From Fidelibacterota bacterium (GTDB lineage: Bacteria; Fidelibacterota; Marinisomatia; SCGC-AAA003-L08; JACNLC01), in contig JABMOW010000107.1 of the NCBI GenBank assembly GCA_013204025.1, forward strand, positions 62,001-126,000: DNA of 64,000 bases, read 5' to 3'. Below are positions 1 to 64,000 of the stretch, one piece after another. A model generated the notes under the pieces. That model worked only from the letters and a program-made list of their open reading frames with translations. It was not told the origin of the DNA and did no database searches. A program made the position numbers and the translations under genes. How positions within the stretch are numbered: position 1 is the first letter of the stretch; every line of letters starts with the position of its first letter.

Positions 1-211
1 GCCGATCAGACTCAATGCAGCGATCCAGAAAATCGGCTGAATCCTGTAGAGATCGATGTGTGTCCCAATGCATGTACTTTGTAACATCAGGATCAGAAGC
101 GTAATTAAAAATGGATTGTGCGTCTTTTTGTGTGGGTAACCGCAACAACAGATTGTCAGATTGGATGACGGGGTGTGAGTCGATCACTTCCTGTAAGCGC
201 TCAGGGGTCAT
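1..211 (-). CDS. GNAT-family N-acetyltransferase, N-terminal part (runs off the left edge)
   Basis: Reverse-strand translation MTPERLQEVIDSHPVIQSDNLLLRLPTQKDAQSIFNYASDPDVTKYMHWDTHRSLQDSADFLDRC resembles the RimJ/RimL-type GNAT N-terminus; its start overlaps the stop of the upstream glutaredoxin by about 4 bp. Confidence 0.7.
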   Translation of the reverse strand, partial: MTPERLQEVIDSHPVIQSDNLLLRLPTQKDAQSIFNYASDPDVTKYMHWDTHRSLQDSADFLDRCIESDR

Positions 212-459
212 TGCGATTGAACCAGTTCGTCTAACTTTCCGCTTTGGTTTAATGCAAATAAGTTGTCAAATCCCCCGATGGGTTTGTCATTGATGACGAT
301 TTGAGGGACGGACCGCCCGCCGGTGATTTTTTCCAGTTCATCTCGAGACATTTCCAACTCTTCAATGTTTATTACATCAAATTTAAGTCCCTTTTCTTCC
401 AGTACTCGTTTTGCCCGTTGACACCAGGGGCACCAATTTGTGGTATACATTTTGATCAT
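208..459 (-). CDS. grxC: Glutaredoxin (GrxC-like)
   Basis: 83 aa with CPWC active site, SVPQI and GGFDNL motifs typical of glutaredoxin 3. Confidence 0.9.
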   Translation of the reverse strand: MIKMYTTNWCPWCQRAKRVLEEKGLKFDVINIEELEMSRDELEKITGGRSVPQIVINDKPIGGFDNLFALNQSGKLDELVQSQ

Positions 460-605
460 ATTTATTCCTTAATTTGAGACGAAATTTACAGAAGGTTCAT
501 CGTCTCCCGCGAAAAATTCAAGTTGGCAGCAGGAGATTCGTATTAACTTCAACCGTCACTAAAATATCAAATTGATCAAATATCAAAACACTTGAAGGAA
601 TGATA

Positions 606-1061
606 ATGTTATTAAAACCCGGAGAAAATGCCCCTGCATTTATCCTACCCGATGCGGACGGAAACGACGTTTCTCTCACTGATTTCGCAGGCAAAAAAGT
701 AGTATTGTGGTTTTTCCCCAAAGCAAGTACGCCCGGCTGAACCGTTGAAGGACAGGGATTCCGTGATGAATTCCAAACATTCGAAAAACAAAATGTACAC
801 ATTATCGGTGTATCAGCAGACCCGCCTGCCAAACAAAAAAAATTCGCTGAGAAGCAGAATTTTCAATACCCCATGCTCTGCGATGAATCCCATGAAATGC
901 TTGAATCCTATGGCGCTTGGGGATTAAAAAAATTCATGGGCAGGGAATACATGGGCATCAACCGGATTAGCTATGTGATTGATGAAGGTGGTAAGATTGA
1001 ACACGTTTTCGAAAAAGTGAACACCAAAACTCACGCACAGGATGTATTGGTGCTACTATAA
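606..1061 (+). CDS. prxU: Selenocysteine-containing peroxiredoxin (Bcp/PrxU-like), UGA at 738-740 read as Sec
   Basis: One frame (ATG 606 to TAA 1059-1061) with a single internal [132 protein letters not shown]... The TGA falls at the peroxidatic Cys of the TPGC-T motif; the in-window Cys homologue (4840-5355) has YFYPKDDTPRCTKEACGIRD there. Confidence 0.8.
756..774 (+). promoter_or_regulatory. Candidate bacterial SECIS hairpin
   Basis: GGATTC-CGTGAT-GAATTCC: 6 bp stem with one bulged T, 6-nt loop CGTGAT with G in loop position 2; loop starts about 21 nt after the TGA. Confidence 0.5.
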
Positions 1062-1115
1062 AACGAGTTGATCTAAAAGCAGTGTAATGAGCTCAAGCAA
1101 ACCAATTGAAAATTC

Positions 1116-2933
1116 TCAATTTCGAATGCACACTCCAATTCTCAGGCTTTGGTTTTGCGCATTAACTGGTGCAAAGACATTGGTGAATCCATGATAATAT
1201 TGGATATCCAGAGACAATAGAGAGCCCATGGGTATCCGTAGATTGGCAAAGAGTCCTGCATCTTCGTAATTCCCATTGAAATCATGTTGCCAATCCGATC
1301 CTGAAATAGATGCGGTCGCTGATTGACATTCGCCATCTGGATCGCAAATCGTTGTCTCGCTGTCAATGGTCAGAAGATAACCCAATTCGGCCCCCAGTAG
1401 TAATTGAGACAAACCGACCGTTAACGGTTTTGCCAAATACGCCCGAAAATAATTCAGATGAAAGTCAATGGAAATGGTGTTGTCAAAAAAATAATCCATG
1501 TCCTTCATTGCAAATCCAAACCGTGCGAACCTGAACCCGGTGACTAGATTCGTTCTTTCAAAAAGATTGGATACTTCTACGCCAATATCAAATCCGGGTA
1601 ATGAAGAATACGCGCTTTTGTTAGATTGATACCACAGATTGGACATTAGATAACTTCCAAACCAAGACACATTGTCCTTCCCCATAAAAGACAACAATTT
1701 CTGTGGATTATTTAATGATAAGGCAACTTCCTTATAATATGTTCCATTACGGGGGCTGAATACTTCAGATGACGATTCCAGGGCATAATTATAGCGGATA
1801 TTGAAGTATTCGGACATTTTTAAAAAAGAAGGATCTTCGGTTAATATGGAAAACAGGCTAAACAACCCGGCGAGATTATATCCGTATCCGGAAGTATAAA
1901 TGTCAACTTGACCATCAGTATCGATCATATGACCTTTTCTGACAAAGAATGCATTCATTATTCCTATCTCGCTTCCCTGATACAAGGTTACCGATTCGTC
2001 AGCGGACCCACTCATAATGTGCCTTTTAATATTTATATCACCCAAACCATTCTGATATTGGTGGCGCCACACTTCATCATCGTCTTGAAACAACTCCACA
2101 AGCAAGTCACCAGCTTCATGTGCATAAGAGAGGCTTAACAGGTTTTTGCCCTTTGCAGATTTTAATTCCAATATTCCTGAAATTCCAAAACGTGCAAATC
2201 GGGGGGACGGATCACTCTGCAAATCATCAAAAAACATTATATCGCCTCCAATATTGGATTGACTATATCCTACTGAAGGAATCAAATTTAATGATATTCC
2301 CGAAGTTCTGTAATGCTTTAGTAGTAATGGAAATGATACCAGGTATCCCCAATCGTAAAAATCATTATCAGAAGCGCTCTGTCCTGCTTCCGTATCAATA
2401 AGAATCTGTTTAGCCTTTTTATCAGTTCGACCGACGGCGATCATCAGTGGTATGCGCGTGAATTTCATCCCCACAGAATAACTGGTGGCAGTGACTCCCA
2501 TTTCAAAATTGTACACTCCGATAATATTTCCATATTCGTCTGTTCGAGTCTGTTCACCCAAATCCAGAATTGTTTCATGTTTTGAAAAAGAGAAGAATAA
2601 GTTCGATTTTTTAAACCGTATCCCCGCAGTTTCAACCTTGTTATCCAAAACAAGATTGCTTGCCAGGCTTGGCAACCAGGCGGTGTTATATTTAGACTTT
2701 TGATATGACACTCCCAAAGGCAATGCCGGATTAGCAGGATTGTAATAACTGGAGTAAATATCATAAGACGGTAGGCTAACCCCAATTCCACCCATGGCAT
2801 TCATGGTTGGGGAGGGCGCGATGAGTAGAAATATTGCACCAGCTTCTCCCACGGCAAATAGTGGTTTAAGTAAAAACGTACCGGCAACGATGAATAATAA
2901 AAACGAATGTTGCGAATTTCTGAACATGACCAC
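1116..2933 (-). CDS. Predicted outer-membrane beta-barrel protein (PorV/UPF0164-like N-terminus)
   Basis: 605 aa, N-terminal hydrophobic segment, 'APSPTMNAMGGIGVSLPSYDIYSSYYNPA' motif followed by alternating beta-strand-like sequence and an aromatic-poor C-terminus. Confidence 0.5.
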   Translation of the reverse strand: MVMFRNSQHSFLLFIVAGTFLLKPLFAVGEAGAIFLLIAPSPTMNAMGGIGVSLPSYDIYSSYYNPANPALPLGVSYQKSKYNTAWLPSLASNLVLDNKVETAGIRFKKSNLFFSFSKHETILDLGEQTRTDEYGNIIGVYNFEMGVTATSYSVGMKFTRIPLMIAVGRTDKKAKQILIDTEAGQSASDNDFYDWGYLVSFPLLLKHYRTSGISLNLIPSVGYSQSNIGGDIMFFDDLQSDPSPRFARFGISGILELKSAKGKNLLSLSYAHEAGDLLVELFQDDDEVWRHQYQNGLGDINIKRHIMSGSADESVTLYQGSEIGIMNAFFVRKGHMIDTDGQVDIYTSGYGYNLAGLFSLFSILTEDPSFLKMSEYFNIRYNYALESSSEVFSPRNGTYYKEVALSLNNPQKLLSFMGKDNVSWFGSYLMSNLWYQSNKSAYSSLPGFDIGVEVSNLFERTNLVTGFRFARFGFAMKDMDYFFDNTISIDFHLNYFRAYLAKPLTVGLSQLLLGAELGYLLTIDSETTICDPDGECQSATASISGSDWQHDFNGNYEDAGLFANLRIPMGSLLSLDIQYYHGFTNVFAPVNAQNQSLRIGVCIRN

Positions 2934-3012
2934 CTCACACTAAATATTAATAAATATAATAAATTCCTTATTAATAATCTATCGTTTGGTATATTGAATA
3001 TCAAATAGATTT

Positions 3013-4002
3013 TTGAATCAACAGGGGGAGTCTGATAAATTCAGCACCATTTTACAGGAATTTAATTTGCTCCTCATCATAATCAAACGGCTCTTTCACG
3101 GTATTCCCGTCATTCTGGGAGTCATTACTATTTCGTTCATTCTCATGTACGTGGCGCCCGGTGATCCTGTATTGGCGCTGGTGGGTGATTATTACGATGA
3201 TGCCACACTGGACAATCTTCGCCATCAACTGGGGTTGGACCGTCCTCTTCCCGTGCAGTACGGGATTTACCTTCAACGCATTGCTACCGGAGATTTGGGC
3301 ACATCGTTTGTTACGGGTCGTCCGGTTTGGGATGATCTGGCGGAGAAATTTCCATACACGCTTCAACTGGCGTTGGCGGCCATGCTCATCGCTATCATTA
3401 CAGGCGTACTTTTGGGTGTATTTTCTGCATTGAAAAAAAACACGGTTTGGGACAAATTATCCATTGTGTTGTCGCTCGCCGGAGTATCAGCGCCCGTATT
3501 CTGGGTAGCGCTTTTGTTGATCCTTTGGGTGGGTGTATATCTGCAATGGCTGCCACCCACGGGATACGGAGGACTGAAATTTCTTGTCTTACCCGCTATC
3601 GCATTGGGGGCACGATCCATGGCGATGCTCACCCGATTGACCCGCGCCTTTATGCTGGACACTATGAACGAAGATTACATTACCACAGCACGGGCAAAAG
3701 GTCTCTCTGAAAGAATGGTCATCTTTAAACATGCCTTCAGGAATATGGCCATCCCTCTTATCACCATCATCGGTCTGGACTTCGGTAGTTATGTATCCGG
3801 TGCAGTACTTACAGAATCCGTGTTTGGCTGGCCCGGTGTAGGACGGTTTGCGCTGAACGCCATCATGAAACGAGATTTTCCCGCAATCCAGGGAAGCGTA
3901 CTGTTTATGGCTGTGGTCTTTGTAATGATCAATATTCTGGTGGATATTCTTTATGCGTGGGTTGATCCACGGATTCGGGAAAGGATCACCAATGCGAAAT
4001 AA
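3013..4002 (+). CDS. dppB: ABC transporter permease, DppB/OppB family
   Basis: MYVAPGDPV...LGLDRPLPVQY...GDLGTS and the C-terminal permease loop (DYITTARAKGLSERMVIFKHAFRNM) typical of dipeptide permeases. Confidence 0.9.
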   Translation: MNQQGESDKFSTILQEFNLLLIIIKRLFHGIPVILGVITISFILMYVAPGDPVLALVGDYYDDATLDNLRHQLGLDRPLPVQYGIYLQRIATGDLGTSFVTGRPVWDDLAEKFPYTLQLALAAMLIAIITGVLLGVFSALKKNTVWDKLSIVLSLAGVSAPVFWVALLLILWVGVYLQWLPPTGYGGLKFLVLPAIALGARSMAMLTRLTRAFMLDTMNEDYITTARAKGLSERMVIFKHAFRNMAIPLITIIGLDFGSYVSGAVLTESVFGWPGVGRFALNAIMKRDFPAIQGSVLFMAVVFVMINILVDILYAWVDPRIRERITNAK

Positions 4003-4828
4003 ACGATGGATTCGAGAGCCCTTCGTTATTACCGGAGTATTCATGGTTATCGGATTATGCCTGGCGGCTGCACTGGCTCCGCTGTTTGCCTCTCCCACGG
4101 CACAGAATCTGTCAGCGCGATTATCCGATCCGGGGGCAGGTTTATTTTTACTGGGCAGTGATCATTTCGGACGGGATCTCTTAGCACGGATCGTCTGGGG
4201 CGCTCGGATTTCGTTAAGAGTGGGGATCATCGCCAGTAGTATTTCATTAGTGATCGGTGTTCTTCTGGGAACGATAGCAGGATATTTCGGTGGGAAGATC
4301 GATTCCCTGATCATGCGTCTCACCGATGTGATGATGGGATTTCCACCGTTGTTATTTTTGATCGCCATTGCTGCTGCGTTTGAACCCGGCATTAATACCG
4401 CCATGCTCGCCATCGGATTGGTTTCATGGCCTTCAATGGCACGACTAACCCGCGGTCAGGTTATGACTATTATGTCCCGAGAGTACGTCCTTGCCGGAAC
4501 TGCCATGGGATATTCTCACATCCGGTTGATGGCAAACCACGTGTTACCCAACTGTATTGCGCCTTTGCTGGTGGCATTTTCATTGGGGATATCCGGTGCC
4601 ATCATGGCGGAAGCCAGCCTGTCATTTCTTGGCTTGGGGGTTCAACCTCCCGACGCAAGTTGGGGGGTAATGATCAACGAAGGCAAAGATTTTCTACGCG
4701 TCGCTCCATGGATTTCCATCTTCCCTGGGATCGCCATTGCCCTTGCTGTTTTAGGTTTCAACTTGCTAGGCGAGGGCTTGAGAGATGCGCTGGATGTGAG
4801 ATCAGAATTAAAAATTAAAAATCAATAA
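3992..4828 (+). CDS. dppC: ABC transporter permease, DppC/OppC family
   Basis: LLGSDHFGRDLLARIVWGARISL...VLAGTAMGYSHIRLMANHVLPN motif; likely start ATG 3992, overlapping the end of dppB. Confidence 0.9.
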   Translation: MRNKRWIREPFVITGVFMVIGLCLAAALAPLFASPTAQNLSARLSDPGAGLFLLGSDHFGRDLLARIVWGARISLRVGIIASSISLVIGVLLGTIAGYFGGKIDSLIMRLTDVMMGFPPLLFLIAIAAAFEPGINTAMLAIGLVSWPSMARLTRGQVMTIMSREYVLAGTAMGYSHIRLMANHVLPNCIAPLLVAFSLGISGAIMAEASLSFLGLGVQPPDASWGVMINEGKDFLRVAPWISIFPGIAIALAVLGFNLLGEGLRDALDVRSELKIKNQ

Positions 4829-4839
4829 TGAAAAAAACA

Positions 4840-5355
4840 TCATTTATTCTCTGAAAAATCTTTCAACACATCACGGGCATGGCTCACCACATCCACCTTG
4901 TCATAGATTTTAATCAACTTTCCATCTTTATCGATCAGAAACGTTTTTCTACTGGGGAAGAAAAATCCTTTCGTACCATAAAGCTTTGACACCGATTTAT
5001 CCGTGTCAGTCAGCAGGTGAAATGGAATCCCATGCTTCAATATAAAATCCTGGTGACTTTCAGCATCGTCATAACTGATACCCAAAACCACAATATCATT
5101 TTCATCAAACAAACCATAAGAGTCTCGAATACCGCAGGCTTCTTTGGTACACCTGGGCGTATCATCCTTGGGATAAAAATAGACGACAACCCGTTGACCT
5201 CGATAATCTGATAAGGTATGGAGAGAATCGTTTTCATCAGGCAGCGTAAAATCTGGAGCCAGATTACCCACCACAAGATCGGACGCTGACAGTAGATTAA
5301 ATCCAAACACGATCGCTCCTAATATTAAAAATTTCTTCATTAATTGTATATCCAT
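4840..5355 (-). CDS. bcp: Peroxiredoxin (Bcp-type, Cys form) with N-terminal signal peptide
   Basis: MKKFLILGAIVFGFNLLSAS signal; VVYFYPKDDTPRCTKEACGIRD active site. Confidence 0.9.
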   Translation of the reverse strand: MDIQLMKKFLILGAIVFGFNLLSASDLVVGNLAPDFTLPDENDSLHTLSDYRGQRVVVYFYPKDDTPRCTKEACGIRDSYGLFDENDIVVLGISYDDAESHQDFILKHGIPFHLLTDTDKSVSKLYGTKGFFFPSRKTFLIDKDGKLIKIYDKVDVVSHARDVLKDFSENK

Positions 5356-5444
5356 TTATTTATTACTCATTTCTCTTACGTTTTTCAATGGAATTTACAG
5401 ACGTAATCAATTCACTCGGAAATGGTTCAGTAATTATAAATTTC

Positions 5445-7004
5445 TCAAACCACATATTTTTTTGCCATCGTCCGGTACCGCCTGACTTGAACTTCAATCC
5501 ATTCCTTTGGATGTTTCAATTCTTCAGCCATGATTTCAGCAACAGTCATGGCCATCTCCACACTTGCTCTGGCATCCAGTAGCAGCATTCGAGTCCGGCG
5601 CGAGAGAAAATCCTCAACAGTTCGAGCCATTTCATGCCGGACCGCCCAAATGATTTCACCTATGCAGATATCAAAGTCCGGATGAATAGGCTGTCCCCAT
5701 TCTGTCTGCGAATTCAGCAAATCGGATATGGCGGGTGCGTCACAGCCATAGTGTGCGAGGCTGTCAAATTTTTCCGGATGAAGGTGATAACCATGTAATT
5801 GTAAGTCCACCGTGACACAGGGGCGGTGATCCAGTCGTGCGATGAGGAGCGCCTGATCGATGGTATCTTCTGCCATTTTCCGGTAGGTAGTCCACTTTCC
5901 ACCGGTAATAGTGATAAGACCTGACCGGGAAATGTGTAGTGTATGATCGCGGGAAATAAAGGCCGTGTTGGTCTCGTCCCCGGATTTAACGAGGGGACGC
6001 AACCCCGCAAAAATGCTTAAAACATCTTTCGGCGACGGATCTCGGGTGAGATACCGTGCTGTGTGTTTTAGTAAAAATTCGATTTCTTCCGGCAGGGGCA
6101 ATGGTTCTGCAGCGATTTCTGATACAGGCGTATCGGTAGTGCCCACCAATGTCCGGTGATGCCACGGAATCGCAAACAATACCCGCCCATCGTCAGTATG
6201 CGGTACCATGATGGCGCTGTCACCGGGTAAAAATGATTCATCCAGAACGATGTGAATACCCTGGCTGGGAGCGATCATGGGCGGTGCTTGCGGATTGTCC
6301 ATAACACAGATGGAATCCGTAAACACTCCGGTGGCATTGATCACTGCCCGTGCAGATAATGGGTAGGTTTTCCCGGTCTCCCGATCAGTAGCGATCACCC
6401 CGGTAACCATCTCATCAGTTTTGATCAATTTATCCACCGACACATAATTGAGGGGCGTTCCCCCTTGCTCGTAAATCGTCTGGGCAAGATTAACCGCCAA
6501 CCGTGCATCATCGAACTGTCCATCGTAGTAAAGTGTCCCACCCAGAAGTCCTTCTGTTTCGATAGTGGGCAGATGTTGGATGGTTTCCTCTTTTGAGAGA
6601 TGATGTGATTCCCCGAAACCATGCTTCCCTGCCAGCAGATCGTAAATTTTGAGTCCGATGCCATAGAATGGGCCCTCCCACCAATCGTAGTTAGGCACCA
6701 CAAAAGGCAGGTCGTGTACCAAATGCGGAGCGTTATCCCTAAGGATGCCTCGTTCTTTCAGCGCTTCTAAAACGAGTGCAATATTTCCCTGCTGGAGATA
6801 CCGAACGCCGCCGTGAACCAGTTTGGTGCTCCGACTGGATGTCCCGCACCCGAAGTCGCCACGCTCCAGAAGTAATACATCAAATCCTCTCGATGCTGCA
6901 TCAACGGCCACGCCTAATCCGGTAGCACCACCACCGATAACAATGAAGTCCCAGATTTTTTGAGCGCGAGTCAGACGGACAAGCAATTCGTTACGATTCA
7001 TCAA
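5445..7004 (-). CDS. glpD: FAD-dependent glycerol-3-phosphate dehydrogenase
   Basis: VIGGGATGLGVAVDAASRGFDVLLLERGDFGCGTSSRSTKLVHGGVRYLQQG. Confidence 0.93.
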   Translation of the reverse strand: MMNRNELLVRLTRAQKIWDFIVIGGGATGLGVAVDAASRGFDVLLLERGDFGCGTSSRSTKLVHGGVRYLQQGNIALVLEALKERGILRDNAPHLVHDLPFVVPNYDWWEGPFYGIGLKIYDLLAGKHGFGESHHLSKEETIQHLPTIETEGLLGGTLYYDGQFDDARLAVNLAQTIYEQGGTPLNYVSVDKLIKTDEMVTGVIATDRETGKTYPLSARAVINATGVFTDSICVMDNPQAPPMIAPSQGIHIVLDESFLPGDSAIMVPHTDDGRVLFAIPWHHRTLVGTTDTPVSEIAAEPLPLPEEIEFLLKHTARYLTRDPSPKDVLSIFAGLRPLVKSGDETNTAFISRDHTLHISRSGLITITGGKWTTYRKMAEDTIDQALLIARLDHRPCVTVDLQLHGYHLHPEKFDSLAHYGCDAPAISDLLNSQTEWGQPIHPDFDICIGEIIWAVRHEMARTVEDFLSRRTRMLLLDARASVEMAMTVAEIMAEELKHPKEWIEVQVRRYRTMAKKYVV

Positions 7005-8004
7005 GTATCCTCCTCTTTTTAAACGGTGGAAATGGTAGTGAGGGGAATAATTCTCGCATTTGTGTTATCCAATGTTTCCAGAATATTGGTTTCTTTCGGG
7101 TGAGAAACTGATAGATTGATTCCCCGACTTCCGGTGTTTGAAAATACCCGAATGATTTATGGGAATTTGATTTTTCGTTGAAGGCGTAACGGTTACTGAC
7201 CACTGCATCCTGAACCTGAATGCCTTTCGTATTTTCCTTATAATCACCGGCGAGAGCATAATCAATTGCCACCCGGTCTTCAAGATCGGAGAAATTCAAC
7301 CACGCAGATGTGACATTGTCCGGAGTCTGAACCTCGCGAATTGTTTCGAGCCGTTTTTTTTGTTCAGAGACGATTTTACTGATCACGATAGGGAGACCAA
7401 GCGGAGAGCCGGCGGTTATCCATGTGTCAACGACAACATCGGATGCAGATCGGGTCATCACATCATACGCAACAATACTTCCCATGGAATGAGATAGCAG
7501 CAGAATTTCTTTTTTCCCATGGTTATGCAACGCCTCATTCAGTCTTTTGCGAATGGCAAGTCTGGCAGGGAGTTGATTTTCTCCAACCGTCATGCATTCA
7601 GAGGAATAGTAGCAGTCCAGATCATGAAAATAATGACGAATGATTGAGTCGGTTACAGCGGTGAAGTTAATGGAATAGTCATCATTGAGTAGAAGTTTAT
7701 CCATCTGTTTTTCCAGATAATCCAGTATTTTCCTCCGGATCGGTTTTGGATCAGGCAGCTCATCGGATACCGGAGTCGTGTAGGGTTCGGACAAATATTG
7801 TTCATGATCGATATCCGTTTGATCCGGGTTCAGAGGAAGCGGATGAAGCAAATCCGACCAGTACACCAGTTCAAATTGAAAATCAGGTGGAGGATGTCCG
7901 GCTGCGATGATCCCGTCTGTAATTGATTGTCTCCACCACTGTTCCAGCAGAGGTGGTGATGGTTTGTTGCCGAGCCCGTGGATGCCGATAATAATTTTTT
8001 TCAT
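6991..8004 (-). CDS. Alpha/beta-hydrolase (lipase-like)
   Basis: IIIGIHGLGNKPSP N-terminus and LLSHSMGSIVAYD nucleophile elbow; overlaps the glpD start. Confidence 0.75.
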   Translation of the reverse strand: MKKIIIGIHGLGNKPSPPLLEQWWRQSITDGIIAAGHPPPDFQFELVYWSDLLHPLPLNPDQTDIDHEQYLSEPYTTPVSDELPDPKPIRRKILDYLEKQMDKLLLNDDYSINFTAVTDSIIRHYFHDLDCYYSSECMTVGENQLPARLAIRKRLNEALHNHGKKEILLLSHSMGSIVAYDVMTRSASDVVVDTWITAGSPLGLPIVISKIVSEQKKRLETIREVQTPDNVTSAWLNFSDLEDRVAIDYALAGDYKENTKGIQVQDAVVSNRYAFNEKSNSHKSFGYFQTPEVGESIYQFLTRKKPIFWKHWITQMRELFPSLPFPPFKKRRILDES

Positions 8005-8158
8005 GTGACCTTTTTCGAGATAAACGAATGCGTTTTGCCATCTGACGAATTCAGAATCTCTCTTAATTTACAGCGATTTGATTCTTTTTTTGGCATTTAC
8101 AGTCGTTGTTTGGCTCGGTTTCCTGCCTAAATTTGCACCCATTTGGAAAGGATATAAA

Positions 8159-8503
8159 TTGAAAATTGAACGAATGAACAAGGGTCAATGGGGAAAGGTC
8201 AGAGCGTTTTTTGATCTACAAACCGACGAAGGATTTACCATCAAAGGATTCAAACTTGTTGAAGGTCCCACTGGATATTTTGTGGGATTCCCCAGCCAGA
8301 AAAGCGGTGATGATCAGTACTATGACACGGTCTGGGCTGACCGGGAATTGAAAGATAAAGTTACCCAGATCGCCATGAAAGAATACGGCGGAGATATTAT
8401 GACCGGCGGTTATGAACCACCTGCGAATGCCAAAAGCACATACACAGGTACCGATGCTCCCCCTGCGGACGACACCTATTCTGACGACGATATTCCCTTT
8501 TAA
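8159..8503 (+). CDS. SpoVG-like nucleic-acid-binding protein with SSB-like C-terminal tip
   Basis: KVRAFFDLQTDEGFTIKGFKLVEGPTGYFVGFPSQK...YYDTVWADRELKDKVTQIAMKEY matches the SpoVG pattern; ends ...DDTYSDDDIPF. Start TTG 8159 chosen because GGAAAGG lies about 7 nt upstream; the ORF track extends to 8078. Confidence 0.65.
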   Translation: MKIERMNKGQWGKVRAFFDLQTDEGFTIKGFKLVEGPTGYFVGFPSQKSGDDQYYDTVWADRELKDKVTQIAMKEYGGDIMTGGYEPPANAKSTYTGTDAPPADDTYSDDDIPF

Positions 8504-8506
8504 CGG

Positions 8507-8884
8507 ATGAAAGCCATTCTTTTTGTGGGATTCGGTGGTTTCATCGGCGCGGTTTCCCGTTATCTCACATCCGGAATCGTCACCCGTTTTGTTCAACACG
8601 GATTTCCCTGGGGCACCCTCGTCGTAAATTTTCTGGGGTGTATACTATTGGGGATTTTTACCGGATTTATATTAGAGAAAAATGTTTCGTGGCCACTGCA
8701 TGAATTTTTTGTCATCGGAGTTCTTGGGGGATTCACCACATTTTCCGCCTTCGGCTTGGAAACCTTTCAAATGTTGAAAACGGGTGCATTAGAAACTGCA
8801 GCGGTATATGTGGTTATCAGTTTGGCAACGGGTGTAACCGCCATTGGCATTGGTCTTCTTCTATCCCGAAACCTGATCAACTAG
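8507..8884 (+). CDS. crcB: Fluoride ion channel CrcB/Fluc
   Basis: GGFIGAVSRYLTSG, WGTLVVNFLGCILLG, GVLGGFTTFSAFGLE. Confidence 0.93.
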   Translation: MKAILFVGFGGFIGAVSRYLTSGIVTRFVQHGFPWGTLVVNFLGCILLGIFTGFILEKNVSWPLHEFFVIGVLGGFTTFSAFGLETFQMLKTGALETAAVYVVISLATGVTAIGIGLLLSRNLIN

Positions 8885-8922
8885 GAAGATTTAAACAAAG
8901 CAGTCAGACGATCGATTGATCC

Positions 8923-11346
8923 TTAAGGTTTATCTTCCATACGTACATTTAAAGAATCAAACAGAGCGCGGTCCAGCATGTACAGAATATTGAGTTCGTT
9001 ACCCGCAGACCGGAATTTTTTCAATTCGATATAGGTTAGCCCCAGAGCGAAATGTGTTAGCGCATCGTCCGGGCTGATATTCAACGCCTTTTTCAGAGAT
9101 TTCGCCGCTTCCTCAAATTGTCCTAGTCTGAAATAACATTGCCCAACGTAGTAATGTGACCGGGGATCGTCAGAATTTGAACGCAGCACGCGGTTGAAAA
9201 AAGTAATCGCTGGTTGGTAGCTTCCACTGAGAAATAAAGATTCAGCCAATAAGAAATTTGCGATGGGATCTTTTGAATTCACTTGTGTGTAGCGCAACAA
9301 CTTTTCCGCTGCTTCATCGTACATCTCCAACTGCATCAAAGCCACCCCCATCTGATATTGGATCTGTAAATCCTCCGGTGCCAGTTTTGCCGCATTCTGG
9401 AATGATAAAAGCGCTTGCATATATTTGTGCATCCCACCGTATGCCAGTGCCAGCTGATAATGCATTTTCATGGATGGATTTCCACAATCCAAAGCGGTCT
9501 GCAAATATGAAGCTGCACGGAGATAATCCCCTAATTCATTACAGATAATCCCCAGGCGGTAAGAGATATCGCTATCTTCATCATTAAATAAAAGCAGTTC
9601 CTCATACGTATAAAGCGCGTTTTGAAGATCGCCCAGTTGCTCGTAAGCGTAGCCAATCTGATAATAATGAGATGCCTGATCTGGTTCAGAAATTTTCAAC
9701 CTCGTATAAATATCTACGGCTTCAGTGTAACGATGCTCACGGATGAATATATCCCCCAACAGCTTGACGATATTCACGCTGTCCGGGTATTCGATGATAT
9801 AATCCCGCAATGGCTCCATGGCATCTTTGTAATTTTCCTGTCGGTAAAGCAGCTTGCCCAAATAATAGTTAACTTCGGGAATTGCAGACGAAATTCTGCG
9901 GGCTTTATCATAGTGAAGTCGTGCCACATCTGCCTTCAAGATGCTTTCATTGATCCTACCCAGATAGTAATGTGCCCACAAATGCTCGGGATCAATATTT
10001 ATAGCGCTCTGCAATGCTTCAATAGCCCTTGGAAGATTGTTTGATCGGTAATTGGCAACGCCCAGATGAAAATAAGTTTCTGCATTGGCAGGATTTCGGA
10101 CCAGCGCCTGAGTCAAATACGGGATGGCTTTTTCAAACTGCTCCAAGGCAATGTATATGGTCCCCATTTCGAAAAGCGCTCGCGGGTGTTCCGGATCGAT
10201 GGTCAAAACGATTCGCAATGCCTGGATGGCATCTGTGTATTCTTGTAATTGTTTCAGCGTTAGACCGATAGCATACCGGGCATGAATGTCATCCGGTCGG
10301 ATAAATACCGCCTTCTGGTAATTTACCAGAGCATCAAAATATTCGCCCATGGATGAATACAAGTCACCCAATATAAAATATCCGTGGAAATCGTCAGGCT
10401 GGGATTTCACATAATCCAACATATTAAAGGCAGCGGCAGCGGTATCCTGACGAGCCATATTCACCAGAGACAGGTAAAAATCCACTGCATCGTTGGCGTT
10501 ACCGCTGACTTTTTGCAGGATCATGGCGTTGTAAAATCCGTCGTAATGGGCGGTATCCGGGAGTGCAAATTGGTAATAATAATCCACGCCCAGAGATTCG
10601 GTATCCAAAAGAAGTGCGAGGGAAAAACTCTCAACCGCCTCCGTATAAAGTCCAGCATCGATGTATGAATGCCCCAGGGTCATGAGATCATTGGCTTCTT
10701 CATTCCGGGTGAATCTCTGGAAACCCAGTGAGTCGGGGAACAGGCTTTTGAACTGGAATTTTGCCTCCCATGGCGGGACAGACCAGTTAAAAAGAAGAGA
10801 ATCCTCCTGCCAATGCTGATTCATTTCCATCAGTTCGGTCAACCGAGAAGAGATAAACTGTAATCGTTCGTTATCCGCCCTCAAGGCGTACAAATTGATC
10901 AGGTCTTTTAATGGTGTATAAAGATCGGCCTGTGTGTCGATGACCTGACTGTAACGAATTGATACGGCGCGTTGCAGGTAACGGTCCGCCTTATCCAAAT
11001 CGCCGGTGATCATGTAAATCTCTCCAAGGCGCGCTAGTGTGTTAGCGATATCGGGATGGTCTGACCCCAATACGGTTTCCTGCAGGTACAAGATTTTTTC
11101 ATATTCCAGGGCGGCGTCAGTAAATTGCTCCAGTTGTATCAAATCTTCGGCAGATTGTTGGATAACAGATAGAGACAGATTGCTCTGCCCCCACGTGACG
11201 GTGGTAATGGATTGGAACACCAGAAACGACAACAGCGCTATACGATTGCGCTTAAATATCAATAGCAAAAATTGAAAAACATATAAGAATTTATTTACCA
11301 CGGAATTCCAGAAAATTAATTTAGCAAAGTTACCCAGTTTACGCAT
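8923..11346 (-). CDS. Large TPR-repeat protein
   Basis: 807 aa with many TPR units (e.g. 'AHYYLGRINESILKADVARLHYDKARRI', 'DALTHFALGLTYIELKKF'). Confidence 0.9.
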   Translation of the reverse strand: MRKLGNFAKLIFWNSVVNKFLYVFQFLLLIFKRNRIALLSFLVFQSITTVTWGQSNLSLSVIQQSAEDLIQLEQFTDAALEYEKILYLQETVLGSDHPDIANTLARLGEIYMITGDLDKADRYLQRAVSIRYSQVIDTQADLYTPLKDLINLYALRADNERLQFISSRLTELMEMNQHWQEDSLLFNWSVPPWEAKFQFKSLFPDSLGFQRFTRNEEANDLMTLGHSYIDAGLYTEAVESFSLALLLDTESLGVDYYYQFALPDTAHYDGFYNAMILQKVSGNANDAVDFYLSLVNMARQDTAAAAFNMLDYVKSQPDDFHGYFILGDLYSSMGEYFDALVNYQKAVFIRPDDIHARYAIGLTLKQLQEYTDAIQALRIVLTIDPEHPRALFEMGTIYIALEQFEKAIPYLTQALVRNPANAETYFHLGVANYRSNNLPRAIEALQSAINIDPEHLWAHYYLGRINESILKADVARLHYDKARRISSAIPEVNYYLGKLLYRQENYKDAMEPLRDYIIEYPDSVNIVKLLGDIFIREHRYTEAVDIYTRLKISEPDQASHYYQIGYAYEQLGDLQNALYTYEELLLFNDEDSDISYRLGIICNELGDYLRAASYLQTALDCGNPSMKMHYQLALAYGGMHKYMQALLSFQNAAKLAPEDLQIQYQMGVALMQLEMYDEAAEKLLRYTQVNSKDPIANFLLAESLFLSGSYQPAITFFNRVLRSNSDDPRSHYYVGQCYFRLGQFEEAAKSLKKALNISPDDALTHFALGLTYIELKKFRSAGNELNILYMLDRALFDSLNVRMEDKP

Positions 11347-11724
11347 TTAGTTCCAATCACTGACGGATGATCCTTCATGAAAGACGCTTATTTATTAGCG
11401 TCAGGTAAAACCTATTTTTACCCAAATGTTTCAGTTAATTTAGACGAAAAGAGAAAGCGATTTCGTGCAGAGAAAATGAGAGTCGGTGTAGTGGCGGTAG
11501 CAGTTAAGGAATTTTTCGGTAAACTGAAGAGTTTGGAGAGTTAACCAGTGGGGAAAAAGGGGGAGGTGGCAGCAGCAGTAGCAGCGATGAAGAATCGAAA
11601 TTAGGAATGGCGGGGAACGCTGAATGAAGAATGAACACGAATCAGTATAAAGAGTTGACGAGTTGGAGAATTGAGGAATCTTCAAATAGGCAAGGAAGTT
11701 TCAGGCATACCATCCAATATCCTG

Positions 11725-11743
11725 ACCCAAGAGCTTGGGTTTT
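11725..11743. terminator. Short perfect hairpin, possible terminator or regulatory stem-loop
   Basis: ACCCAAG-AG-CTTGGGT followed by TTT in the noncoding gap before dnaE. Confidence 0.3.
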
Positions 11744-11908
11744 GATCGAGAATTCCGCGGGTGGATAATCGGTCTCACTTTTTGTCACCATTGGCCGATT
11801 CATCCCCATTTCTTTCGATGATTATCAGGTACCCCGGAGTAAATTATCTCCCCCAAATGCCGGACAGAAAAAGCAAATACCTAAAATGAAAAATATGACT
11901 GATAATTA

Positions 11909-14900
11909 ATGGCTGAATTCGTACATCTCCACAACCATTCGGATTTCTCCCTGCTGGATGCCGCACAAACCATCGAAATGATGTGCAACCGCTTGGACGA
12001 TCTGGGCATGGATACCATAGCTCTCACTGAACACGGTAACCTGTTTTCCATGATCCCTTTTTACAAGGCTGCGAACAAACGGCATATCAAACCCATCCTC
12101 GGGTGCGAGATCTATGTGAGTATGGGCAACCATAAGGACAGGAAGCAATCCACCGATAGCGCAAAAAAGTGGGGATATCATCATCTGATCCTGCTGGTGC
12201 AAAATGAAACAGGTTACAAAAACCTGATGAAGCTGGTGTCCATCGGATACTTAGAGGGTTTCTACTACCGCCCTCGCGTAGACAAGGAACTGCTTCGTCA
12301 GTACAACGAAGGACTCATTGCCACCAGTGCTTGTCTGGCGGGAGAGCTCACTTATCATGCCTCCTTGGGAAATTATGACAGGGCAAAAGCAGTCGCGTTG
12401 GAATTCCAGGAGATCTTTCCCAACCGTTACTATATCGAACTACAAAATCACGGTATCCCCGAAGAAATTGCGTCGCACCCCATATTGATCAAATTGTCGA
12501 AAGAACTGGAGATTCCCCTTGTTGCCACAAACGACAACCACTATTCAGTCGAAGAAAACTGGAAACCTCACGATGTTCTGTTCTGTCTGGGCACAGGAAA
12601 AGATCTGAGTGACACCAATCGACGTCAGTATGAACCTCGACAGTTTTATGTGAAATCCGCTGACGAAATGTGGAAGCTTTTTAAGGATACTCCCACAGCC
12701 CTGGAGAACACGCTCCGGATTGCCGAATCATGTAGCGTAAACATTGACATGACCACCCTTCACCTGCCACATTTTAAAATCCCGGAAGGCGAAACGGTTA
12801 CGGATGCTGACGAGTACTTAAAAAAATTGTGTGTGTCTGGATTGAAAGAACGGTATTCGAAGATCACAACTGAAATCCAGGCACGATTGACATTTGAGTT
12901 GTCCGTCATAAAAAAAATGAATTTCGCCAATTATTTTCTCATCACACAAGATTTTGTAGCTTATGCGCGATCGCATAACATTCCGGTGGGTCCTGGACGT
13001 GGATCGGCTGCTGGTAGCCTGGTGGCGTACACAACGGGCATTACCAATGTAGACCCCATTAAATATAACTTGTTATTCGAGAGATTTCTGAACCCAGGCC
13101 GAGTCTCCATGCCGGATATTGATATCGATTTCTGTATTGAAGGCCGTGAGCAGGTGATCAATTACATTCGCGATCTTTACGGGCATGAATCTGTGGCACA
13201 GATCATCACTTTTGGAAGAATGAAAACAAAGTCCGTTATCCGGGACGTGGGACGCGTGCTTGGTCTGCCTTATGGCGATGTTGACCGAATCGCAAAGATG
13301 ATCCCCAACGACCCGTCAAAAAAACTCCCTGAACTTCTCCGTATCAGTAAGGACTTGGCAGGGATTGCCGATATAAGCGAAACTCATAAAAATTTGATTG
13401 ACTATTCCAGCGTACTTGAAGGGATGCACCGTCATGCCTCCACTCATGCCGCGGGTGTAGTGATTGCTCCGGGACCCCTGGTAGATTATGTCCCACTCTA
13501 CAAATCACCCAATTCAAAAGATATTGTGACTCAGGTAGAGATGAACTCTTTGGAAGAAATGGGTTTGCTGAAAGTGGACTTTCTTGGGCTTCGCAATCTC
13601 ACTGTTATCGCAAAAGCCGTTAAGATGATAGATGATAATCACGGCATCAAAGTCGATATTGATAACATCAATCTTGAAGAAGAAAAAGTGTATCAACTAT
13701 TCGTTGATGGAAATACAGTGGGTATCTTCCAGTTTGAATCCAAGGGGATGCGGGAATATCTGTTACAGCTCAAACCCACCTGTCTTCAAGATCTCATTGC
13801 CATGAACGCCCTGTACCGGCCTGGACCCATGGGGAACATTCCCGAATTTATTGCCAGAAAACACGGTCATAATAAAATAGAGTATATCCACCCTGATCTT
13901 GAACCCATTCTAAAAGAAACGTACGGGATCATTGTATATCAGGAACAGGTCATGCAGATCAGCTCCACCATCGCAGGATTCACGCTTGCACAGGCAGACG
14001 AGATGCGCCGTGCTATGGGTAAGAAAAAAGCCGATATGATGGCAGCTTTCCGGTTGGATTTTATCAGTGGTGCTATCGAAAATAAGATGAAAGAAGGCGA
14101 AGCGAAATCCATTTATGATCACCTTGAGAAATTTGCCCAGTATGGATTTAATAAAAGTCACTCAACTGCTTATGCAATTGTGGCGTACCAGACAGCCTGG
14201 CTGAAAACCTTTTATCCTGCTGAATTCATCGCAGCGAACCTTACCACTGAAATGGAAAATTTGGATCGCGTGGTGATTCTGATTGAAGAAGCAAAAAATA
14301 TGGGAGTCGCTGTACACCCCCCTGATGTAAATACGTCCTTTTCTGATTTTCGGTCATCGACCAATGGAGAGATTCTTTTTGGGTTGTCGGCGGTTAAAAA
14401 TGTGGGGCACAAAGTCACTGAATGTATCGCGGAAACACGTGAAAGGATGGGGAATTACGCATCAATTTCTGACCTATGTAAAAATATCGAGCCTCATGTG
14501 ATGAACAGAAAAGCCCTGGAAAGTCTCATTGGCGCCGGTGCTTGCGACAGTCTTGTGGGAACCCGAGCACAAAATTTTGCATCCGTGGAATCGGCCTTAT
14601 CCTTTGGCACAAAATTTAATCAGGACCAAGACACACAACAGGTGGATATTTTCGGCAGCGCAGGAGTGGAAACTATCCACGAACCCGAACTTGCAGATGC
14701 CGAACCGTGGACGCAGGAAGAATGCCAGTTAAAGGAAAAAGAGGTTTTGGGTTTCTACTTATCGGGGCATCCGCTGGAAAAATACAAAGAAGAGCTGGTT
14801 GAATTTAGCACGATCTCTATGGAAGATCCAGACCCGAATCACCTCCCAAATGTCATCAGAATTGGTGGGATCATCAGCGATGTTAAACCCAAACTGAATA

Positions 14901-15352
14901 AGAAAAATCAACAGTGGGCGATCGTTGAGCTGTCTGGGATAAGCGGCAAAATGGATATATTTGTTTTTAACGAAGTGTACGAACGGATGAACAAGCTCAT
15001 CGTACCAAACGAACTTGTGTTTATTGAAGGTACACCCTATCGGCAAAATGGAGAAGAAAACACTATACGTATTTCGGCAAAATCCATTATAAAACTAAGC
15101 CGAGCGCGGAAAGAATTCAGCAATAATATTAATATCCGAATTCCATTTAAATTTAACGAGAATATAATCGTGGATGAGTTACAAGCAATGTGCAGCGATA
15201 ACCAAGGGTGGTGCAAACTCGTATTTCACGTTGAACGCTCTGATGGCTCTACTGAGCAGATATTATCCCGAAATACACGAGTGTCTCCAGTTTCGAAATT
15301 TCTGCTAAAATTGCGAACGATGGTGGGAAAGCAGAATGTGTGGATATCCTGA
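11909..15352 (+). CDS. dnaE: DNA polymerase III subunit alpha
   Basis: PHP domain FVHLHNHSDFSLLDAAQTIEMM, VGPGRGSAAGSLVAY, PDIDIDFC. Confidence 0.97.
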   Translation: MAEFVHLHNHSDFSLLDAAQTIEMMCNRLDDLGMDTIALTEHGNLFSMIPFYKAANKRHIKPILGCEIYVSMGNHKDRKQSTDSAKKWGYHHLILLVQNETGYKNLMKLVSIGYLEGFYYRPRVDKELLRQYNEGLIATSACLAGELTYHASLGNYDRAKAVALEFQEIFPNRYYIELQNHGIPEEIASHPILIKLSKELEIPLVATNDNHYSVEENWKPHDVLFCLGTGKDLSDTNRRQYEPRQFYVKSADEMWKLFKDTPTALENTLRIAESCSVNIDMTTLHLPHFKIPEGETVTDADEYLKKLCVSGLKERYSKITTEIQARLTFELSVIKKMNFANYFLITQDFVAYARSHNIPVGPGRGSAAGSLVAYTTGITNVDPIKYNLLFERFLNPGRVSMPDIDIDFCIEGREQVINYIRDLYGHESVAQIITFGRMKTKSVIRDVGRVLGLPYGDVDRIAKMIPNDPSKKLPELLRISKDLAGIADISETHKNLIDYSSVLEGMHRHASTHAAGVVIAPGPLVDYVPLYKSPNSKDIVTQVEMNSLEEMGLLKVDFLGLRNLTVIAKAVKMIDDNHGIKVDIDNINLEEEKVYQLFVDGNTVGIFQFESKGMREYLLQLKPTCLQDLIAMNALYRPGPMGNIPEFIARKHGHNKIEYIHPDLEPILKETYGIIVYQEQVMQISSTIAGFTLAQADEMRRAMGKKKADMMAAFRLDFISGAIENKMKEGEAKSIYDHLEKFAQYGFNKSHSTAYAIVAYQTAWLKTFYPAEFIAANLTTEMENLDRVVILIEEAKNMGVAVHPPDVNTSFSDFRSSTNGEILFGLSAVKNVGHKVTECIAETRERMGNYASISDLCKNIEPHVMNRKALESLIGAGACDSLVGTRAQNFASVESALSFGTKFNQDQDTQQVDIFGSAGVETIHEPELADAEPWTQEECQLKEKEVLGFYLSGHPLEKYKEELVEFSTISMEDPDPNHLPNVIRIGGIISDVKPKLNKKNQQWAIVELSGISGKMDIFVFNEVYERMNKLIVPNELVFIEGTPYRQNGEENTIRISAKSIIKLSRARKEFSNNINIRIPFKFNENIIVDELQAMCSDNQGWCKLVFHVERSDGSTEQILSRNTRVSPVSKFLLKLRTMVGKQNVWIS

Positions 15353-15369
15353 TTAGATGAAAGACTGAA

Positions 15370-15816
15370 GTGGTAGTTGTTCTGCAACGTGTTTCATCGG
15401 CAACAGTGGAAGTGGATGACCTGATCGTCGGTTCCATTAGTAAAGGGTTTCTCCTGCTTTTGGGTGTATATCGAGATGACACGGAATCGGATGCAAAATT
15501 TTTGGTTGATAAAATAGCCGGGTTTCGTATTTTCTCGGACGAAAATCGGAACATGAATTTATCAATTGAAGATGTGAAAGGGTCCATTTTAGTGGTGAGC
15601 CAGTTCACTTTATGTGGTGATTGGCGAAAGGGCAAGCGCCCCGGATTTCAAATGGCAGCACCGCCCGAAGAAGGAAATCGTCTGTACCAATGGTTCGTGA
15701 AAGCGATGCGCGACAAAGGAATTCCAGTTGAAACCGGTGAATTTGGCGCACTGATGAATGTATCGCTCGTCAACGATGGTCCAGTCACATTTGTTTTAGA
15801 TAGCAGGGAAAAATAA
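15370..15816 (+). CDS. dtd: D-aminoacyl-tRNA deacylase
   Basis: VVVLQRVSSATVEVDD... LVVSQFTLCGD..KGKRPGF...GxFGALMNVSLVNDGPVTFVLDS. Confidence 0.95.
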   Translation: MVVVLQRVSSATVEVDDLIVGSISKGFLLLLGVYRDDTESDAKFLVDKIAGFRIFSDENRNMNLSIEDVKGSILVVSQFTLCGDWRKGKRPGFQMAAPPEEGNRLYQWFVKAMRDKGIPVETGEFGALMNVSLVNDGPVTFVLDSREK

Positions 15817-16224
15817 ATGGAAAGAAAAATTCGAGTCATAATGGCGAAACCCGGTCTAGACGGACACGATCGCGGAATCAAAATTTTGGCACGCGCATTC
15901 CGGGATGCCGGGATGGAAGTCATCTATCTGGGGTTGCGACAGACCCCCACAATGATCGTAAATGCCGCCATTCAGGAAGACGCCGATATCATAGCAATAT
16001 CCAGCCTCAACAACGCACACATGGCAGTATTCCCCAAAATATTGAACTTGATGCAAGAAACGGGTATCGGTGATCGGCTACTCACTGGCGGAGGGATCAT
16101 CCCCAAAAAAGATATGGAAAAACTCAACGACATGGGTGTTGGAAAATTGTTTGGTCCTGGAACACCGATTCAGGAAACCATTGACTATATTACAAATTGG
16201 ATCAATGAAAACAGAAAAAACTAA
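15817..16224 (+). CDS. Methylmalonyl-CoA mutase cobalamin-binding subunit
   Basis: [34 protein letters not shown]...GGGIIP (DxHxxG B12-binding motif). Confidence 0.93.
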
Positions 16225-17782
16225 TAAACATCTGACTCGCGAAAAACTGCTCGAAACTCTCGATGGTAAACGAGCTGAGACACTACTGGGTGGTGGCAAA
16301 AACCGGATTGAATCCCAGCACAAAAAAGGAAAACTGACAGCAAGAGAACGGTTGGACATTCTTTTGGATAAAGGATCGTTCCATGAGCTGGATTCGTTTG
16401 TTACTCACCGATCTCACGATTTTGACATGGAAAAATCAAAGATTATGACAGATGGCGTAGTGACGGGTTATGGTTTAATCGATGGACGGAAAGTATTTGT
16501 ATTTTCTCAGGACTTTACCGTATTTGGCGGATCCTTATCTGAAGCTTTTGCAGAAAAAATCTGTAAAATCATGGATATGGCGGTGAAAACAGGTATCCCT
16601 ATCATCGGATTAAATGATTCAGGTGGCGCTCGTATTCAGGAAGGCGTTGTGAGCCTCGCAGGGTATGCGGATATATTTTTAAGAAACACGCTGGCATCTG
16701 GAGTCATTCCTCAAATTTCTGCAATTCTGGGTCCTTGCGCCGGTGGAGCAGTATATTCTCCCGCCATCACGGACTTTGTATTCATGGCGAAAAAGACCAG
16801 TCACATGTTCGTCACAGGCCCCCACGTGGTAAAAACCGTTACCCATGAACAAGTATCCATGGAAGATCTTGGCGGAGCGGACACCCATGCCTCTAAATCC
16901 GGTGTGGCACATTTTGCTTGTGATAACGAAGTGGATGTTCTGCAAAAAATCAGAAAATTGTTTTCATATCTCCCTGACAATAATAGGGAAGATCCTCCGC
17001 GAATTGAATCAGATGATGATCCTGCTCGTGCAGATGTTGAGCTAGATACATTGATACCAATAAATTCCAACAAGCCCTACGACATGCATCAGGTGATTCA
17101 ACTGATCATGGACTGGGACTCCTTTTTTGAAGTTCATGCGGATTATGCTCAAAATATCATTTGTGGGTTTGCCCGTCTGGATGGTCAGGTCATTGGCGTG
17201 GTTGCAAATCAACCAGCTTATCTAGCTGGTGTTCTTGATATCAACGCATCTGTGAAAGCAGCGCGTTTTGTTCGATTTCTAGACGCTTTTAATATTCCCA
17301 TCATCACATTTGTCGATGTACCAGGGTTTCTCCCGGGGACAGAGCAGGAATGGGGTGGAATCATCCGACATGGCGCCAAACTTCTTTATGCATTTGCCGA
17401 AGCAACAGTTCCGAAAATTACACTGATCACTCGCAAGGCTTACGGTGGAGCTTATGATGTGATGTCCTCCAAACACATCCGGGCAGATTTGAATTTTGCA
17501 TGGCCAACTGCAGAAATCGCAGTGATGGGACCCAAGGGTGCTGTTGAAATCATCTGGAAAAAAGATCTGATGAGCGTGGATAACCCTGAAGAAAAAACGG
17601 AAGAACTGGTGGATTATTACAGGGAAAAATTCGCGAATCCATACATTGCTGCAGAACGAGGATACGTTGATGATGTGATTTTACCTCGAACCACACGTAG
17701 CAATCTTATTTCGGGACTAGCAATCCTGGCCACAAAAGTGGATCATAATCCTAAAAAGAAGCATGGGAATATTCCCTTATGA
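16205..17782 (+). CDS. Acyl-CoA (propionyl/methylmalonyl-CoA) carboxylase, carboxyltransferase beta subunit
   Basis: [19 protein letters not shown]..., [66 protein letters not shown]. Likely start ATG 16205. Confidence 0.95.
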
Positions 17783-18468
17783 TCGATTTGAGGGATAAAA
17801 AAGCATTAGAGCACCATTTTGCCGAACATTTTGACACTCCTGTATTTCCAGTGCTGGCAAATATTTATTTTGAAAACGGTGATATGAGCAGAGCCAGGAA
17901 GGTATGTGATATTGGCTTGGGGCATCATCCGTTATCCGCTGAAGGAAAATTTATATTAGCAAAAGTCGATCTGGTGGAAGATAATCTTCCTCAAGCTGAA
18001 AAGAATCTGAAAGAAGTTGTTGAACATTCTAATATCCACGTGAATGCTTTGAGATTGCTCGTAGAGGTACAAACAGCCTTGGGGAGGAGTGTGAAAACAA
18101 TTGGTTCGACAGTGGAAAAAATTGTGGATATCCTTGTCAATGACGAGGAGAGTTTGCGCTGGATTGAAAAAAACAAAGAAGAATTGTCAAAACCGGAAGA
18201 GGAAATATCAGTAGGAGAGCCGGAACCATCTCTAGACTCTGTCAAATCAAAGAAAAATGTATCAGTTTCCGACGGGCAGGGAGGTGGAATAGTCATTGAT
18301 AATCGAATGGCCACACTGACTCTGGCAAAAGTATTCCGACGGCAGAAAAACTTTTCACAAGCCTTAATCGTATTAGATATCGTTGAAAATAAAGGAGGCG
18401 ATGTGAAAAAAATTGAAAAAGAACGAGAAGAAATCTACAAGTTGATAAAAGAACAGGAAATTCACTAA
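17779..18468 (+). CDS. TPR-like protein of unknown function
   Basis: 229 aa with TPR-like helices ([24 protein letters not shown]); overlaps both neighbours by a few bp. Confidence 0.6.
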
Positions 18469-19547
18469 TGACCAATTATCATCGCCGAGTTGAAAAATTA
18501 AATCAACTCGTATCAGAACAGAACTTAGATGGCATTTACATCACATATTTGACAAACGTAAGATATTTAAGTGGATTTACCGGATCCGCCGGACAATTAT
18601 TGATTACACCGGATTCTGCTCATTTTTTCTCTGATACCCGATATGCAGAACAGTCCAAAAAACAGGTAAACAATTGTCAAGTTCATATGATACAAGACAG
18701 TTATTTGAATACATTTCAGAATTCGCAATTATTCGAATCTGGAATGAAAATAGGATTTGAGGCAAACTACATGCCGTACAAATTGTATCTGAACCTAAAG
18801 GACAAATTTCCCGAAATCGAATTTATCCCCACAACAGATATTGTCGAACATATGGCTGCAGTTAAAGATATGGCTGAGATCGAATCTTTGAAATCCGCAG
18901 TAGAAATCACGGATGTGGTTTTTGATGAAATACTCCCGGAACTCAAGGTTGGAGCAATTGAAAAACATATTGCTGCAAAAATCTCCTACTTGTTTAAAAT
19001 GCATGGAGCAGATGGAGATAGCTATGATCCCATTATCGCATCCGGGTGGTTAGGAGCACTTCCACACGCTAGGCCTACTGACAAAGCATTTGAAAAAGGT
19101 GATTTTGTTGTCATGGACTTTGCTGCCATGTATGAAGGTTATCATGCAGATCTAACGAGAACTGTCGTGATTGGTGAAGCCACAGAAAGACACAGGGAAA
19201 TATACCAAATTGTATTGGAATCCCAGTTAACCGGGATCAACACCGCAAAAGCTGGTGTTACTGGTGCTCATGTGGATAAAGCCTGCAGAGACGTGATTGA
19301 GAATTCTGGATATGGAGATAAATTCATTCACTCAACGGGTCATGGCATTGGGTTAGAAATCCACACGTATCCCCGTTTGAATAATCTGAATCAAAAACCA
19401 CTACTCGAGAATTATGTGGTCACAATTGAACCAGGAATTTATATCCCGAAATGGGGAGGCGTACGAATCGAGGATGACTGCTGGATAAATACCGATCATT
19501 GCACACCAATGAACCGATCCACCAAAGAATTATTGGTGCTACGCTGA
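18468..19547 (+). CDS. M24-family Xaa-Pro aminopeptidase
   Basis: VRYLSGFTGSAGQLLI; metal ligands in VVMDFAAMYEGYHADLTRTVVIG, HSTGHGIGLEIH, VVTIEPGIYIP, GGVRIEDD. Confidence 0.93.
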   Translation: MTNYHRRVEKLNQLVSEQNLDGIYITYLTNVRYLSGFTGSAGQLLITPDSAHFFSDTRYAEQSKKQVNNCQVHMIQDSYLNTFQNSQLFESGMKIGFEANYMPYKLYLNLKDKFPEIEFIPTTDIVEHMAAVKDMAEIESLKSAVEITDVVFDEILPELKVGAIEKHIAAKISYLFKMHGADGDSYDPIIASGWLGALPHARPTDKAFEKGDFVVMDFAAMYEGYHADLTRTVVIGEATERHREIYQIVLESQLTGINTAKAGVTGAHVDKACRDVIENSGYGDKFIHSTGHGIGLEIHTYPRLNNLNQKPLLENYVVTIEPGIYIPKWGGVRIEDDCWINTDHCTPMNRSTKELLVLR

Positions 19548-19587
19548 CAATCTATCGGCAACTAACCAACTGAATAAAATAGTGCCA

Positions 19588-20049
19588 ATGAAACTTGATA
19601 AAACTGATATAATGATACTCAACGTGCTCAGAGAAGATGGGCGAATTCCAAATACCGAATTGGCAAAAAAAATTGGTCTTTCCCCTGGCCCAACCCTGGA
19701 ACGGATGAAGAAGCTTGAAAGAAATGGTACCATCACTGGATATTATGCAAAACTCGATGCGGAAAAAATCGGTTTTGGAGTTCAAACCTTTGTCGAGGCT
19801 GTTTTATCGCGACACAAAAAAGACAATATTCTCGAATTCATGGAAGCGGTAAAAAATATCCCGGAAATCATTGGTTGTTACCATATCACAGGCAAAGCAG
19901 ATTTTCTGTTGAAGGTTTATGTGGAAAATATTAAAGATTATGAAGATTTTCTACTACACACACTGAGTACGCTACCCGGATTGCAGCATGTTGAGACCTT
20001 CATCGTCATGCGGTGTGTAAAAAACGAACCAAACCCGCCTGTTAAATAG
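19588..20049 (+). CDS. Lrp/AsnC-family transcriptional regulator
   Basis: LDKTDIMILNVLREDGRIPNTELAKKIGLSPGPTLERMKKLE HTH plus RAM domain. Confidence 0.9.
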   Translation: MKLDKTDIMILNVLREDGRIPNTELAKKIGLSPGPTLERMKKLERNGTITGYYAKLDAEKIGFGVQTFVEAVLSRHKKDNILEFMEAVKNIPEIIGCYHITGKADFLLKVYVENIKDYEDFLLHTLSTLPGLQHVETFIVMRCVKNEPNPPVK

Positions 20050-20077
20050 GCGAGTGCTCCTTTTATTATCTATCCGG

Positions 20078-20464
20078 TTACTGCACCGGAATTAGATGCC
20101 CCAAAATGTACCCCAGAACAATACCGGTGAGTAATGCTATTGTAATCAACCGGTGAGTCATTATATCCTTCCCGTAACCTTTTTTTATCGCCACTGCAGA
20201 AGTAAAATACCCCATACCGTTCAGAAGCCAGAAAAAGGGGATTGTAAATACTTTGATGATGAGAGGACCAATGATAGGAACCATGGCAATCAGCGCGGAC
20301 AGCCCAGCAAACGCCTGCGTAATAAATCCTACCACGATGGTCACAATTGCAATGGCCTTTTTATCTGCACCCAAATACAACATCACCACAACTATCAGGA
20401 AGGTTAATACCAGCGCAAGTATTGTTTTTGGGTTTCCTTTAATGAATTCGATGAGTTTTTTCAT
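20078..20464 (-). CDS. Small integral membrane protein of unknown function
   Basis: About 128 aa from MKKLIEFIKGNPK..., four hydrophobic segments. Confidence 0.55.
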   Translation of the reverse strand: MKKLIEFIKGNPKTILALVLTFLIVVVMLYLGADKKAIAIVTIVVGFITQAFAGLSALIAMVPIIGPLIIKVFTIPFFWLLNGMGYFTSAVAIKKGYGKDIMTHRLITIALLTGIVLGYILGHLIPVQ

Positions 20465-21153
20465 TGATCTAATTTTGCTGTTAATCGAACGATGCCGCTG
20501 GTAAACACACAACTTTCAATTTGATGAGAATCATAATTAACTTCGATGTACCGCGACACCCCATCTTTGTACACTGCCCATGTAAAAATATCTGTATGCT
20601 CAATGATGGGTGAATTCTCCTGTGGAAAATTTATATCAATCTCCAGTTGATAACGTACAATATTTTCATTGATGGATTCGGGCTTAAGGGAGGATGGAAA
20701 TAGTTGTCCTTCCCGCTCAAGAAGGCATTTAAAGGGTTGGTCAAAACGATGAAATCGGATAAAATCCAATAACGAAAAAATTGTAAATGTTTCAGATGGT
20801 ATATGAATTTGTGTACCTGTATAAATAACGGTTCCATTTAGAATTTCTGTAGAGATTAAGTTCTCAACACCAGGTTGGATTGTTTTTTTATTAAAAAACA
20901 GGATTCTATAATTTTCAGGCTCTACCCATAACGTATAGTGATTATCGACTTTGAAAATTGCAGATGTTAGCGCAGTCGTTTCTGATGAAAAGGTCACGTA
21001 TCTTGCGGGTACGTTTTGATAAGTGCTGTCTATCCCAGATAATTCAACAGTTGCCACGGGAATTCCCCACATGCTGACCGAATATCGGTCTGCGGGAAGA
21101 ATTAACGACCAAACAAATGAAAAGACAATCACGTATCGGGTAAGGTTACTCAT
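20461..21153 (-). CDS. DUF3108-like exported protein
   Basis: Start at MSNLTRYVIVFSFVWSLIL preferred over the ORF-track start; 'RYSVSMWGIPVATVEL' and beta-rich sequence. Confidence 0.5.
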   Translation of the reverse strand: MSNLTRYVIVFSFVWSLILPADRYSVSMWGIPVATVELSGIDSTYQNVPARYVTFSSETTALTSAIFKVDNHYTLWVEPENYRILFFNKKTIQPGVENLISTEILNGTVIYTGTQIHIPSETFTIFSLLDFIRFHRFDQPFKCLLEREGQLFPSSLKPESINENIVRYQLEIDINFPQENSPIIEHTDIFTWAVYKDGVSRYIEVNYDSHQIESCVFTSGIVRLTAKLDQ

Positions 21154-22294
21154 TTGTTTTCCATTGAATGTTGACAAAGGGACCGAGGCTTCCAAAAATG
21201 GTAACATAAATGGGGTGTAATACTGAAAGGATAAAAAAAGCTTCAATTCGCCAACGAATTTCCAGAAGTCGAAAAATCCGATAAGAATATACGCCGTCAA
21301 TAATGGACTTTAATCCCCACGGCAGTAGAGCTGATATCCCTCCCCCACCAATCACGTGAAGCATTGAAAAAAGGGCAATAATATTTGTAATATACAACAA
21401 AGGAAGAATCATTTTCATTCCTGGTGTCGTGTCCAGCTGATAATACGAAAGTCCCTTGGATGCAAACCGAAGACGCTGGTGAATAAATGTACTAATTTTA
21501 TCTGGTGGGGGGGAGAAAATCACTGCGTCTGACTTTAATCGAAATGAGATCTTTGAAGATGTTAATGATGCGACTTTTTGTAATAGCAGGTCATCGTCAC
21601 CGGATATAAATCCATAAATTCCCTCGTAACCGTTCACTTCGTCAAATACTGATCTACGAATACCCATGTTTCGTCCGGTACAAGACAGGGCAATACCATG
21701 GCTGATGCCACCTGCAGAAAATCCATCTTGAGCAAGACTGTCAAGAAGGAACAGATCATCGATGAACCCCTTCTTATTTGACAATGGCGCGGGTGCTGAA
21801 ACAAAACCAACTGACTTGTCAGAAAATTCTTCTATCATTGCAGCTATCCACGTCTCTGATGGAACACAATCTCCATCTGTAAACAAAAGGAGTTCACCAT
21901 TTGATTCTTTGATGGCACAATTTAACGCCCATTTTTTTGGAGCCCAACCCTCAGGGGTTTCTGTAATATGGAGTAAATGTATAATTTTGGATTTTTCCCG
22001 AAATGCATTCACGACATCAACGGTTCCATCAGTTGATCGATCATTTACAATGATTAGTTCATAGTTACTTTGTGGATAAGACTGTTGGCATAGTGACGCC
22101 AAAAGAGAGCCGAGCCCCTTTTCTTCGTTCCGTACTGCCACAATCACAGACACCTTTGAAAAGTAATCTCCAGATATTGGTGCAACGAGCGATTTATCAT
22201 TTAATCCCCACAAAAACCACAGCAGTAAGGAGGCGTAGGCGATTACTATGAGCATGGACAAAAAGATCATGTTTGTAGTTTCCTTCCATGCCAT
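21146..22294 (-). CDS. Glycosyltransferase family 2 (membrane-anchored)
   Basis: VSVIVAVRNEEKGLGSLLASLCQQSYPQSNYELIIVNDRSTDGT ... LFTDGDCVPS. Confidence 0.88.
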   Translation of the reverse strand: MAWKETTNMIFLSMLIVIAYASLLLWFLWGLNDKSLVAPISGDYFSKVSVIVAVRNEEKGLGSLLASLCQQSYPQSNYELIIVNDRSTDGTVDVVNAFREKSKIIHLLHITETPEGWAPKKWALNCAIKESNGELLLFTDGDCVPSETWIAAMIEEFSDKSVGFVSAPAPLSNKKGFIDDLFLLDSLAQDGFSAGGISHGIALSCTGRNMGIRRSVFDEVNGYEGIYGFISGDDDLLLQKVASLTSSKISFRLKSDAVIFSPPPDKISTFIHQRLRFASKGLSYYQLDTTPGMKMILPLLYITNIIALFSMLHVIGGGGISALLPWGLKSIIDGVYSYRIFRLLEIRWRIEAFFILSVLHPIYVTIFGSLGPFVNIQWKTNE

Positions 22295-23388
22295 TTGAAT
22301 TTTGATCCAAATGCGCTCATTGTTCCCATTGTGACGATATAAGGAATGTTAATAATAAACCAAATAACGAAGGATGGCCAGCGAAGATTGCTATTAAATT
22401 GGGATTTTGCAAAATGGAAAAATGCATATTCACTACCAAATTTGATAATTAGTAAAAGAGCAAGTATGCTCGAACTATAAAATCCGAATAATGACAGGAA
22501 TATCATGACGTTTGTCAAAAATACAACAGCAAGGTATAAGAAAAAAAGCCGATTGTATTTCCACATCAGAACGGTGTCACCTGCCCATCGGATACGCTGC
22601 ATCAGTAGTTGGCGCCAGGATGTTTCCGTACGTCCGGTAACAAAACTATCAGATGAGCTGGCGAATACAACCGATCCCCCTGAACGACTTCTGGCAATTT
22701 GAAGAAAAAGAGAATCGTCTCCCTGTAAATGGTCCTTCAGCAGAGAATATCCACCGGACTTTTCAAACACTTGACGTTTATACGCCTGATTTTGCCCGGT
22801 ACTTGCCAGAGGAAAACCCAACTGTGTTGTGGCACGAGTGCATGCCATTAACATATGCAAATCAACGGCTTGAAATATCGAAGCAATAGATTTCTGGGGA
22901 TTCGTCTGCGTAAAACCAATGACATAATCCACAGATTTGGCAAAATAGGATACCATTGTCTGCACCCAATGTTCACCCATTCTGCAATCCACATCTGTAA
23001 ATAGCAGGATATCACCATCGGAACTGATAATTCCTGCATCCAACGCTCGTTTTTTGTGGCTCAATCCGGGGGTCACAGAATTCAGGGATGACACATATTT
23101 GAATCTATCATCACGTGCAAAAATTTGCCGAATAATGTTTTCAGTGTTGTCCGTGGATTCATCATCTACGATTATAAATTCTAATTTTCCACTGTAGCTT
23201 TGACGGGATAGTGCTAACAATAAATTTTGAAGGGAACGTTCTCCGTTTCGGACAGCTACAATTACGGAAACAGAACTATCTTGTCGCTTTGTAGTTGGTG
23301 CACTATTTCTAAAGTTGCCGATGATGAACAGTAGTATGGATCCAACGTAAAGGAAAAATATAACGAAGACTATGAAAAAATAAGTCAT
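22267..23388 (-). CDS. Glycosyltransferase family 2 (membrane-anchored)
   Basis: VSVIVAVRNGERSLQNLLLALSRQSYSGKLEFIIVDDESTDNT ... LFTDVDCRM. Confidence 0.88.
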   Translation of the reverse strand: MTYFFIVFVIFFLYVGSILLFIIGNFRNSAPTTKRQDSSVSVIVAVRNGERSLQNLLLALSRQSYSGKLEFIIVDDESTDNTENIIRQIFARDDRFKYVSSLNSVTPGLSHKKRALDAGIISSDGDILLFTDVDCRMGEHWVQTMVSYFAKSVDYVIGFTQTNPQKSIASIFQAVDLHMLMACTRATTQLGFPLASTGQNQAYKRQVFEKSGGYSLLKDHLQGDDSLFLQIARSRSGGSVVFASSSDSFVTGRTETSWRQLLMQRIRWAGDTVLMWKYNRLFFLYLAVVFLTNVMIFLSLFGFYSSSILALLLIIKFGSEYAFFHFAKSQFNSNLRWPSFVIWFIINIPYIVTMGTMSAFGSKFKWHGRKLQT

Positions 23389-23453
23389 GATGGAAAGGCG
23401 TCGATAATTAAAATCTTAAGTCAACTGGTTCATATAACATCAATGCTTTTTGA

Positions 23454-24836
23454 CTAAATATGAAGCAACAGACTGGCTATCGAAAAATAAGTTAAAACCC
23501 CCATCATATCAACGGAAGTAGTAACAAATGGTCCTGTGGCGATGGCGGGATCAATGTTTAGTTTGTGCAAAACGATTGGCAAAATAGATCCAATGGTACT
23601 GGCGATGGTCATAGCGCAAAAAATAGCAAGTCCAACGACGACGCCCAATCGTAGGGGTGATGAAAATCCAGGATACATAAAAAATGCTAGCAGTCCAAGA
23701 AAAATACCATAGACAATGCCCAGTAACATTCCCACGCGAATTTCCTTAAAAATGACCCTTGACACTTCGTTCAGATTTATTCGGTCTGTGGCGATACCCC
23801 TAACGATAATGGTTGTGGTCTGGGTCCCAACATTTCCACCCATCCCTAAAATGATGGGGATAAATCCTGCAAGAATGACGGTCTTCTCCAGCAGAGAACC
23901 AAATGCTCCAATCACGGTTAACACAACAATGCCTCCCAGCCAACTGGCAAGCAACCATGGAAATCGTGCCCGTACATTTTCAAAAACCGATCGATGAAGG
24001 ATTTCTCTATCATCACCCGCGCCAGCCATTATCAGTATATCTTCTGATGCTTCTTCACGAATAATATCTAATACATCTTCTACGGTTACAACGCCCACCA
24101 ATTCTCCATCACTGCCAATAACAGGCACCGCGAGATAGTTGTATTGTGAAACAATCCCCGCCACCTCCTCCTGATCCGTTTCGGGAGAAACTGCGATATA
24201 ATCCCTTCGCATAACGCTGGAAAGTATTGTCTTTTGTGGATATAGCAGTATTTGTCGGAGTGATAGCACACCCACCATCTTGTTTTGGTCGTTTATGATG
24301 TATATGTAGTAGGGGGCGTCTGCGTCTTCATCAATTTCCTGAAAACGACTGATCACTTCCTTGATGGTCAAATTCTCCGGACAAGCGACGAATTGAGTGG
24401 ACATAATACGTCCTGCAGATTCTTCAGGATATTGAAAAATTTCCTTTACTTCTTCGCGTTCCTCATGGTCCAAATAGGCTTGAATATCATGCGATAAGGA
24501 CTCCGGCAGCAAATCCAGAATATCTACAATATCTTCTGCGGGCATATCGTGGAGTAATTTTGCACTGTCCCGAGGACTTTGAGATTCGAACAATTCCTCA
24601 ATAATATTGTCATCCAGTTCAGGGAGGAAATACTTCATCCCCTTCATTCGTTGGATGTACAGGAAGATATCTTTGCGTTCGGTTTCGGTCAAATGCCTGA
24701 AAACATCAGACATGACCGCCGGGTGAGTGTTATTGATGAGCTTATAGAGTGCGATTCGTGAATTCTGTTGATAAAGCTCCCGAATCTCATCGAGTATACC
24801 CTGAATCTCCTGATCAACGATAATTTCTCTGTGCAT
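23454..24836 (-). CDS. mgtE: Magnesium transporter MgtE
   Basis: N-terminal MgtE domain, CBS pair, GFIPIILGMGGNVGTQTTTIIVRGIA. Confidence 0.95.
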   Translation of the reverse strand: MHREIIVDQEIQGILDEIRELYQQNSRIALYKLINNTHPAVMSDVFRHLTETERKDIFLYIQRMKGMKYFLPELDDNIIEELFESQSPRDSAKLLHDMPAEDIVDILDLLPESLSHDIQAYLDHEEREEVKEIFQYPEESAGRIMSTQFVACPENLTIKEVISRFQEIDEDADAPYYIYIINDQNKMVGVLSLRQILLYPQKTILSSVMRRDYIAVSPETDQEEVAGIVSQYNYLAVPVIGSDGELVGVVTVEDVLDIIREEASEDILIMAGAGDDREILHRSVFENVRARFPWLLASWLGGIVVLTVIGAFGSLLEKTVILAGFIPIILGMGGNVGTQTTTIIVRGIATDRINLNEVSRVIFKEIRVGMLLGIVYGIFLGLLAFFMYPGFSSPLRLGVVVGLAIFCAMTIASTIGSILPIVLHKLNIDPAIATGPFVTTSVDMMGVLTYFSIASLLLHI

Positions 24837-24863
24837 AATTTGCCCGAGGGCTAAAAGCGTAAA

Positions 24864-25817
24864 TTATTCCAGAAAATCATGTGCTTTCATCCAATCGTTG
24901 TCCGCGAATTTAGTGAGATAGTTTCTGATAGAATCTGGAAGTATCGCCAGGCATTTTTGTCCGGGCTCAAGACGTGAAGCGACTTTTAACGCGCTCCACA
25001 CAGTAGAGCCGGAAGACCCACCAACCAACAGCCCCTCTTCCTTGATAAGGCGTCGTGCCATTAGAAATGAATCCTTATCGTTCACTTTGATGTATTCATC
25101 CACCAGTGAATTATCGAGAACATCCGGAAAAAAATCATACCCAATCCCTTCAACGAGGTATGGATACACTTCATCGCCGCCGCCCAATATGGATCCGAAT
25201 GGATCCACGCCCACTACGATGATATTGGGGTTTTCCTCTTTCAGGCGTTTTGCAACGCCTGTAATGGTTCCACCAGTACCCACGCTCATGACGACCATAT
25301 CCAGATCGGTTCCGAAATCATCTAAAATTTCTTGAGCCGTAAATTGATAGTGTGCATTTGGATTATTCGGATTAGCGTATTGGTCTAAAATATGGGAGTT
25401 GGGAATTTCAGCGTGTAGTTTTTTTGCCACTCCGATATGGCTAGCGGGATCATCCCAAGCGGCTTCAGTGGGTGTGCGAACAATTTCTGCGCCTAAGGAT
25501 TCCAATACCACCTGCTTTTCACGACTCATTTTTTCAGGCATGGTAATGATCATCCGATACCCTTTTACAGCCGCAGATAGCGCTAACCCAATACCCGTAT
25601 TTCCTGATGTAGGTTCGATGAGTGTATCACCAGGTTTGATACGACCGGCTTTCTCCGCTTCTTCAAGCATATAAACACCGATCCGATCTTTCACAGACCC
25701 TCCGGCATTTAAAAATTCACACTTCCCAAACAATTGGCATGAGAGTTCAGCGCCGATACGATTGAGTTTTACAACAGGTGTTTTCCCGATAGTTTCTAAA
25801 ATATTTTGGTAGATCAT
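24864..25817 (-). CDS. cysK: Cysteine synthase / PLP-dependent beta-synthase
   Basis: [60 protein letters not shown]. Confidence 0.92.
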
Positions 25818-26299
25818 GTTTCTAATTATAATTGTTGATGTTAATAGCTCGCAAATTTACTTCGGTTCGCGATGCAGAATAAAACCTTTATCATAGACGG
25901 GAATATCAATAACCGGATATTTCATAAGAAAAATATTGCATTTGCATTTGCTGATAACGATGTGGGTATGTCGTACTGAAATTGCTATTGGTATAGATGG
26001 ATAAAAATATATTCTAATTAATTGAAGTTATTAACATATGAGTAGATTTGGAATAAATCACACTTAAAATGAAGAGAAGTACATGAAGTATATGACCTGT
26101 TCTTCGGAATTTGTACCATTCATAATACGAGATTTCTTATTACGGTCCAAACCTGGGGGGCGGGACAGCCAAGAAAAGTGTAACTTTGAAGGCGGTCCAT
26201 TCTATGGGGCAGGTCACTCTGAAACCTTACATGTTTTTGATGAGGAAAAAGAAACAATATTCTTATGCTATAAAAATACTTTACCAGAAACCCATTTCT

Positions 26300-26935
26300 T
26301 TACTTTCTTGATGGTCTTTTTTGGTTTCCTCTTTTTCCCTCTTGTTTTTTATTGATAGCGTCAAGAGCATTTGTAATTATTACTATTTGTACATTCTCGT
26401 ATGAATCCACAGCTCCAATAATTTGTGTAATTTTATTTTGAAATGGTTGATATTCAAATCGAGCTCCTCCAATATAATCGACTCTTATATCTGAAGAAAA
26501 TCGGTACCCAATATCATAAGTATCAACTTTTATGAGTTTCCATGGCACACCATACATTGTATCATACTCAAAACGAATATCACCGATCGCGACTATTTTT
26601 CCAACATATTTAATATCATACTCAAAGCTAGTGGTACCAATTTTTAACACTCGTCCATCGTAAATATCAATTTCAATGTTATTATCAGCCGCTTTCCCAA
26701 TTTTCTCATCAAAAGATTGATACTGAAAATCAATATTACCCTGTGTTATTACATTGACATGAGTAATTGCACCACTATCATTGACGCAAACCTCAAATGG
26801 AGAGACATCAATATATATATCTAAAATTTTGCCTATGTCTGATAATACTATTCGATCAATTTGAGCCTGAGAAAAAATAAGTATGGGCGTGAGAATAAAA
26901 AGTAAATAAATATATTGCAAAAATATGCGCTTCAT
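26300..26935 (-). CDS. Exported protein of unknown function with short internal beta repeats
   Basis: Signal-like N-terminus; repeating 'I(G/V)xxxFEYD..YG' units. Confidence 0.5.
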   Translation of the reverse strand: MKRIFLQYIYLLFILTPILIFSQAQIDRIVLSDIGKILDIYIDVSPFEVCVNDSGAITHVNVITQGNIDFQYQSFDEKIGKAADNNIEIDIYDGRVLKIGTTSFEYDIKYVGKIVAIGDIRFEYDTMYGVPWKLIKVDTYDIGYRFSSDIRVDYIGGARFEYQPFQNKITQIIGAVDSYENVQIVIITNALDAINKKQEGKRGNQKRPSRK

Positions 26936-27282
26936 GGATTTTATCCTAATTTTGTTGTTTTAATTTAGTGTAATCAACTGATTATAACCCGTGTGGCGAT
27001 GAGTTGATAATGTGATAGCAATAAAAGTAATTCTGTTTAACCAGCATGACCTGCCTCCATAGATTAGGCTTCTTTAAAAAATCAAACTCCCCATTAAATT
27101 TGCCCATTTCTCCGTTACACCGTAATATTAACCTACACTATAAGGAGAATATTCTACAATTGGATTATTATCACCTTAATTTTTTCAATTTCCACATGCA
27201 AATCATCGGGTGTCTCCACCTGATCATTATTCTAATTGAGTGGATCGCTCCAGGATAACAAAAAATAGAACGGAGTAAAAAG

Positions 27283-27400
27283 ATGAAGTTATATATTTAT
27301 TCATTGAAATTTTCGGTTCTCCTGCCGGCAACACTCATTGTACCCACAGACTACCCCAACATACAGGCTGGGTTTGATGCTCCCTGCGATGGGAGGGGAT
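27283..27400 (+). pseudogene. Remnant of a right-handed beta-helix secreted protein N-terminus
   Basis: MKLYIYSLKFSVLLPATLIVPTDYPNIQAGFDAPCDG resembles the usual '(I/V)xVPxDYxTIQxAIDAAxxGD' start of beta-helix proteins, then loses similarity. Confidence 0.4.
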
Positions 27401-27492
27401 TAAATTCAATGCAATTATTCCATTATGAAAATTCGCTGGATAACATCTCATTGAATTTCTGTAACTTTCATTTCCATATTCTAGGATAAAAC

Positions 27493-28998
27493 ATGAAAAT
27501 AAAACCAAGCCTCATCGTCCTACTCTTTATTGTCACCGCTGGATTTACACAAAACAGCCAAACGCAATTGGATGAAGAAGCGATGATCGAACTTATTTAC
27601 CAACCGATGTTCAACAAATTTGTACAACAAACCGAAACGTTTCGTCGCATGTCACGAGAGCAGATCATTTTTGAGAATCTTTACGCATCAGCGCCTGCAG
27701 CATCTATACAAGCACATGCGGATTTCGCTGACACGCTCATGATGATGAGTCCGACCGCGTCTATCTATTTTTCAGGCGACAATCAGCAAAACTGGTCCGC
27801 CTCGGAATGCATTCATTTAGGAACCCCTGGTTATTTAAACACTTGGGAGTGCGATTTCAGCTATTCCGGTAGCGGACAACTGGACTGGTATCTGCGTGTC
27901 GCCCATGATTATGAACTGGAGCGGGCTGTAGTTTCCCAATGCCCTGAAAATGCCTTAGACATATTTCCACCACCCGCCAATACGCTTGCAAGCCTGGCAG
28001 ACGAACCAGCAGGAGATCTGGCAATTGGCGATTCCCTATTTTTAGACCTTACCGGAATGAATGTCACCTACAGCAGCGACCGACTCTTTGTGGAGCTTAC
28101 CACCACATCTGGTGGATTTCCTGTTGGCGAATTCTTCGGCCCGTGGTATCTGTATGGCGCGGGATTTCTGAACCCGATTCAGGACCTCAACAGTGATCAG
28201 CTGTCCATTTATGCATTAGGATATGGAAATGGTTTTTTCGGTAATTTGCACCCCGGAGTCATGAAACTGGTGGGAACACCCGGCGGCGAGATCATCAGTG
28301 CAGAATACATTTCAACCGATATCGAATATCTGGTGAGCGGCAATTCGTTATTTCTATCTGTTGCCAAGAATATCATCACTGACGATCCCGATTTTGGTGC
28401 GTGGCCCGGTGATATTAATGGATTTGTGGTGATGGGGCTCACTGCGTCTGCCGATATCAATCAGAATATGATGTTCCACGACGGAACCGCACCCGGGCTC
28501 ATACTCATGGACCATCAAACTCAATCGGGGAATTCAGCGCCCACACTGTCCGATGTAGGTTATAATTCCGAAACATTTACATTGACAGCCACATACAGTG
28601 ACCCTGATGCCAATCTTCCATTCTTCCACCAGATCACCCATCAGGGAAATATCTGGGAAATGATCCCCGCATCACATCAATACGAAAATCCGGTGGAATA
28701 CTCATTTACCATCCCGGAGCCGACGGACGGAGCGTATAATGTTGTATTTTCGTTTTCTGATGGTGCCGTCACGGATCAGGAATCTTTTTCTTTTACCATT
28801 GGCGAAGCCACTGTCTGCCTTATCACTGGGGATACTAATGACGACGGAGCGGTGAATGTGTTAGACGTGGTCATCTTGGTGGCAGAGATCCTCTGTGGAA
28901 ATTGTACCGACAGCACTCCCTGTTTCGACGTAAATCTTGATGGAAACGTTAATGTACTGGATGTTGTCCTGTTGGTAGACATGATTCTAAACGGGTAA
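27493..28998 (+). CDS. Secreted protein with C-terminal dockerin-like tandem repeat
   Basis: Signal peptide; C-terminus GDTNDDGAVNVLDVVILVAEILCGNC...FDVNLDGNVNVLDVVLLVDMILNG. Confidence 0.8.
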   Translation: MKIKPSLIVLLFIVTAGFTQNSQTQLDEEAMIELIYQPMFNKFVQQTETFRRMSREQIIFENLYASAPAASIQAHADFADTLMMMSPTASIYFSGDNQQNWSASECIHLGTPGYLNTWECDFSYSGSGQLDWYLRVAHDYELERAVVSQCPENALDIFPPPANTLASLADEPAGDLAIGDSLFLDLTGMNVTYSSDRLFVELTTTSGGFPVGEFFGPWYLYGAGFLNPIQDLNSDQLSIYALGYGNGFFGNLHPGVMKLVGTPGGEIISAEYISTDIEYLVSGNSLFLSVAKNIITDDPDFGAWPGDINGFVVMGLTASADINQNMMFHDGTAPGLILMDHQTQSGNSAPTLSDVGYNSETFTLTATYSDPDANLPFFHQITHQGNIWEMIPASHQYENPVEYSFTIPEPTDGAYNVVFSFSDGAVTDQESFSFTIGEATVCLITGDTNDDGAVNVLDVVILVAEILCGNCTDSTPCFDVNLDGNVNVLDVVLLVDMILNG

Positions 28999-29038
28999 TC
29001 CGGTTTGTTTTTGAATCCACATTAGGAGATATTTTTCT

Positions 29039-30400
29039 ATGACAAATTTTATAAAAATCATCCCATTTCTCATCGGTTCGTTACTGATAGGGCAGGAAAT
29101 TCTTACAGAATACGTGGTTCAGGATGGCGATACGCTGGATGTATTTTCATTTCAGATCCCAGAAAATTACACTGGGGATCAAGCAGTTCCTTTATTGGTT
29201 GCGTTTCATCAGTGGGGTGGCACGCAGAACTCCAATTACTTCACCCAATTCGACGAAGAATGTAATACTCGTGGATGGTTCATGATGTCTCCATTTGGTG
29301 GCTCCAACAATAATTATCACCATCAGGGCGCACAGTTTTACACACAACAAGCGATTCTGTGGATGATGGAAAACTTCGCCATCGACGCAGACCGAATCTA
29401 CCTGGTGGGTGGTTCCATGGGTGGCGCAGGTGGTGCAATTTATGCCAACAATCACCTAGATCCGGATTTCCCCATGGTGGCGGCAACTGCTTCTGGATCA
29501 GGGATACTGGATTGCGAACGCCGATATTGGGAAATGGATGGAAATAATTCCATGTTTGAATGGTTTGGCGGTAGCCCGGAAGACTCCCCCTTCGAATACC
29601 ACAGAAACAGCGCAGTCTTTTTAATGGATTCCACACAAAGTATGCACTACAATCTGCAGCACACTCCTCTTTATCTTGATTTCAGTGTTAGCGAGGAACA
29701 TCGCTATCATGCAGAAGATTTGTACAATTTAATACTCGGTTATAACCAAAATATGTGGATAGAAACCGAACCGGGTACCGGTCACGGGTATGCGGTGATG
29801 GATGAGACACATGTATGCGATTGGCTCTCGGTTTTTATAGTGGTTCGTGACCCGGCTTCTGTGAATGTGGCTCTGGACGAACCATCTCGCGCCTACTGGT
29901 GTCGGGCAGTGAATCAGAACATCCCGATGGAGTTTATCCGGCTGCAAGCCGATCGGATAGCCGATTTTGAATTTACGTTAACCCAATATCAGAATTCAGA
30001 TTCGCTTATCATCATCCCCGGAGATATCACCGAAGGGTCACTTACCCTGAATATGATCGTATCTGACGAGCTGTCGGTGGGATTCGAATTATCCGGTGAT
30101 TTGGAGATATCCGGTGTCCAACTAAATAATCAACCCTATCCCAGCTGGGACTTCCAACCCCCTATTTTATGGATTAACCGTACCCAGGTTGGGACGTATG
30201 TCGTTGCATTAGAAACGCCCCAGATCGAGGATGTAAATGGTGATGGTGTCTGGAATGTGCTGGATATTGTCATGACCGTCAATTTTGTTATTGGATTGAC
30301 CATACCCAATGAGTATCAGCAGGGGGCAGCAGACCTAAATGATGACGGTCAGATCAATGTGCTGGATATTGTCATGATGGTAAATTTGATTATAGGGTAA
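29039..30400 (+). CDS. Secreted esterase/PHB-depolymerase-like alpha/beta hydrolase with C-terminal dockerin-like repeat
   Basis: RIYLVGGSMGGAGGAIYA nucleophile elbow; C-terminus DVNGDGVWNVLDIVMTVNFVIG...DLNDDGQINVLDIVMMVNLIIG. Confidence 0.78.
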   Translation: MTNFIKIIPFLIGSLLIGQEILTEYVVQDGDTLDVFSFQIPENYTGDQAVPLLVAFHQWGGTQNSNYFTQFDEECNTRGWFMMSPFGGSNNNYHHQGAQFYTQQAILWMMENFAIDADRIYLVGGSMGGAGGAIYANNHLDPDFPMVAATASGSGILDCERRYWEMDGNNSMFEWFGGSPEDSPFEYHRNSAVFLMDSTQSMHYNLQHTPLYLDFSVSEEHRYHAEDLYNLILGYNQNMWIETEPGTGHGYAVMDETHVCDWLSVFIVVRDPASVNVALDEPSRAYWCRAVNQNIPMEFIRLQADRIADFEFTLTQYQNSDSLIIIPGDITEGSLTLNMIVSDELSVGFELSGDLEISGVQLNNQPYPSWDFQPPILWINRTQVGTYVVALETPQIEDVNGDGVWNVLDIVMTVNFVIGLTIPNEYQQGAADLNDDGQINVLDIVMMVNLIIG

Positions 30401-30557
30401 GCCGTCTGCATCACAGATTACGCCGATTGTATGAACAGTGAACTACCCCGCTGCAGTCAGACGGTGTACAATGATGTGATTTAACCCAAAGAGGTTAAAT
30501 AGAAAACAACATTCTCAATTTTTCTGTGCAATCTGCGTAATCTAAATCATCCGCGAT

Positions 30558-31418
30558 CTAGTTCGGTGGATGATTCTGTGACTGTTTTTTGCTAGCTGCA
30601 TACAGGACATTTCTTTCATCCTCTGTCAAATTATCCCAGCCCACATCATTCATTTTATCTAAAATTTCATCAACTCGCCGCTTGAACAGAGTATTGTCCA
30701 CTTTCGGCGGCTTGGATGATTTTTGTTTAGTGGAGAATCCAGATGTTTTCATCCGGTGGAGCTTAAATTTTAGTACTTGCAAAATCTTTGACTCAAATGA
30801 GAAACCGTGACGCAGATATAAAAACCCGATGGCCATTCCAGATAGATGCGTCAGGTGACTTACCACAGACTGCCCGGGAGACAATGATGCAAAAAATGAT
30901 ACCCCCGCCAAAATAGCTACAAAATATTTGATTTTCATAGGGATGAAAAAATACACATAAACGATACGATTTGGATACATCAATCCGTACGCAAGCAATA
31001 GACCGTATATTGCCCCACTGGCACCCACGATAGGAATCGGCGAATATAACTGAAACAACATCGTTACCACTCCCGATCCGATACCAGTAATAAAGTAATA
31101 TTTCAGGAATTGATCCCGCCCCCAATGGGTTTCCAATTCTCTACCGAACATCCAGAGGACGAACATATTGACCAACAGATGCATGGAACCGCCATGTAAA
31201 AACAGGTAGGTAAACGGTTGCCAAATTTTCAATTCGTGCCATGTGAGATAGGGCACCAGTCCAAAGTTGAGGAATAACGAATTTTTGACACTGGATAATT
31301 CCACAAGGATGAATACGATAATGTTGATCATCACCAACAGTTTTACCCCCGGCGGCGTCTGACCAATGGCGGAACGGAACATCTGCCGACTACCGGGACT
31401 GGTGAACTGGTACCTCAC
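30558..31418 (-). CDS. Rhomboid-family intramembrane serine protease
   Basis: TYLFLHGGSMHLLVNMFVLWMFG, GASGAIYGLL, HLTHLSGMAIGFLYLR. Confidence 0.92.
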   Translation of the reverse strand: MRYQFTSPGSRQMFRSAIGQTPPGVKLLVMINIIVFILVELSSVKNSLFLNFGLVPYLTWHELKIWQPFTYLFLHGGSMHLLVNMFVLWMFGRELETHWGRDQFLKYYFITGIGSGVVTMLFQLYSPIPIVGASGAIYGLLLAYGLMYPNRIVYVYFFIPMKIKYFVAILAGVSFFASLSPGQSVVSHLTHLSGMAIGFLYLRHGFSFESKILQVLKFKLHRMKTSGFSTKQKSSKPPKVDNTLFKRRVDEILDKMNDVGWDNLTEDERNVLYAASKKQSQNHPPN

Positions 31419-32197
31419 TTCAAACCCGCTCGGATATCAGCCATAAATTGAAGGATTTCTGCAAACACGATTTTCTTTTCGGCGGGATGATCCCAGATGT
31501 TATGGGTGGTTTTCTCGTAAGGCGTCATTTGAATGATGTCGGATGAAATACTGTCCCGAACCAATTGGGCATTCTGCACCGGAACCGTTACATCGTTTTT
31601 TGCATACTGGATCAACGCCGGCACTTTAACGCTTTTTAAGTGTTTCCGGATATGCTGTGCCATCTTGTACAATTGGTTCAAGGCTTTCATGGGATATTGA
31701 TGATACCCATAATATTTATATGTCTGGCGAACGGATTTCATATAAAACTGTCGTTTGGACATAAGAGGTAGAAAGTGACTAGCAATGGGATTAATGAATC
31801 GTGTTTTAAAGGGATGATTAAATTCCAAAAGCGGCGCTCCCAACATAATGCCTGTCAATGGAAAGAGCGTCGCAAGATGAAGTGTGAGAATACTGCCCAT
31901 ACTGCCACCCGCTACGAACAATGTGTCACAGTCCGGTAGCATTTCCGCCACGCCCTGCTCCACATGAGACAGCCAGTCTGCATATTTCACGCGGTTACAA
32001 TCCTCGGCAGCGGTGCCATGCCCAGGCAAATTATCCGCAACTACCCGATATCCATGATCTGCAAGATAGTGGGCAAGATCACGAACTTCATACGTGCTGC
32101 TGGTGAATCCATGGATTAGGTAACAACCGTGTCTGCTCTCTGGATTCAGATGATAATTGGTCGTGTCAAACTGTTCTGTGTGTTCGTTTAAAGTCAT
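31415..32197 (-). CDS. Alpha/beta-hydrolase (carboxylesterase / monoacylglycerol-lipase-like)
   Basis: GCYLIHGFTSSTYEVRDLAHYLADHGYRVVADNLPGHG; VAGGSMGS. Confidence 0.85.
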   Translation of the reverse strand: MTLNEHTEQFDTTNYHLNPESRHGCYLIHGFTSSTYEVRDLAHYLADHGYRVVADNLPGHGTAAEDCNRVKYADWLSHVEQGVAEMLPDCDTLFVAGGSMGSILTLHLATLFPLTGIMLGAPLLEFNHPFKTRFINPIASHFLPLMSKRQFYMKSVRQTYKYYGYHQYPMKALNQLYKMAQHIRKHLKSVKVPALIQYAKNDVTVPVQNAQLVRDSISSDIIQMTPYEKTTHNIWDHPAEKKIVFAEILQFMADIRAGLK

Positions 32198-32940
32198 TTA
32201 TTGTGTTGCTCAATTAATTTCAGTGATTTCACTTTTTCCATACCTTCTAGATGATATGATACAAAAGATAAGAGAAATCGGGAGATTCCTTCTGTCAATT
32301 CATCCTGAATATGTAAGTTCCCGACCTGATCGATATGGTATTCATTCATTGTTTGTAAATAGGTCAATTGTTCAGAGTTCAAGCGTATATCTCCGTCACT
32401 CAGACATCTGTGGCAGCAAAGTGCACCGGAAGTACGATCCAGAATACCGTTTTTTATTGGCTCGTTACATCGCCCACACTGATGCAGATTGGGTTTGAAT
32501 CCGGTACGAATCGCCAACTGTAACAGGAAAAACCAGAACAGAGTTCTGCCCGACTCGGTAGTGGCTTCCATTTCAATGATCGTCCGGGTGGCTAACCTAT
32601 ACAGGATTGGATTCGGATCATGTTCATGAGTTGTGTGATCCAGAATATCTGAAACCACCAAAGCGAGAGTCAGTTTATCATAGTCTTCCCGTATCCGCGA
32701 CACAATAGTTTGTGCGCTCACTTCCTTCAGGGTTTGAATTCCACGGCTCTCTTTGTCATAATAGCTTATATCTACAATATTGAGGGGTTCCAATAACGCG
32801 GCCACATTATTTTTCATGCGACGAGCGCCCTTTGCAAGAACTGAAACTTTCCCTCGGTCTTCCGTATAAATTCTTGAGATGAGACTGGTATCACTATAGG
32901 GGAAGGATTTCAAAACCAATGCGCGAGTCTCAATCAGCAT
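32194..32940 (-). CDS. recO: DNA repair protein RecO
   Basis: TRALVLKSFPYSDTSLISRIYTEDRGKVSVLAKGARR; CGRCNEPI...GALCCHRC zinc motif. Confidence 0.92.
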   Translation of the reverse strand: MLIETRALVLKSFPYSDTSLISRIYTEDRGKVSVLAKGARRMKNNVAALLEPLNIVDISYYDKESRGIQTLKEVSAQTIVSRIREDYDKLTLALVVSDILDHTTHEHDPNPILYRLATRTIIEMEATTESGRTLFWFFLLQLAIRTGFKPNLHQCGRCNEPIKNGILDRTSGALCCHRCLSDGDIRLNSEQLTYLQTMNEYHIDQVGNLHIQDELTEGISRFLLSFVSYHLEGMEKVKSLKLIEQHNK

Positions 32941-32982
32941 GGTATATCAACACCCTTTCATCGGTGAAGCAGATTCATGGGA

Positions 32983-34455
32983 TTAATACGCCCGGGCGAA
33001 AATCACCTGATGTTTGGCTTTCTTCCCGGAAAAAATACAGGTCAGTCCTTCTGGATTTTCATCAAAAGGGATCACTCGGATCGTCGCCTTGGTTTCTGCC
33101 TTGATGGTATTTTCAGTTTCCCGAGTGCCGTCCCAACCGCATTTAACAAATCCACCATCTTTAACGATTTTTTTGAACGCATCATACGAGTCAACAGAAT
33201 GAATATTTTGAGCCCTGAACTCAAATGCATGTCGATATAGTGTCGCCTGAATATCATCCAGAACGCCAGGAATTTTCTGTCCTGCTTCGTCAATCCCCAT
33301 GGAAAACTTTTCACTGGTATCCCGCCGGGCGGCAAATACTTGTTTACTCGCCATATCCCGCGGTCCCACTTCGAGACGAAGAGGTACGCCTTTCATTTCC
33401 CATTCGTTGAATTTGTAGCCTGGCGACATTTTTCGACGGTCATCCACGAAAACCCGGACGCCTTTCTGCTCAAGTTCGTCAAGCATGGGACGAAGATAAG
33501 CGTTGATCTGATCGCCATCTTCATCACTTCTAACAATAGGAATGATCACCACTTGGATAGGGGCAACTTTCGGAGGGAGTCTCAACCCATTGTCATCGCC
33601 GTGTGCCATGATAATAGCGCCGATCAGTCGGGTACTCACGCCCCAACTAGAGGCATAGACAAATTCCTCTTGATTGTTTTCATTTTGAAATTTCACATCG
33701 AAAGCTTTGGCAAAATTCTGCCCAAGATAATGGGATGTGCCAGCCTGAAGCGCTTTCTTGTCCCCCATCATGGCTTCGATACAATAGGTGTCCACGGCAC
33801 CGGCAAATTTTTCAGACTCGGATTTTAATCCAGTGATCACCGGGATTGCCAACACGTCTTCGGCCACTTCGCGGTACACTTCCAGCATTTTCAGGGTTTC
33901 TTCGAGAGCCTCATCAGCAGTGGCGTGAGCGGTGTGGCCTTCCTGCCATAAAAATTCACTGGTACGGATAAATAATCGGGTGCGCATTTCCCATCTGACG
34001 ATATTCGCCCATTGGTTTAAAAGCAGAGGCAGATCCCGATAAGAACTGATCCATTTTTTATACATGGACCAAATGATCGTCTCACTGGTTGGGCGAACGA
34101 TAATCTCTTCTTCCAGCTTTGAGTTGGGATCAACTTCCACACCTTTTCCGTCAGCACTGGTGCGCAGACGCGAATGGGTTACCACGGCACATTCTTTGGC
34201 GAATCCTTCTACATGCTCCGCTTCTTTCGACAGAAACGACTTGGGGATAAACAGCGGGAAATATGCATTGCTGTGCCCTGTAGCTTTAAATCGGAAGTCG
34301 AGCGCCTGTTGAACCGCCTCCCATATGCCATAGCCATAGGGTCGGATCACCATAGTGCCCTTTACCGGACCATAGTCCGCAAGTTGGGCTTTGGTAATCA
34401 CATCCGTGTACCATTTATTGTAATCTGTGCTCTTGGGTGTTACGCCTTTTGCCAT
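32983..34455 (-). CDS. proS: Prolyl-tRNA synthetase (archaeal/eukaryal-type, short form)
   Basis: [92 protein letters not shown]. Confidence 0.96.
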
Positions 34456-34891
34456 GGAAATCCTTTAAATATTAAATAATATGCCAAAATACAGGGGAAA
34501 AATATAGGGAGATTCGTCGGTTGAAATGTTTAAAACCAATGCTGGAATTTAAAAATTAATGGTCAAGATGAATAAACCTGAAAAATTCAAAAACAGATAC
34601 CGTATTCCATCTGCCAGCCTGCCCAATTTGGACGTCTCTACCGTATTGAAAAAATGAAAACCAGGTGTATTGGGTGTAATCATTAATCAATTTAAACGAA
34701 TATGCACCATCCATGCCCGAAAAATCAATTCTGAATTCGCCTGGCAATCACTGTTTTACGATCACATTGTCTGTGATGCACGATCATTGGAAAACAGATG
34801 AAAATTATTTACTAAAATAAATTTGAAAATAAATCTGGTAAATAACATTGAAATTATCTGAAATTATTATACATGATGTATAAAGGGACAG

Positions 34892-35773
34892 ATGCCATAC
34901 ACACTTATTAATAAATCAATTATTTTCGTTTCAACCATGTGCTTCATGAGTTGTTTGATGAACTGCTATTCCAATCAGAAAGTCAGCCCACCCGTTCAAA
35001 TGGTGTTCATCACAGGTGGCACTTTTGAGATGGGGGATATCTGGAATGAAGGTACCAAAAACGAATTACCCGTACACACTGTAACCCTAAATAATTTTGA
35101 GATCAGTGCAACAGGGATCACTAATCAGCAATATGTTGATTATTTAACTGAAGCTTTAGCAAAAGGTGAGATAAAAGCCGACAGTAGTATTGCAACTGGT
35201 CCATGGAATGGTAGTGGCAACTATGTATATTTGAAAATAGATCACTCTCATTGCCTAATATCTTATATGTCAGGGCTCTTTAGTGTTAATGATGGTAAAG
35301 AAAACCATCCCGTGACTTGTGTCAGTTGGTATGGCGCTACCGCTTTTGGTTTCAGGCTTCCAACAGAAGCGGAATGGGAATATGCAGCTCGAGGAATATC
35401 TGCAGGTGAAGACACTATGTGGTCGGGGACAAGTAATGAGAAAGAAATAAGTGAGTATACCTGGCACTTTGGAAATTCGGATGGAGATTTAGAACCAGAA
35501 GAAGTAGCAACAAAATTACCCAATGCAAATGGTTTATATGATATGAGTGGTAATGTTTTGGAGTGGTGTAGTGATTGGTACATGTACAATCCCAGGTACT
35601 ATGAAAGTTCCCCCACATTAAATCCTCGAGGTCCAGAAAGTGGCACCAAGCGAATATCCCGTGGTGGTAATGCATTTTGTAATATCCTCATACAGCGTTG
35701 CTCTTTTCGGTTCGCAACAGAACCGTTTGCAACGACGGGTGGACACGGTATTCGGATAGCCAAGACTCCGTGA
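34892..35773 (+). CDS. Formylglycine-generating-enzyme/SUMF1-family lipoprotein
   Basis: MVFITGGTFEMGDIWNEGTKNELPVHTVTLNNFEIS; HPVTCVSWYGATAFGFRLPTEAEWEYAARG; GLYDMSGNVLEWCSDWY. Confidence 0.88.
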   Translation: MPYTLINKSIIFVSTMCFMSCLMNCYSNQKVSPPVQMVFITGGTFEMGDIWNEGTKNELPVHTVTLNNFEISATGITNQQYVDYLTEALAKGEIKADSSIATGPWNGSGNYVYLKIDHSHCLISYMSGLFSVNDGKENHPVTCVSWYGATAFGFRLPTEAEWEYAARGISAGEDTMWSGTSNEKEISEYTWHFGNSDGDLEPEEVATKLPNANGLYDMSGNVLEWCSDWYMYNPRYYESSPTLNPRGPESGTKRISRGGNAFCNILIQRCSFRFATEPFATTGGHGIRIAKTP

Positions 35774-35887
35774 AATATAGACAATGTTATAATCGCTTAC
35801 AAGTTGAATAATTCATCGATAGATTTTATATAAGTACGATCCTATCCCGATTTTATGACCCCACCCTTTTTTCATTAAATCACACCA

Positions 35888-36922
35888 TCATTTCATAATC
35901 GATTCCAAAACGTCCAAGGTTTTCTGGATATCCCTGGTGTCTACCCCGTAATGAGTTACCATCCGGAATTGTCTGGCGCTTGTTGCCAGAAACCGCACTC
36001 CCATTTTGTCCGATCGAGCAACCACTTTATCAGCAGAAAGTGGTGTATCTGCCAATTCGAAATACACGATATTGGTTTTTACTTTTGAATGATCGACATG
36101 TAACCACGGGATTTGTGCAATCCCTTTTGCCAGTTTTTTAGCATTGTCATGATCGCGTTGGATTTGCGGGACGATATCACCCAAAGCGAAAAGTCCCGCT
36201 GCAGCCAGAACACCCGCCTGCCGCATACCGCCGCCCAGCGCTTTCCGTATTCGGCGAGCCTCGTAAATGAACTCTTTCGTGCCGCAGATGACCGACCCCA
36301 CTGGCGCGGCTAATCCTTTGGACATGCAGAATGAAACGGAATCCACATCTTTCACCAGATCGGATACATCCAGGTCTTGTGCCACGGCAGCATTAAAAAT
36401 ACGAGCGCCATCTACGTGGAGTTTGAGTCTGTGTTCACGTGCAATTTCAGACACAGATGCGATGTATCCCGGCGAGAGTGGTGTACCGGAGCATTTGTTG
36501 TGAGTGTTTTCTAGTGAAATTAACCGGGTCCGAGGAAAATGGTCGTTCTCTACCCGGATGGCTGACCGGATATCCTCAAGGCGAATGGTTCCGTCCTCTT
36601 GATTGGGCAGTGTATGGGGATGGACACCGCCAAATGCAGCGATCCCTCCACCCTCGTAAATGAAGGTATGGGATTTATCACCGAGAATGGCTTCTGTTCC
36701 CCGAGGGCAATGCACCAGTACGGATACCAGATTCGCCATCGTTCCACTGGGTACCAGTAGTGCGGCTTCTTTTCCGAATCGCTCTGCCGCAACAGTTTGT
36801 AATTGGTTTACCGTGGGATCATCGCCAAAGACATCGTCACCCAATTCGGCACGAAGCATAGCCTCTCGCATTGTTGGTGAAGGAAGGGTCACGGTATCGC
36901 TTCGTAAGTCAATTTTTTTCAT
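35888..36922 (-). CDS. ltaE: Low-specificity threonine aldolase
   Basis: KKIDLRSDTVTLPSPTMREAMLRAELGDDVFGDDPTVNQL; start at MKKIDLRSDTVT preferred. Confidence 0.93.
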   Translation of the reverse strand: MKKIDLRSDTVTLPSPTMREAMLRAELGDDVFGDDPTVNQLQTVAAERFGKEAALLVPSGTMANLVSVLVHCPRGTEAILGDKSHTFIYEGGGIAAFGGVHPHTLPNQEDGTIRLEDIRSAIRVENDHFPRTRLISLENTHNKCSGTPLSPGYIASVSEIAREHRLKLHVDGARIFNAAVAQDLDVSDLVKDVDSVSFCMSKGLAAPVGSVICGTKEFIYEARRIRKALGGGMRQAGVLAAAGLFALGDIVPQIQRDHDNAKKLAKGIAQIPWLHVDHSKVKTNIVYFELADTPLSADKVVARSDKMGVRFLATSARQFRMVTHYGVDTRDIQKTLDVLESIMK

Positions 36923-36947
36923 GTGTATTTTTTTTATGTTATTTGGT

Positions 36948-37283
36948 TTATGTGGTAATTGATTCATCATCGGACTCATGCAAAGAGCGCATGTGGGACA
37001 TGGCTGATTCTACATCTGCTATGCGAATAAACCGGCTGAAGCGTGTGAATTCTCTACCTTCAAAAAACAGGATCAACGTGGGGACGCTGAATACCAGATA
37101 CTGACCTGAAATGGCAGAAGATACTTCACAATCAACCGTGAGAAAACGGAATTCAGATTCCGCGGTAAATAGGTTGACGATTTCCGGTTTAATGGATTTG
37201 CAAACGCTACACTCAGTGGTAGACAAGTACACTCCTGTCAATGAATGAGATTTTAATTCATCGTGAAACGCTGGTAAATCCAT
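36948..37283 (-). CDS. Thioredoxin-like protein
   Basis: GVYLSTTECSVCKSIKPEIVNLF; VFSVPTLILFFEGRE. Confidence 0.85.
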   Translation of the reverse strand: MDLPAFHDELKSHSLTGVYLSTTECSVCKSIKPEIVNLFTAESEFRFLTVDCEVSSAISGQYLVFSVPTLILFFEGREFTRFSRFIRIADVESAMSHMRSLHESDDESITT

Positions 37284-37431
37284 GCGGAAAATGTACAGCA
37301 GACAAACCAGATGGGGAAATTGAAATTCGTCTGATAACTACGGGAATCTGTCTGATGAATGCTTCGGTCAAATTTGAAAAACGAAGTATATTTGTGGCAT
37401 GGAAAATTCGGAAAACCCAAAAACACTCATG

Positions 37432-38976
37432 AATCAAAACCTCACTACATTTATCAATGGCAGGATCATCACGCTGGATGAGTCTCGCCCCATCGCCAAA
37501 TCTGTTACAGTATCAGGTGGCAGGATCATCGGTTTGGATGAATCGCCTGTTGGAAAAATTATCGATTTGAATTGCGGGGCGATGATCCCCGGACTCTGCG
37601 ATGCCCACATGCATTTGGCAATTTTTGGCAATTTTTTATCAGAACTGTCATTCATGGGAGTAAACTCTCCTCACATCATCGCCCAAATGGTGGCAGATGA
37701 AGCTGGCGCTAATCCGCCAGGAACTTGGATTTTCGGGCGGGGGTGGGACCAGACTTTTTGGGCATCACCTGAATTCCCCAATACCGAAATTCTGGATGCA
37801 CTAACGCCGGATCACCCTGTCATGCTCACCCGTGTGGACGGTCACGCCGCATGGGTCAACAAATGCGCCCGAAATCTGGCAGGGTATTCATCGGACATGA
37901 CCCTTCCGGACGGGGCTAGAGTGGTAAACGATTGTATCTTCATCGACAAGGCCATGGAAATGATTTGGAAAGTTCTCCCGCCAAAAGATGAACGCCGAAT
38001 TCGCAAATACATTGACCGTGCACTTCCGGAATTGTGGGCACGGGGAATCACCATGGTCCACGACGCTTGGATGGATTCCGAAACACTATCGGTCATTGAA
38101 GCCATGATCGGTGAGGGCCAATTTAAAATGAATTGCTACGGAATGCTTGCAAGCGATGAACCGGATTTATTGGAACGGTTTTTCCTGCAGGGTCCCATTG
38201 TTTCAGACCGTCTGATCATTCGGTCGGTTAAAACATTCATGGACGGTGCATTGGGCAGCCGTGGCGCCGCACTACTGGAACCCTACTCTGACGATCCACA
38301 CAATCGGGGTTTAATTCTTCTTTCTGGGGATGAATTAGAGTCACTGGCGCTGAAATGTCTGGCCGCTGGATTTCAGCTAAACACCCACGCCATTGGTGAC
38401 CGGGCAAATCGGCTGGTGCTGAATCTGTATCATCGTGTTCTGAAAGGGAAGAATCCTCATCGTTGGCGGATCGAACATGCGCAGATGATGGCACCGGATG
38501 ATATTCCAATGTTCGTCGAAAATGACATTATTCCCTCCATGCAGCCGTCTCATTGCACATCAGATATGCGATGGCTGGATCAGCGGATCGGTGATCATCG
38601 CACGGATCGAATTTCCCGGTGGAATAAATTTATCAATGCCGGTTTAAAAGTTGCAGGCGGATCAGATTGTCCCATTGAATCGGGGAATTTATTGCACGAA
38701 ATTTATGCCGCCACCACCCGGCAGAATCACTCCGGTTTTCCTGAATCAGGGTGGCATTCTGCGGAATCTGTAAAACCGATAGATGCTTTGAAAATGTTCA
38801 CCAGCTGGGCGGCGTACAGTGCTTTTGAAGATCATCGGCGGGGGAAGATCACTCCGGGGTATTGTGCTGATTTTACCGTTTTATCACAAGATATTACCAC
38901 CATTCCACCGTCTGAAATTTTGAATACGGAGGTACTGATGACGGTTGTGGGAGGAGAAGTGGTGTATGAAGTGTAA
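37432..38976 (+). CDS. Amidohydrolase (YtcJ-like)
   Basis: MIPGLCDAHMHL; FMDGALGSRGAALLEPYSDDP; NTHAIGDRANRLVLNLY; GSDCPIES. Likely start ATG near 37432. Confidence 0.88.
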   Translation, partial: NQNLTTFINGRIITLDESRPIAKSVTVSGGRIIGLDESPVGKIIDLNCGAMIPGLCDAHMHLAIFGNFLSELSFMGVNSPHIIAQMVADEAGANPPGTWIFGRGWDQTFWASPEFPNTEILDALTPDHPVMLTRVDGHAAWVNKCARNLAGYSSDMTLPDGARVVNDCIFIDKAMEMIWKVLPPKDERRIRKYIDRALPELWARGITMVHDAWMDSETLSVIEAMIGEGQFKMNCYGMLASDEPDLLERFFLQGPIVSDRLIIRSVKTFMDGALGSRGAALLEPYSDDPHNRGLILLSGDELESLALKCLAAGFQLNTHAIGDRANRLVLNLYHRVLKGKNPHRWRIEHAQMMAPDDIPMFVENDIIPSMQPSHCTSDMRWLDQRIGDHRTDRISRWNKFINAGLKVAGGSDCPIESGNLLHEIYAATTRQNHSGFPESGWHSAESVKPIDALKMFTSWAAYSAFEDHRRGKITPGYCADFTVLSQDITTIPPSEILNTEVLMTVVGGEVVYEV

Positions 38977-38980
38977 TTGA

Positions 38981-39769
38981 TTACCCTTCCAATATCATTT
39001 CCACTAAAATCACCAGATCAGCCACGGTCAATTCACCATCATTATCAAGATCACCTACATAAAACTCTAAATCACCGAGCTCGGTGAACAGGATAAAATC
39101 CACCATCAGAACAATATCAATCACGTTGACAGTATCATTCAGATCAAAATCACCCGACATGGGAAGCCAACACGAATAGTTTTCGAATAGTGCTTCGGGA
39201 GAAAAATTATAGGCTTCGGGTTCAGTGCATCCGATAAAGGATTCATCTGCGGGGATCAACTGAAGTTCAGATATAACAGTAATGACTGCGCCAAAGTAAC
39301 CGAAGCCAATTTGGTAAATAGGCATAGCATAATATTCCTGCTGTTCACTTCCTCGATATACCCGGATATGGATCTGATGACCATCAATACTGCCCGGGAA
39401 TTGAACTCCACCAAAGGTGCAATTATCCACAGATTCATCAGCAATTATCGGAAGCTCTTCGCAGCGCCAATTATCCATCCCAACTAGAATTTCGCCGTAT
39501 TGATTTGAACAATCTTCGAAACTGATCAAACCATTTAAATCAAAAATCCCAATCTGGTCGCCCGATTGTAAGGAAGTTATCACATCAGAAAAAACGATTA
39601 GGTTCATACCGCAGCAGCCAAAACCATAATACGTGAAATATTGTTCATATTCACAGGAGCAATCTTCGATGGTCGCATCAGGATTGAAATTATTTGCACC
39701 GTTTTCGGTACAACCCTCAATGTCTTGTGTAAAACTCATTGAGAGTAAAATAAGAATGATAATTATCAT
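38981..39769 (-). CDS. Secreted protein with two 'GCTxxxAxNFxPxA' motifs and C-terminal dockerin-like repeat
   Basis: GCTENGANNFNPDATIEDCSCEY and GCTEPEAYNFSPEALFENYSCW; C-terminus GDFDLNDTVNVIDIVLMVDFIL...GDLDNDGELTVADLVILVEMILEG. Confidence 0.75.
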   Translation of the reverse strand: MIIIILILLSMSFTQDIEGCTENGANNFNPDATIEDCSCEYEQYFTYYGFGCCGMNLIVFSDVITSLQSGDQIGIFDLNGLISFEDCSNQYGEILVGMDNWRCEELPIIADESVDNCTFGGVQFPGSIDGHQIHIRVYRGSEQQEYYAMPIYQIGFGYFGAVITVISELQLIPADESFIGCTEPEAYNFSPEALFENYSCWLPMSGDFDLNDTVNVIDIVLMVDFILFTELGDLEFYVGDLDNDGELTVADLVILVEMILEG

Positions 39770-39917
39770 AATTTCTCCTTTTGAAGTGAATGAAATTATA
39801 TTGGACCGACAATACTATAAAAGTGGAACATGCGAATATTTTACATTCCCGGGAAACCTTATTTCATTCCAACCCGTCTATACCAGTAATTTTGCTTTCC
39901 CGAAAGGTGACTAATAT

Positions 39918-42900
39918 TTGAAATTAACGAAAAAATTATCAGTAAATAACATTACATTTTTCTCACATTGGACAGGAATTCTTCCAATCTGGATCATTCT
40001 GTTGCTGTGTGCAAGTGGCTATTCCGCAGAGGATACACGCCTAAAGATCATCAATGCGGGATCGTTGGAAAAAATGGAAAAGGACGGTGAATCTGTCCAG
40101 CAATTTACCGATGATGTCATCCTTCAGCGGGGGTCCATGACTCTCTATACTGACAAAGCGATTCATTATCCCAAACGCAACGAATACCATCTGCTGGGTT
40201 CTGTCAAGTTGGTAGATGAGCAGGATACGCTCCTTTCAAAAACCATGGTTTTTTACAGTGATAGCAATAGTTATCTCCGGGCGAATGATGATATCTATTA
40301 CCGTCAAGGTGACCAGATTATTACCTGTGACTCTCTGCATTATTGGACTGAAATAGATTCCGGAGTAGCGATGGGTAATGTATTTATGAAAACCGATAGA
40401 GAGACCATGTCCTCTCCAGTGTTCCATTACTGGAAAACTACCGGTTATCGGGGTACCTCTTTTTACACAAATGGCGGCACGGAACTGATTGAGACTGATC
40501 GCCAACTACTGGCTGAATCCATTACTTATGATGATGTGAACCAGGCTATGACCCTCACTTCAAATTGTCATTTGACAGAACCGGATAAAGGGATCAGCGG
40601 TGACGCAATAATGGTCCAATATGCCGATAGCGTGATTCATTCTGTGGAGGTGACGGGGTCCGCCAACGCATATCAGGATCTGCATGCTGCCTTGTATCCA
40701 GAGGATCCGGTTTTACATCAATTTAGAAACAACATGTCCGCGGCTAATATGAGAGCATTTTTCCAGAACGGTAAAATGAGTGAATTGCAGCTCATGGGTA
40801 TGGCGATTACCGAATACAATGTGGTTCGGGATACCCTGTTTAATGGAGTGAATACTGCCAGCGGAGACACAATTTCAGTGAGTTTTAAGAACGAACAGAT
40901 CAACCGATTGCAGGTATTTGGTGGCGGCAGAGGAGTCTTCGAACCCGAGGGCAATAATACCACCATCGATTCCACCATCACATACCAGGCAGAATATATT
41001 GACTACCATGTCAATGAGCAAATCACCTTTTTAGAGACGGATGCCAGCGTAGATTATCAGGGCAGTCAATTGATGGCGGGATATATTAAATCCGACTGGA
41101 ACACGGATATGCTGATAGCAGAATTGAGGGGGGATACGTATCCAACCATCACATCCATCACCGCCGACCCTATGAGCGGCGAGTTCATGGAGTTCAATCT
41201 CACTACCCACCATGGCCGAGTGGTGCTGGGAGAAACCAAATTCAATAGTGGCTATTACTATGGAAAGGAAGTGTATCGGGACGACCCCAATGTCTTCCAC
41301 ATGCAGTCCAGTGGATACACCACCTGTGATCTGGACACGCCTCATTTCTACCTGGGTAGCAGGAAAATGAAAATGGTCACTGGGGATAAAGTTATTGCCA
41401 AACCCATCATCCTGTATATTTACGAACTCCCCATTTTTGCAATTCCACTGGCAGTATTTCCCAACAAGGGTGGGAATCGCCACAGTGGTTGGATCATGCC
41501 CAGTTTTGGTCACCGTACCAGTTCAGGGACCTATTTCCAGGGACTTGGTTATTATTGGGCACCCAACGACTATCTGGATGGAAAACTATTGTTGAATTTC
41601 TATGACGAAAAGGGATTTGATGTGAACGGTATGTTCAGGTATATTAAACGGTACCGTTACAATGGAAACCTAAACACCCAAATTTTCAATACCATCTACT
41701 CCAAAGAGATTGCTGATTTGTTTTCACCAAATGTCAGAAAAGAATGGAAGATTAAGTGGAAACATAACCAAACCATCGATCCCACACAAAAATTGAATAT
41801 CTCTGCAAATTACATGTCAGATAATAATATTAATCAAAATCAGGGTCATGATGTAAATGCTCGATTGAATCAACGATTAATATCTAATGCAAATTATTCA
41901 AAAAGTTGGTCAGGCACTAAAAATAGTATATCAATGAGTATATCAGAGGATTATGACCTTCTGGCAGTAGAAAATCAACCTATAGAAAAGTCCAAATCTG
42001 TCGGTGAAAAATTGATCGAACGGACGCGAGTTGTCCCGGCAATCAGCTTTAATCATGGGCAGTCACAGGTGTTCGGAAACGGTCCAAAGTGGTTTAATTC
42101 CATATACTGGGGAATGTCCAGTTATTTCAAAGCGCAGCAAAACGTTTCACTGGTGGCAGAAACAGATTCTACCTGGTCGGACGGCAGAGATTACGACGTA
42201 AGATACACCACGCGACATAAATTTACGCTCACATCACCTCAAAAATTCCTGGGATGGCTAACCATGAATCCAGTAGTCAATTTTAACGAGGATTGGGTAT
42301 ATAAATACCGTGAAGCTCAATTAGATTCCGATGGTACATTTTTAAAAAATAGTAGTGGTGCTGTCGAATACAATGAGTTGGAAAAATTCCGACCAAGACA
42401 TACTTTCTCGCTCAGTGTATCCGCCAATACCAAGATCTATGGAACATTCCCTGTACGGCTGGGGCGTTTGGATGCGCTACGTCATGTGATGACCCCAACC
42501 ATCGGGTTTTCGTGGCACCCGGATTTTTCTAAAAATATTTTTGGCGCAGATCCGGGATACTTTCAGAAGGATATTAATGGCGAACTGTACGATCGATTTA
42601 ATGGAAGTACGGCGGGTAACACTTCCCGTAACGAGTCAAAGAGTATCAGTTTTTCACTGAACAATGAATTTCAGTACAAATATCTGTTAGGGGAAAACAG
42701 CTACTCAAAGGAAACTTTTCTCACTTGGAATATGTCATCAGGGTATAATGCAACCGCAGACAGTTTGAAGTTCTCCCCAATCAATTCTTCGATCCGGGTA
42801 TTAATCCCGGGAGGTCTTGATATGGACGTTTCCATGAGCCACAACCTGTATAAATTGGTGCCTGATTCAAATGGAATGTTGAGAACCATCGATGAATTTG

Positions 42901-43421
42901 CCCCTTTTCCGAGATTAACTAGTGTGAGCATGGGGACTTCAATTCGGTTAAAAGGTAAACGTTTTGGGTTTGATGAAACTACGTCGGCACAACCAGATAC
43001 GATCACTTCCGATAACTTACTGCCGGACAATCCCTTTGGAAGTTTAGGTATTGACCAACCTGTTCCTATAATGAACCAATCGGAATTGTGGAATGTGAAT
43101 TTCAATTTTCGATACACTTTAACTCGCCGTGTTGTGAGCAGCCAGGAAGAAACAGATAAAAACATTAATTTGGGAACGAACTTAACTGTCAATATTACAA
43201 AAAACTGGATGATGCAGTACTCCAACCAGATCAATCTTGTGGAGCGCAAACTGATTACTCACTCCTTTTCTTTCAAACGACCACTACATTGCTGGAATTT
43301 TCAATTTCAGTGGTGGCCATCAGGTGGAAATAAAGGATTCATGTTGAAGATCAATGTGATCAATCCTGATCTTCAAGATATTCGATTGAAAACTCAAAGC
43401 GGAAAACTCTGGCAATATTGA
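39918..43421 (+). CDS. lptD: LptD/OstA-like LPS-assembly outer-membrane protein
   Basis: 1167 aa; OstA-type periplasmic domain then LptD barrel (FPNKGGNRHSGWIMPSFGHRTSSGTYFQGLGYYWAPNDYLDGKLLLNFYDEKGFDVNGMFRY). Confidence 0.88.
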   Translation: MKLTKKLSVNNITFFSHWTGILPIWIILLLCASGYSAEDTRLKIINAGSLEKMEKDGESVQQFTDDVILQRGSMTLYTDKAIHYPKRNEYHLLGSVKLVDEQDTLLSKTMVFYSDSNSYLRANDDIYYRQGDQIITCDSLHYWTEIDSGVAMGNVFMKTDRETMSSPVFHYWKTTGYRGTSFYTNGGTELIETDRQLLAESITYDDVNQAMTLTSNCHLTEPDKGISGDAIMVQYADSVIHSVEVTGSANAYQDLHAALYPEDPVLHQFRNNMSAANMRAFFQNGKMSELQLMGMAITEYNVVRDTLFNGVNTASGDTISVSFKNEQINRLQVFGGGRGVFEPEGNNTTIDSTITYQAEYIDYHVNEQITFLETDASVDYQGSQLMAGYIKSDWNTDMLIAELRGDTYPTITSITADPMSGEFMEFNLTTHHGRVVLGETKFNSGYYYGKEVYRDDPNVFHMQSSGYTTCDLDTPHFYLGSRKMKMVTGDKVIAKPIILYIYELPIFAIPLAVFPNKGGNRHSGWIMPSFGHRTSSGTYFQGLGYYWAPNDYLDGKLLLNFYDEKGFDVNGMFRYIKRYRYNGNLNTQIFNTIYSKEIADLFSPNVRKEWKIKWKHNQTIDPTQKLNISANYMSDNNINQNQGHDVNARLNQRLISNANYSKSWSGTKNSISMSISEDYDLLAVENQPIEKSKSVGEKLIERTRVVPAISFNHGQSQVFGNGPKWFNSIYWGMSSYFKAQQNVSLVAETDSTWSDGRDYDVRYTTRHKFTLTSPQKFLGWLTMNPVVNFNEDWVYKYREAQLDSDGTFLKNSSGAVEYNELEKFRPRHTFSLSVSANTKIYGTFPVRLGRLDALRHVMTPTIGFSWHPDFSKNIFGADPGYFQKDINGELYDRFNGSTAGNTSRNESKSISFSLNNEFQYKYLLGENSYSKETFLTWNMSSGYNATADSLKFSPINSSIRVLIPGGLDMDVSMSHNLYKLVPDSNGMLRTIDEFAPFPRLTSVSMGTSIRLKGKRFGFDETTSAQPDTITSDNLLPDNPFGSLGIDQPVPIMNQSELWNVNFNFRYTLTRRVVSSQEETDKNINLGTNLTVNITKNWMMQYSNQINLVERKLITHSFSFKRPLHCWNFQFQWWPSGGNKGFMLKINVINPDLQDIRLKTQSGKLWQY

Positions 43422-43568
43422 TACCATATTCTGGTCATAAATTTCCGGCATTGCACATCGTCCCCAAAGTTAACTTCAGATTACCGGATATCAAATCGTA
43501 TCATTATTATCGTACCAACTTTGTAGCGAAACACGCCAATTTTTATTTAATTAATTAGAACTGGAAAA

Positions 43569-45395
43569 ATGTTAAACAGAAAATCGAATTTTAGAAATAT
43601 CGCCATTATTGCCCATGTGGATCATGGCAAAACCACATTAGTGGATGCCATGCTGCAACAAAGCGGAACCTACCGTGAAAATCAGGAAATCACCGAACGA
43701 GTGATGGACTCCATGGATCTGGAGCGGGAGCGCGGGATCACAATTTCCGCTAAGAATACCGCCGTGATCTATAATGAGGTTAAAATAAATATTGTAGATA
43801 CACCCGGGCATGCTGACTTTGGAGGTGAAGTGGAGCGCAGCTTGAACCTGGTAGATGGTGTCCTTTTACTGGTGGATGCCAGCGAGGGGCCATTGCCACA
43901 GACCCGGTTTGTGGTGAAAAAAGCGCTCGAAAAGAAATTACCAGTCATCTTGGTCATCAATAAAATAGACCGTAAGGATGCCCGTATCGACGAAGTGTTA
44001 AACGAAGTGTATGACTTGTTTATTGATTTGGATGCTGACGACGATCAGATCGGTTTCCCCATTTTATACACCAATGCCAAGACAGGCGAAGCCCATCTGC
44101 AACCGGATGATGATTCCACAACTTTGAAACATCTGTTTGATACTATTTTATCTGAAATTCCCGGACCAGTGGCATCGGATGACCACATCCCCCAGTTTCT
44201 GGTTACCAATCTGGATTATGATCTTTATGTAGGGCAGGTGGCCATTGGACGTTTAAATAATGGCAGTCTTGAGATGAACACCCGGTATAGCCTGTGCACT
44301 GAAACGGGTATCGTCCACGGAATCAAATTTTCAGCATGCTACACCTTCCAGGGGTTGGAGAAGCTGAAAGTGGACAGCTTGGAAGCAGGGGATATTATCG
44401 CGGTTGCAGGTGTGGAAAATGTGAAAATCGGGGATACCATTTCATCAGACGAGGAACCAAAACCATTGGCACGAATCGTGGTGGATGAGCCCACAGTCTC
44501 CATGATTTTCTATGTGAACAATGGACCCTTCGCCGGAAAGGAAGGAAAATATCTCACCTCCCGGCATTTGCTAGATCGACTACAGAAAGAAACGCTGAGT
44601 AATGTATCTCTTCAAATCAATCGCTTGGAACGGGGTGACGCTTTTGAAGTGTGGGGACGCGGCGAATTACAGATGGCCATCCTTATAGAAACCATGCGCC
44701 GTGAAGGGTTTGAATTCATGGTATCCAAACCACGAGTGATCACCAAAGAAGTTGATGGAAAACTGGTGGAACCTATGGAGCGGGTTTTCTTCGATATTCC
44801 TGAAGATAATGTGGGTGTGATCACAGAAAAATTATCTAAGCGAAAAGGCAAAATGACCCAGATGCAGAATCATGGGCATGGCAGAGCCACTATGGAATTC
44901 AGTATTCCTTCACGGGGACTCATTGGCTTTCGCAGTCAGTTTCTCACGGACACCAAAGGTGCCGGGATTATGAACAAACTATTTGATGGATACGCCCCCT
45001 GGTTCGGTCCCATCCCGCAGCGACAAAATGGTACACTGATAGCAGATAGGACCGGAAGAGTCACTCCTTATGCCTGCGTGGCTATGGTGGATAGAGGAGA
45101 GATGATCGTTGGCGTAGGTACCAATGTGTACTGTGGAATGATCATCGGTGAACGAAACCGTAGGCAAGACATTGATGTGAATATCACCCGGGAGAAAAAG
45201 CTCACCAACATGCGGAGTGCCACGTCAGATGCTACGGTAACACTGAGACCACCCAGAAATCTGTCATTAGATCAGACACTGGAGTTTATTTCTGAAGATG
45301 AGCTGGTGGAAGTGACCCCCACAAGTATCCGGCTTCGTAAAATGGAACTAGACGCAAATAGGAGAATATCCGCCCGGAAATCAGAGGAAGCGTAA
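43569..45395 (+). CDS. typA: Translational GTPase TypA/BipA
   Basis: [55 protein letters not shown]. Confidence 0.97.
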
Positions 45396-45458
45396 TATTT
45401 TTAAGAGGTTTTTCGCTGAAACCAGGTGATTCATCTTTTGCCCGATCGTTCTAGCAGA

Positions 45459-45878
45459 CTAAAATTGAATTTCTTGGACCGAATGTCCAGCTCCTAATCC
45501 TAAATTGGGTTCGTCTTGATGCTGGAAAATAACCGCAAATAAATCTTCGTAAATTGGTTCGCAGGACGATTGAGGACCCGCAATGGAATCTCTGGTGTAG
45601 CACAACAGTTCAACTGAAGCTCCCAGATATAATTCAGATGAGTAGCCTGCGTCGAAGCAATATCCCTCCCAGGTCCAGAAAACCAATTCATTATCAATCA
45701 AAAAAAGTTCGTTCTTTATTTCTGAACAAATTGAATCAGTGGCCATTGAGATGAACGGCTGAAAGCTGAAATCTGTCGTCGGTAAATCAGTATTATTGCA
45801 CGACACAAATAGAAACAGAGCCCCAATTAATAAAGATGTCAAGATGCTCTTTATCGGCTGTAAGTCAAACAAAATCAT
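45459..45878 (-). CDS. Small putative lipoprotein
   Basis: Hydrophobic N-terminus ending in lipobox-like FLFVSCNN; no recognised domain. Confidence 0.5.
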   Translation of the reverse strand: MILFDLQPIKSILTSLLIGALFLFVSCNNTDLPTTDFSFQPFISMATDSICSEIKNELFLIDNELVFWTWEGYCFDAGYSSELYLGASVELLCYTRDSIAGPQSSCEPIYEDLFAVIFQHQDEPNLGLGAGHSVQEIQF

Positions 45879-45897
45879 TCTCCTTTCTTACTAGAAA

Positions 45898-46155
45898 TCA
45901 TTGAGTAATTTGATATACATACGTAATAACGTTGTTCATCGAATTAATGTTTCGAGTAAATATAAAAACGGGGACCAACACACTTAATACGATTTGCGAA
46001 TCCAATCCGATGACCGGGTCGCCATTGATCGTATTCAATGCCCGGAACACCAGAAATATCACCAATCCAATACACAATGTCTGGAATATCCCAAACATGA
46101 TGAACAAATTTCTGGATTTGGTAATGTCTTTCTTTGATTCCATGATATTCTCCAA
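45898..46155 (-). CDS. Small two-TM membrane protein (intact copy of a duplicated gene)
   Basis: MESKKDITKSRNLFIMFGIFQTLCIGLVIFLVFRALNTINGDPVIGLDSQIVLSVLVPVFIF; near-identical DNA at 47918-48110. Confidence 0.6.
   Translation of the reverse strand: MENIMESKKDITKSRNLFIMFGIFQTLCIGLVIFLVFRALNTINGDPVIGLDSQIVLSVLVPVFIFTRNINSMNNVITYVYQITQ
45961..46153. repeat. 193-bp duplication, copy 1
   Basis: Gapless near-identity to 47918-48110 (gaatccaatccgatgaccgggtcgccattgatcgtattcaatgcccggaacaccagaaatatcaccaatcc...). Confidence 0.9.
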
Positions 46156-46464
46156 GCCAGTTTGTTTAAGGTTTGTTAATTACTGTTATAATCCATTATT
46201 AGCAGAAGTTGGCTTGCCATAGAATTCTGATGATTAGGATTAGTTAAAATGTGTTCTATCTGATAGGTGTGATTGACAGCCCACGACATATCTTATTTGC
46301 CAATTTATTTGATATTTCAGTGTGCCCTTCGACATGACTGGTTTGAGATAACATCCGAATTTTCAGAGATGCTTCAAAAGGGCATCACGTTTCATTCAAC
46401 AGTAACAATTTCATGTTTAGTTTCAGGCGGAACACCCCGCATTGCTCTTCCCGATTGTCTTTAA

Positions 46465-46645
46465 GAATCAACGCTGATTTGCACCATCTTCTATGCCGAT
46501 CAGGAATAGAAGATGGTCCACTTTTAACTTTCTCTCAATATCCTGTATTCCATGGAACAACAAGACTACATTCTTCCCATAAAGAAATGATCGCGTTTTT
46601 ATCTTCAATATCAAATTCACTAATAATCGTTATTAATGCTCGAGT
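46465..46645 (-). pseudogene. YpeA-like GNAT acetyltransferase fragment, frameshifted and truncated
   Basis: Minus strand reads ...FDIEDKNAIISLWEECSLVVPWNT then, after a frame change, DIERKLKVDHLLFLIGIEDG, matching the YpeA-type 'VI.LW.RC.L..PWNDP..DI.RK...D..LFLV......' pattern; stops follow. Confidence 0.55.
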
Positions 46646-46693
46646 GGATTGAACAATTTTTTGTATGTCCTTAATTGAATCGGACTTTATTCA

Positions 46694-47542
46694 TTAAATC
46701 ATGGAACGTCTGGTCAGAAAGGAATCCATCAATATATCTCTGTTAAATCCCGATGGGGCAAAGCCATCACGGGCATACAGGAATACTGCTGTTTGAAAAA
46801 TAGCTTTTAATGCTGATTGTATGATTGCGAGACCAACGAAATAGACCAGGATTATTCCTATTAGCGGGATCATTGATGACACCTCTCCAAATATGGCGAT
46901 AATTACATAAATCACAATGGCGGGGATTGCCCATATAAAGAACACAAGTCCAAAGCTGAAGTTACCAATCAACTGGTGCCCCCAGGTTTTCTTCAGCAGA
47001 TTAGTTGATTCTTTCAAGGCGCTAATCGGATTTTTATTTTCTATCACAAGATAAGGAATGACCGTAAAGCTGATTAGTGACCAGGCCATGCCAAATATTT
47101 TCGCTGTCAACCGTCCCGCTTTTTTGGCTCGATTTTCGATAATGCTGATAAGCATTCCAATTGTTGCTGAAACCAAAGCCCAGCCGATGATAAATAATAT
47201 GCAGGACATAACAGCGCGGAGACCATCCATTACTGTTGGGTCGCCTCCCTTCATACGAATAGATGCACAGGCAACAATCGCAGAATTGAAAAAAATGATG
47301 GTCAGGTAAATACAGAAGTAGATGAGAAATCTAATAAAATAGTAATCGAACTGATCACTAAAGGGGGCTCCCTTGTCAGGTAGGTGCAACACACCGCCGG
47401 TACTGAAGGTTGAAGCAAAAGATGCCAGAACCAAGATGCAACAAACCGCCGATATAACTGGAAATATCAATAATTCTTTGTCCTTCTTGAGGACTTGCCA
47501 GGAAGCCCTCATCAGCGACCATGTATTTTCAAACTTATTCAA
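46694..47542 (-). CDS. Polytopic membrane protein (DUF6159-like)
   Basis: FENTWSLMRASWQVLKKDKELLIFPVIS...; ENKNPISALKESTNLLKKTWGHQLIGNF. Confidence 0.65.
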   Translation of the reverse strand: MNKFENTWSLMRASWQVLKKDKELLIFPVISAVCCILVLASFASTFSTGGVLHLPDKGAPFSDQFDYYFIRFLIYFCIYLTIIFFNSAIVACASIRMKGGDPTVMDGLRAVMSCILFIIGWALVSATIGMLISIIENRAKKAGRLTAKIFGMAWSLISFTVIPYLVIENKNPISALKESTNLLKKTWGHQLIGNFSFGLVFFIWAIPAIVIYVIIAIFGEVSSMIPLIGIILVYFVGLAIIQSALKAIFQTAVFLYARDGFAPSGFNRDILMDSFLTRRSMI

Positions 47543-47582
47543 TGCTTATTTCCAGACTTTTATTTTTTAATAGACAAATTTA

Positions 47583-47822
47583 TCAGTATTTCATCGTCAA
47601 TTTGGGTTCCAAGTTTAATTGATATGCCATAATGTAATAATTAGCGGCATGTTCCCACTCATTTATTAGACGATATGTGTAACCAAGATAAAAATTAGCA
47701 TCACAGAATGTGGAATCTTCTTTTACAGCATAATAAAAGAACTTTTGAACATGATCAATAGAGCCTTGTGATAAATATTTCATAAACAACCTAACTATTT
47801 TTGAATGGATGGAACCAAACAT
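47583..47822 (-). CDS. Short TPR-like protein, possibly truncated
   Basis: 79 aa: AVKEDSTFCDANFYLGYTYRLINEWEHAANYYIMAYQLN resembles one TPR unit. Confidence 0.4.
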   Translation of the reverse strand: MFGSIHSKIVRLFMKYLSQGSIDHVQKFFYYAVKEDSTFCDANFYLGYTYRLINEWEHAANYYIMAYQLNLEPKLTMKY

Positions 47823-47917
47823 TGCACAAAATTGAAGTGTCCGCGGTTCCAGATGCGTATTTGCTGTTCAAGACCGACAGATTAAAGTTTGGAATAAATC
47901 TGATATTCCACATTAAA

Positions 47918-48110
47918 TATAAATATGGGGACCAAAACACTTTATACAATTTGCGAATCCAATCCGATGACCGGGTCGCCATTGATCGTATTCAATGCCC
48001 GGAACACCAGAAATATCACCAATCCAATACACAATGTCTGGAATATCCCAAACATGATAAACAAATTTCTGGATTTGGCAATGTCTTTCTTTGATTCCAT
48101 AAGATTCTCC
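47918..48110. repeat. 193-bp duplication, copy 2
   Basis: See copy 1 at 45961-46153. Confidence 0.9.
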
Positions 48111-48125
48111 TTTATACAATTTGCG
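47941..48125. repeat. 15-bp direct repeats TTTATACAATTTGCG at 47941-47955 and 48111-48125
   Basis: Exact repeats at the two ends of the truncated gene copy. Confidence 0.8.
47942..48100 (-). pseudogene. Truncated paralogue of the 45898-46155 protein
   Basis: MESKKDIAKSRNLFIMFGIFQTLCIGLVIFLVFRALNTINGDPVIGLDSQIV* (52 aa); the paralogue continues LSVLVPVFIF, and this copy encodes SVLVPIFIF after the stop. Confidence 0.7.
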
Positions 48126-48238
48126 TTTTAATATTTTAATGTGCATCTACCGAATTTCATGCTATGCGTTTTTTCGTCCACTACAATAGCATGTTCGATG
48201 CTACTAACTTTAAAGTAAAAATTACAGGAATACATAAA

Positions 48239-49000
48239 TTAGAATTTTATTCCAACGCCAGCATTAATTAGTGAATTGTGAAATTCTTCTTTCACCTTTA
48301 TACCATTGAAATAGTAATTCCATGACAATGAGATAAACAGTTTTTTAGTACTGTTGACGCTAATTTTTGACGAAAGGAACGGGGATTCATGGTTGATTGA
48401 TTTAGCAATCACCCTCTCATCAAAACCTGTCTGTAATAAGTAGTTGAGTAATATTGATGCTTCAAAAAAGTGCCACTCTTTTCTAACGCCAATCCCATAA
48501 CTGAAACCCGAAGTTTGAATTGGCCTATCATCCAATAAGCTGAAAAACCAGTCCGAAGAATAACAAAATTCTTGTACGACACTGCTGGTCACACTTGGTA
48601 GTAGAGAAAACCTTATGTCTGCATTCGGGATTGATTTTAGCGATTCAACATACACCAGGGAAAGCTCGTGCCTTTTGTGTTCCTTGATTTTAGGTAGTGT
48701 TTCTGTTTTAAAATTATCAAAGTTAATTACATAAATTGAATCAACTTCAACAGTTACAATTAGATATGGATAAAGAGTTGAAATTTCTTTGGCAACACTA
48801 GATTTCTTTGTGGAAATTTCGGATAGGACATGATACAGGCACATTTGATTATTTGAAGATTTCACTCCCCAATTATCAACTTGAGAAATAGTTAAGTAAT
48901 ATACGCCTCCATTTTTTAAACTGATTCTATCCAAATCTTCTGAGGCTATGGATGCGGCGGAAAGAAGAAAGAGCATCAATAGTATTTTATTCAAATTCAT
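48239..49000 (-). CDS. Exported protein of unknown function
   Basis: Signal peptide MNLNKILLMLFLLSAASIAS; 253 aa, C-terminal beta-rich. Confidence 0.55.
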   Translation of the reverse strand: MNLNKILLMLFLLSAASIASEDLDRISLKNGGVYYLTISQVDNWGVKSSNNQMCLYHVLSEISTKKSSVAKEISTLYPYLIVTVEVDSIYVINFDNFKTETLPKIKEHKRHELSLVYVESLKSIPNADIRFSLLPSVTSSVVQEFCYSSDWFFSLLDDRPIQTSGFSYGIGVRKEWHFFEASILLNYLLQTGFDERVIAKSINHESPFLSSKISVNSTKKLFISLSWNYYFNGIKVKEEFHNSLINAGVGIKF

Positions 49001-49178
49001 AAGGGCTTCTTATTTTTAATAGTTGAATCTAACCGCCAAGCGCTCTGTGGTGTGTCTGATCAACATTTTTTTACTATAAGTCTCAGTTTCGTCTTTCTCA
49101 TTTTAGTTTCTATGCTTCCCACTTTTGGTGTCCGTTGTTCACCTACTACAGCCATACTCGAAATTGAGGTGTGGGTTG

Positions 49179-49199
49179 GCCTGCCTACCGCAGGCAGGC
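49179..49199. repeat. Perfect 8-bp inverted repeat GCCTGCCT-ACCGC-AGGCAGGC
   Basis: Direct reading of the intergenic sequence. Confidence 0.8.
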
Positions 49200-49227
49200 T
49201 TCGAGTGTTTGGCACCGATTGGATAAT

Positions 49228-49773
49228 TTATCTATTTAATGGATTTTTCTGAACACCTACAATCACATCAAGTATAGCTGGATGATTAGTTATAATCCTA
49301 TACTGTAAAAATCTTAAAATTGTCGAAAAATCTTTCCATTCAGATAAAAATAACTCAGGGCCGGTAATTAATTCTTTTGCTTCATCAATAGTCGCTTTCA
49401 AATATTCACTCATGGATTTTGTGAGAATTTCTTCTTCTAATGAGTCGATTATATTTTGGAGTTCATTTTTATCCAACCAAATGCCTTTACATGTTGTGCA
49501 GTAATCAATTTCAACTTCAGTTTTGTCATAGTCAAGTACATTCATTGGACTTTCGCAAACAGGACAAACATACTTTGTTGATTTGGGTTTAAACTTTTCT
49601 GGATGTTTCCAAATGTCGAAGTCCATCCAGTTAAGGTCAGAATCTATTTTGTCCTTAATCAGTCTCAATTCATCATTATCGAACCAAATACCTTCACAAT
49701 GATTACATTCATCAACTTCAATGCCTTGAATAGATTTCTTTAGCAATTCCATTTTACATTTTGGACAATCCAT
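49228..49773 (-). CDS. Protein with two TFIIB-type zinc ribbons (zf-TFIIB-like)
   Basis: MDCPKCKMELLKKSIQGIEVDECNHCEGIWFDNDEL and YVCPVCESPMNVLDYDKTEVEIDYCTTCKGIWLDKNEL. Confidence 0.85.
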   Translation of the reverse strand: MDCPKCKMELLKKSIQGIEVDECNHCEGIWFDNDELRLIKDKIDSDLNWMDFDIWKHPEKFKPKSTKYVCPVCESPMNVLDYDKTEVEIDYCTTCKGIWLDKNELQNIIDSLEEEILTKSMSEYLKATIDEAKELITGPELFLSEWKDFSTILRFLQYRIITNHPAILDVIVGVQKNPLNR

Positions 49774-49824
49774 CTTTTACTCCCATTTTAGTATCTTTTA
49801 TATAATTGATATTGAATCTTTTTT

Positions 49825-49914
49825 GGCTGACGGCTTGCCAGTCAGTCGCGCCTGTTGATTTTTCTGATTTTCATGTTAAGCGTGGTCCGCGTCCAGTGCA
49901 ATGGTGTGTTAGGT
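49825..49914. repeat. Candidate attC site (degenerate)
   Basis: Ends GGCTGAC / GTTAGGT; arms GGCTTGCCAGTCAGTCGCGCC vs reverse complement ACACCATTGCACTGGACGCGGACC partly complementary. Confidence 0.45.
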
Positions 49915-49929
49915 TTTACTTTAATATCT

Positions 49930-51273
49930 TCAATATAGCACAAGAAGAGGCATGTCAAACCGTACCCCTAACCCAAAATATTTCTGGTCGTTTCTAGTAT
50001 AGCTAATCTGAATAGCTAATGGAATATCTTTTACGCCAAAGGACACGTACACACTGTTGTCAATCAAATCGCCAATCTCCAAGGTGGATTTTTGATCTTG
50101 GATATGGTCATTGATTGCTTTCCCAAAATCGATAAAACTATAAAATAGACTTATTGAGTGAGACGATTTTGTACCCCAATTGTATTCTATTCCGATTGGA
50201 GCAGATAGTGTAAATTCAAAATTGTAAGTTTTCTCAGTATTTTCAATCAAGGATATTCCCAAGTAGGACGTGACTAGAAAGTGATGTTCACGAGGCTGTC
50301 GTTTTAATCCAAAACTTACTGAAGGAATGGTTGCATTCTTTAGGATAGTTTGAGCCTCAAGTGGTGATGTAGCATCCGAGAGTTGTGCGAAAAATATGGC
50401 AATATCCTTAAACTTCTGGAGATCTTGGGGTTTGATTTGCTTATTTAGACTGTCTATGAAATAATCCATTAGAATGAATGAATTTGAAACACGATACGTA
50501 AAGCTATTTGTTGAATCAGATACTGAAGAAATAATATTGATTATAAGTTCAACTTTGAGGATATGATCACTGTATTGATTAAAGAAATTAGATAATTCAG
50601 TATTATTTGATATCGGATTTTCTAGATCCTCTACTAGTATTGTAAAATCAACTATCGAGGACTTTGTTTTCTTAATCAATCCACTTAATAGGTCAAAATG
50701 TCCAAAAAGCTGTTGAACAGTTAGATCATTTAAACTCCTGGATATACTATCGATATTTGCAGATATGGATAAAATTGCATCATGTATGGGATTAATTGTC
50801 GCTAGAATTGACAAATCTGGCTTTGGGAAGGGCACTCTATTCAATGGGTAATCAATAGAATCTATTTGAATGGTAGAATGTTGGATCAGTTTAATATAAT
50901 TGTCAATCCATTGATTAATGTTTGGGAATACTTTGTTCTCAGATATCACCTTGTCAATTATCGATACGCCATAGTTTTCTAGATCATTTTCAACACAACT
51001 TGCCCAAACTTTCGAATTCGAGAGCAGAACTTTTAGATTTGTGTTTTTTACTAAATCATATGTGCTCGGGAATACAATCCTTACCATCTCGTTTTGAATT
51101 ATCTTCTGCTCAAAGATATAAATGAAATTATCGTTCGATCTATCAAGTAGAAATTCAGAAATGCCGTCAACCTTGTCTATAGATCGTCCATTTAATGTCC
51201 CCACAATAGAGATCAAAACAATCAGAGTGAGGAAGGATATCAATAAATATTTATAAAATAAAAACATAAACAC
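49930..51273 (-). CDS. Exported protein of unknown function
   Basis: 447 aa, N-terminal hydrophobic segment, beta-rich C-terminus; no recognised domain. Confidence 0.55.
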   Translation of the reverse strand: MFMFLFYKYLLISFLTLIVLISIVGTLNGRSIDKVDGISEFLLDRSNDNFIYIFEQKIIQNEMVRIVFPSTYDLVKNTNLKVLLSNSKVWASCVENDLENYGVSIIDKVISENKVFPNINQWIDNYIKLIQHSTIQIDSIDYPLNRVPFPKPDLSILATINPIHDAILSISANIDSISRSLNDLTVQQLFGHFDLLSGLIKKTKSSIVDFTILVEDLENPISNNTELSNFFNQYSDHILKVELIINIISSVSDSTNSFTYRVSNSFILMDYFIDSLNKQIKPQDLQKFKDIAIFFAQLSDATSPLEAQTILKNATIPSVSFGLKRQPREHHFLVTSYLGISLIENTEKTYNFEFTLSAPIGIEYNWGTKSSHSISLFYSFIDFGKAINDHIQDQKSTLEIGDLIDNSVYVSFGVKDIPLAIQISYTRNDQKYFGLGVRFDMPLLVLY

Positions 51274-51291
51274 TCCTTTATTTCAAAATAA

Positions 51292-51415
51292 ACCTTACGG
51301 CTGATCTCTGCGACGCCAACCGGTATTTTTCCTATTACTAAATTCTGCATGCTTTGAAGTCCAAACCTCCCAAGAGAAAACGCGCTATCTGTGTCCGGTG
51401 CAGTGGTTGTTAGAG
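51292..51415. repeat. Candidate attC site (degenerate ends)
   Basis: Ends ACCTTAC / GTTAGAG; shares ~60 bp (ctctgcg.c.ccaaccggt...ttctgcatg..ttgaagtccaaacc) with the site at 53492-53618. Confidence 0.5.
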
Positions 51416-51517
51416 CACTTTTAATACAACTCTAAAAATTCCTTTACCGCACCGTATATGAATTATCATCTACTCTTAAATCATTCTAGATTCATTTAAA
51501 AAATGCACTTTTACCTA

Positions 51518-51620
51518 CGATAACTCGCCAAAAACTGTAATACATTTCACAACGACCAGAAAACGTGACGCGTTTTTGGTTGGGTTGATTACCATATTAA
51601 GGCACGATTTGCGGTTAGCA
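51518..51620. repeat. Candidate attC site
   Basis: Ends CGATAAC / GTTAGCA; imperfect palindrome between a cassette-like gene and the next boundary. Confidence 0.45.
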
Positions 51621-51623
51621 TAA

Positions 51624-52511
51624 CTATTTTCTTTTAAACAATTCTTTTTCAATCTGAATCGGGACCTGAAAAATATCATTCTTATCTTCTTTGAATTCAA
51701 ATGGAACATGAACCGGTTCTATATCTAAATTTTCTGATGTGCGGTTAAGAAAGAAAACATTGCTTGATATAATCGAGAATTCTTTTTCATTAATCCAAAT
51801 TTTCTTTTTTTTATTCTCATATCTGAAAGGGATGTCAGAGTCAGGATAGTCTAACGAAAATTCAGAATTAAATAATGAATTTGGCGTTTTATTGAATTTG
51901 AGACTTACTATTAAATCTTCATCAACAATAGCAAAGAGAAATTTCTCATTGTAATCATAAAAATGCCAAACTCGACCTAAATTCTTATTAACAAATAAAT
52001 CATATTGGATAAGTTCTGCATTATACTGTGGCAAAAAAATAAGTATAAAAATGAAACCGATTGAATTCCTGATGGAGTGGCTTAATGCTGTGATCCAAAA
52101 AGCAGTCAGATGTGATTTTCTTATCCAGTGCGCATATGTAAAAGCCAGATAAAATCCAGCAACGGTGCCTGCTGAAATTCCGACCTGCCATCCAATAAGA
52201 AAATGAGCAATTGCAAACAATACAAAAGAAATAAATATTTGAAAAGTAAAATTAGCCCTAAAATACTTTACAATTGAGATAGGTATCGTCTGAAACATCA
52301 AGGTTTCAATTAATGGAGCCAAAATGACAAGAAGAACAAACAATCTTATTGTAGACAGATTCACAAATGAACGAATTGGGACATCCCAAAAAAACTCAAT
52401 GATGGAGCCGATAATAAAGCTTAACAGAACCGATTCAAAAGTAATCAGAAGAAGAAAACGAAATTGAGAAAGTTTTTGATAATTTTGAAAATGGGTTTTT
52501 AGAAAAATCAT
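51624..52511 (-). CDS. CPBP-family (Abi-domain) membrane protein
   Basis: Multi-TM; LAPLIETLMFQTIP, FVLFAIAHFLIGW (FxxxH) and LSHSIRNSIGF (HxxxN); first motif is degenerate relative to EExxxR. Confidence 0.7.
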   Translation of the reverse strand: MIFLKTHFQNYQKLSQFRFLLLITFESVLLSFIIGSIIEFFWDVPIRSFVNLSTIRLFVLLVILAPLIETLMFQTIPISIVKYFRANFTFQIFISFVLFAIAHFLIGWQVGISAGTVAGFYLAFTYAHWIRKSHLTAFWITALSHSIRNSIGFIFILIFLPQYNAELIQYDLFVNKNLGRVWHFYDYNEKFLFAIVDEDLIVSLKFNKTPNSLFNSEFSLDYPDSDIPFRYENKKKKIWINEKEFSIISSNVFFLNRTSENLDIEPVHVPFEFKEDKNDIFQVPIQIEKELFKRK

Positions 52512-52546
52512 TCTACCTCAAATGAATGTCAATTGTCGAAGAAAGT

Positions 52547-52651
52547 GCTCTAACGTCTTGCTCACTGGCGAAGTAAGTTGGCGCGCGTTTTTGCGTCTTT
52601 TTGCATAAACCGCGACAGCTTACGGAGTCCGCGTGCAGCAACTTGTTAGGC
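52547..52651. repeat. Candidate attC site
   Basis: GCTCTAACgtcTTGCT...AGCAActtGTTAGGC outer arms complementary (CTAAC-nnn-TTGCT), inner arms CGAAGTAAGTTGGCGCG vs CGCGACAGCTTACGG. Confidence 0.7.
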
Positions 52652-52657
52652 GTTTTA

Positions 52658-53470
52658 TCAGAACGGAATATTATCTATTTCTGAATCTTCTGTTATTTTT
52701 TGCGCTTTACGACTGCGTGGAGCCTCTATTGCTTCTATAAACCGAATAGAGCTAGTTATGTGGCCAAAAATAAGCAAGCTCTCATTGTAGTTAAGCACTT
52801 CATTGTCATGAGCATAACTTTGTTGATTTCTTACTTTGTTGAACGCTTCCATAACTGAAATACTTGATTTCAGAATACGTTCTGTCATTTCTGATTCTAT
52901 TAACCCGTTATTTTTCAGAAATTTCACATACTCGCCAACTAGACTATGCAGTGGTTTTCCCCATTCTGTTGTAATGCCATGCTTATTACAAAGAGCGCGA
53001 AAATATTTTGTTACGAATGCGTGCAAGCGATCTAAACCGATTTCTGGCTCATTGCGATCTATTGACTCTCGAACTGATTTCGCCAGGGCTTCAAAACTTT
53101 TATCTTCTGTATTGGCTTCGACTGCACCTATTTCTGGAACAGGTGTACTAGTTTTTAAGCGCTGAACGATTTTCAGACATTCTTCTGGCACTGGCGGCTT
53201 ATCAAACCCGTGTTTCAACTCGTCCCAATTATCGAAAATAGCCCCCAGCAGTTTTCCAACCATATAATTTGACTCAATATCCCAAAACGACCTCAATCGG
53301 TTGGCTTTCGATCCACTCCCAAAATCATACTTCGAGTCATAAATCTCTATACCCGTGCAATATAATATGAATTCTTCGAATGTTCGATTGGAAAAATCTA
53401 GAACGTAGCCACTCGCCATTCCGAATGTTCGTTCTAATTTCCTTTTTTCCATCATAGTGAGGTCAGACAC
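52658..53470 (-). CDS. Abortive-infection-like protein (AbiJ-NTD-like N-terminus plus Abi C-terminal-like domain) with SSB-like tail
   Basis: MEKRKLERTFGMASGYVLDFSNRTFEEFILYCTGIEIYDSKYDFGSGSKANRLRSFWDIESNYMVGKLL; C-terminal SLVGEYVKFLKNNGLIESEMTERILKSSISVMEAFNKVRNQQSYAHDN; ends SEIDNIPF. Confidence 0.7.
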   Translation of the reverse strand: MSDLTMMEKRKLERTFGMASGYVLDFSNRTFEEFILYCTGIEIYDSKYDFGSGSKANRLRSFWDIESNYMVGKLLGAIFDNWDELKHGFDKPPVPEECLKIVQRLKTSTPVPEIGAVEANTEDKSFEALAKSVRESIDRNEPEIGLDRLHAFVTKYFRALCNKHGITTEWGKPLHSLVGEYVKFLKNNGLIESEMTERILKSSISVMEAFNKVRNQQSYAHDNEVLNYNESLLIFGHITSSIRFIEAIEAPRSRKAQKITEDSEIDNIPF

Positions 53471-53491
53471 GCTATCTCCGATGGTTTTTTA

Positions 53492-53618
53492 TGCATAACA
53501 AGATAGCCTCTGCGGCACCAACCGGTGTCTTCCCTGTAACTAGATTCTGCATGTCTTGAAGTCCAAACCAAAAAATGTGAACGCCGTTTTGGGGTCCGTT
53601 ACAGCGATTTGTTATGCA
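53492..53618. repeat. Candidate attC site
   Basis: TGCATAACAAgatagc... / ...gcgatTTGTTATGCA perfect 10-bp outer arms, inner arms GGCaCCaAccgg vs GGaCCcCaAaacgg; the methylase stop codon lies inside the right arm. Confidence 0.7.
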
Positions 53619-54817
53619 TTCTTCAATGTATTTGCAACACTTAATGCAACTTGATAAGCAACAGGCGGTGAAACCGAATTACCAATTTGCCCTATAATTT
53701 GATATACAGCTCCTGCAAACTTCCATGATTCAGGAAACCCCTGAATCAAGCCAACATCTTGAACTGAAAGTCTAAAATGTCCGTTTTTTGCGGGAAATGC
53801 TGATGCTTTATTTCTATCTATTTGAACACCATTAGGCCATATTTGCATATCTCCCCAAGTCTTTTGACCTGCTGTACTATTTAGAATAGAAGTTGTATTT
53901 CTTTTTCCTGTAAAAGCACTTCTAATGGTAGGAGCTAAGCTATCAAATCCAATATTTGGCAATCCTAAACACTCCCTAACTCCACCAGTTTTTGCCAACC
54001 CATCATCGAACAAAGAAGGAGTGTAACCTTGATTTCCTAAATGGCTCCAAGTATGAGTAGGTTGAGGCAAGATAATTTTTTTTAAATTATTTTTTTTTCT
54101 GAAGCCAACAAAAAATACCCTCTTTCTGATTTGTGGGACACCATAATCTGCGGTATGCATTTCAAACTTAGTAATTGAGTAATCTGATAGTTGATTAAAA
54201 ATATGTCTTTTGACAAAGTCTCTGAATTTTGGATTAAGTATTCCAGGAACATTTTCCGCTATAAATACTTTAGGCTTTATCATATTAACAGCCCTACTAA
54301 ATTCTCCCCACATATTTCTTTTATCATCTATTCCTTTTTGTGCACCAGCAATGGAAAATGGTTGGCAAGGCGGACCACCATGAACTATGTCTATTTTTCC
54401 TTGATAATGATTCCAATCTGCTTTCGTGACATCACCTTCATTCGGCCCACAAAATATATTTCCACATAGCAGATTTGAAGACAAGGTATCTTTACATATT
54501 GGTATAAGTTCATAAGATGCAACATGATTATACCCTGCCCTAGAAAACCCCAAATCTAATCCACCACCTCCACTAAAAAGGCTGATGGCTGTCAAATTAT
54601 TGTTTTTCAGTTGAGGTATTAATAAATCGGGATCAAAATTTGGAGTATTTACTTTATGATTACTATCAAGAAGCCCTTGTTCAGCGGCAAGCTTCGCTAT
54701 CCGAGATTCATGTGATATTTTTCTATACAACGCTCTTTTTTCATCAGTAATATCATACGCTCTTTGGGAAGCATTTTTGTAAACTGAGGTATTATTAAAT
54801 GATTTTATAGCATCCAT
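53612..54817 (-). CDS. DNA (cytosine-5-)-methyltransferase
   Basis: AISLFSGGGGLDLGFSRAGY, HGGPPCQPFSIAGAQKGIDDKRNMW, FIAENVPGIL, QIGNSVSPPVAYQV. Start MDAIKSFNNTS (54817) preferred. Confidence 0.93.
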   Translation of the reverse strand: MDAIKSFNNTSVYKNASQRAYDITDEKRALYRKISHESRIAKLAAEQGLLDSNHKVNTPNFDPDLLIPQLKNNNLTAISLFSGGGGLDLGFSRAGYNHVASYELIPICKDTLSSNLLCGNIFCGPNEGDVTKADWNHYQGKIDIVHGGPPCQPFSIAGAQKGIDDKRNMWGEFSRAVNMIKPKVFIAENVPGILNPKFRDFVKRHIFNQLSDYSITKFEMHTADYGVPQIRKRVFFVGFRKKNNLKKIILPQPTHTWSHLGNQGYTPSLFDDGLAKTGGVRECLGLPNIGFDSLAPTIRSAFTGKRNTTSILNSTAGQKTWGDMQIWPNGVQIDRNKASAFPAKNGHFRLSVQDVGLIQGFPESWKFAGAVYQIIGQIGNSVSPPVAYQVALSVANTLKNA

Positions 54818-54821
54818 AAAT

Positions 54822-55478
54822 TCATCCTTTAAAATATGCACGAACCATAGCTCGCAATTCATCGGCATGATTTTTTGTAATTTCTGTCCACCCATAAAAA
54901 TATGTAATAGGAATATGTGGATTGTTTAAGGTGCTTCCTCTTTCAATCAAATATCTTGCTCTGTCTTTTACTATTTCAAGCATTCTTCTTGGGCTATAAC
55001 CCTGCTCTAAATCTTGCAATTTTACATACTTTTCTTTTTTGTATTGCATTTTCTGTAATGCTTTAGCATCTTCATAAGTGTAAGCATCTTTTTCCCCGAT
55101 AATACGATACATGTCTTCAAGATCAATCTTGGCAGGTGCAAGCTTTGCTAACTTGAAGTCTGGTGTAATATAATCTTCTTTGCTTTTAATCCACTTTGCC
55201 ATCATAGATGGAGAACCATATTTATAATAATCTCTGCCTTTGATAAAGAAGCCTATAAGCCAATGTTTATTTTCCCATTTTCGTATATGCTCAGGACCAA
55301 AGTCTCTTACTGTGGTAACAGAACCTTGAGAGGTTGTTTTTAGTTCAAACGGAATACTTTTTCCATCTAACTTCAAAAAAGCATCTATACCAGACCGCCC
55401 CTCTGATTCATCTTTGTAAAGATCAAAGAGAGCAATCATCGCCCCTTCTCTGTCATCATCTTGAAAATTCTTTGCCAT
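54822..55478 (-). CDS. Putative type II restriction endonuclease (PD-(D/E)xK)
   Basis: SGIDAFLKLDGKSIPFELKTTSQGSVTTVRD fits D-x(n)-ExK; directly precedes the C5 methylase on the same strand. Confidence 0.7.
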   Translation of the reverse strand: MAKNFQDDDREGAMIALFDLYKDESEGRSGIDAFLKLDGKSIPFELKTTSQGSVTTVRDFGPEHIRKWENKHWLIGFFIKGRDYYKYGSPSMMAKWIKSKEDYITPDFKLAKLAPAKIDLEDMYRIIGEKDAYTYEDAKALQKMQYKKEKYVKLQDLEQGYSPRRMLEIVKDRARYLIERGSTLNNPHIPITYFYGWTEITKNHADELRAMVRAYFKG

Positions 55479-55721
55479 CTTATTCCTTATTGTTCAGTGT
55501 TCTGCATAACTAACAATTATGACGAATGAATCGCCACATGATATTTTGTTTAATCAGAGTTTTCATAAGCATAATTTAATCAAATTAATAAATGAAAATA
55601 TTAGAAAATAAAAGAATTATTTTTTCTCTATGTCTTTGATGAAAATCAAAAGATTGAAACTAATTTGTGAAAAACCGGATATTACCCTCATGATTGCACA
55701 TCATTTTCAGCCAGATCTACC

Positions 55722-56549
55722 ATGAATGCTCTAGGAAAACAAACCCGAATTTGGGTGATCATCGGATTGACTGTGGCAATTGTTGCCCTGCTGTCCACAG
55801 ATTATGCACAGGCACTGCTGAAATCCAAACGCCATTTTGTTCAGCATTCTATTGATGCACGGGTCCGGTATGAGCCGGGAGCAGAACAATATGCGGATGC
55901 ACTGGCAGACGATTTAAGTGACGCCGTCTCCCGGGTGGAGGAGATTCATGGCGTTCCATTCAAAAAAGTGTTTACGGTGTACATGTGTGCGACCCAGGCA
56001 AGTCTCAACGAATATGTGGCAAATCCACTTCATTTTCCCGTCAGAGGTACGGTCCCGTTTGGGAATGTGTTGATTGCGCCATCCGCATTTCACTGGCACG
56101 GAGAAGATACCCACAAAGGGACGCTGCGGCATGAACTGTCTCATTTACTTCTGAAACAATATCTAGGGGAGATCAAAAACCGAACGATCATCCCCGTGTG
56201 GTTCAGTGAAGGTCTGGCGGACGTGGCGTGTGAGTGTGCGGGAGAGGGGATATCCGATGAAACTGCCAACCGAGCGATCATGGCAGGGCGGCGGTTTATC
56301 CCGGACACAAAAAACAGTTTATTCAAGATAAAGCGGGCGTCTGATTATGGCGTGGATTACCCCATGTTCCATAGACAGTCTCACCTGCTGGTGGCATTTA
56401 TGCGGGATACCTATGGATTGGCATTTCAGGCATTATTGGCAGATATCCATTCTGGTACGTCATTTGATCGTGCTTGTGGCGAACACCTGAACGTATCCCC
56501 TGATACACTGTGGGAGGCATATATCGCCAATATCAGTCAGGTGAATTAA
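55722..56549 (+). CDS. Gluzincin-type metallopeptidase (peptidase MA-like), exported
   Basis: LRHELSHLLLKQYLGEIKNRTIIPVWFSEGLADVACE (HExxH...E). Confidence 0.75.
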   Translation: MNALGKQTRIWVIIGLTVAIVALLSTDYAQALLKSKRHFVQHSIDARVRYEPGAEQYADALADDLSDAVSRVEEIHGVPFKKVFTVYMCATQASLNEYVANPLHFPVRGTVPFGNVLIAPSAFHWHGEDTHKGTLRHELSHLLLKQYLGEIKNRTIIPVWFSEGLADVACECAGEGISDETANRAIMAGRRFIPDTKNSLFKIKRASDYGVDYPMFHRQSHLLVAFMRDTYGLAFQALLADIHSGTSFDRACGEHLNVSPDTLWEAYIANISQVN

Positions 56550-56603
56550 AGTTTGACCAAATTAAAATAATGAGAAACATTTGCGCTCAAATAGTGTGAC
56601 AGA

Positions 56604-57374
56604 GTGCTTAACAATTATGGAGAACAGATGAGAACTGCAAATCCTGCTCTGAGCGATAAAACATTTAAAGACTATTCCGGTTATTCAGACGCTTCCGGAG
56701 TGATGACCATTAATGGTACAGTTAATAAAACATTTCTAATGCTGGTACTGGCGTTATTCCCAGCTGGCTGGATATGGAGTCAGTATTTTAACAGCGGAAA
56801 TATAGCGGTGGTCTTACCCTGGCTGGTGGTGGGCGGTATTGGTGGATTCATCGTAGCAATGATCACCATCTTTAAAAAACAATGGGCGATGGTCACAGCC
56901 CCAGCTTATGCCATTCTGGAGGGCTTTGTATTGGGTGGCGTATCCGCAATATTCGAATCACAATATCCCGGCATCGTTGTTCAGGCGGTATCCCTCACCC
57001 TTTTCATCCTATTGAGTTTGCTTTTTGCTTATAAATCCCGCTTGATAAAAGTGACGGATAACTTTCGTCTTGGTGTTGTGGCTGCCACAGGTGGGATTGC
57101 GTTGGTGTATTTTGCATCGTTCATTCTGGGATTTTTCGGAATACACATACCGATGATCCATTCCAACGGATTGTTCGGTATCGGGTTTAGTATTTTTGTG
57201 GTGATCATCGCTTCCATGAACCTGGTACTGGATTTCGATTTCATTGAAAAAGGGGCAGCCTCCGGAGCGCCCAAATTTATGGAATGGTACGCTGCATTCG
57301 GACTTATGGTGACACTCATCTGGCTATACCTGGAGATTCTCCGCCTTTTGGCCAAACTTCGGAGCAGACGGTAA
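56604..57374 (+). CDS. Bax inhibitor-1/YccA-family membrane protein
   Basis: MRTANPALSDKTF...VMTINGTVNKTFLMLVLALFPAGWIW; seven TM-like segments. Confidence 0.88.
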   Translation: MLNNYGEQMRTANPALSDKTFKDYSGYSDASGVMTINGTVNKTFLMLVLALFPAGWIWSQYFNSGNIAVVLPWLVVGGIGGFIVAMITIFKKQWAMVTAPAYAILEGFVLGGVSAIFESQYPGIVVQAVSLTLFILLSLLFAYKSRLIKVTDNFRLGVVAATGGIALVYFASFILGFFGIHIPMIHSNGLFGIGFSIFVVIIASMNLVLDFDFIEKGAASGAPKFMEWYAAFGLMVTLIWLYLEILRLLAKLRSRR

Positions 57375-57491
57375 ATTTTGCGATCCGATGTCACGGGAGA
57401 ATCAACTGATTTTCTGACGGATATATGAATGCGAACATCCTTCGGGAGTCGTAAATTTCATGCCATTTTAGAATAAGGAAATAAAGAATTC

Positions 57492-57905
57492 ATGAGCTTT
57501 CAAAAGAAATTTGCAATTGTAATTGGTGTTTTTGCAGTATTGGTCATTACCTGGATCTCCATAGAGTTTGAATCCGGTGAAGTGCCCTTCATCTCCGTTG
57601 GCGAATTGATAGAAAACCACGATCAGTTTACCCAATCCCGGTTTCGCATGGGCGGGAATGTTGAAGAAGGTTCCATATCCTATTCCGAAGATAAACTGAC
57701 GGTAGATTTTGTTCTTCGACAAGGGGAAGACTTATTGCCAGTGACCTATATAAGTGCCGAAATCCCAGACTTATTTAAAGATGATGCAGAAGTTATTGTT
57801 GAAGGAAAATACCTTGACGGCGTTTTTCAGGCAGACAATCTAATGACAAAATGTGCTTCCCGATATGATGAAGAAGCCAATTACCAACCTCTCACAGAAG
57901 GATAG
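57492..57905 (+). CDS. ccmE: Cytochrome c maturation heme chaperone CcmE
   Basis: SRFRMGGNVEEGSISYSEDKLTVDFVLRQG...VIVEGKYLDGVFQADNLMTKCASRYDEE. Confidence 0.85.
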   Translation: MSFQKKFAIVIGVFAVLVITWISIEFESGEVPFISVGELIENHDQFTQSRFRMGGNVEEGSISYSEDKLTVDFVLRQGEDLLPVTYISAEIPDLFKDDAEVIVEGKYLDGVFQADNLMTKCASRYDEEANYQPLTEG

Positions 57906-57908
57906 CTA

Positions 57909-59894
57909 ATGTACGCCCTCCTCGGAAACTCACTCCTGACGATCTCTTTCATTTTCACAATTTACGGTCTCATTGCCACTCTTCTGAACATCAGGAACAA
58001 AGACGACCGGTTTTTACGATCAGCTAAGGTAGCATTTATTTCATCTTCGGCGATGATCCTCGGATCGGCACTGGCGCTGATCCATGAATTAATGGTCAGC
58101 AATTTTGACATTGAATATGTGGCAAAATACACCAGCGCTGAAACTCCCGCCATGTTTAAATTTTCAGGATTATGGGCGGGGATGGAAGGCTCACTGTTGT
58201 TCTGGCTGGCCATCCTGTCGCTGTATTTTATATTTGTCATTCTTCAAAACCGCACGCGCCATCCAAAACTCATGCCCTGGGTGATTTTCACTTTGGGAGT
58301 GATCCAGATTTTCTTTCTCGTAATGTCTAACTTTTTTGAAAATCCGTTTACACTCATCCCCGACGGCATGATTGTGACCGGCCGTGGATTGAATCCTCTA
58401 CTTCAACACTGGGCGATGTTGATACATCCACCATTATTGTACTTGGGATTCATCGGTTTTTCGATACCGTTTGCCTTTGCCATGTCCGCCATCATCACCA
58501 AGAATCTGGATGCAGTGTGGATTCAGACTACCCGCAGATGGACGCTGGTCACCTGGATATTGTTGACTCTCGCTGTTGTCCTGGGTGGGAAATGGGCATA
58601 TGTAGAATTGGGCTGGGGTGGTTACTGGGCATGGGATCCGGTTGAAAATGCATCTCTGCTCCCGTGGCTCACCGGTACGGCCTACCTGCATTCTGTATTG
58701 ATCCAGGAAAAGAAAAATATGCTCCGGCTCTGGAATATGATCCTGATCATGCTCACCTTTGCCCTGACGATTTTTGGTACATATTTGACCCGAAGTGGTA
58801 TTGTCTCCTCCGTCCACGCATTTGGTGCCACTAATCTGGGAATCTGGTTTTTTGGTTTCCTCGTTCTCATCCTTTCTGTGAGTATCTTTTTACTGATCCT
58901 GCGAAGAAAAGATTTAAAATCAGATAACCGCCTTGAGTCATTTGTAAGCCGTGAAAGCGGATTTTTGTTTAATAACATGCTGTTTGTTGCCATGATGCTG
59001 GCGGTGTTATGGGGAACCATGTACCCCGTTTTTTCAGAAGCGGTAAGCGGATACAAAATTACTGTGGGTTCTCCCTATTTCAATCGGATCATGGTCCCAT
59101 TGGGACTGATCCTGCTGGCACTTACCGGTATTGGTCCATTACTGGCGTGGCGAAAGACATCTCCCCGAAGTTTACGACGAAACTTTTTATGGCCTGTAGT
59201 CACCGGATTGGTCGCAGCGGCTCTATGGGGCGTACTCTATGATGTAAAGCTTATCTATCCATTACTTTCTGCAGCGCTGATCGTGTTTGTTATGGCCACC
59301 ATTTCCATGGAATTCTACCGCGGTGTAAAAGCCAGAAAGCGAATCACGGGAGAGAATATTTTCAAGGCCTTCTTTTCTATGATCGACAAAAATCGGAGTA
59401 GATACGGCGGGTATGTGGTCCATGTGGGGATCGTCATGATGTTTGCCGGATTTACTGGAAAAGCATTTGATAAGGAAGCCGATTTGTCCATGATGCCGGG
59501 AGAAGTACGGACTCTACGAAATTATGAAATTGTGTACCAGGATTATTGGTTTGAATCATCTGAAACAAACCCGGGAACGAGATCAAATCATGTGGCAAAG
59601 GTGGTCTCGCTTGATATCAATAAAGACGGTTCTCATTTCGATGATATGAAACCCGAAAAAAGATTCTACACAGATCAAGACAACCAGCCCCATTCGAATG
59701 TGGCGGTAAAAACCACACTGAATGAAGATTTTTATGTGGTCTTGGGAGATGTTGATCTGGATACTGGCAGAGCCACGCTGAAGGTCCGCATTAACTCCAT
59801 GGTGACCTGGGTGTGGCTGGGAACACTGGTACTGTTACTGGGTACTCTGATCAGCATAAATATCGAAGAATTTTTCAGAAGAAAAACGCGGTAA
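57909..59894 (+). CDS. ccmF: Cytochrome c maturation protein CcmF
   Basis: FSGLWAGMEGSLLFWLAILS; LQHWAMLIHPPLLYLGFIG; WAYVELGWGGYWAWDPVENASLLPWLTGTAYLHS. Confidence 0.97.
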   Translation: MYALLGNSLLTISFIFTIYGLIATLLNIRNKDDRFLRSAKVAFISSSAMILGSALALIHELMVSNFDIEYVAKYTSAETPAMFKFSGLWAGMEGSLLFWLAILSLYFIFVILQNRTRHPKLMPWVIFTLGVIQIFFLVMSNFFENPFTLIPDGMIVTGRGLNPLLQHWAMLIHPPLLYLGFIGFSIPFAFAMSAIITKNLDAVWIQTTRRWTLVTWILLTLAVVLGGKWAYVELGWGGYWAWDPVENASLLPWLTGTAYLHSVLIQEKKNMLRLWNMILIMLTFALTIFGTYLTRSGIVSSVHAFGATNLGIWFFGFLVLILSVSIFLLILRRKDLKSDNRLESFVSRESGFLFNNMLFVAMMLAVLWGTMYPVFSEAVSGYKITVGSPYFNRIMVPLGLILLALTGIGPLLAWRKTSPRSLRRNFLWPVVTGLVAAALWGVLYDVKLIYPLLSAALIVFVMATISMEFYRGVKARKRITGENIFKAFFSMIDKNRSRYGGYVVHVGIVMMFAGFTGKAFDKEADLSMMPGEVRTLRNYEIVYQDYWFESSETNPGTRSNHVAKVVSLDINKDGSHFDDMKPEKRFYTDQDNQPHSNVAVKTTLNEDFYVVLGDVDLDTGRATLKVRINSMVTWVWLGTLVLLLGTLISINIEEFFRRKTR

Positions 59895-59938
59895 CCGGAT
59901 TATGAAAATCATTCGGATGAATCCAATTGGAGAAAATC

Positions 59939-60550
59939 ATGAACAATAGAAAATCGATAATCAGTTTGATCACCGTGTTAATGATCACATTATTCACTGG
60001 AACTGCAATGGGTCAGTTCAAAACCGATCGACAAAAGGAGTTGGAGAGTATCTTGATGGCACCCTGTTGTGGTAGTGGAACTATGGCAGAACACGATGAT
60101 AATCAAGCTACGCTGAATATGAAAATGATCATGAATGCCCTTACATCGGATAATTTTGACAAAAATGAAATCCTTTCTTTGGTGGAGAGAACCTATAGTA
60201 ATTCAGGGATCTACCGCTTGGGATTTTCACCCGCGCAGAAACCCGTGAGAGAGATCATTAAATACACTGAAAAAACCGTACATCCCGGTATGACTATGGA
60301 TGAGATCGTTGACTATTTTTCCTGGGTGCACGATGGTAAAATACGATCCATGCCCAAACACAGCGGTATCGGTCAGCTTGCATGGAAAATGCCCGCATTT
60401 CTATTGATTATGGGAACCATATTGATCTCGTTGGTCATCCAGTCTTATATCAAAAAACCCATCGTAATGCAATCGGTGGGAGCAAGCGCTGCTGAAAAGT
60501 CCGAACTGGAGAAAAGAATTGAAAAGGAAATGAAGGATCTAAACATATGA
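59939..60550 (+). CDS. ccmH: CcmH-like cytochrome c biogenesis protein with PCC motif
   Basis: RQKELESILMAPCCGSGTMAEHDDNQATLNMKMIMNALTSDNFDKNEILSLVERTYS; location between ccmF and ccmA. Confidence 0.75.
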   Translation: MNNRKSIISLITVLMITLFTGTAMGQFKTDRQKELESILMAPCCGSGTMAEHDDNQATLNMKMIMNALTSDNFDKNEILSLVERTYSNSGIYRLGFSPAQKPVREIIKYTEKTVHPGMTMDEIVDYFSWVHDGKIRSMPKHSGIGQLAWKMPAFLLIMGTILISLVIQSYIKKPIVMQSVGASAAEKSELEKRIEKEMKDLNI

Positions 60551-61005
60551 TCGGCCCTATAATTTTATTCGTTTTATTTGTGATCTCCACTTATTTCGTG
60601 GTGAAACCATTTCTATCTACATCAACCGGGGTAACGAATCCGGTTCAGGACAATACTCCAAAACCAGAAGAATTACAGAAAATATCATTGCTGAAGCAAA
60701 TCCGTGAAGTTGAATTCGAGCGAGAAATGGGAATCACCGTTGAAGAAGATTTTCAACGTATTCGCAGCGAACTGGTTGAGCAAGTAGGCGGTTTGCTTAA
60801 AAGACAAGGGAAGTCTGCCAAAAAGGGATCGAAGTCCCTGTCTGGAACAACGACCTGTAGACATTGCCATAAATCAGTTTCGCCAGATGATAAATTCTGT
60901 GGGCATTGTGGCAAATCACTGGACAAAACGCGATGTGGAACCTGCGGAATCACCGTCGTACCGGAGGCGAAATTCTGTTCGGGGTGTGGCGCAAAACAGG
61001 TATAA
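60547..61005 (+). CDS. Membrane-anchored double zinc-ribbon protein in the ccm cluster (CcmI-like position)
   Basis: N-terminal TM; CRHCHKSVSPDDKFCGHCGKSLDKTRCGTCGITVVPEAKFCSGCGAKQV. Confidence 0.75.
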   Translation: MIGPIILFVLFVISTYFVVKPFLSTSTGVTNPVQDNTPKPEELQKISLLKQIREVEFEREMGITVEEDFQRIRSELVEQVGGLLKRQGKSAKKGSKSLSGTTTCRHCHKSVSPDDKFCGHCGKSLDKTRCGTCGITVVPEAKFCSGCGAKQV

Positions 61006-61009
61006 TTCC

Positions 61010-61729
61010 TTGTCGTCTGAAATTCGGACTTCCGATTCTGTGATCCTGTCTGTTCAACATGTGGCAAAATCGTTTCACCACAAAAAAATTCTGAAAGATG
61101 TTTCTTTTCAACTTTCGGGAGCATCTGCATCTGTTCTGATCGGCCCCAATGGTGTGGGGAAAACCACGCTTCTGAAAACACTGGCCGGTGTCATGCGGCC
61201 GGACTCCGGAGAAGCACATCTGGTGAGTCTCCCCCTGTTTACCGAAAACTTCTCACATAGAAAACATCTAATCTACTGGTCCCATCAATCCTTGTTTTAC
61301 CCTGCATTTTCAGGGATGGAGAATATTCGATTTTTCTTGTCGCTCCGAAATCAAAGCATTCATGACCAGAAAATTATTGAGCAGTTGGATTACTTTGGAT
61401 TACTCCCACAGATCAATGATCCGGTTCGGATTTATAGTGCTGGCATGTTACAACGTCTCACTATGATCAAAATGATCCTTTCGGATTGGAAGTTGGCATT
61501 AATGGATGAGCCTACCTCTGCGTTGGACGTAGACGGATTAGATCATCTAAACCACCTGATGAAACAATGGAAAGAAGATGGACGCGCTCTGCTGTTCTCA
61601 ACTCACGACATTGGGTGGGCTGAATCCTGGGCAGATACCGCGTTGTGCATTCGGAACGGTGTCATTGAGCAGGAAATTTCCTCTCCCAAATTTCAAGACA
61701 TGCATCACTTTCTAAGTGAGAAACGATGA
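61010..61729 (+). CDS. ccmA: Heme exporter ATP-binding protein CcmA
   Basis: VLIGPNGVGKTTLLKTLAGVMRPDSG (Walker A), IYSAGMLQRLTMIKMILSDWKLALMDEPTSALD. Start TTG 61010 or GTG 61040, not the ORF-track 60887. Confidence 0.88.
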   Translation: MSSEIRTSDSVILSVQHVAKSFHHKKILKDVSFQLSGASASVLIGPNGVGKTTLLKTLAGVMRPDSGEAHLVSLPLFTENFSHRKHLIYWSHQSLFYPAFSGMENIRFFLSLRNQSIHDQKIIEQLDYFGLLPQINDPVRIYSAGMLQRLTMIKMILSDWKLALMDEPTSALDVDGLDHLNHLMKQWKEDGRALLFSTHDIGWAESWADTALCIRNGVIEQEISSPKFQDMHHFLSEKR

Positions 61730-62391
61730 CCCTACTCCATTTGATTAAAAAAGAAATTCGTCAGGAGATCCGGGCAAAGGAATCGATCATTTCCATGGTG
61801 GTTTTCGGTACTTCTGTCATCCTACTTTTCTCATTTGCATTTAATGCCACCCCTGCAGAATTCAGTCGGTTTTTACCGGGTCTCATGTGGATGACATTCC
61901 TGTTCGTTTCGGTTCTGGGATTACTTAGAAGTTTTTCCGCCGAAAAAGAGATGGACGCCTATGCAGCATTACTTTCATCGCCCGTTGACAGGGGCAGTAT
62001 TTATCTTGGGAAACTGTTCGCATTTTGGATATTCCTGTTGTTCGCTCAGCTCTTCACGATGCCTCTATTTGCACTCTTCCTCAATTTGAATATTTCAGCT
62101 CATTTCTTCACATTTATGGTTCTGGTTTTGGTGACAGACTGGGCAATCGCAGCTGTGGGCATTATGATATCCGGGATGGGTTTACGTACGCGGATGGGAG
62201 AAGTTTTGGTGCCTGTCCTTATGTTTCCATTATTATCGCCTGTTTTGATTTCAGCCACGAAGGTGACACACACCATTGTCAGCGGATCAACCCTCGCGGG
62301 CACGAATTTCTGGATGATGATCCTTTTCACGTTTGCCGTCGTGTTTACTGCGACGGGATATTTAACTTTTGGCGCAATTTCGGAGGAATAA
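61726..62391 (+). CDS. ccmB: Heme exporter permease CcmB
   Basis: LIKKEIRQEIRAKESIISMVVFGTSVILLFSFAF; SPVDRGSIYLGKLFAFW; PLLSPVLISATK. Confidence 0.92.
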   Translation: MTLLHLIKKEIRQEIRAKESIISMVVFGTSVILLFSFAFNATPAEFSRFLPGLMWMTFLFVSVLGLLRSFSAEKEMDAYAALLSSPVDRGSIYLGKLFAFWIFLLFAQLFTMPLFALFLNLNISAHFFTFMVLVLVTDWAIAAVGIMISGMGLRTRMGEVLVPVLMFPLLSPVLISATKVTHTIVSGSTLAGTNFWMMILFTFAVVFTATGYLTFGAISEE

Positions 62392-63065
62392 TGACATATT
62401 TCAGCAAAAAAGGAAACGTCCTGCTGGCTATAATTACACTGGTACTGGTTTTGATCGGACTGTGGGCAATCATATTTGTAGCACCCATGATTCCTCAACA
62501 GGAATGGGCACAGCGCATCTTTTATTACCATGTTCCTCTGGCGTGGAACGCTTTTCTGGGGTATATGGGTGTTCTTGTTTTCAGTATCATTTATCTAGTG
62601 ACCCGGAAATCTAAATGGGATATTTACGCATTGTCCGCAGCAGAAGTCGGTACTGTATTCTGTCTTCTGATATTGATCACTGGTCCCATTTGGGCAAAAC
62701 CCATCTGGGGAAAAGCCTGGACTTGGGAACCCAGACTCACCACAACGCTGATTCTGTTTTTATTGTATGTGGGATATTTCATGATCCGTGAATTTGGCGG
62801 ACCCTATGAACGCTCAAGTCGGTATGCTGCAGTGCTGGGTATTTTGGCGGCCATCGATATTCCGCTCATTTATTTTGCGGTGGATTTTTGGGCACCGGCT
62901 GTACAGTCACATCCTCAAAGAGATATGTCTGCCCATTCATCCATGGTTCTAAAAATCTTCTTCTTTTCTTTGTTTACCTATACCCTGATCCTGATCAACA
63001 TGTTTAGATATCGAGTACATGTTGGCAAACTTGAACTGCAAAAACTGGAGGAATCTCATGTTTAA
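62391..63065 (+). CDS. ccmC: Heme exporter protein CcmC
   Basis: YYHVPLAWNAFLGYMGVLVFSIIYL; GPIWAKPIWGKAWTWEPRLTTTLILFLLYVGYFMIR. Start ATG 62391. Confidence 0.95.
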   Translation: MTYFSKKGNVLLAIITLVLVLIGLWAIIFVAPMIPQQEWAQRIFYYHVPLAWNAFLGYMGVLVFSIIYLVTRKSKWDIYALSAAEVGTVFCLLILITGPIWAKPIWGKAWTWEPRLTTTLILFLLYVGYFMIREFGGPYERSSRYAAVLGILAAIDIPLIYFAVDFWAPAVQSHPQRDMSAHSSMVLKIFFFSLFTYTLILINMFRYRVHVGKLELQKLEESHV

Positions 63066-63168
63066 AGGCTATTTTATCGCTGTGATCATTTCTGTTTGGG
63101 TGGTCATCTTAGCGTACTTGGGATACATCCGGATAAAGGAAAAGAAAGTTCAATCCAAAGGCAACTAA
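63058..63168 (+). CDS. ccmD: CcmD-like small membrane protein
   Basis: MFKGYFIAVIISVWVVILAYLGYIRIKEKKVQSKGN; 36 aa, one TM, overlapping the end of ccmC; below the ORF-track cutoff. Confidence 0.7.
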   Translation: MFKGYFIAVIISVWVVILAYLGYIRIKEKKVQSKGN

Positions 63169-63413
63169 AATCAGATAAACCTGATTTAATCCTACGCGCA
63201 AGCCACTCGGCACATTGCCGACAAATATCTTTTTCTTAATAATTACTCCAAATATTATACAATCAGTTCAACCTGACAAAACTCTCCATCGAACAATTAC
63301 TCTAAACATAATTATACCGGTTGATACACTGTAACGGCCTTTTATTTATGACATTTTCATAACACGGTGTAAATTATCTAACTTTCAAATTATAAAAATG
63401 GAAATAGATATTC

Positions 63414-64000
63414 GTGTCAGATAAGCAGAAACTTTTTTTGTTAGCTGTTATTATGGGAGTAGTCACAGTATTGGTAACGGCCTTTACATTTTCCCACATG
63501 TACCGAGTTGCCGTTGTCGAAGAGCTGGGTGAATTGCAGGAATCTGCGATGATGCAGGCACGTTTAATTGAAGCAATCTCTCGATTTGATGCAAACTATA
63601 TTCCTGATTATCCACTTGGTGCACGTGAAGCTACTTTATCACAAATTAAAGAAGCTCACCTGAATTATGATGCTTTTGGTAAAAGCCGTGAATTTGTAGC
63701 CGCGATTCTTGATGGAGATACAATCCGATTTATAATTAGCCATAAACAGATTAGACTTGAAAAGCCCATGGCCATCTCAATCAATTCACAGCTCGCAAAA
63801 CCCATGCACCTGGCATTACAAGGATTATCAGGAACGATAATCAGTAACGATTATGATGGAAACAAAGTGCTAGCCGCGTATGAACCTGTAGAATTCCTGG
63901 ATATTGGAATTGTTATACAAGTTGACCAAGCTGAATTCCGCCGACCGTTTATCCGATCAGGTATTTTAATCAGTACCATCTCTCTCATCATTATACTGGC
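63414..64000 (+). CDS. Membrane-anchored sensor protein, N-terminal part (runs off the right edge)
   Basis: GTG start; VSDKQKLFLLAVIMGVVTVLVTAFTFSHMYRVAVVEELGELQESAMMQARLIEAISRFD..., second TM near the edge; extracytoplasmic sensor layout. Confidence 0.6.
   Translation, partial: MSDKQKLFLLAVIMGVVTVLVTAFTFSHMYRVAVVEELGELQESAMMQARLIEAISRFDANYIPDYPLGAREATLSQIKEAHLNYDAFGKSREFVAAILDGDTIRFIISHKQIRLEKPMAISINSQLAKPMHLALQGLSGTIISNDYDGNKVLAAYEPVEFLDIGIVIQVDQAEFRRPFIRSGILISTISLIIIL

Follow-up and report, generated by a model that had tools for sequence, protein, structure and literature searches.

Clusters of attC sites without an adjacent integrase (CALINs) are known at several loci in Xanthomonas, where they belong to sedentary chromosomal integrons (PMC12444791). 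The origin of CALINs is debated, with off-target insertion, loss of intI and rearrangement all proposed, and restriction functions are a known class of integron cassette (PMC8618304). The segment described here, at 49.9-55.5 kb of the 64,000-nucleotide stretch of DNA that was analysed (the window), is classed by its features as a CALIN, as the original prediction had suggested. Like the CALINs of Xanthomonas, it consists of several attC-bounded cassettes in one orientation, lies off the main integron locus with no adjacent intI, and bears signs of decay; unlike them, it has an attI-like element at its head, one of about eight in different parts of this genome, in which no integrase was found. 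The segment is very probably an integron gene-cassette array of four cassettes, carrying a restriction-modification (R-M) operon, an Abi_C gene, a gene for a CPBP-like membrane protein and a gene for a 447-aa protein of no assigned family, and assembled by an integron integrase at position 55510, an attI-type site, the intI gene having gone from the locus or never having been there. The complete integron of a relative from the same family (G181) shares the attI motif and the general form of the attCs, and its cassettes lead off attI, but it keeps intI next to attI and occupies another locus.

All genes of the array are on the minus strand, as had been predicted; its features are listed in Table 1. 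The array is held by an insertion between typA and ccmE. Comparison with sister genomes at typA had been proposed as a check on the prediction, and the gene order in G181 does differ: the site is empty, typA and ccmE being direct neighbours about 0.3 kb apart, and ccmF and further orthologues of the window from 57492 onward come next. Synteny with other family members was not usable; around typA they contain no scoring attC.

Table 1. Features of the cassette array and its surroundings, with positions in the window.
Feature	Position	Strand	Details
Insertion between typA and ccmE, 12.1 kb, holds the array	45396..57491	.	G181 has about 0.3 kb there
attI-like element, insertion point G55510|TTATGC, blocks AxxAAACAxAA and ATTCGTCATAATTGTTAGTTA	55507..55561	-	19/21 identical to attI of the intact G181 integron
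Cassette 1: type II R-M operon and attC A	53499..55509	-	Same ends in L116, L114 and L122 at 80-83% DNA identity
Putative restriction endonuclease (REase), 218 aa, PD-(D/E)XK pattern (D32...E45-x-K47)	54822..55478	-	Invariant P43, E45, L46, K47
C5-cytosine DNA methyltransferase, true start probably 54817	53612..54895	-	PF00145 7.3e-56; TIGR00675
attC A (GCATAAC ... GTTATGC)	53493..53617	-	Arm scorer 37.7; R2 28.5 bits, E 1.4e-4
Cassette 2, holds attC B	52554..53498	-	Limits are A and B
Abortive-infection family protein (Abi_C), 270 aa, HEPN-like Rx6H motif (RNQQSYAH)	52658..53470	-	PF14355 3.1e-12
attC B (GCCTAAC ... CGTTAGAG), single extrahelical G in L box	52548..52651	-	Arm scorer 37.6
Cassette 3, holds attC D	51298..52553	-	13-nt agreement of 5' start with own R''
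CPBP/Rce1-like membrane protein, 295 aa	51624..52511	-	PF02517 1.7e-5
Site C, not an attC, inside cassette 3	51518..51620	-	Arm scorer 10.3
attC D, mutated right box (GTAAGG)	51292..51415	-	Arm scorer 30.0; R2 32.5 bits, E 1.4e-5
Cassette 4, holds attC E	49831..51297	-	5' start GTAAGGTTT equals R'' of E, AAACCTAAC, except one base
Protein of 447 aa	49930..51273	-	Without family match
attC E, mutated right box (GTCAGCC)	49825..49914	-	Arm scorer 32.4
Protein with two TFIIB-type zinc ribbons, just past attC E	49228..49773	-	PF13453

The attC models were trained on sites gathered beside intI in genomes of the same phylum. Integron integrases were called at the TIGR02249 cut-off in 245 phylum genomes, 42 of which, including two from the same family, have one above it. 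The intI-linked attCs share a left end of the form RYYTAAC-A(A/C)-...-(G/T)GAC and a right end CGTTARRY. The models rest on 15 to 33 sites, none taken from the window: an arm scorer was made from 33 sites with position weights, L-box pairing and the GGAC motif, and an Infernal covariance model (R2) from 15 sites, three of them on another contig of the same genome (C102). Rfam has no attC model that matches the window. A first covariance model (R1), built from the arms only, gave no hit in the window whether or not filters were applied, which is uninformative because R1 is blind to long-loop sites and missed many of the long sites on which it was itself trained.

The original prediction listed five palindromes with attC-type ends, and scoring with these models upheld four. 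The two outcomes that the prediction had named as refuting it, a covariance model that scores none of the five and an identical gene order in relatives, did not arise. Sites A, B, E and D are the four best minus-strand matches of the arm scorer across the whole window, and the only sites that R2 reports in the 64-kb window at E values up to 10 are D and A, both on the predicted strand; R2 gives no score to B or E. Site C is rejected as an attC: its score is low, it is without the TAAC...GGAC left arm, and it lies inside cassette 3. The RYYYAAC/GTTRRRY-like ends that had been described for the sites are present in A and B, but the right boxes of D and E are degenerate. When the region was dinucleotide-shuffled 100 times, the arm scorer found no minus-strand match of at least 30 in 93 of the shuffles, one in 7 and two in none; in 403 kb outside the array (both strands, mostly from the same genome) it found five. 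R2 yields one partial match of 28.1 bits in 400 kb of a relative, and because of this match the R2 score of A is marginal if taken alone and the site rests on the summed evidence. Folding of the bottom strand, also proposed as a check, bore out the prediction in part: A and B fold better than shuffles (for the recombinogenic (+) strand, z is about -2.2 for A and -2.56 for B), but C, D and E do not. Folding by itself is weak evidence.

Related attCs are present elsewhere in the genome. Site A has 69% identity with an attC of contig C102, and A and D have 62 nt in common at 84%. At E values below 0.02, R2 detects about 18 sites genome-wide, on contigs C102, C1, C29, C6, C141, C97, C71 and C123, three of those on C102 belonging to the training set. 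In sites D and E the left arm and the L boxes are present, R' is mutated and folding is weak. Because homologues with intact boxes exist in the same genome (for D on C102, with the right end CCGTTAGAG; for E on C29, 73% identical over 88 nt, with GCCGTTAGAC), D and E look like true attCs whose GTT triplet now reads GTA and GTC, respectively. Such single-base changes would lower or abolish excision and fix part of the array, and cassettes of the array may be locked in, given these point changes in the cleavage triplet. Altered cleavage triplets in two cassettes, set against intact homologous sites, suggest a route from mobile cassette to fixed gene.

The cassette boundaries can be read from the ends of the cassettes themselves. 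The 5' end of a circular cassette supplies the R' partner of that cassette's R''. When each cassette start was compared with each R'' over 14 nt in all 24 permutations, the true pairing ranked first of the 24, with 40 matches, where reading in register along the array gave 29. The start of cassette 3, GTTAGAGCACTTT, agrees with the reverse complement of the left end of D at 13 of 13 bases (13 of 14 positions in the 14-nt test). Cassette 3 therefore spans B to D, with site C within it.

The putative REase of cassette 1 keeps the pattern D...P-x-E-L-K, and its predicted structure is matched best by PvuII in a low-confidence model (pLDDT 62). It has no match in plasmids and phages, and nothing in the phylum genome set beyond one weak match of 40%. 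The methyltransferase is a C5-methyltransferase with conserved motifs, as is characteristic of type II R-M systems, and its nearest solved structure is that of the HaeIII methylase. Relatives of the operon were located by a methylase scan of genome contigs followed by DNA comparison: window positions 53594-55504 have counterparts at 80-83% DNA identity in Anaerolineales HSG24 (L116), Desulfobacterales HSG16 (L114) and Desulfococcaceae HSG9 (L122). In L116 (Chloroflexota), an attC lies directly on each side of the operon, with R1 scores of 18.5 and 21.1 bits and arm scores of 35.5 and 43.5. In the two Desulfobacterota loci, the operon has GTTATGC on its 5' side and GCATAAC or GCATAGC on its 3' side: L114 has GCGTTATGC before the REase gene and GCATAACCAAACACTCCAGCGGA after the methylase gene, and L122 has GGTTATGCC 5' and GCATAGC...CGTTAGGC 3' of the operon. 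In all three loci the cassette occurs as a unit with the same boundaries as in the window, and it occurs in three phyla or more, its DNA being about 80% identical. In two more distant relatives (L117 and L118, with 68-70% DNA identity), the two R-M genes are otherwise arranged and no attC was seen. Known R-M integron cassettes resemble this one in that the R-M genes form a promoterless-looking cassette; they differ from it in that the REase here belongs to a family with no Pfam or NCBIfam model, and in its occurrence across phyla. An R-M cassette that crosses phyla with its recombination ends intact supports the view that integron cassettes carry phage defence over long distances.

The Abi_C protein of cassette 2 has relatives on plasmids of Pseudomonas, Aeromonas and Legionella with about 50% full-length identity. 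These are often found beside R-M genes, several of them adjoining, whereas in the window Abi_C has its own cassette and an attC stands between it and the R-M operon. A search of viral contigs for Abi_C found none. Cassettes 1 and 2 most likely act in phage defence. The CPBP-like protein of cassette 3 is present in one of the 245 phylum genomes searched, which is its own. The gene for the zinc-ribbon protein past attC E is followed by no scoring attC; the additional candidates F (49147-49027) and G (48199-48143), with arm scores of 6.7 and 20.5, are not claimed as attCs.

At the other end of the array, a 55-nt stretch with its end at 55507 matches the sequence upstream of the first cassette of G181 (19/21 in the core). 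The same core is found, with 18/21 identical, 176 nt upstream of intI in the integrons of G070 and G071, which belong to another family of the class; the best chance match to the core in 400 random 1600-nt windows is 15. Motif and insertion point match the attI sites of three integrons, while intI itself is absent here. In leave-one-out scoring over 55 nt, the element reaches 35.1, and the highest background value in 433 kb is 11.7. Position 55510 was at first considered as an attG site, an idea that was dropped after the match to intI-adjacent attI sites. The boundaries originally drawn for the array missed both this 5' limit and the attI-like element there, and the suggestion that the array might be the distal part of a longer one does not hold, because its proximal attI-like end is inside the window.

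A pattern search combined with scoring identified eight attI-like elements in the genome: that of the window (contig C97), three on C141, and one each on C118, C110, C112 and C85. They have two conserved blocks at fixed spacing and reach 25-52 in leave-one-out scoring of the 55 nt; the background in 433 kb goes no higher than 14.4. An attC follows on the same strand after six of the eight, directly past the first gene in five, two of which (C118 and C110) have a weak R2 score (19.3 and 18.6 bits). In plain identity counts against the G181 core, the elements on C97 and C118 score 19 and two of those on C141 score 17, a value with no match in the 433-kb background; the remaining elements, with 15-16 identical, rest on the longer motif and on their position. 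No integron integrase above the TIGR02249 cut-off was found in the assembled genome (88% complete), a search that had likewise been proposed with the original prediction. The open reading frames of the region include no integrase, and the locus is not a complete integron, which would have a functional intI. A 66-aa integrase fragment on C31 was considered as a remnant of intI and was not called, as it is equally close to IntI and Xer proteins.

These elements may tentatively be read as a distributed integron, in which about eight attI landing sites across the chromosome, each with one or a few cassettes (some of them for defence), depend on one integrase acting in trans, whether unassembled, external or lost, in place of a single array on a single intI-attI platform. 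A set of dispersed attI sites with no integrase seems to be a new variant, and no report of such elements in one genome was found in the openly readable literature. In about 0.4 Mb of G181 there is no dispersed attI besides that of its own integron, where about one would be expected at the density of this genome. A genome with several cassette-bearing attI-type elements and no integrase offers a direct way to tell the proposed origins of CALINs apart.

An effect of assembly, by which an ordinary complete integron has its intI on an unassembled or missing piece, is a rather unlikely explanation. The integrase gene may be missing from the assembly because the genome, in 163 contigs, has a completeness of 88% and the arrays on C1 and C102 reach or come near contig ends; but the contig of the window runs on without a break to either side of the array, with a divergent gene at 55722 about 0.2 kb from attI, so that no intI is missing at this locus and one could be missing only elsewhere. 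Still less probable is off-target insertion, in which an integrase encoded elsewhere put the cassettes at a chromosomal site (attG) that is not a true attI. Insertion at attG is documented in work to which passages of PMC12444791 and PMC12901181 refer, and this explanation would agree with the lack of intI beside the array and with the presence of about eight such loci in one genome. However, a 55-nt element with two blocks at fixed spacing that matches the real attI sites of G181, G070 and G071 is not expected of random insertion sites, nor are leave-one-out scores that all exceed the background maximum. A plain defence island formed by other means, its palindromes being terminators or chance, is highly improbable: defence genes often cluster and several of the sites fold no better than shuffles, but the attC arms are sequence-specific and have homologous attCs genome-wide, the R-M operon is attC-bounded in another phylum, and a cassette start matches its own R'' over 13 nt.

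As an integron array, the segment was most likely assembled by an IntI, either in cis at an earlier time or in trans, which inserted the cassettes one by one through attC x attI recombination, with the newest next to attI. The integrase would since have been lost from the locus, or would work from elsewhere. A promoter at or upstream of attI would read through the defence genes. Expression of cassettes is usually strongest nearest attI. The R-M operon is the first cassette of the array, nearest attI.

The genome that carries the integrase-less cassette array holds a second attC array on contig C102, with six sites recognised by the covariance model R2 and accompanied by GNAT and HEPN-like genes, and more attC arrays on contigs C29 and C1. 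The C102 array extends past the contig end on its upstream side; the C1 array reaches the end of its own contig, and therefore C1 and C102 may belong together. On contig C141, two attI-like elements separated by 1.75 kb share their orientation, and their 71-nt upstream flanks are 84% identical, as if attI were repeated within one array. Contig C31 carries the C-terminal 66 aa of a tyrosine recombinase; GTTAGGTGC separates this fragment from the gene that follows, which encodes a P-loop protein of 1565 aa and resembles a large defence gene.

Among other genomes, G070 of the same class encodes six integron integrases (contigs C13, C50, C54, C57, C65 and C71), five of them by nearly complete genes. 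In Desulfococcaceae HSG9, the attC that follows the related R-M operon seems to have been shortened to GCATAGCCAGTCGTTAGGC by an internal deletion. In the family relative G181, R2 gives a partial match of 28.1 bits that lacks R boxes; it may be what is left of an attC, or it may be spurious.

Within the window, a 197-nt sequence situated between typA and the cassette array is duplicated with 95% identity; it covers the beginning of a gene for a small membrane protein, and the copy at 48 kb is truncated.

Coordinates of the minor features
Feature	Sequence	Position	Strand
Second attC array	C102 (L151)	36000-46492	minus
attC array	C29 (L170)	8000-22000	
attC array	C1 (L169)		
attI-like elements	C141 (L197)	4137-4157, 5884-5904	
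Recombinase fragment and P-loop gene	C31 (L015)	9655-14705	
Apparently shortened attC	HSG9 (L122)	5205-5235	
Partial R2 match	G181 C5 (L210)	19230-19338	
197-nt duplication	window	45957-46153, 47914-48110
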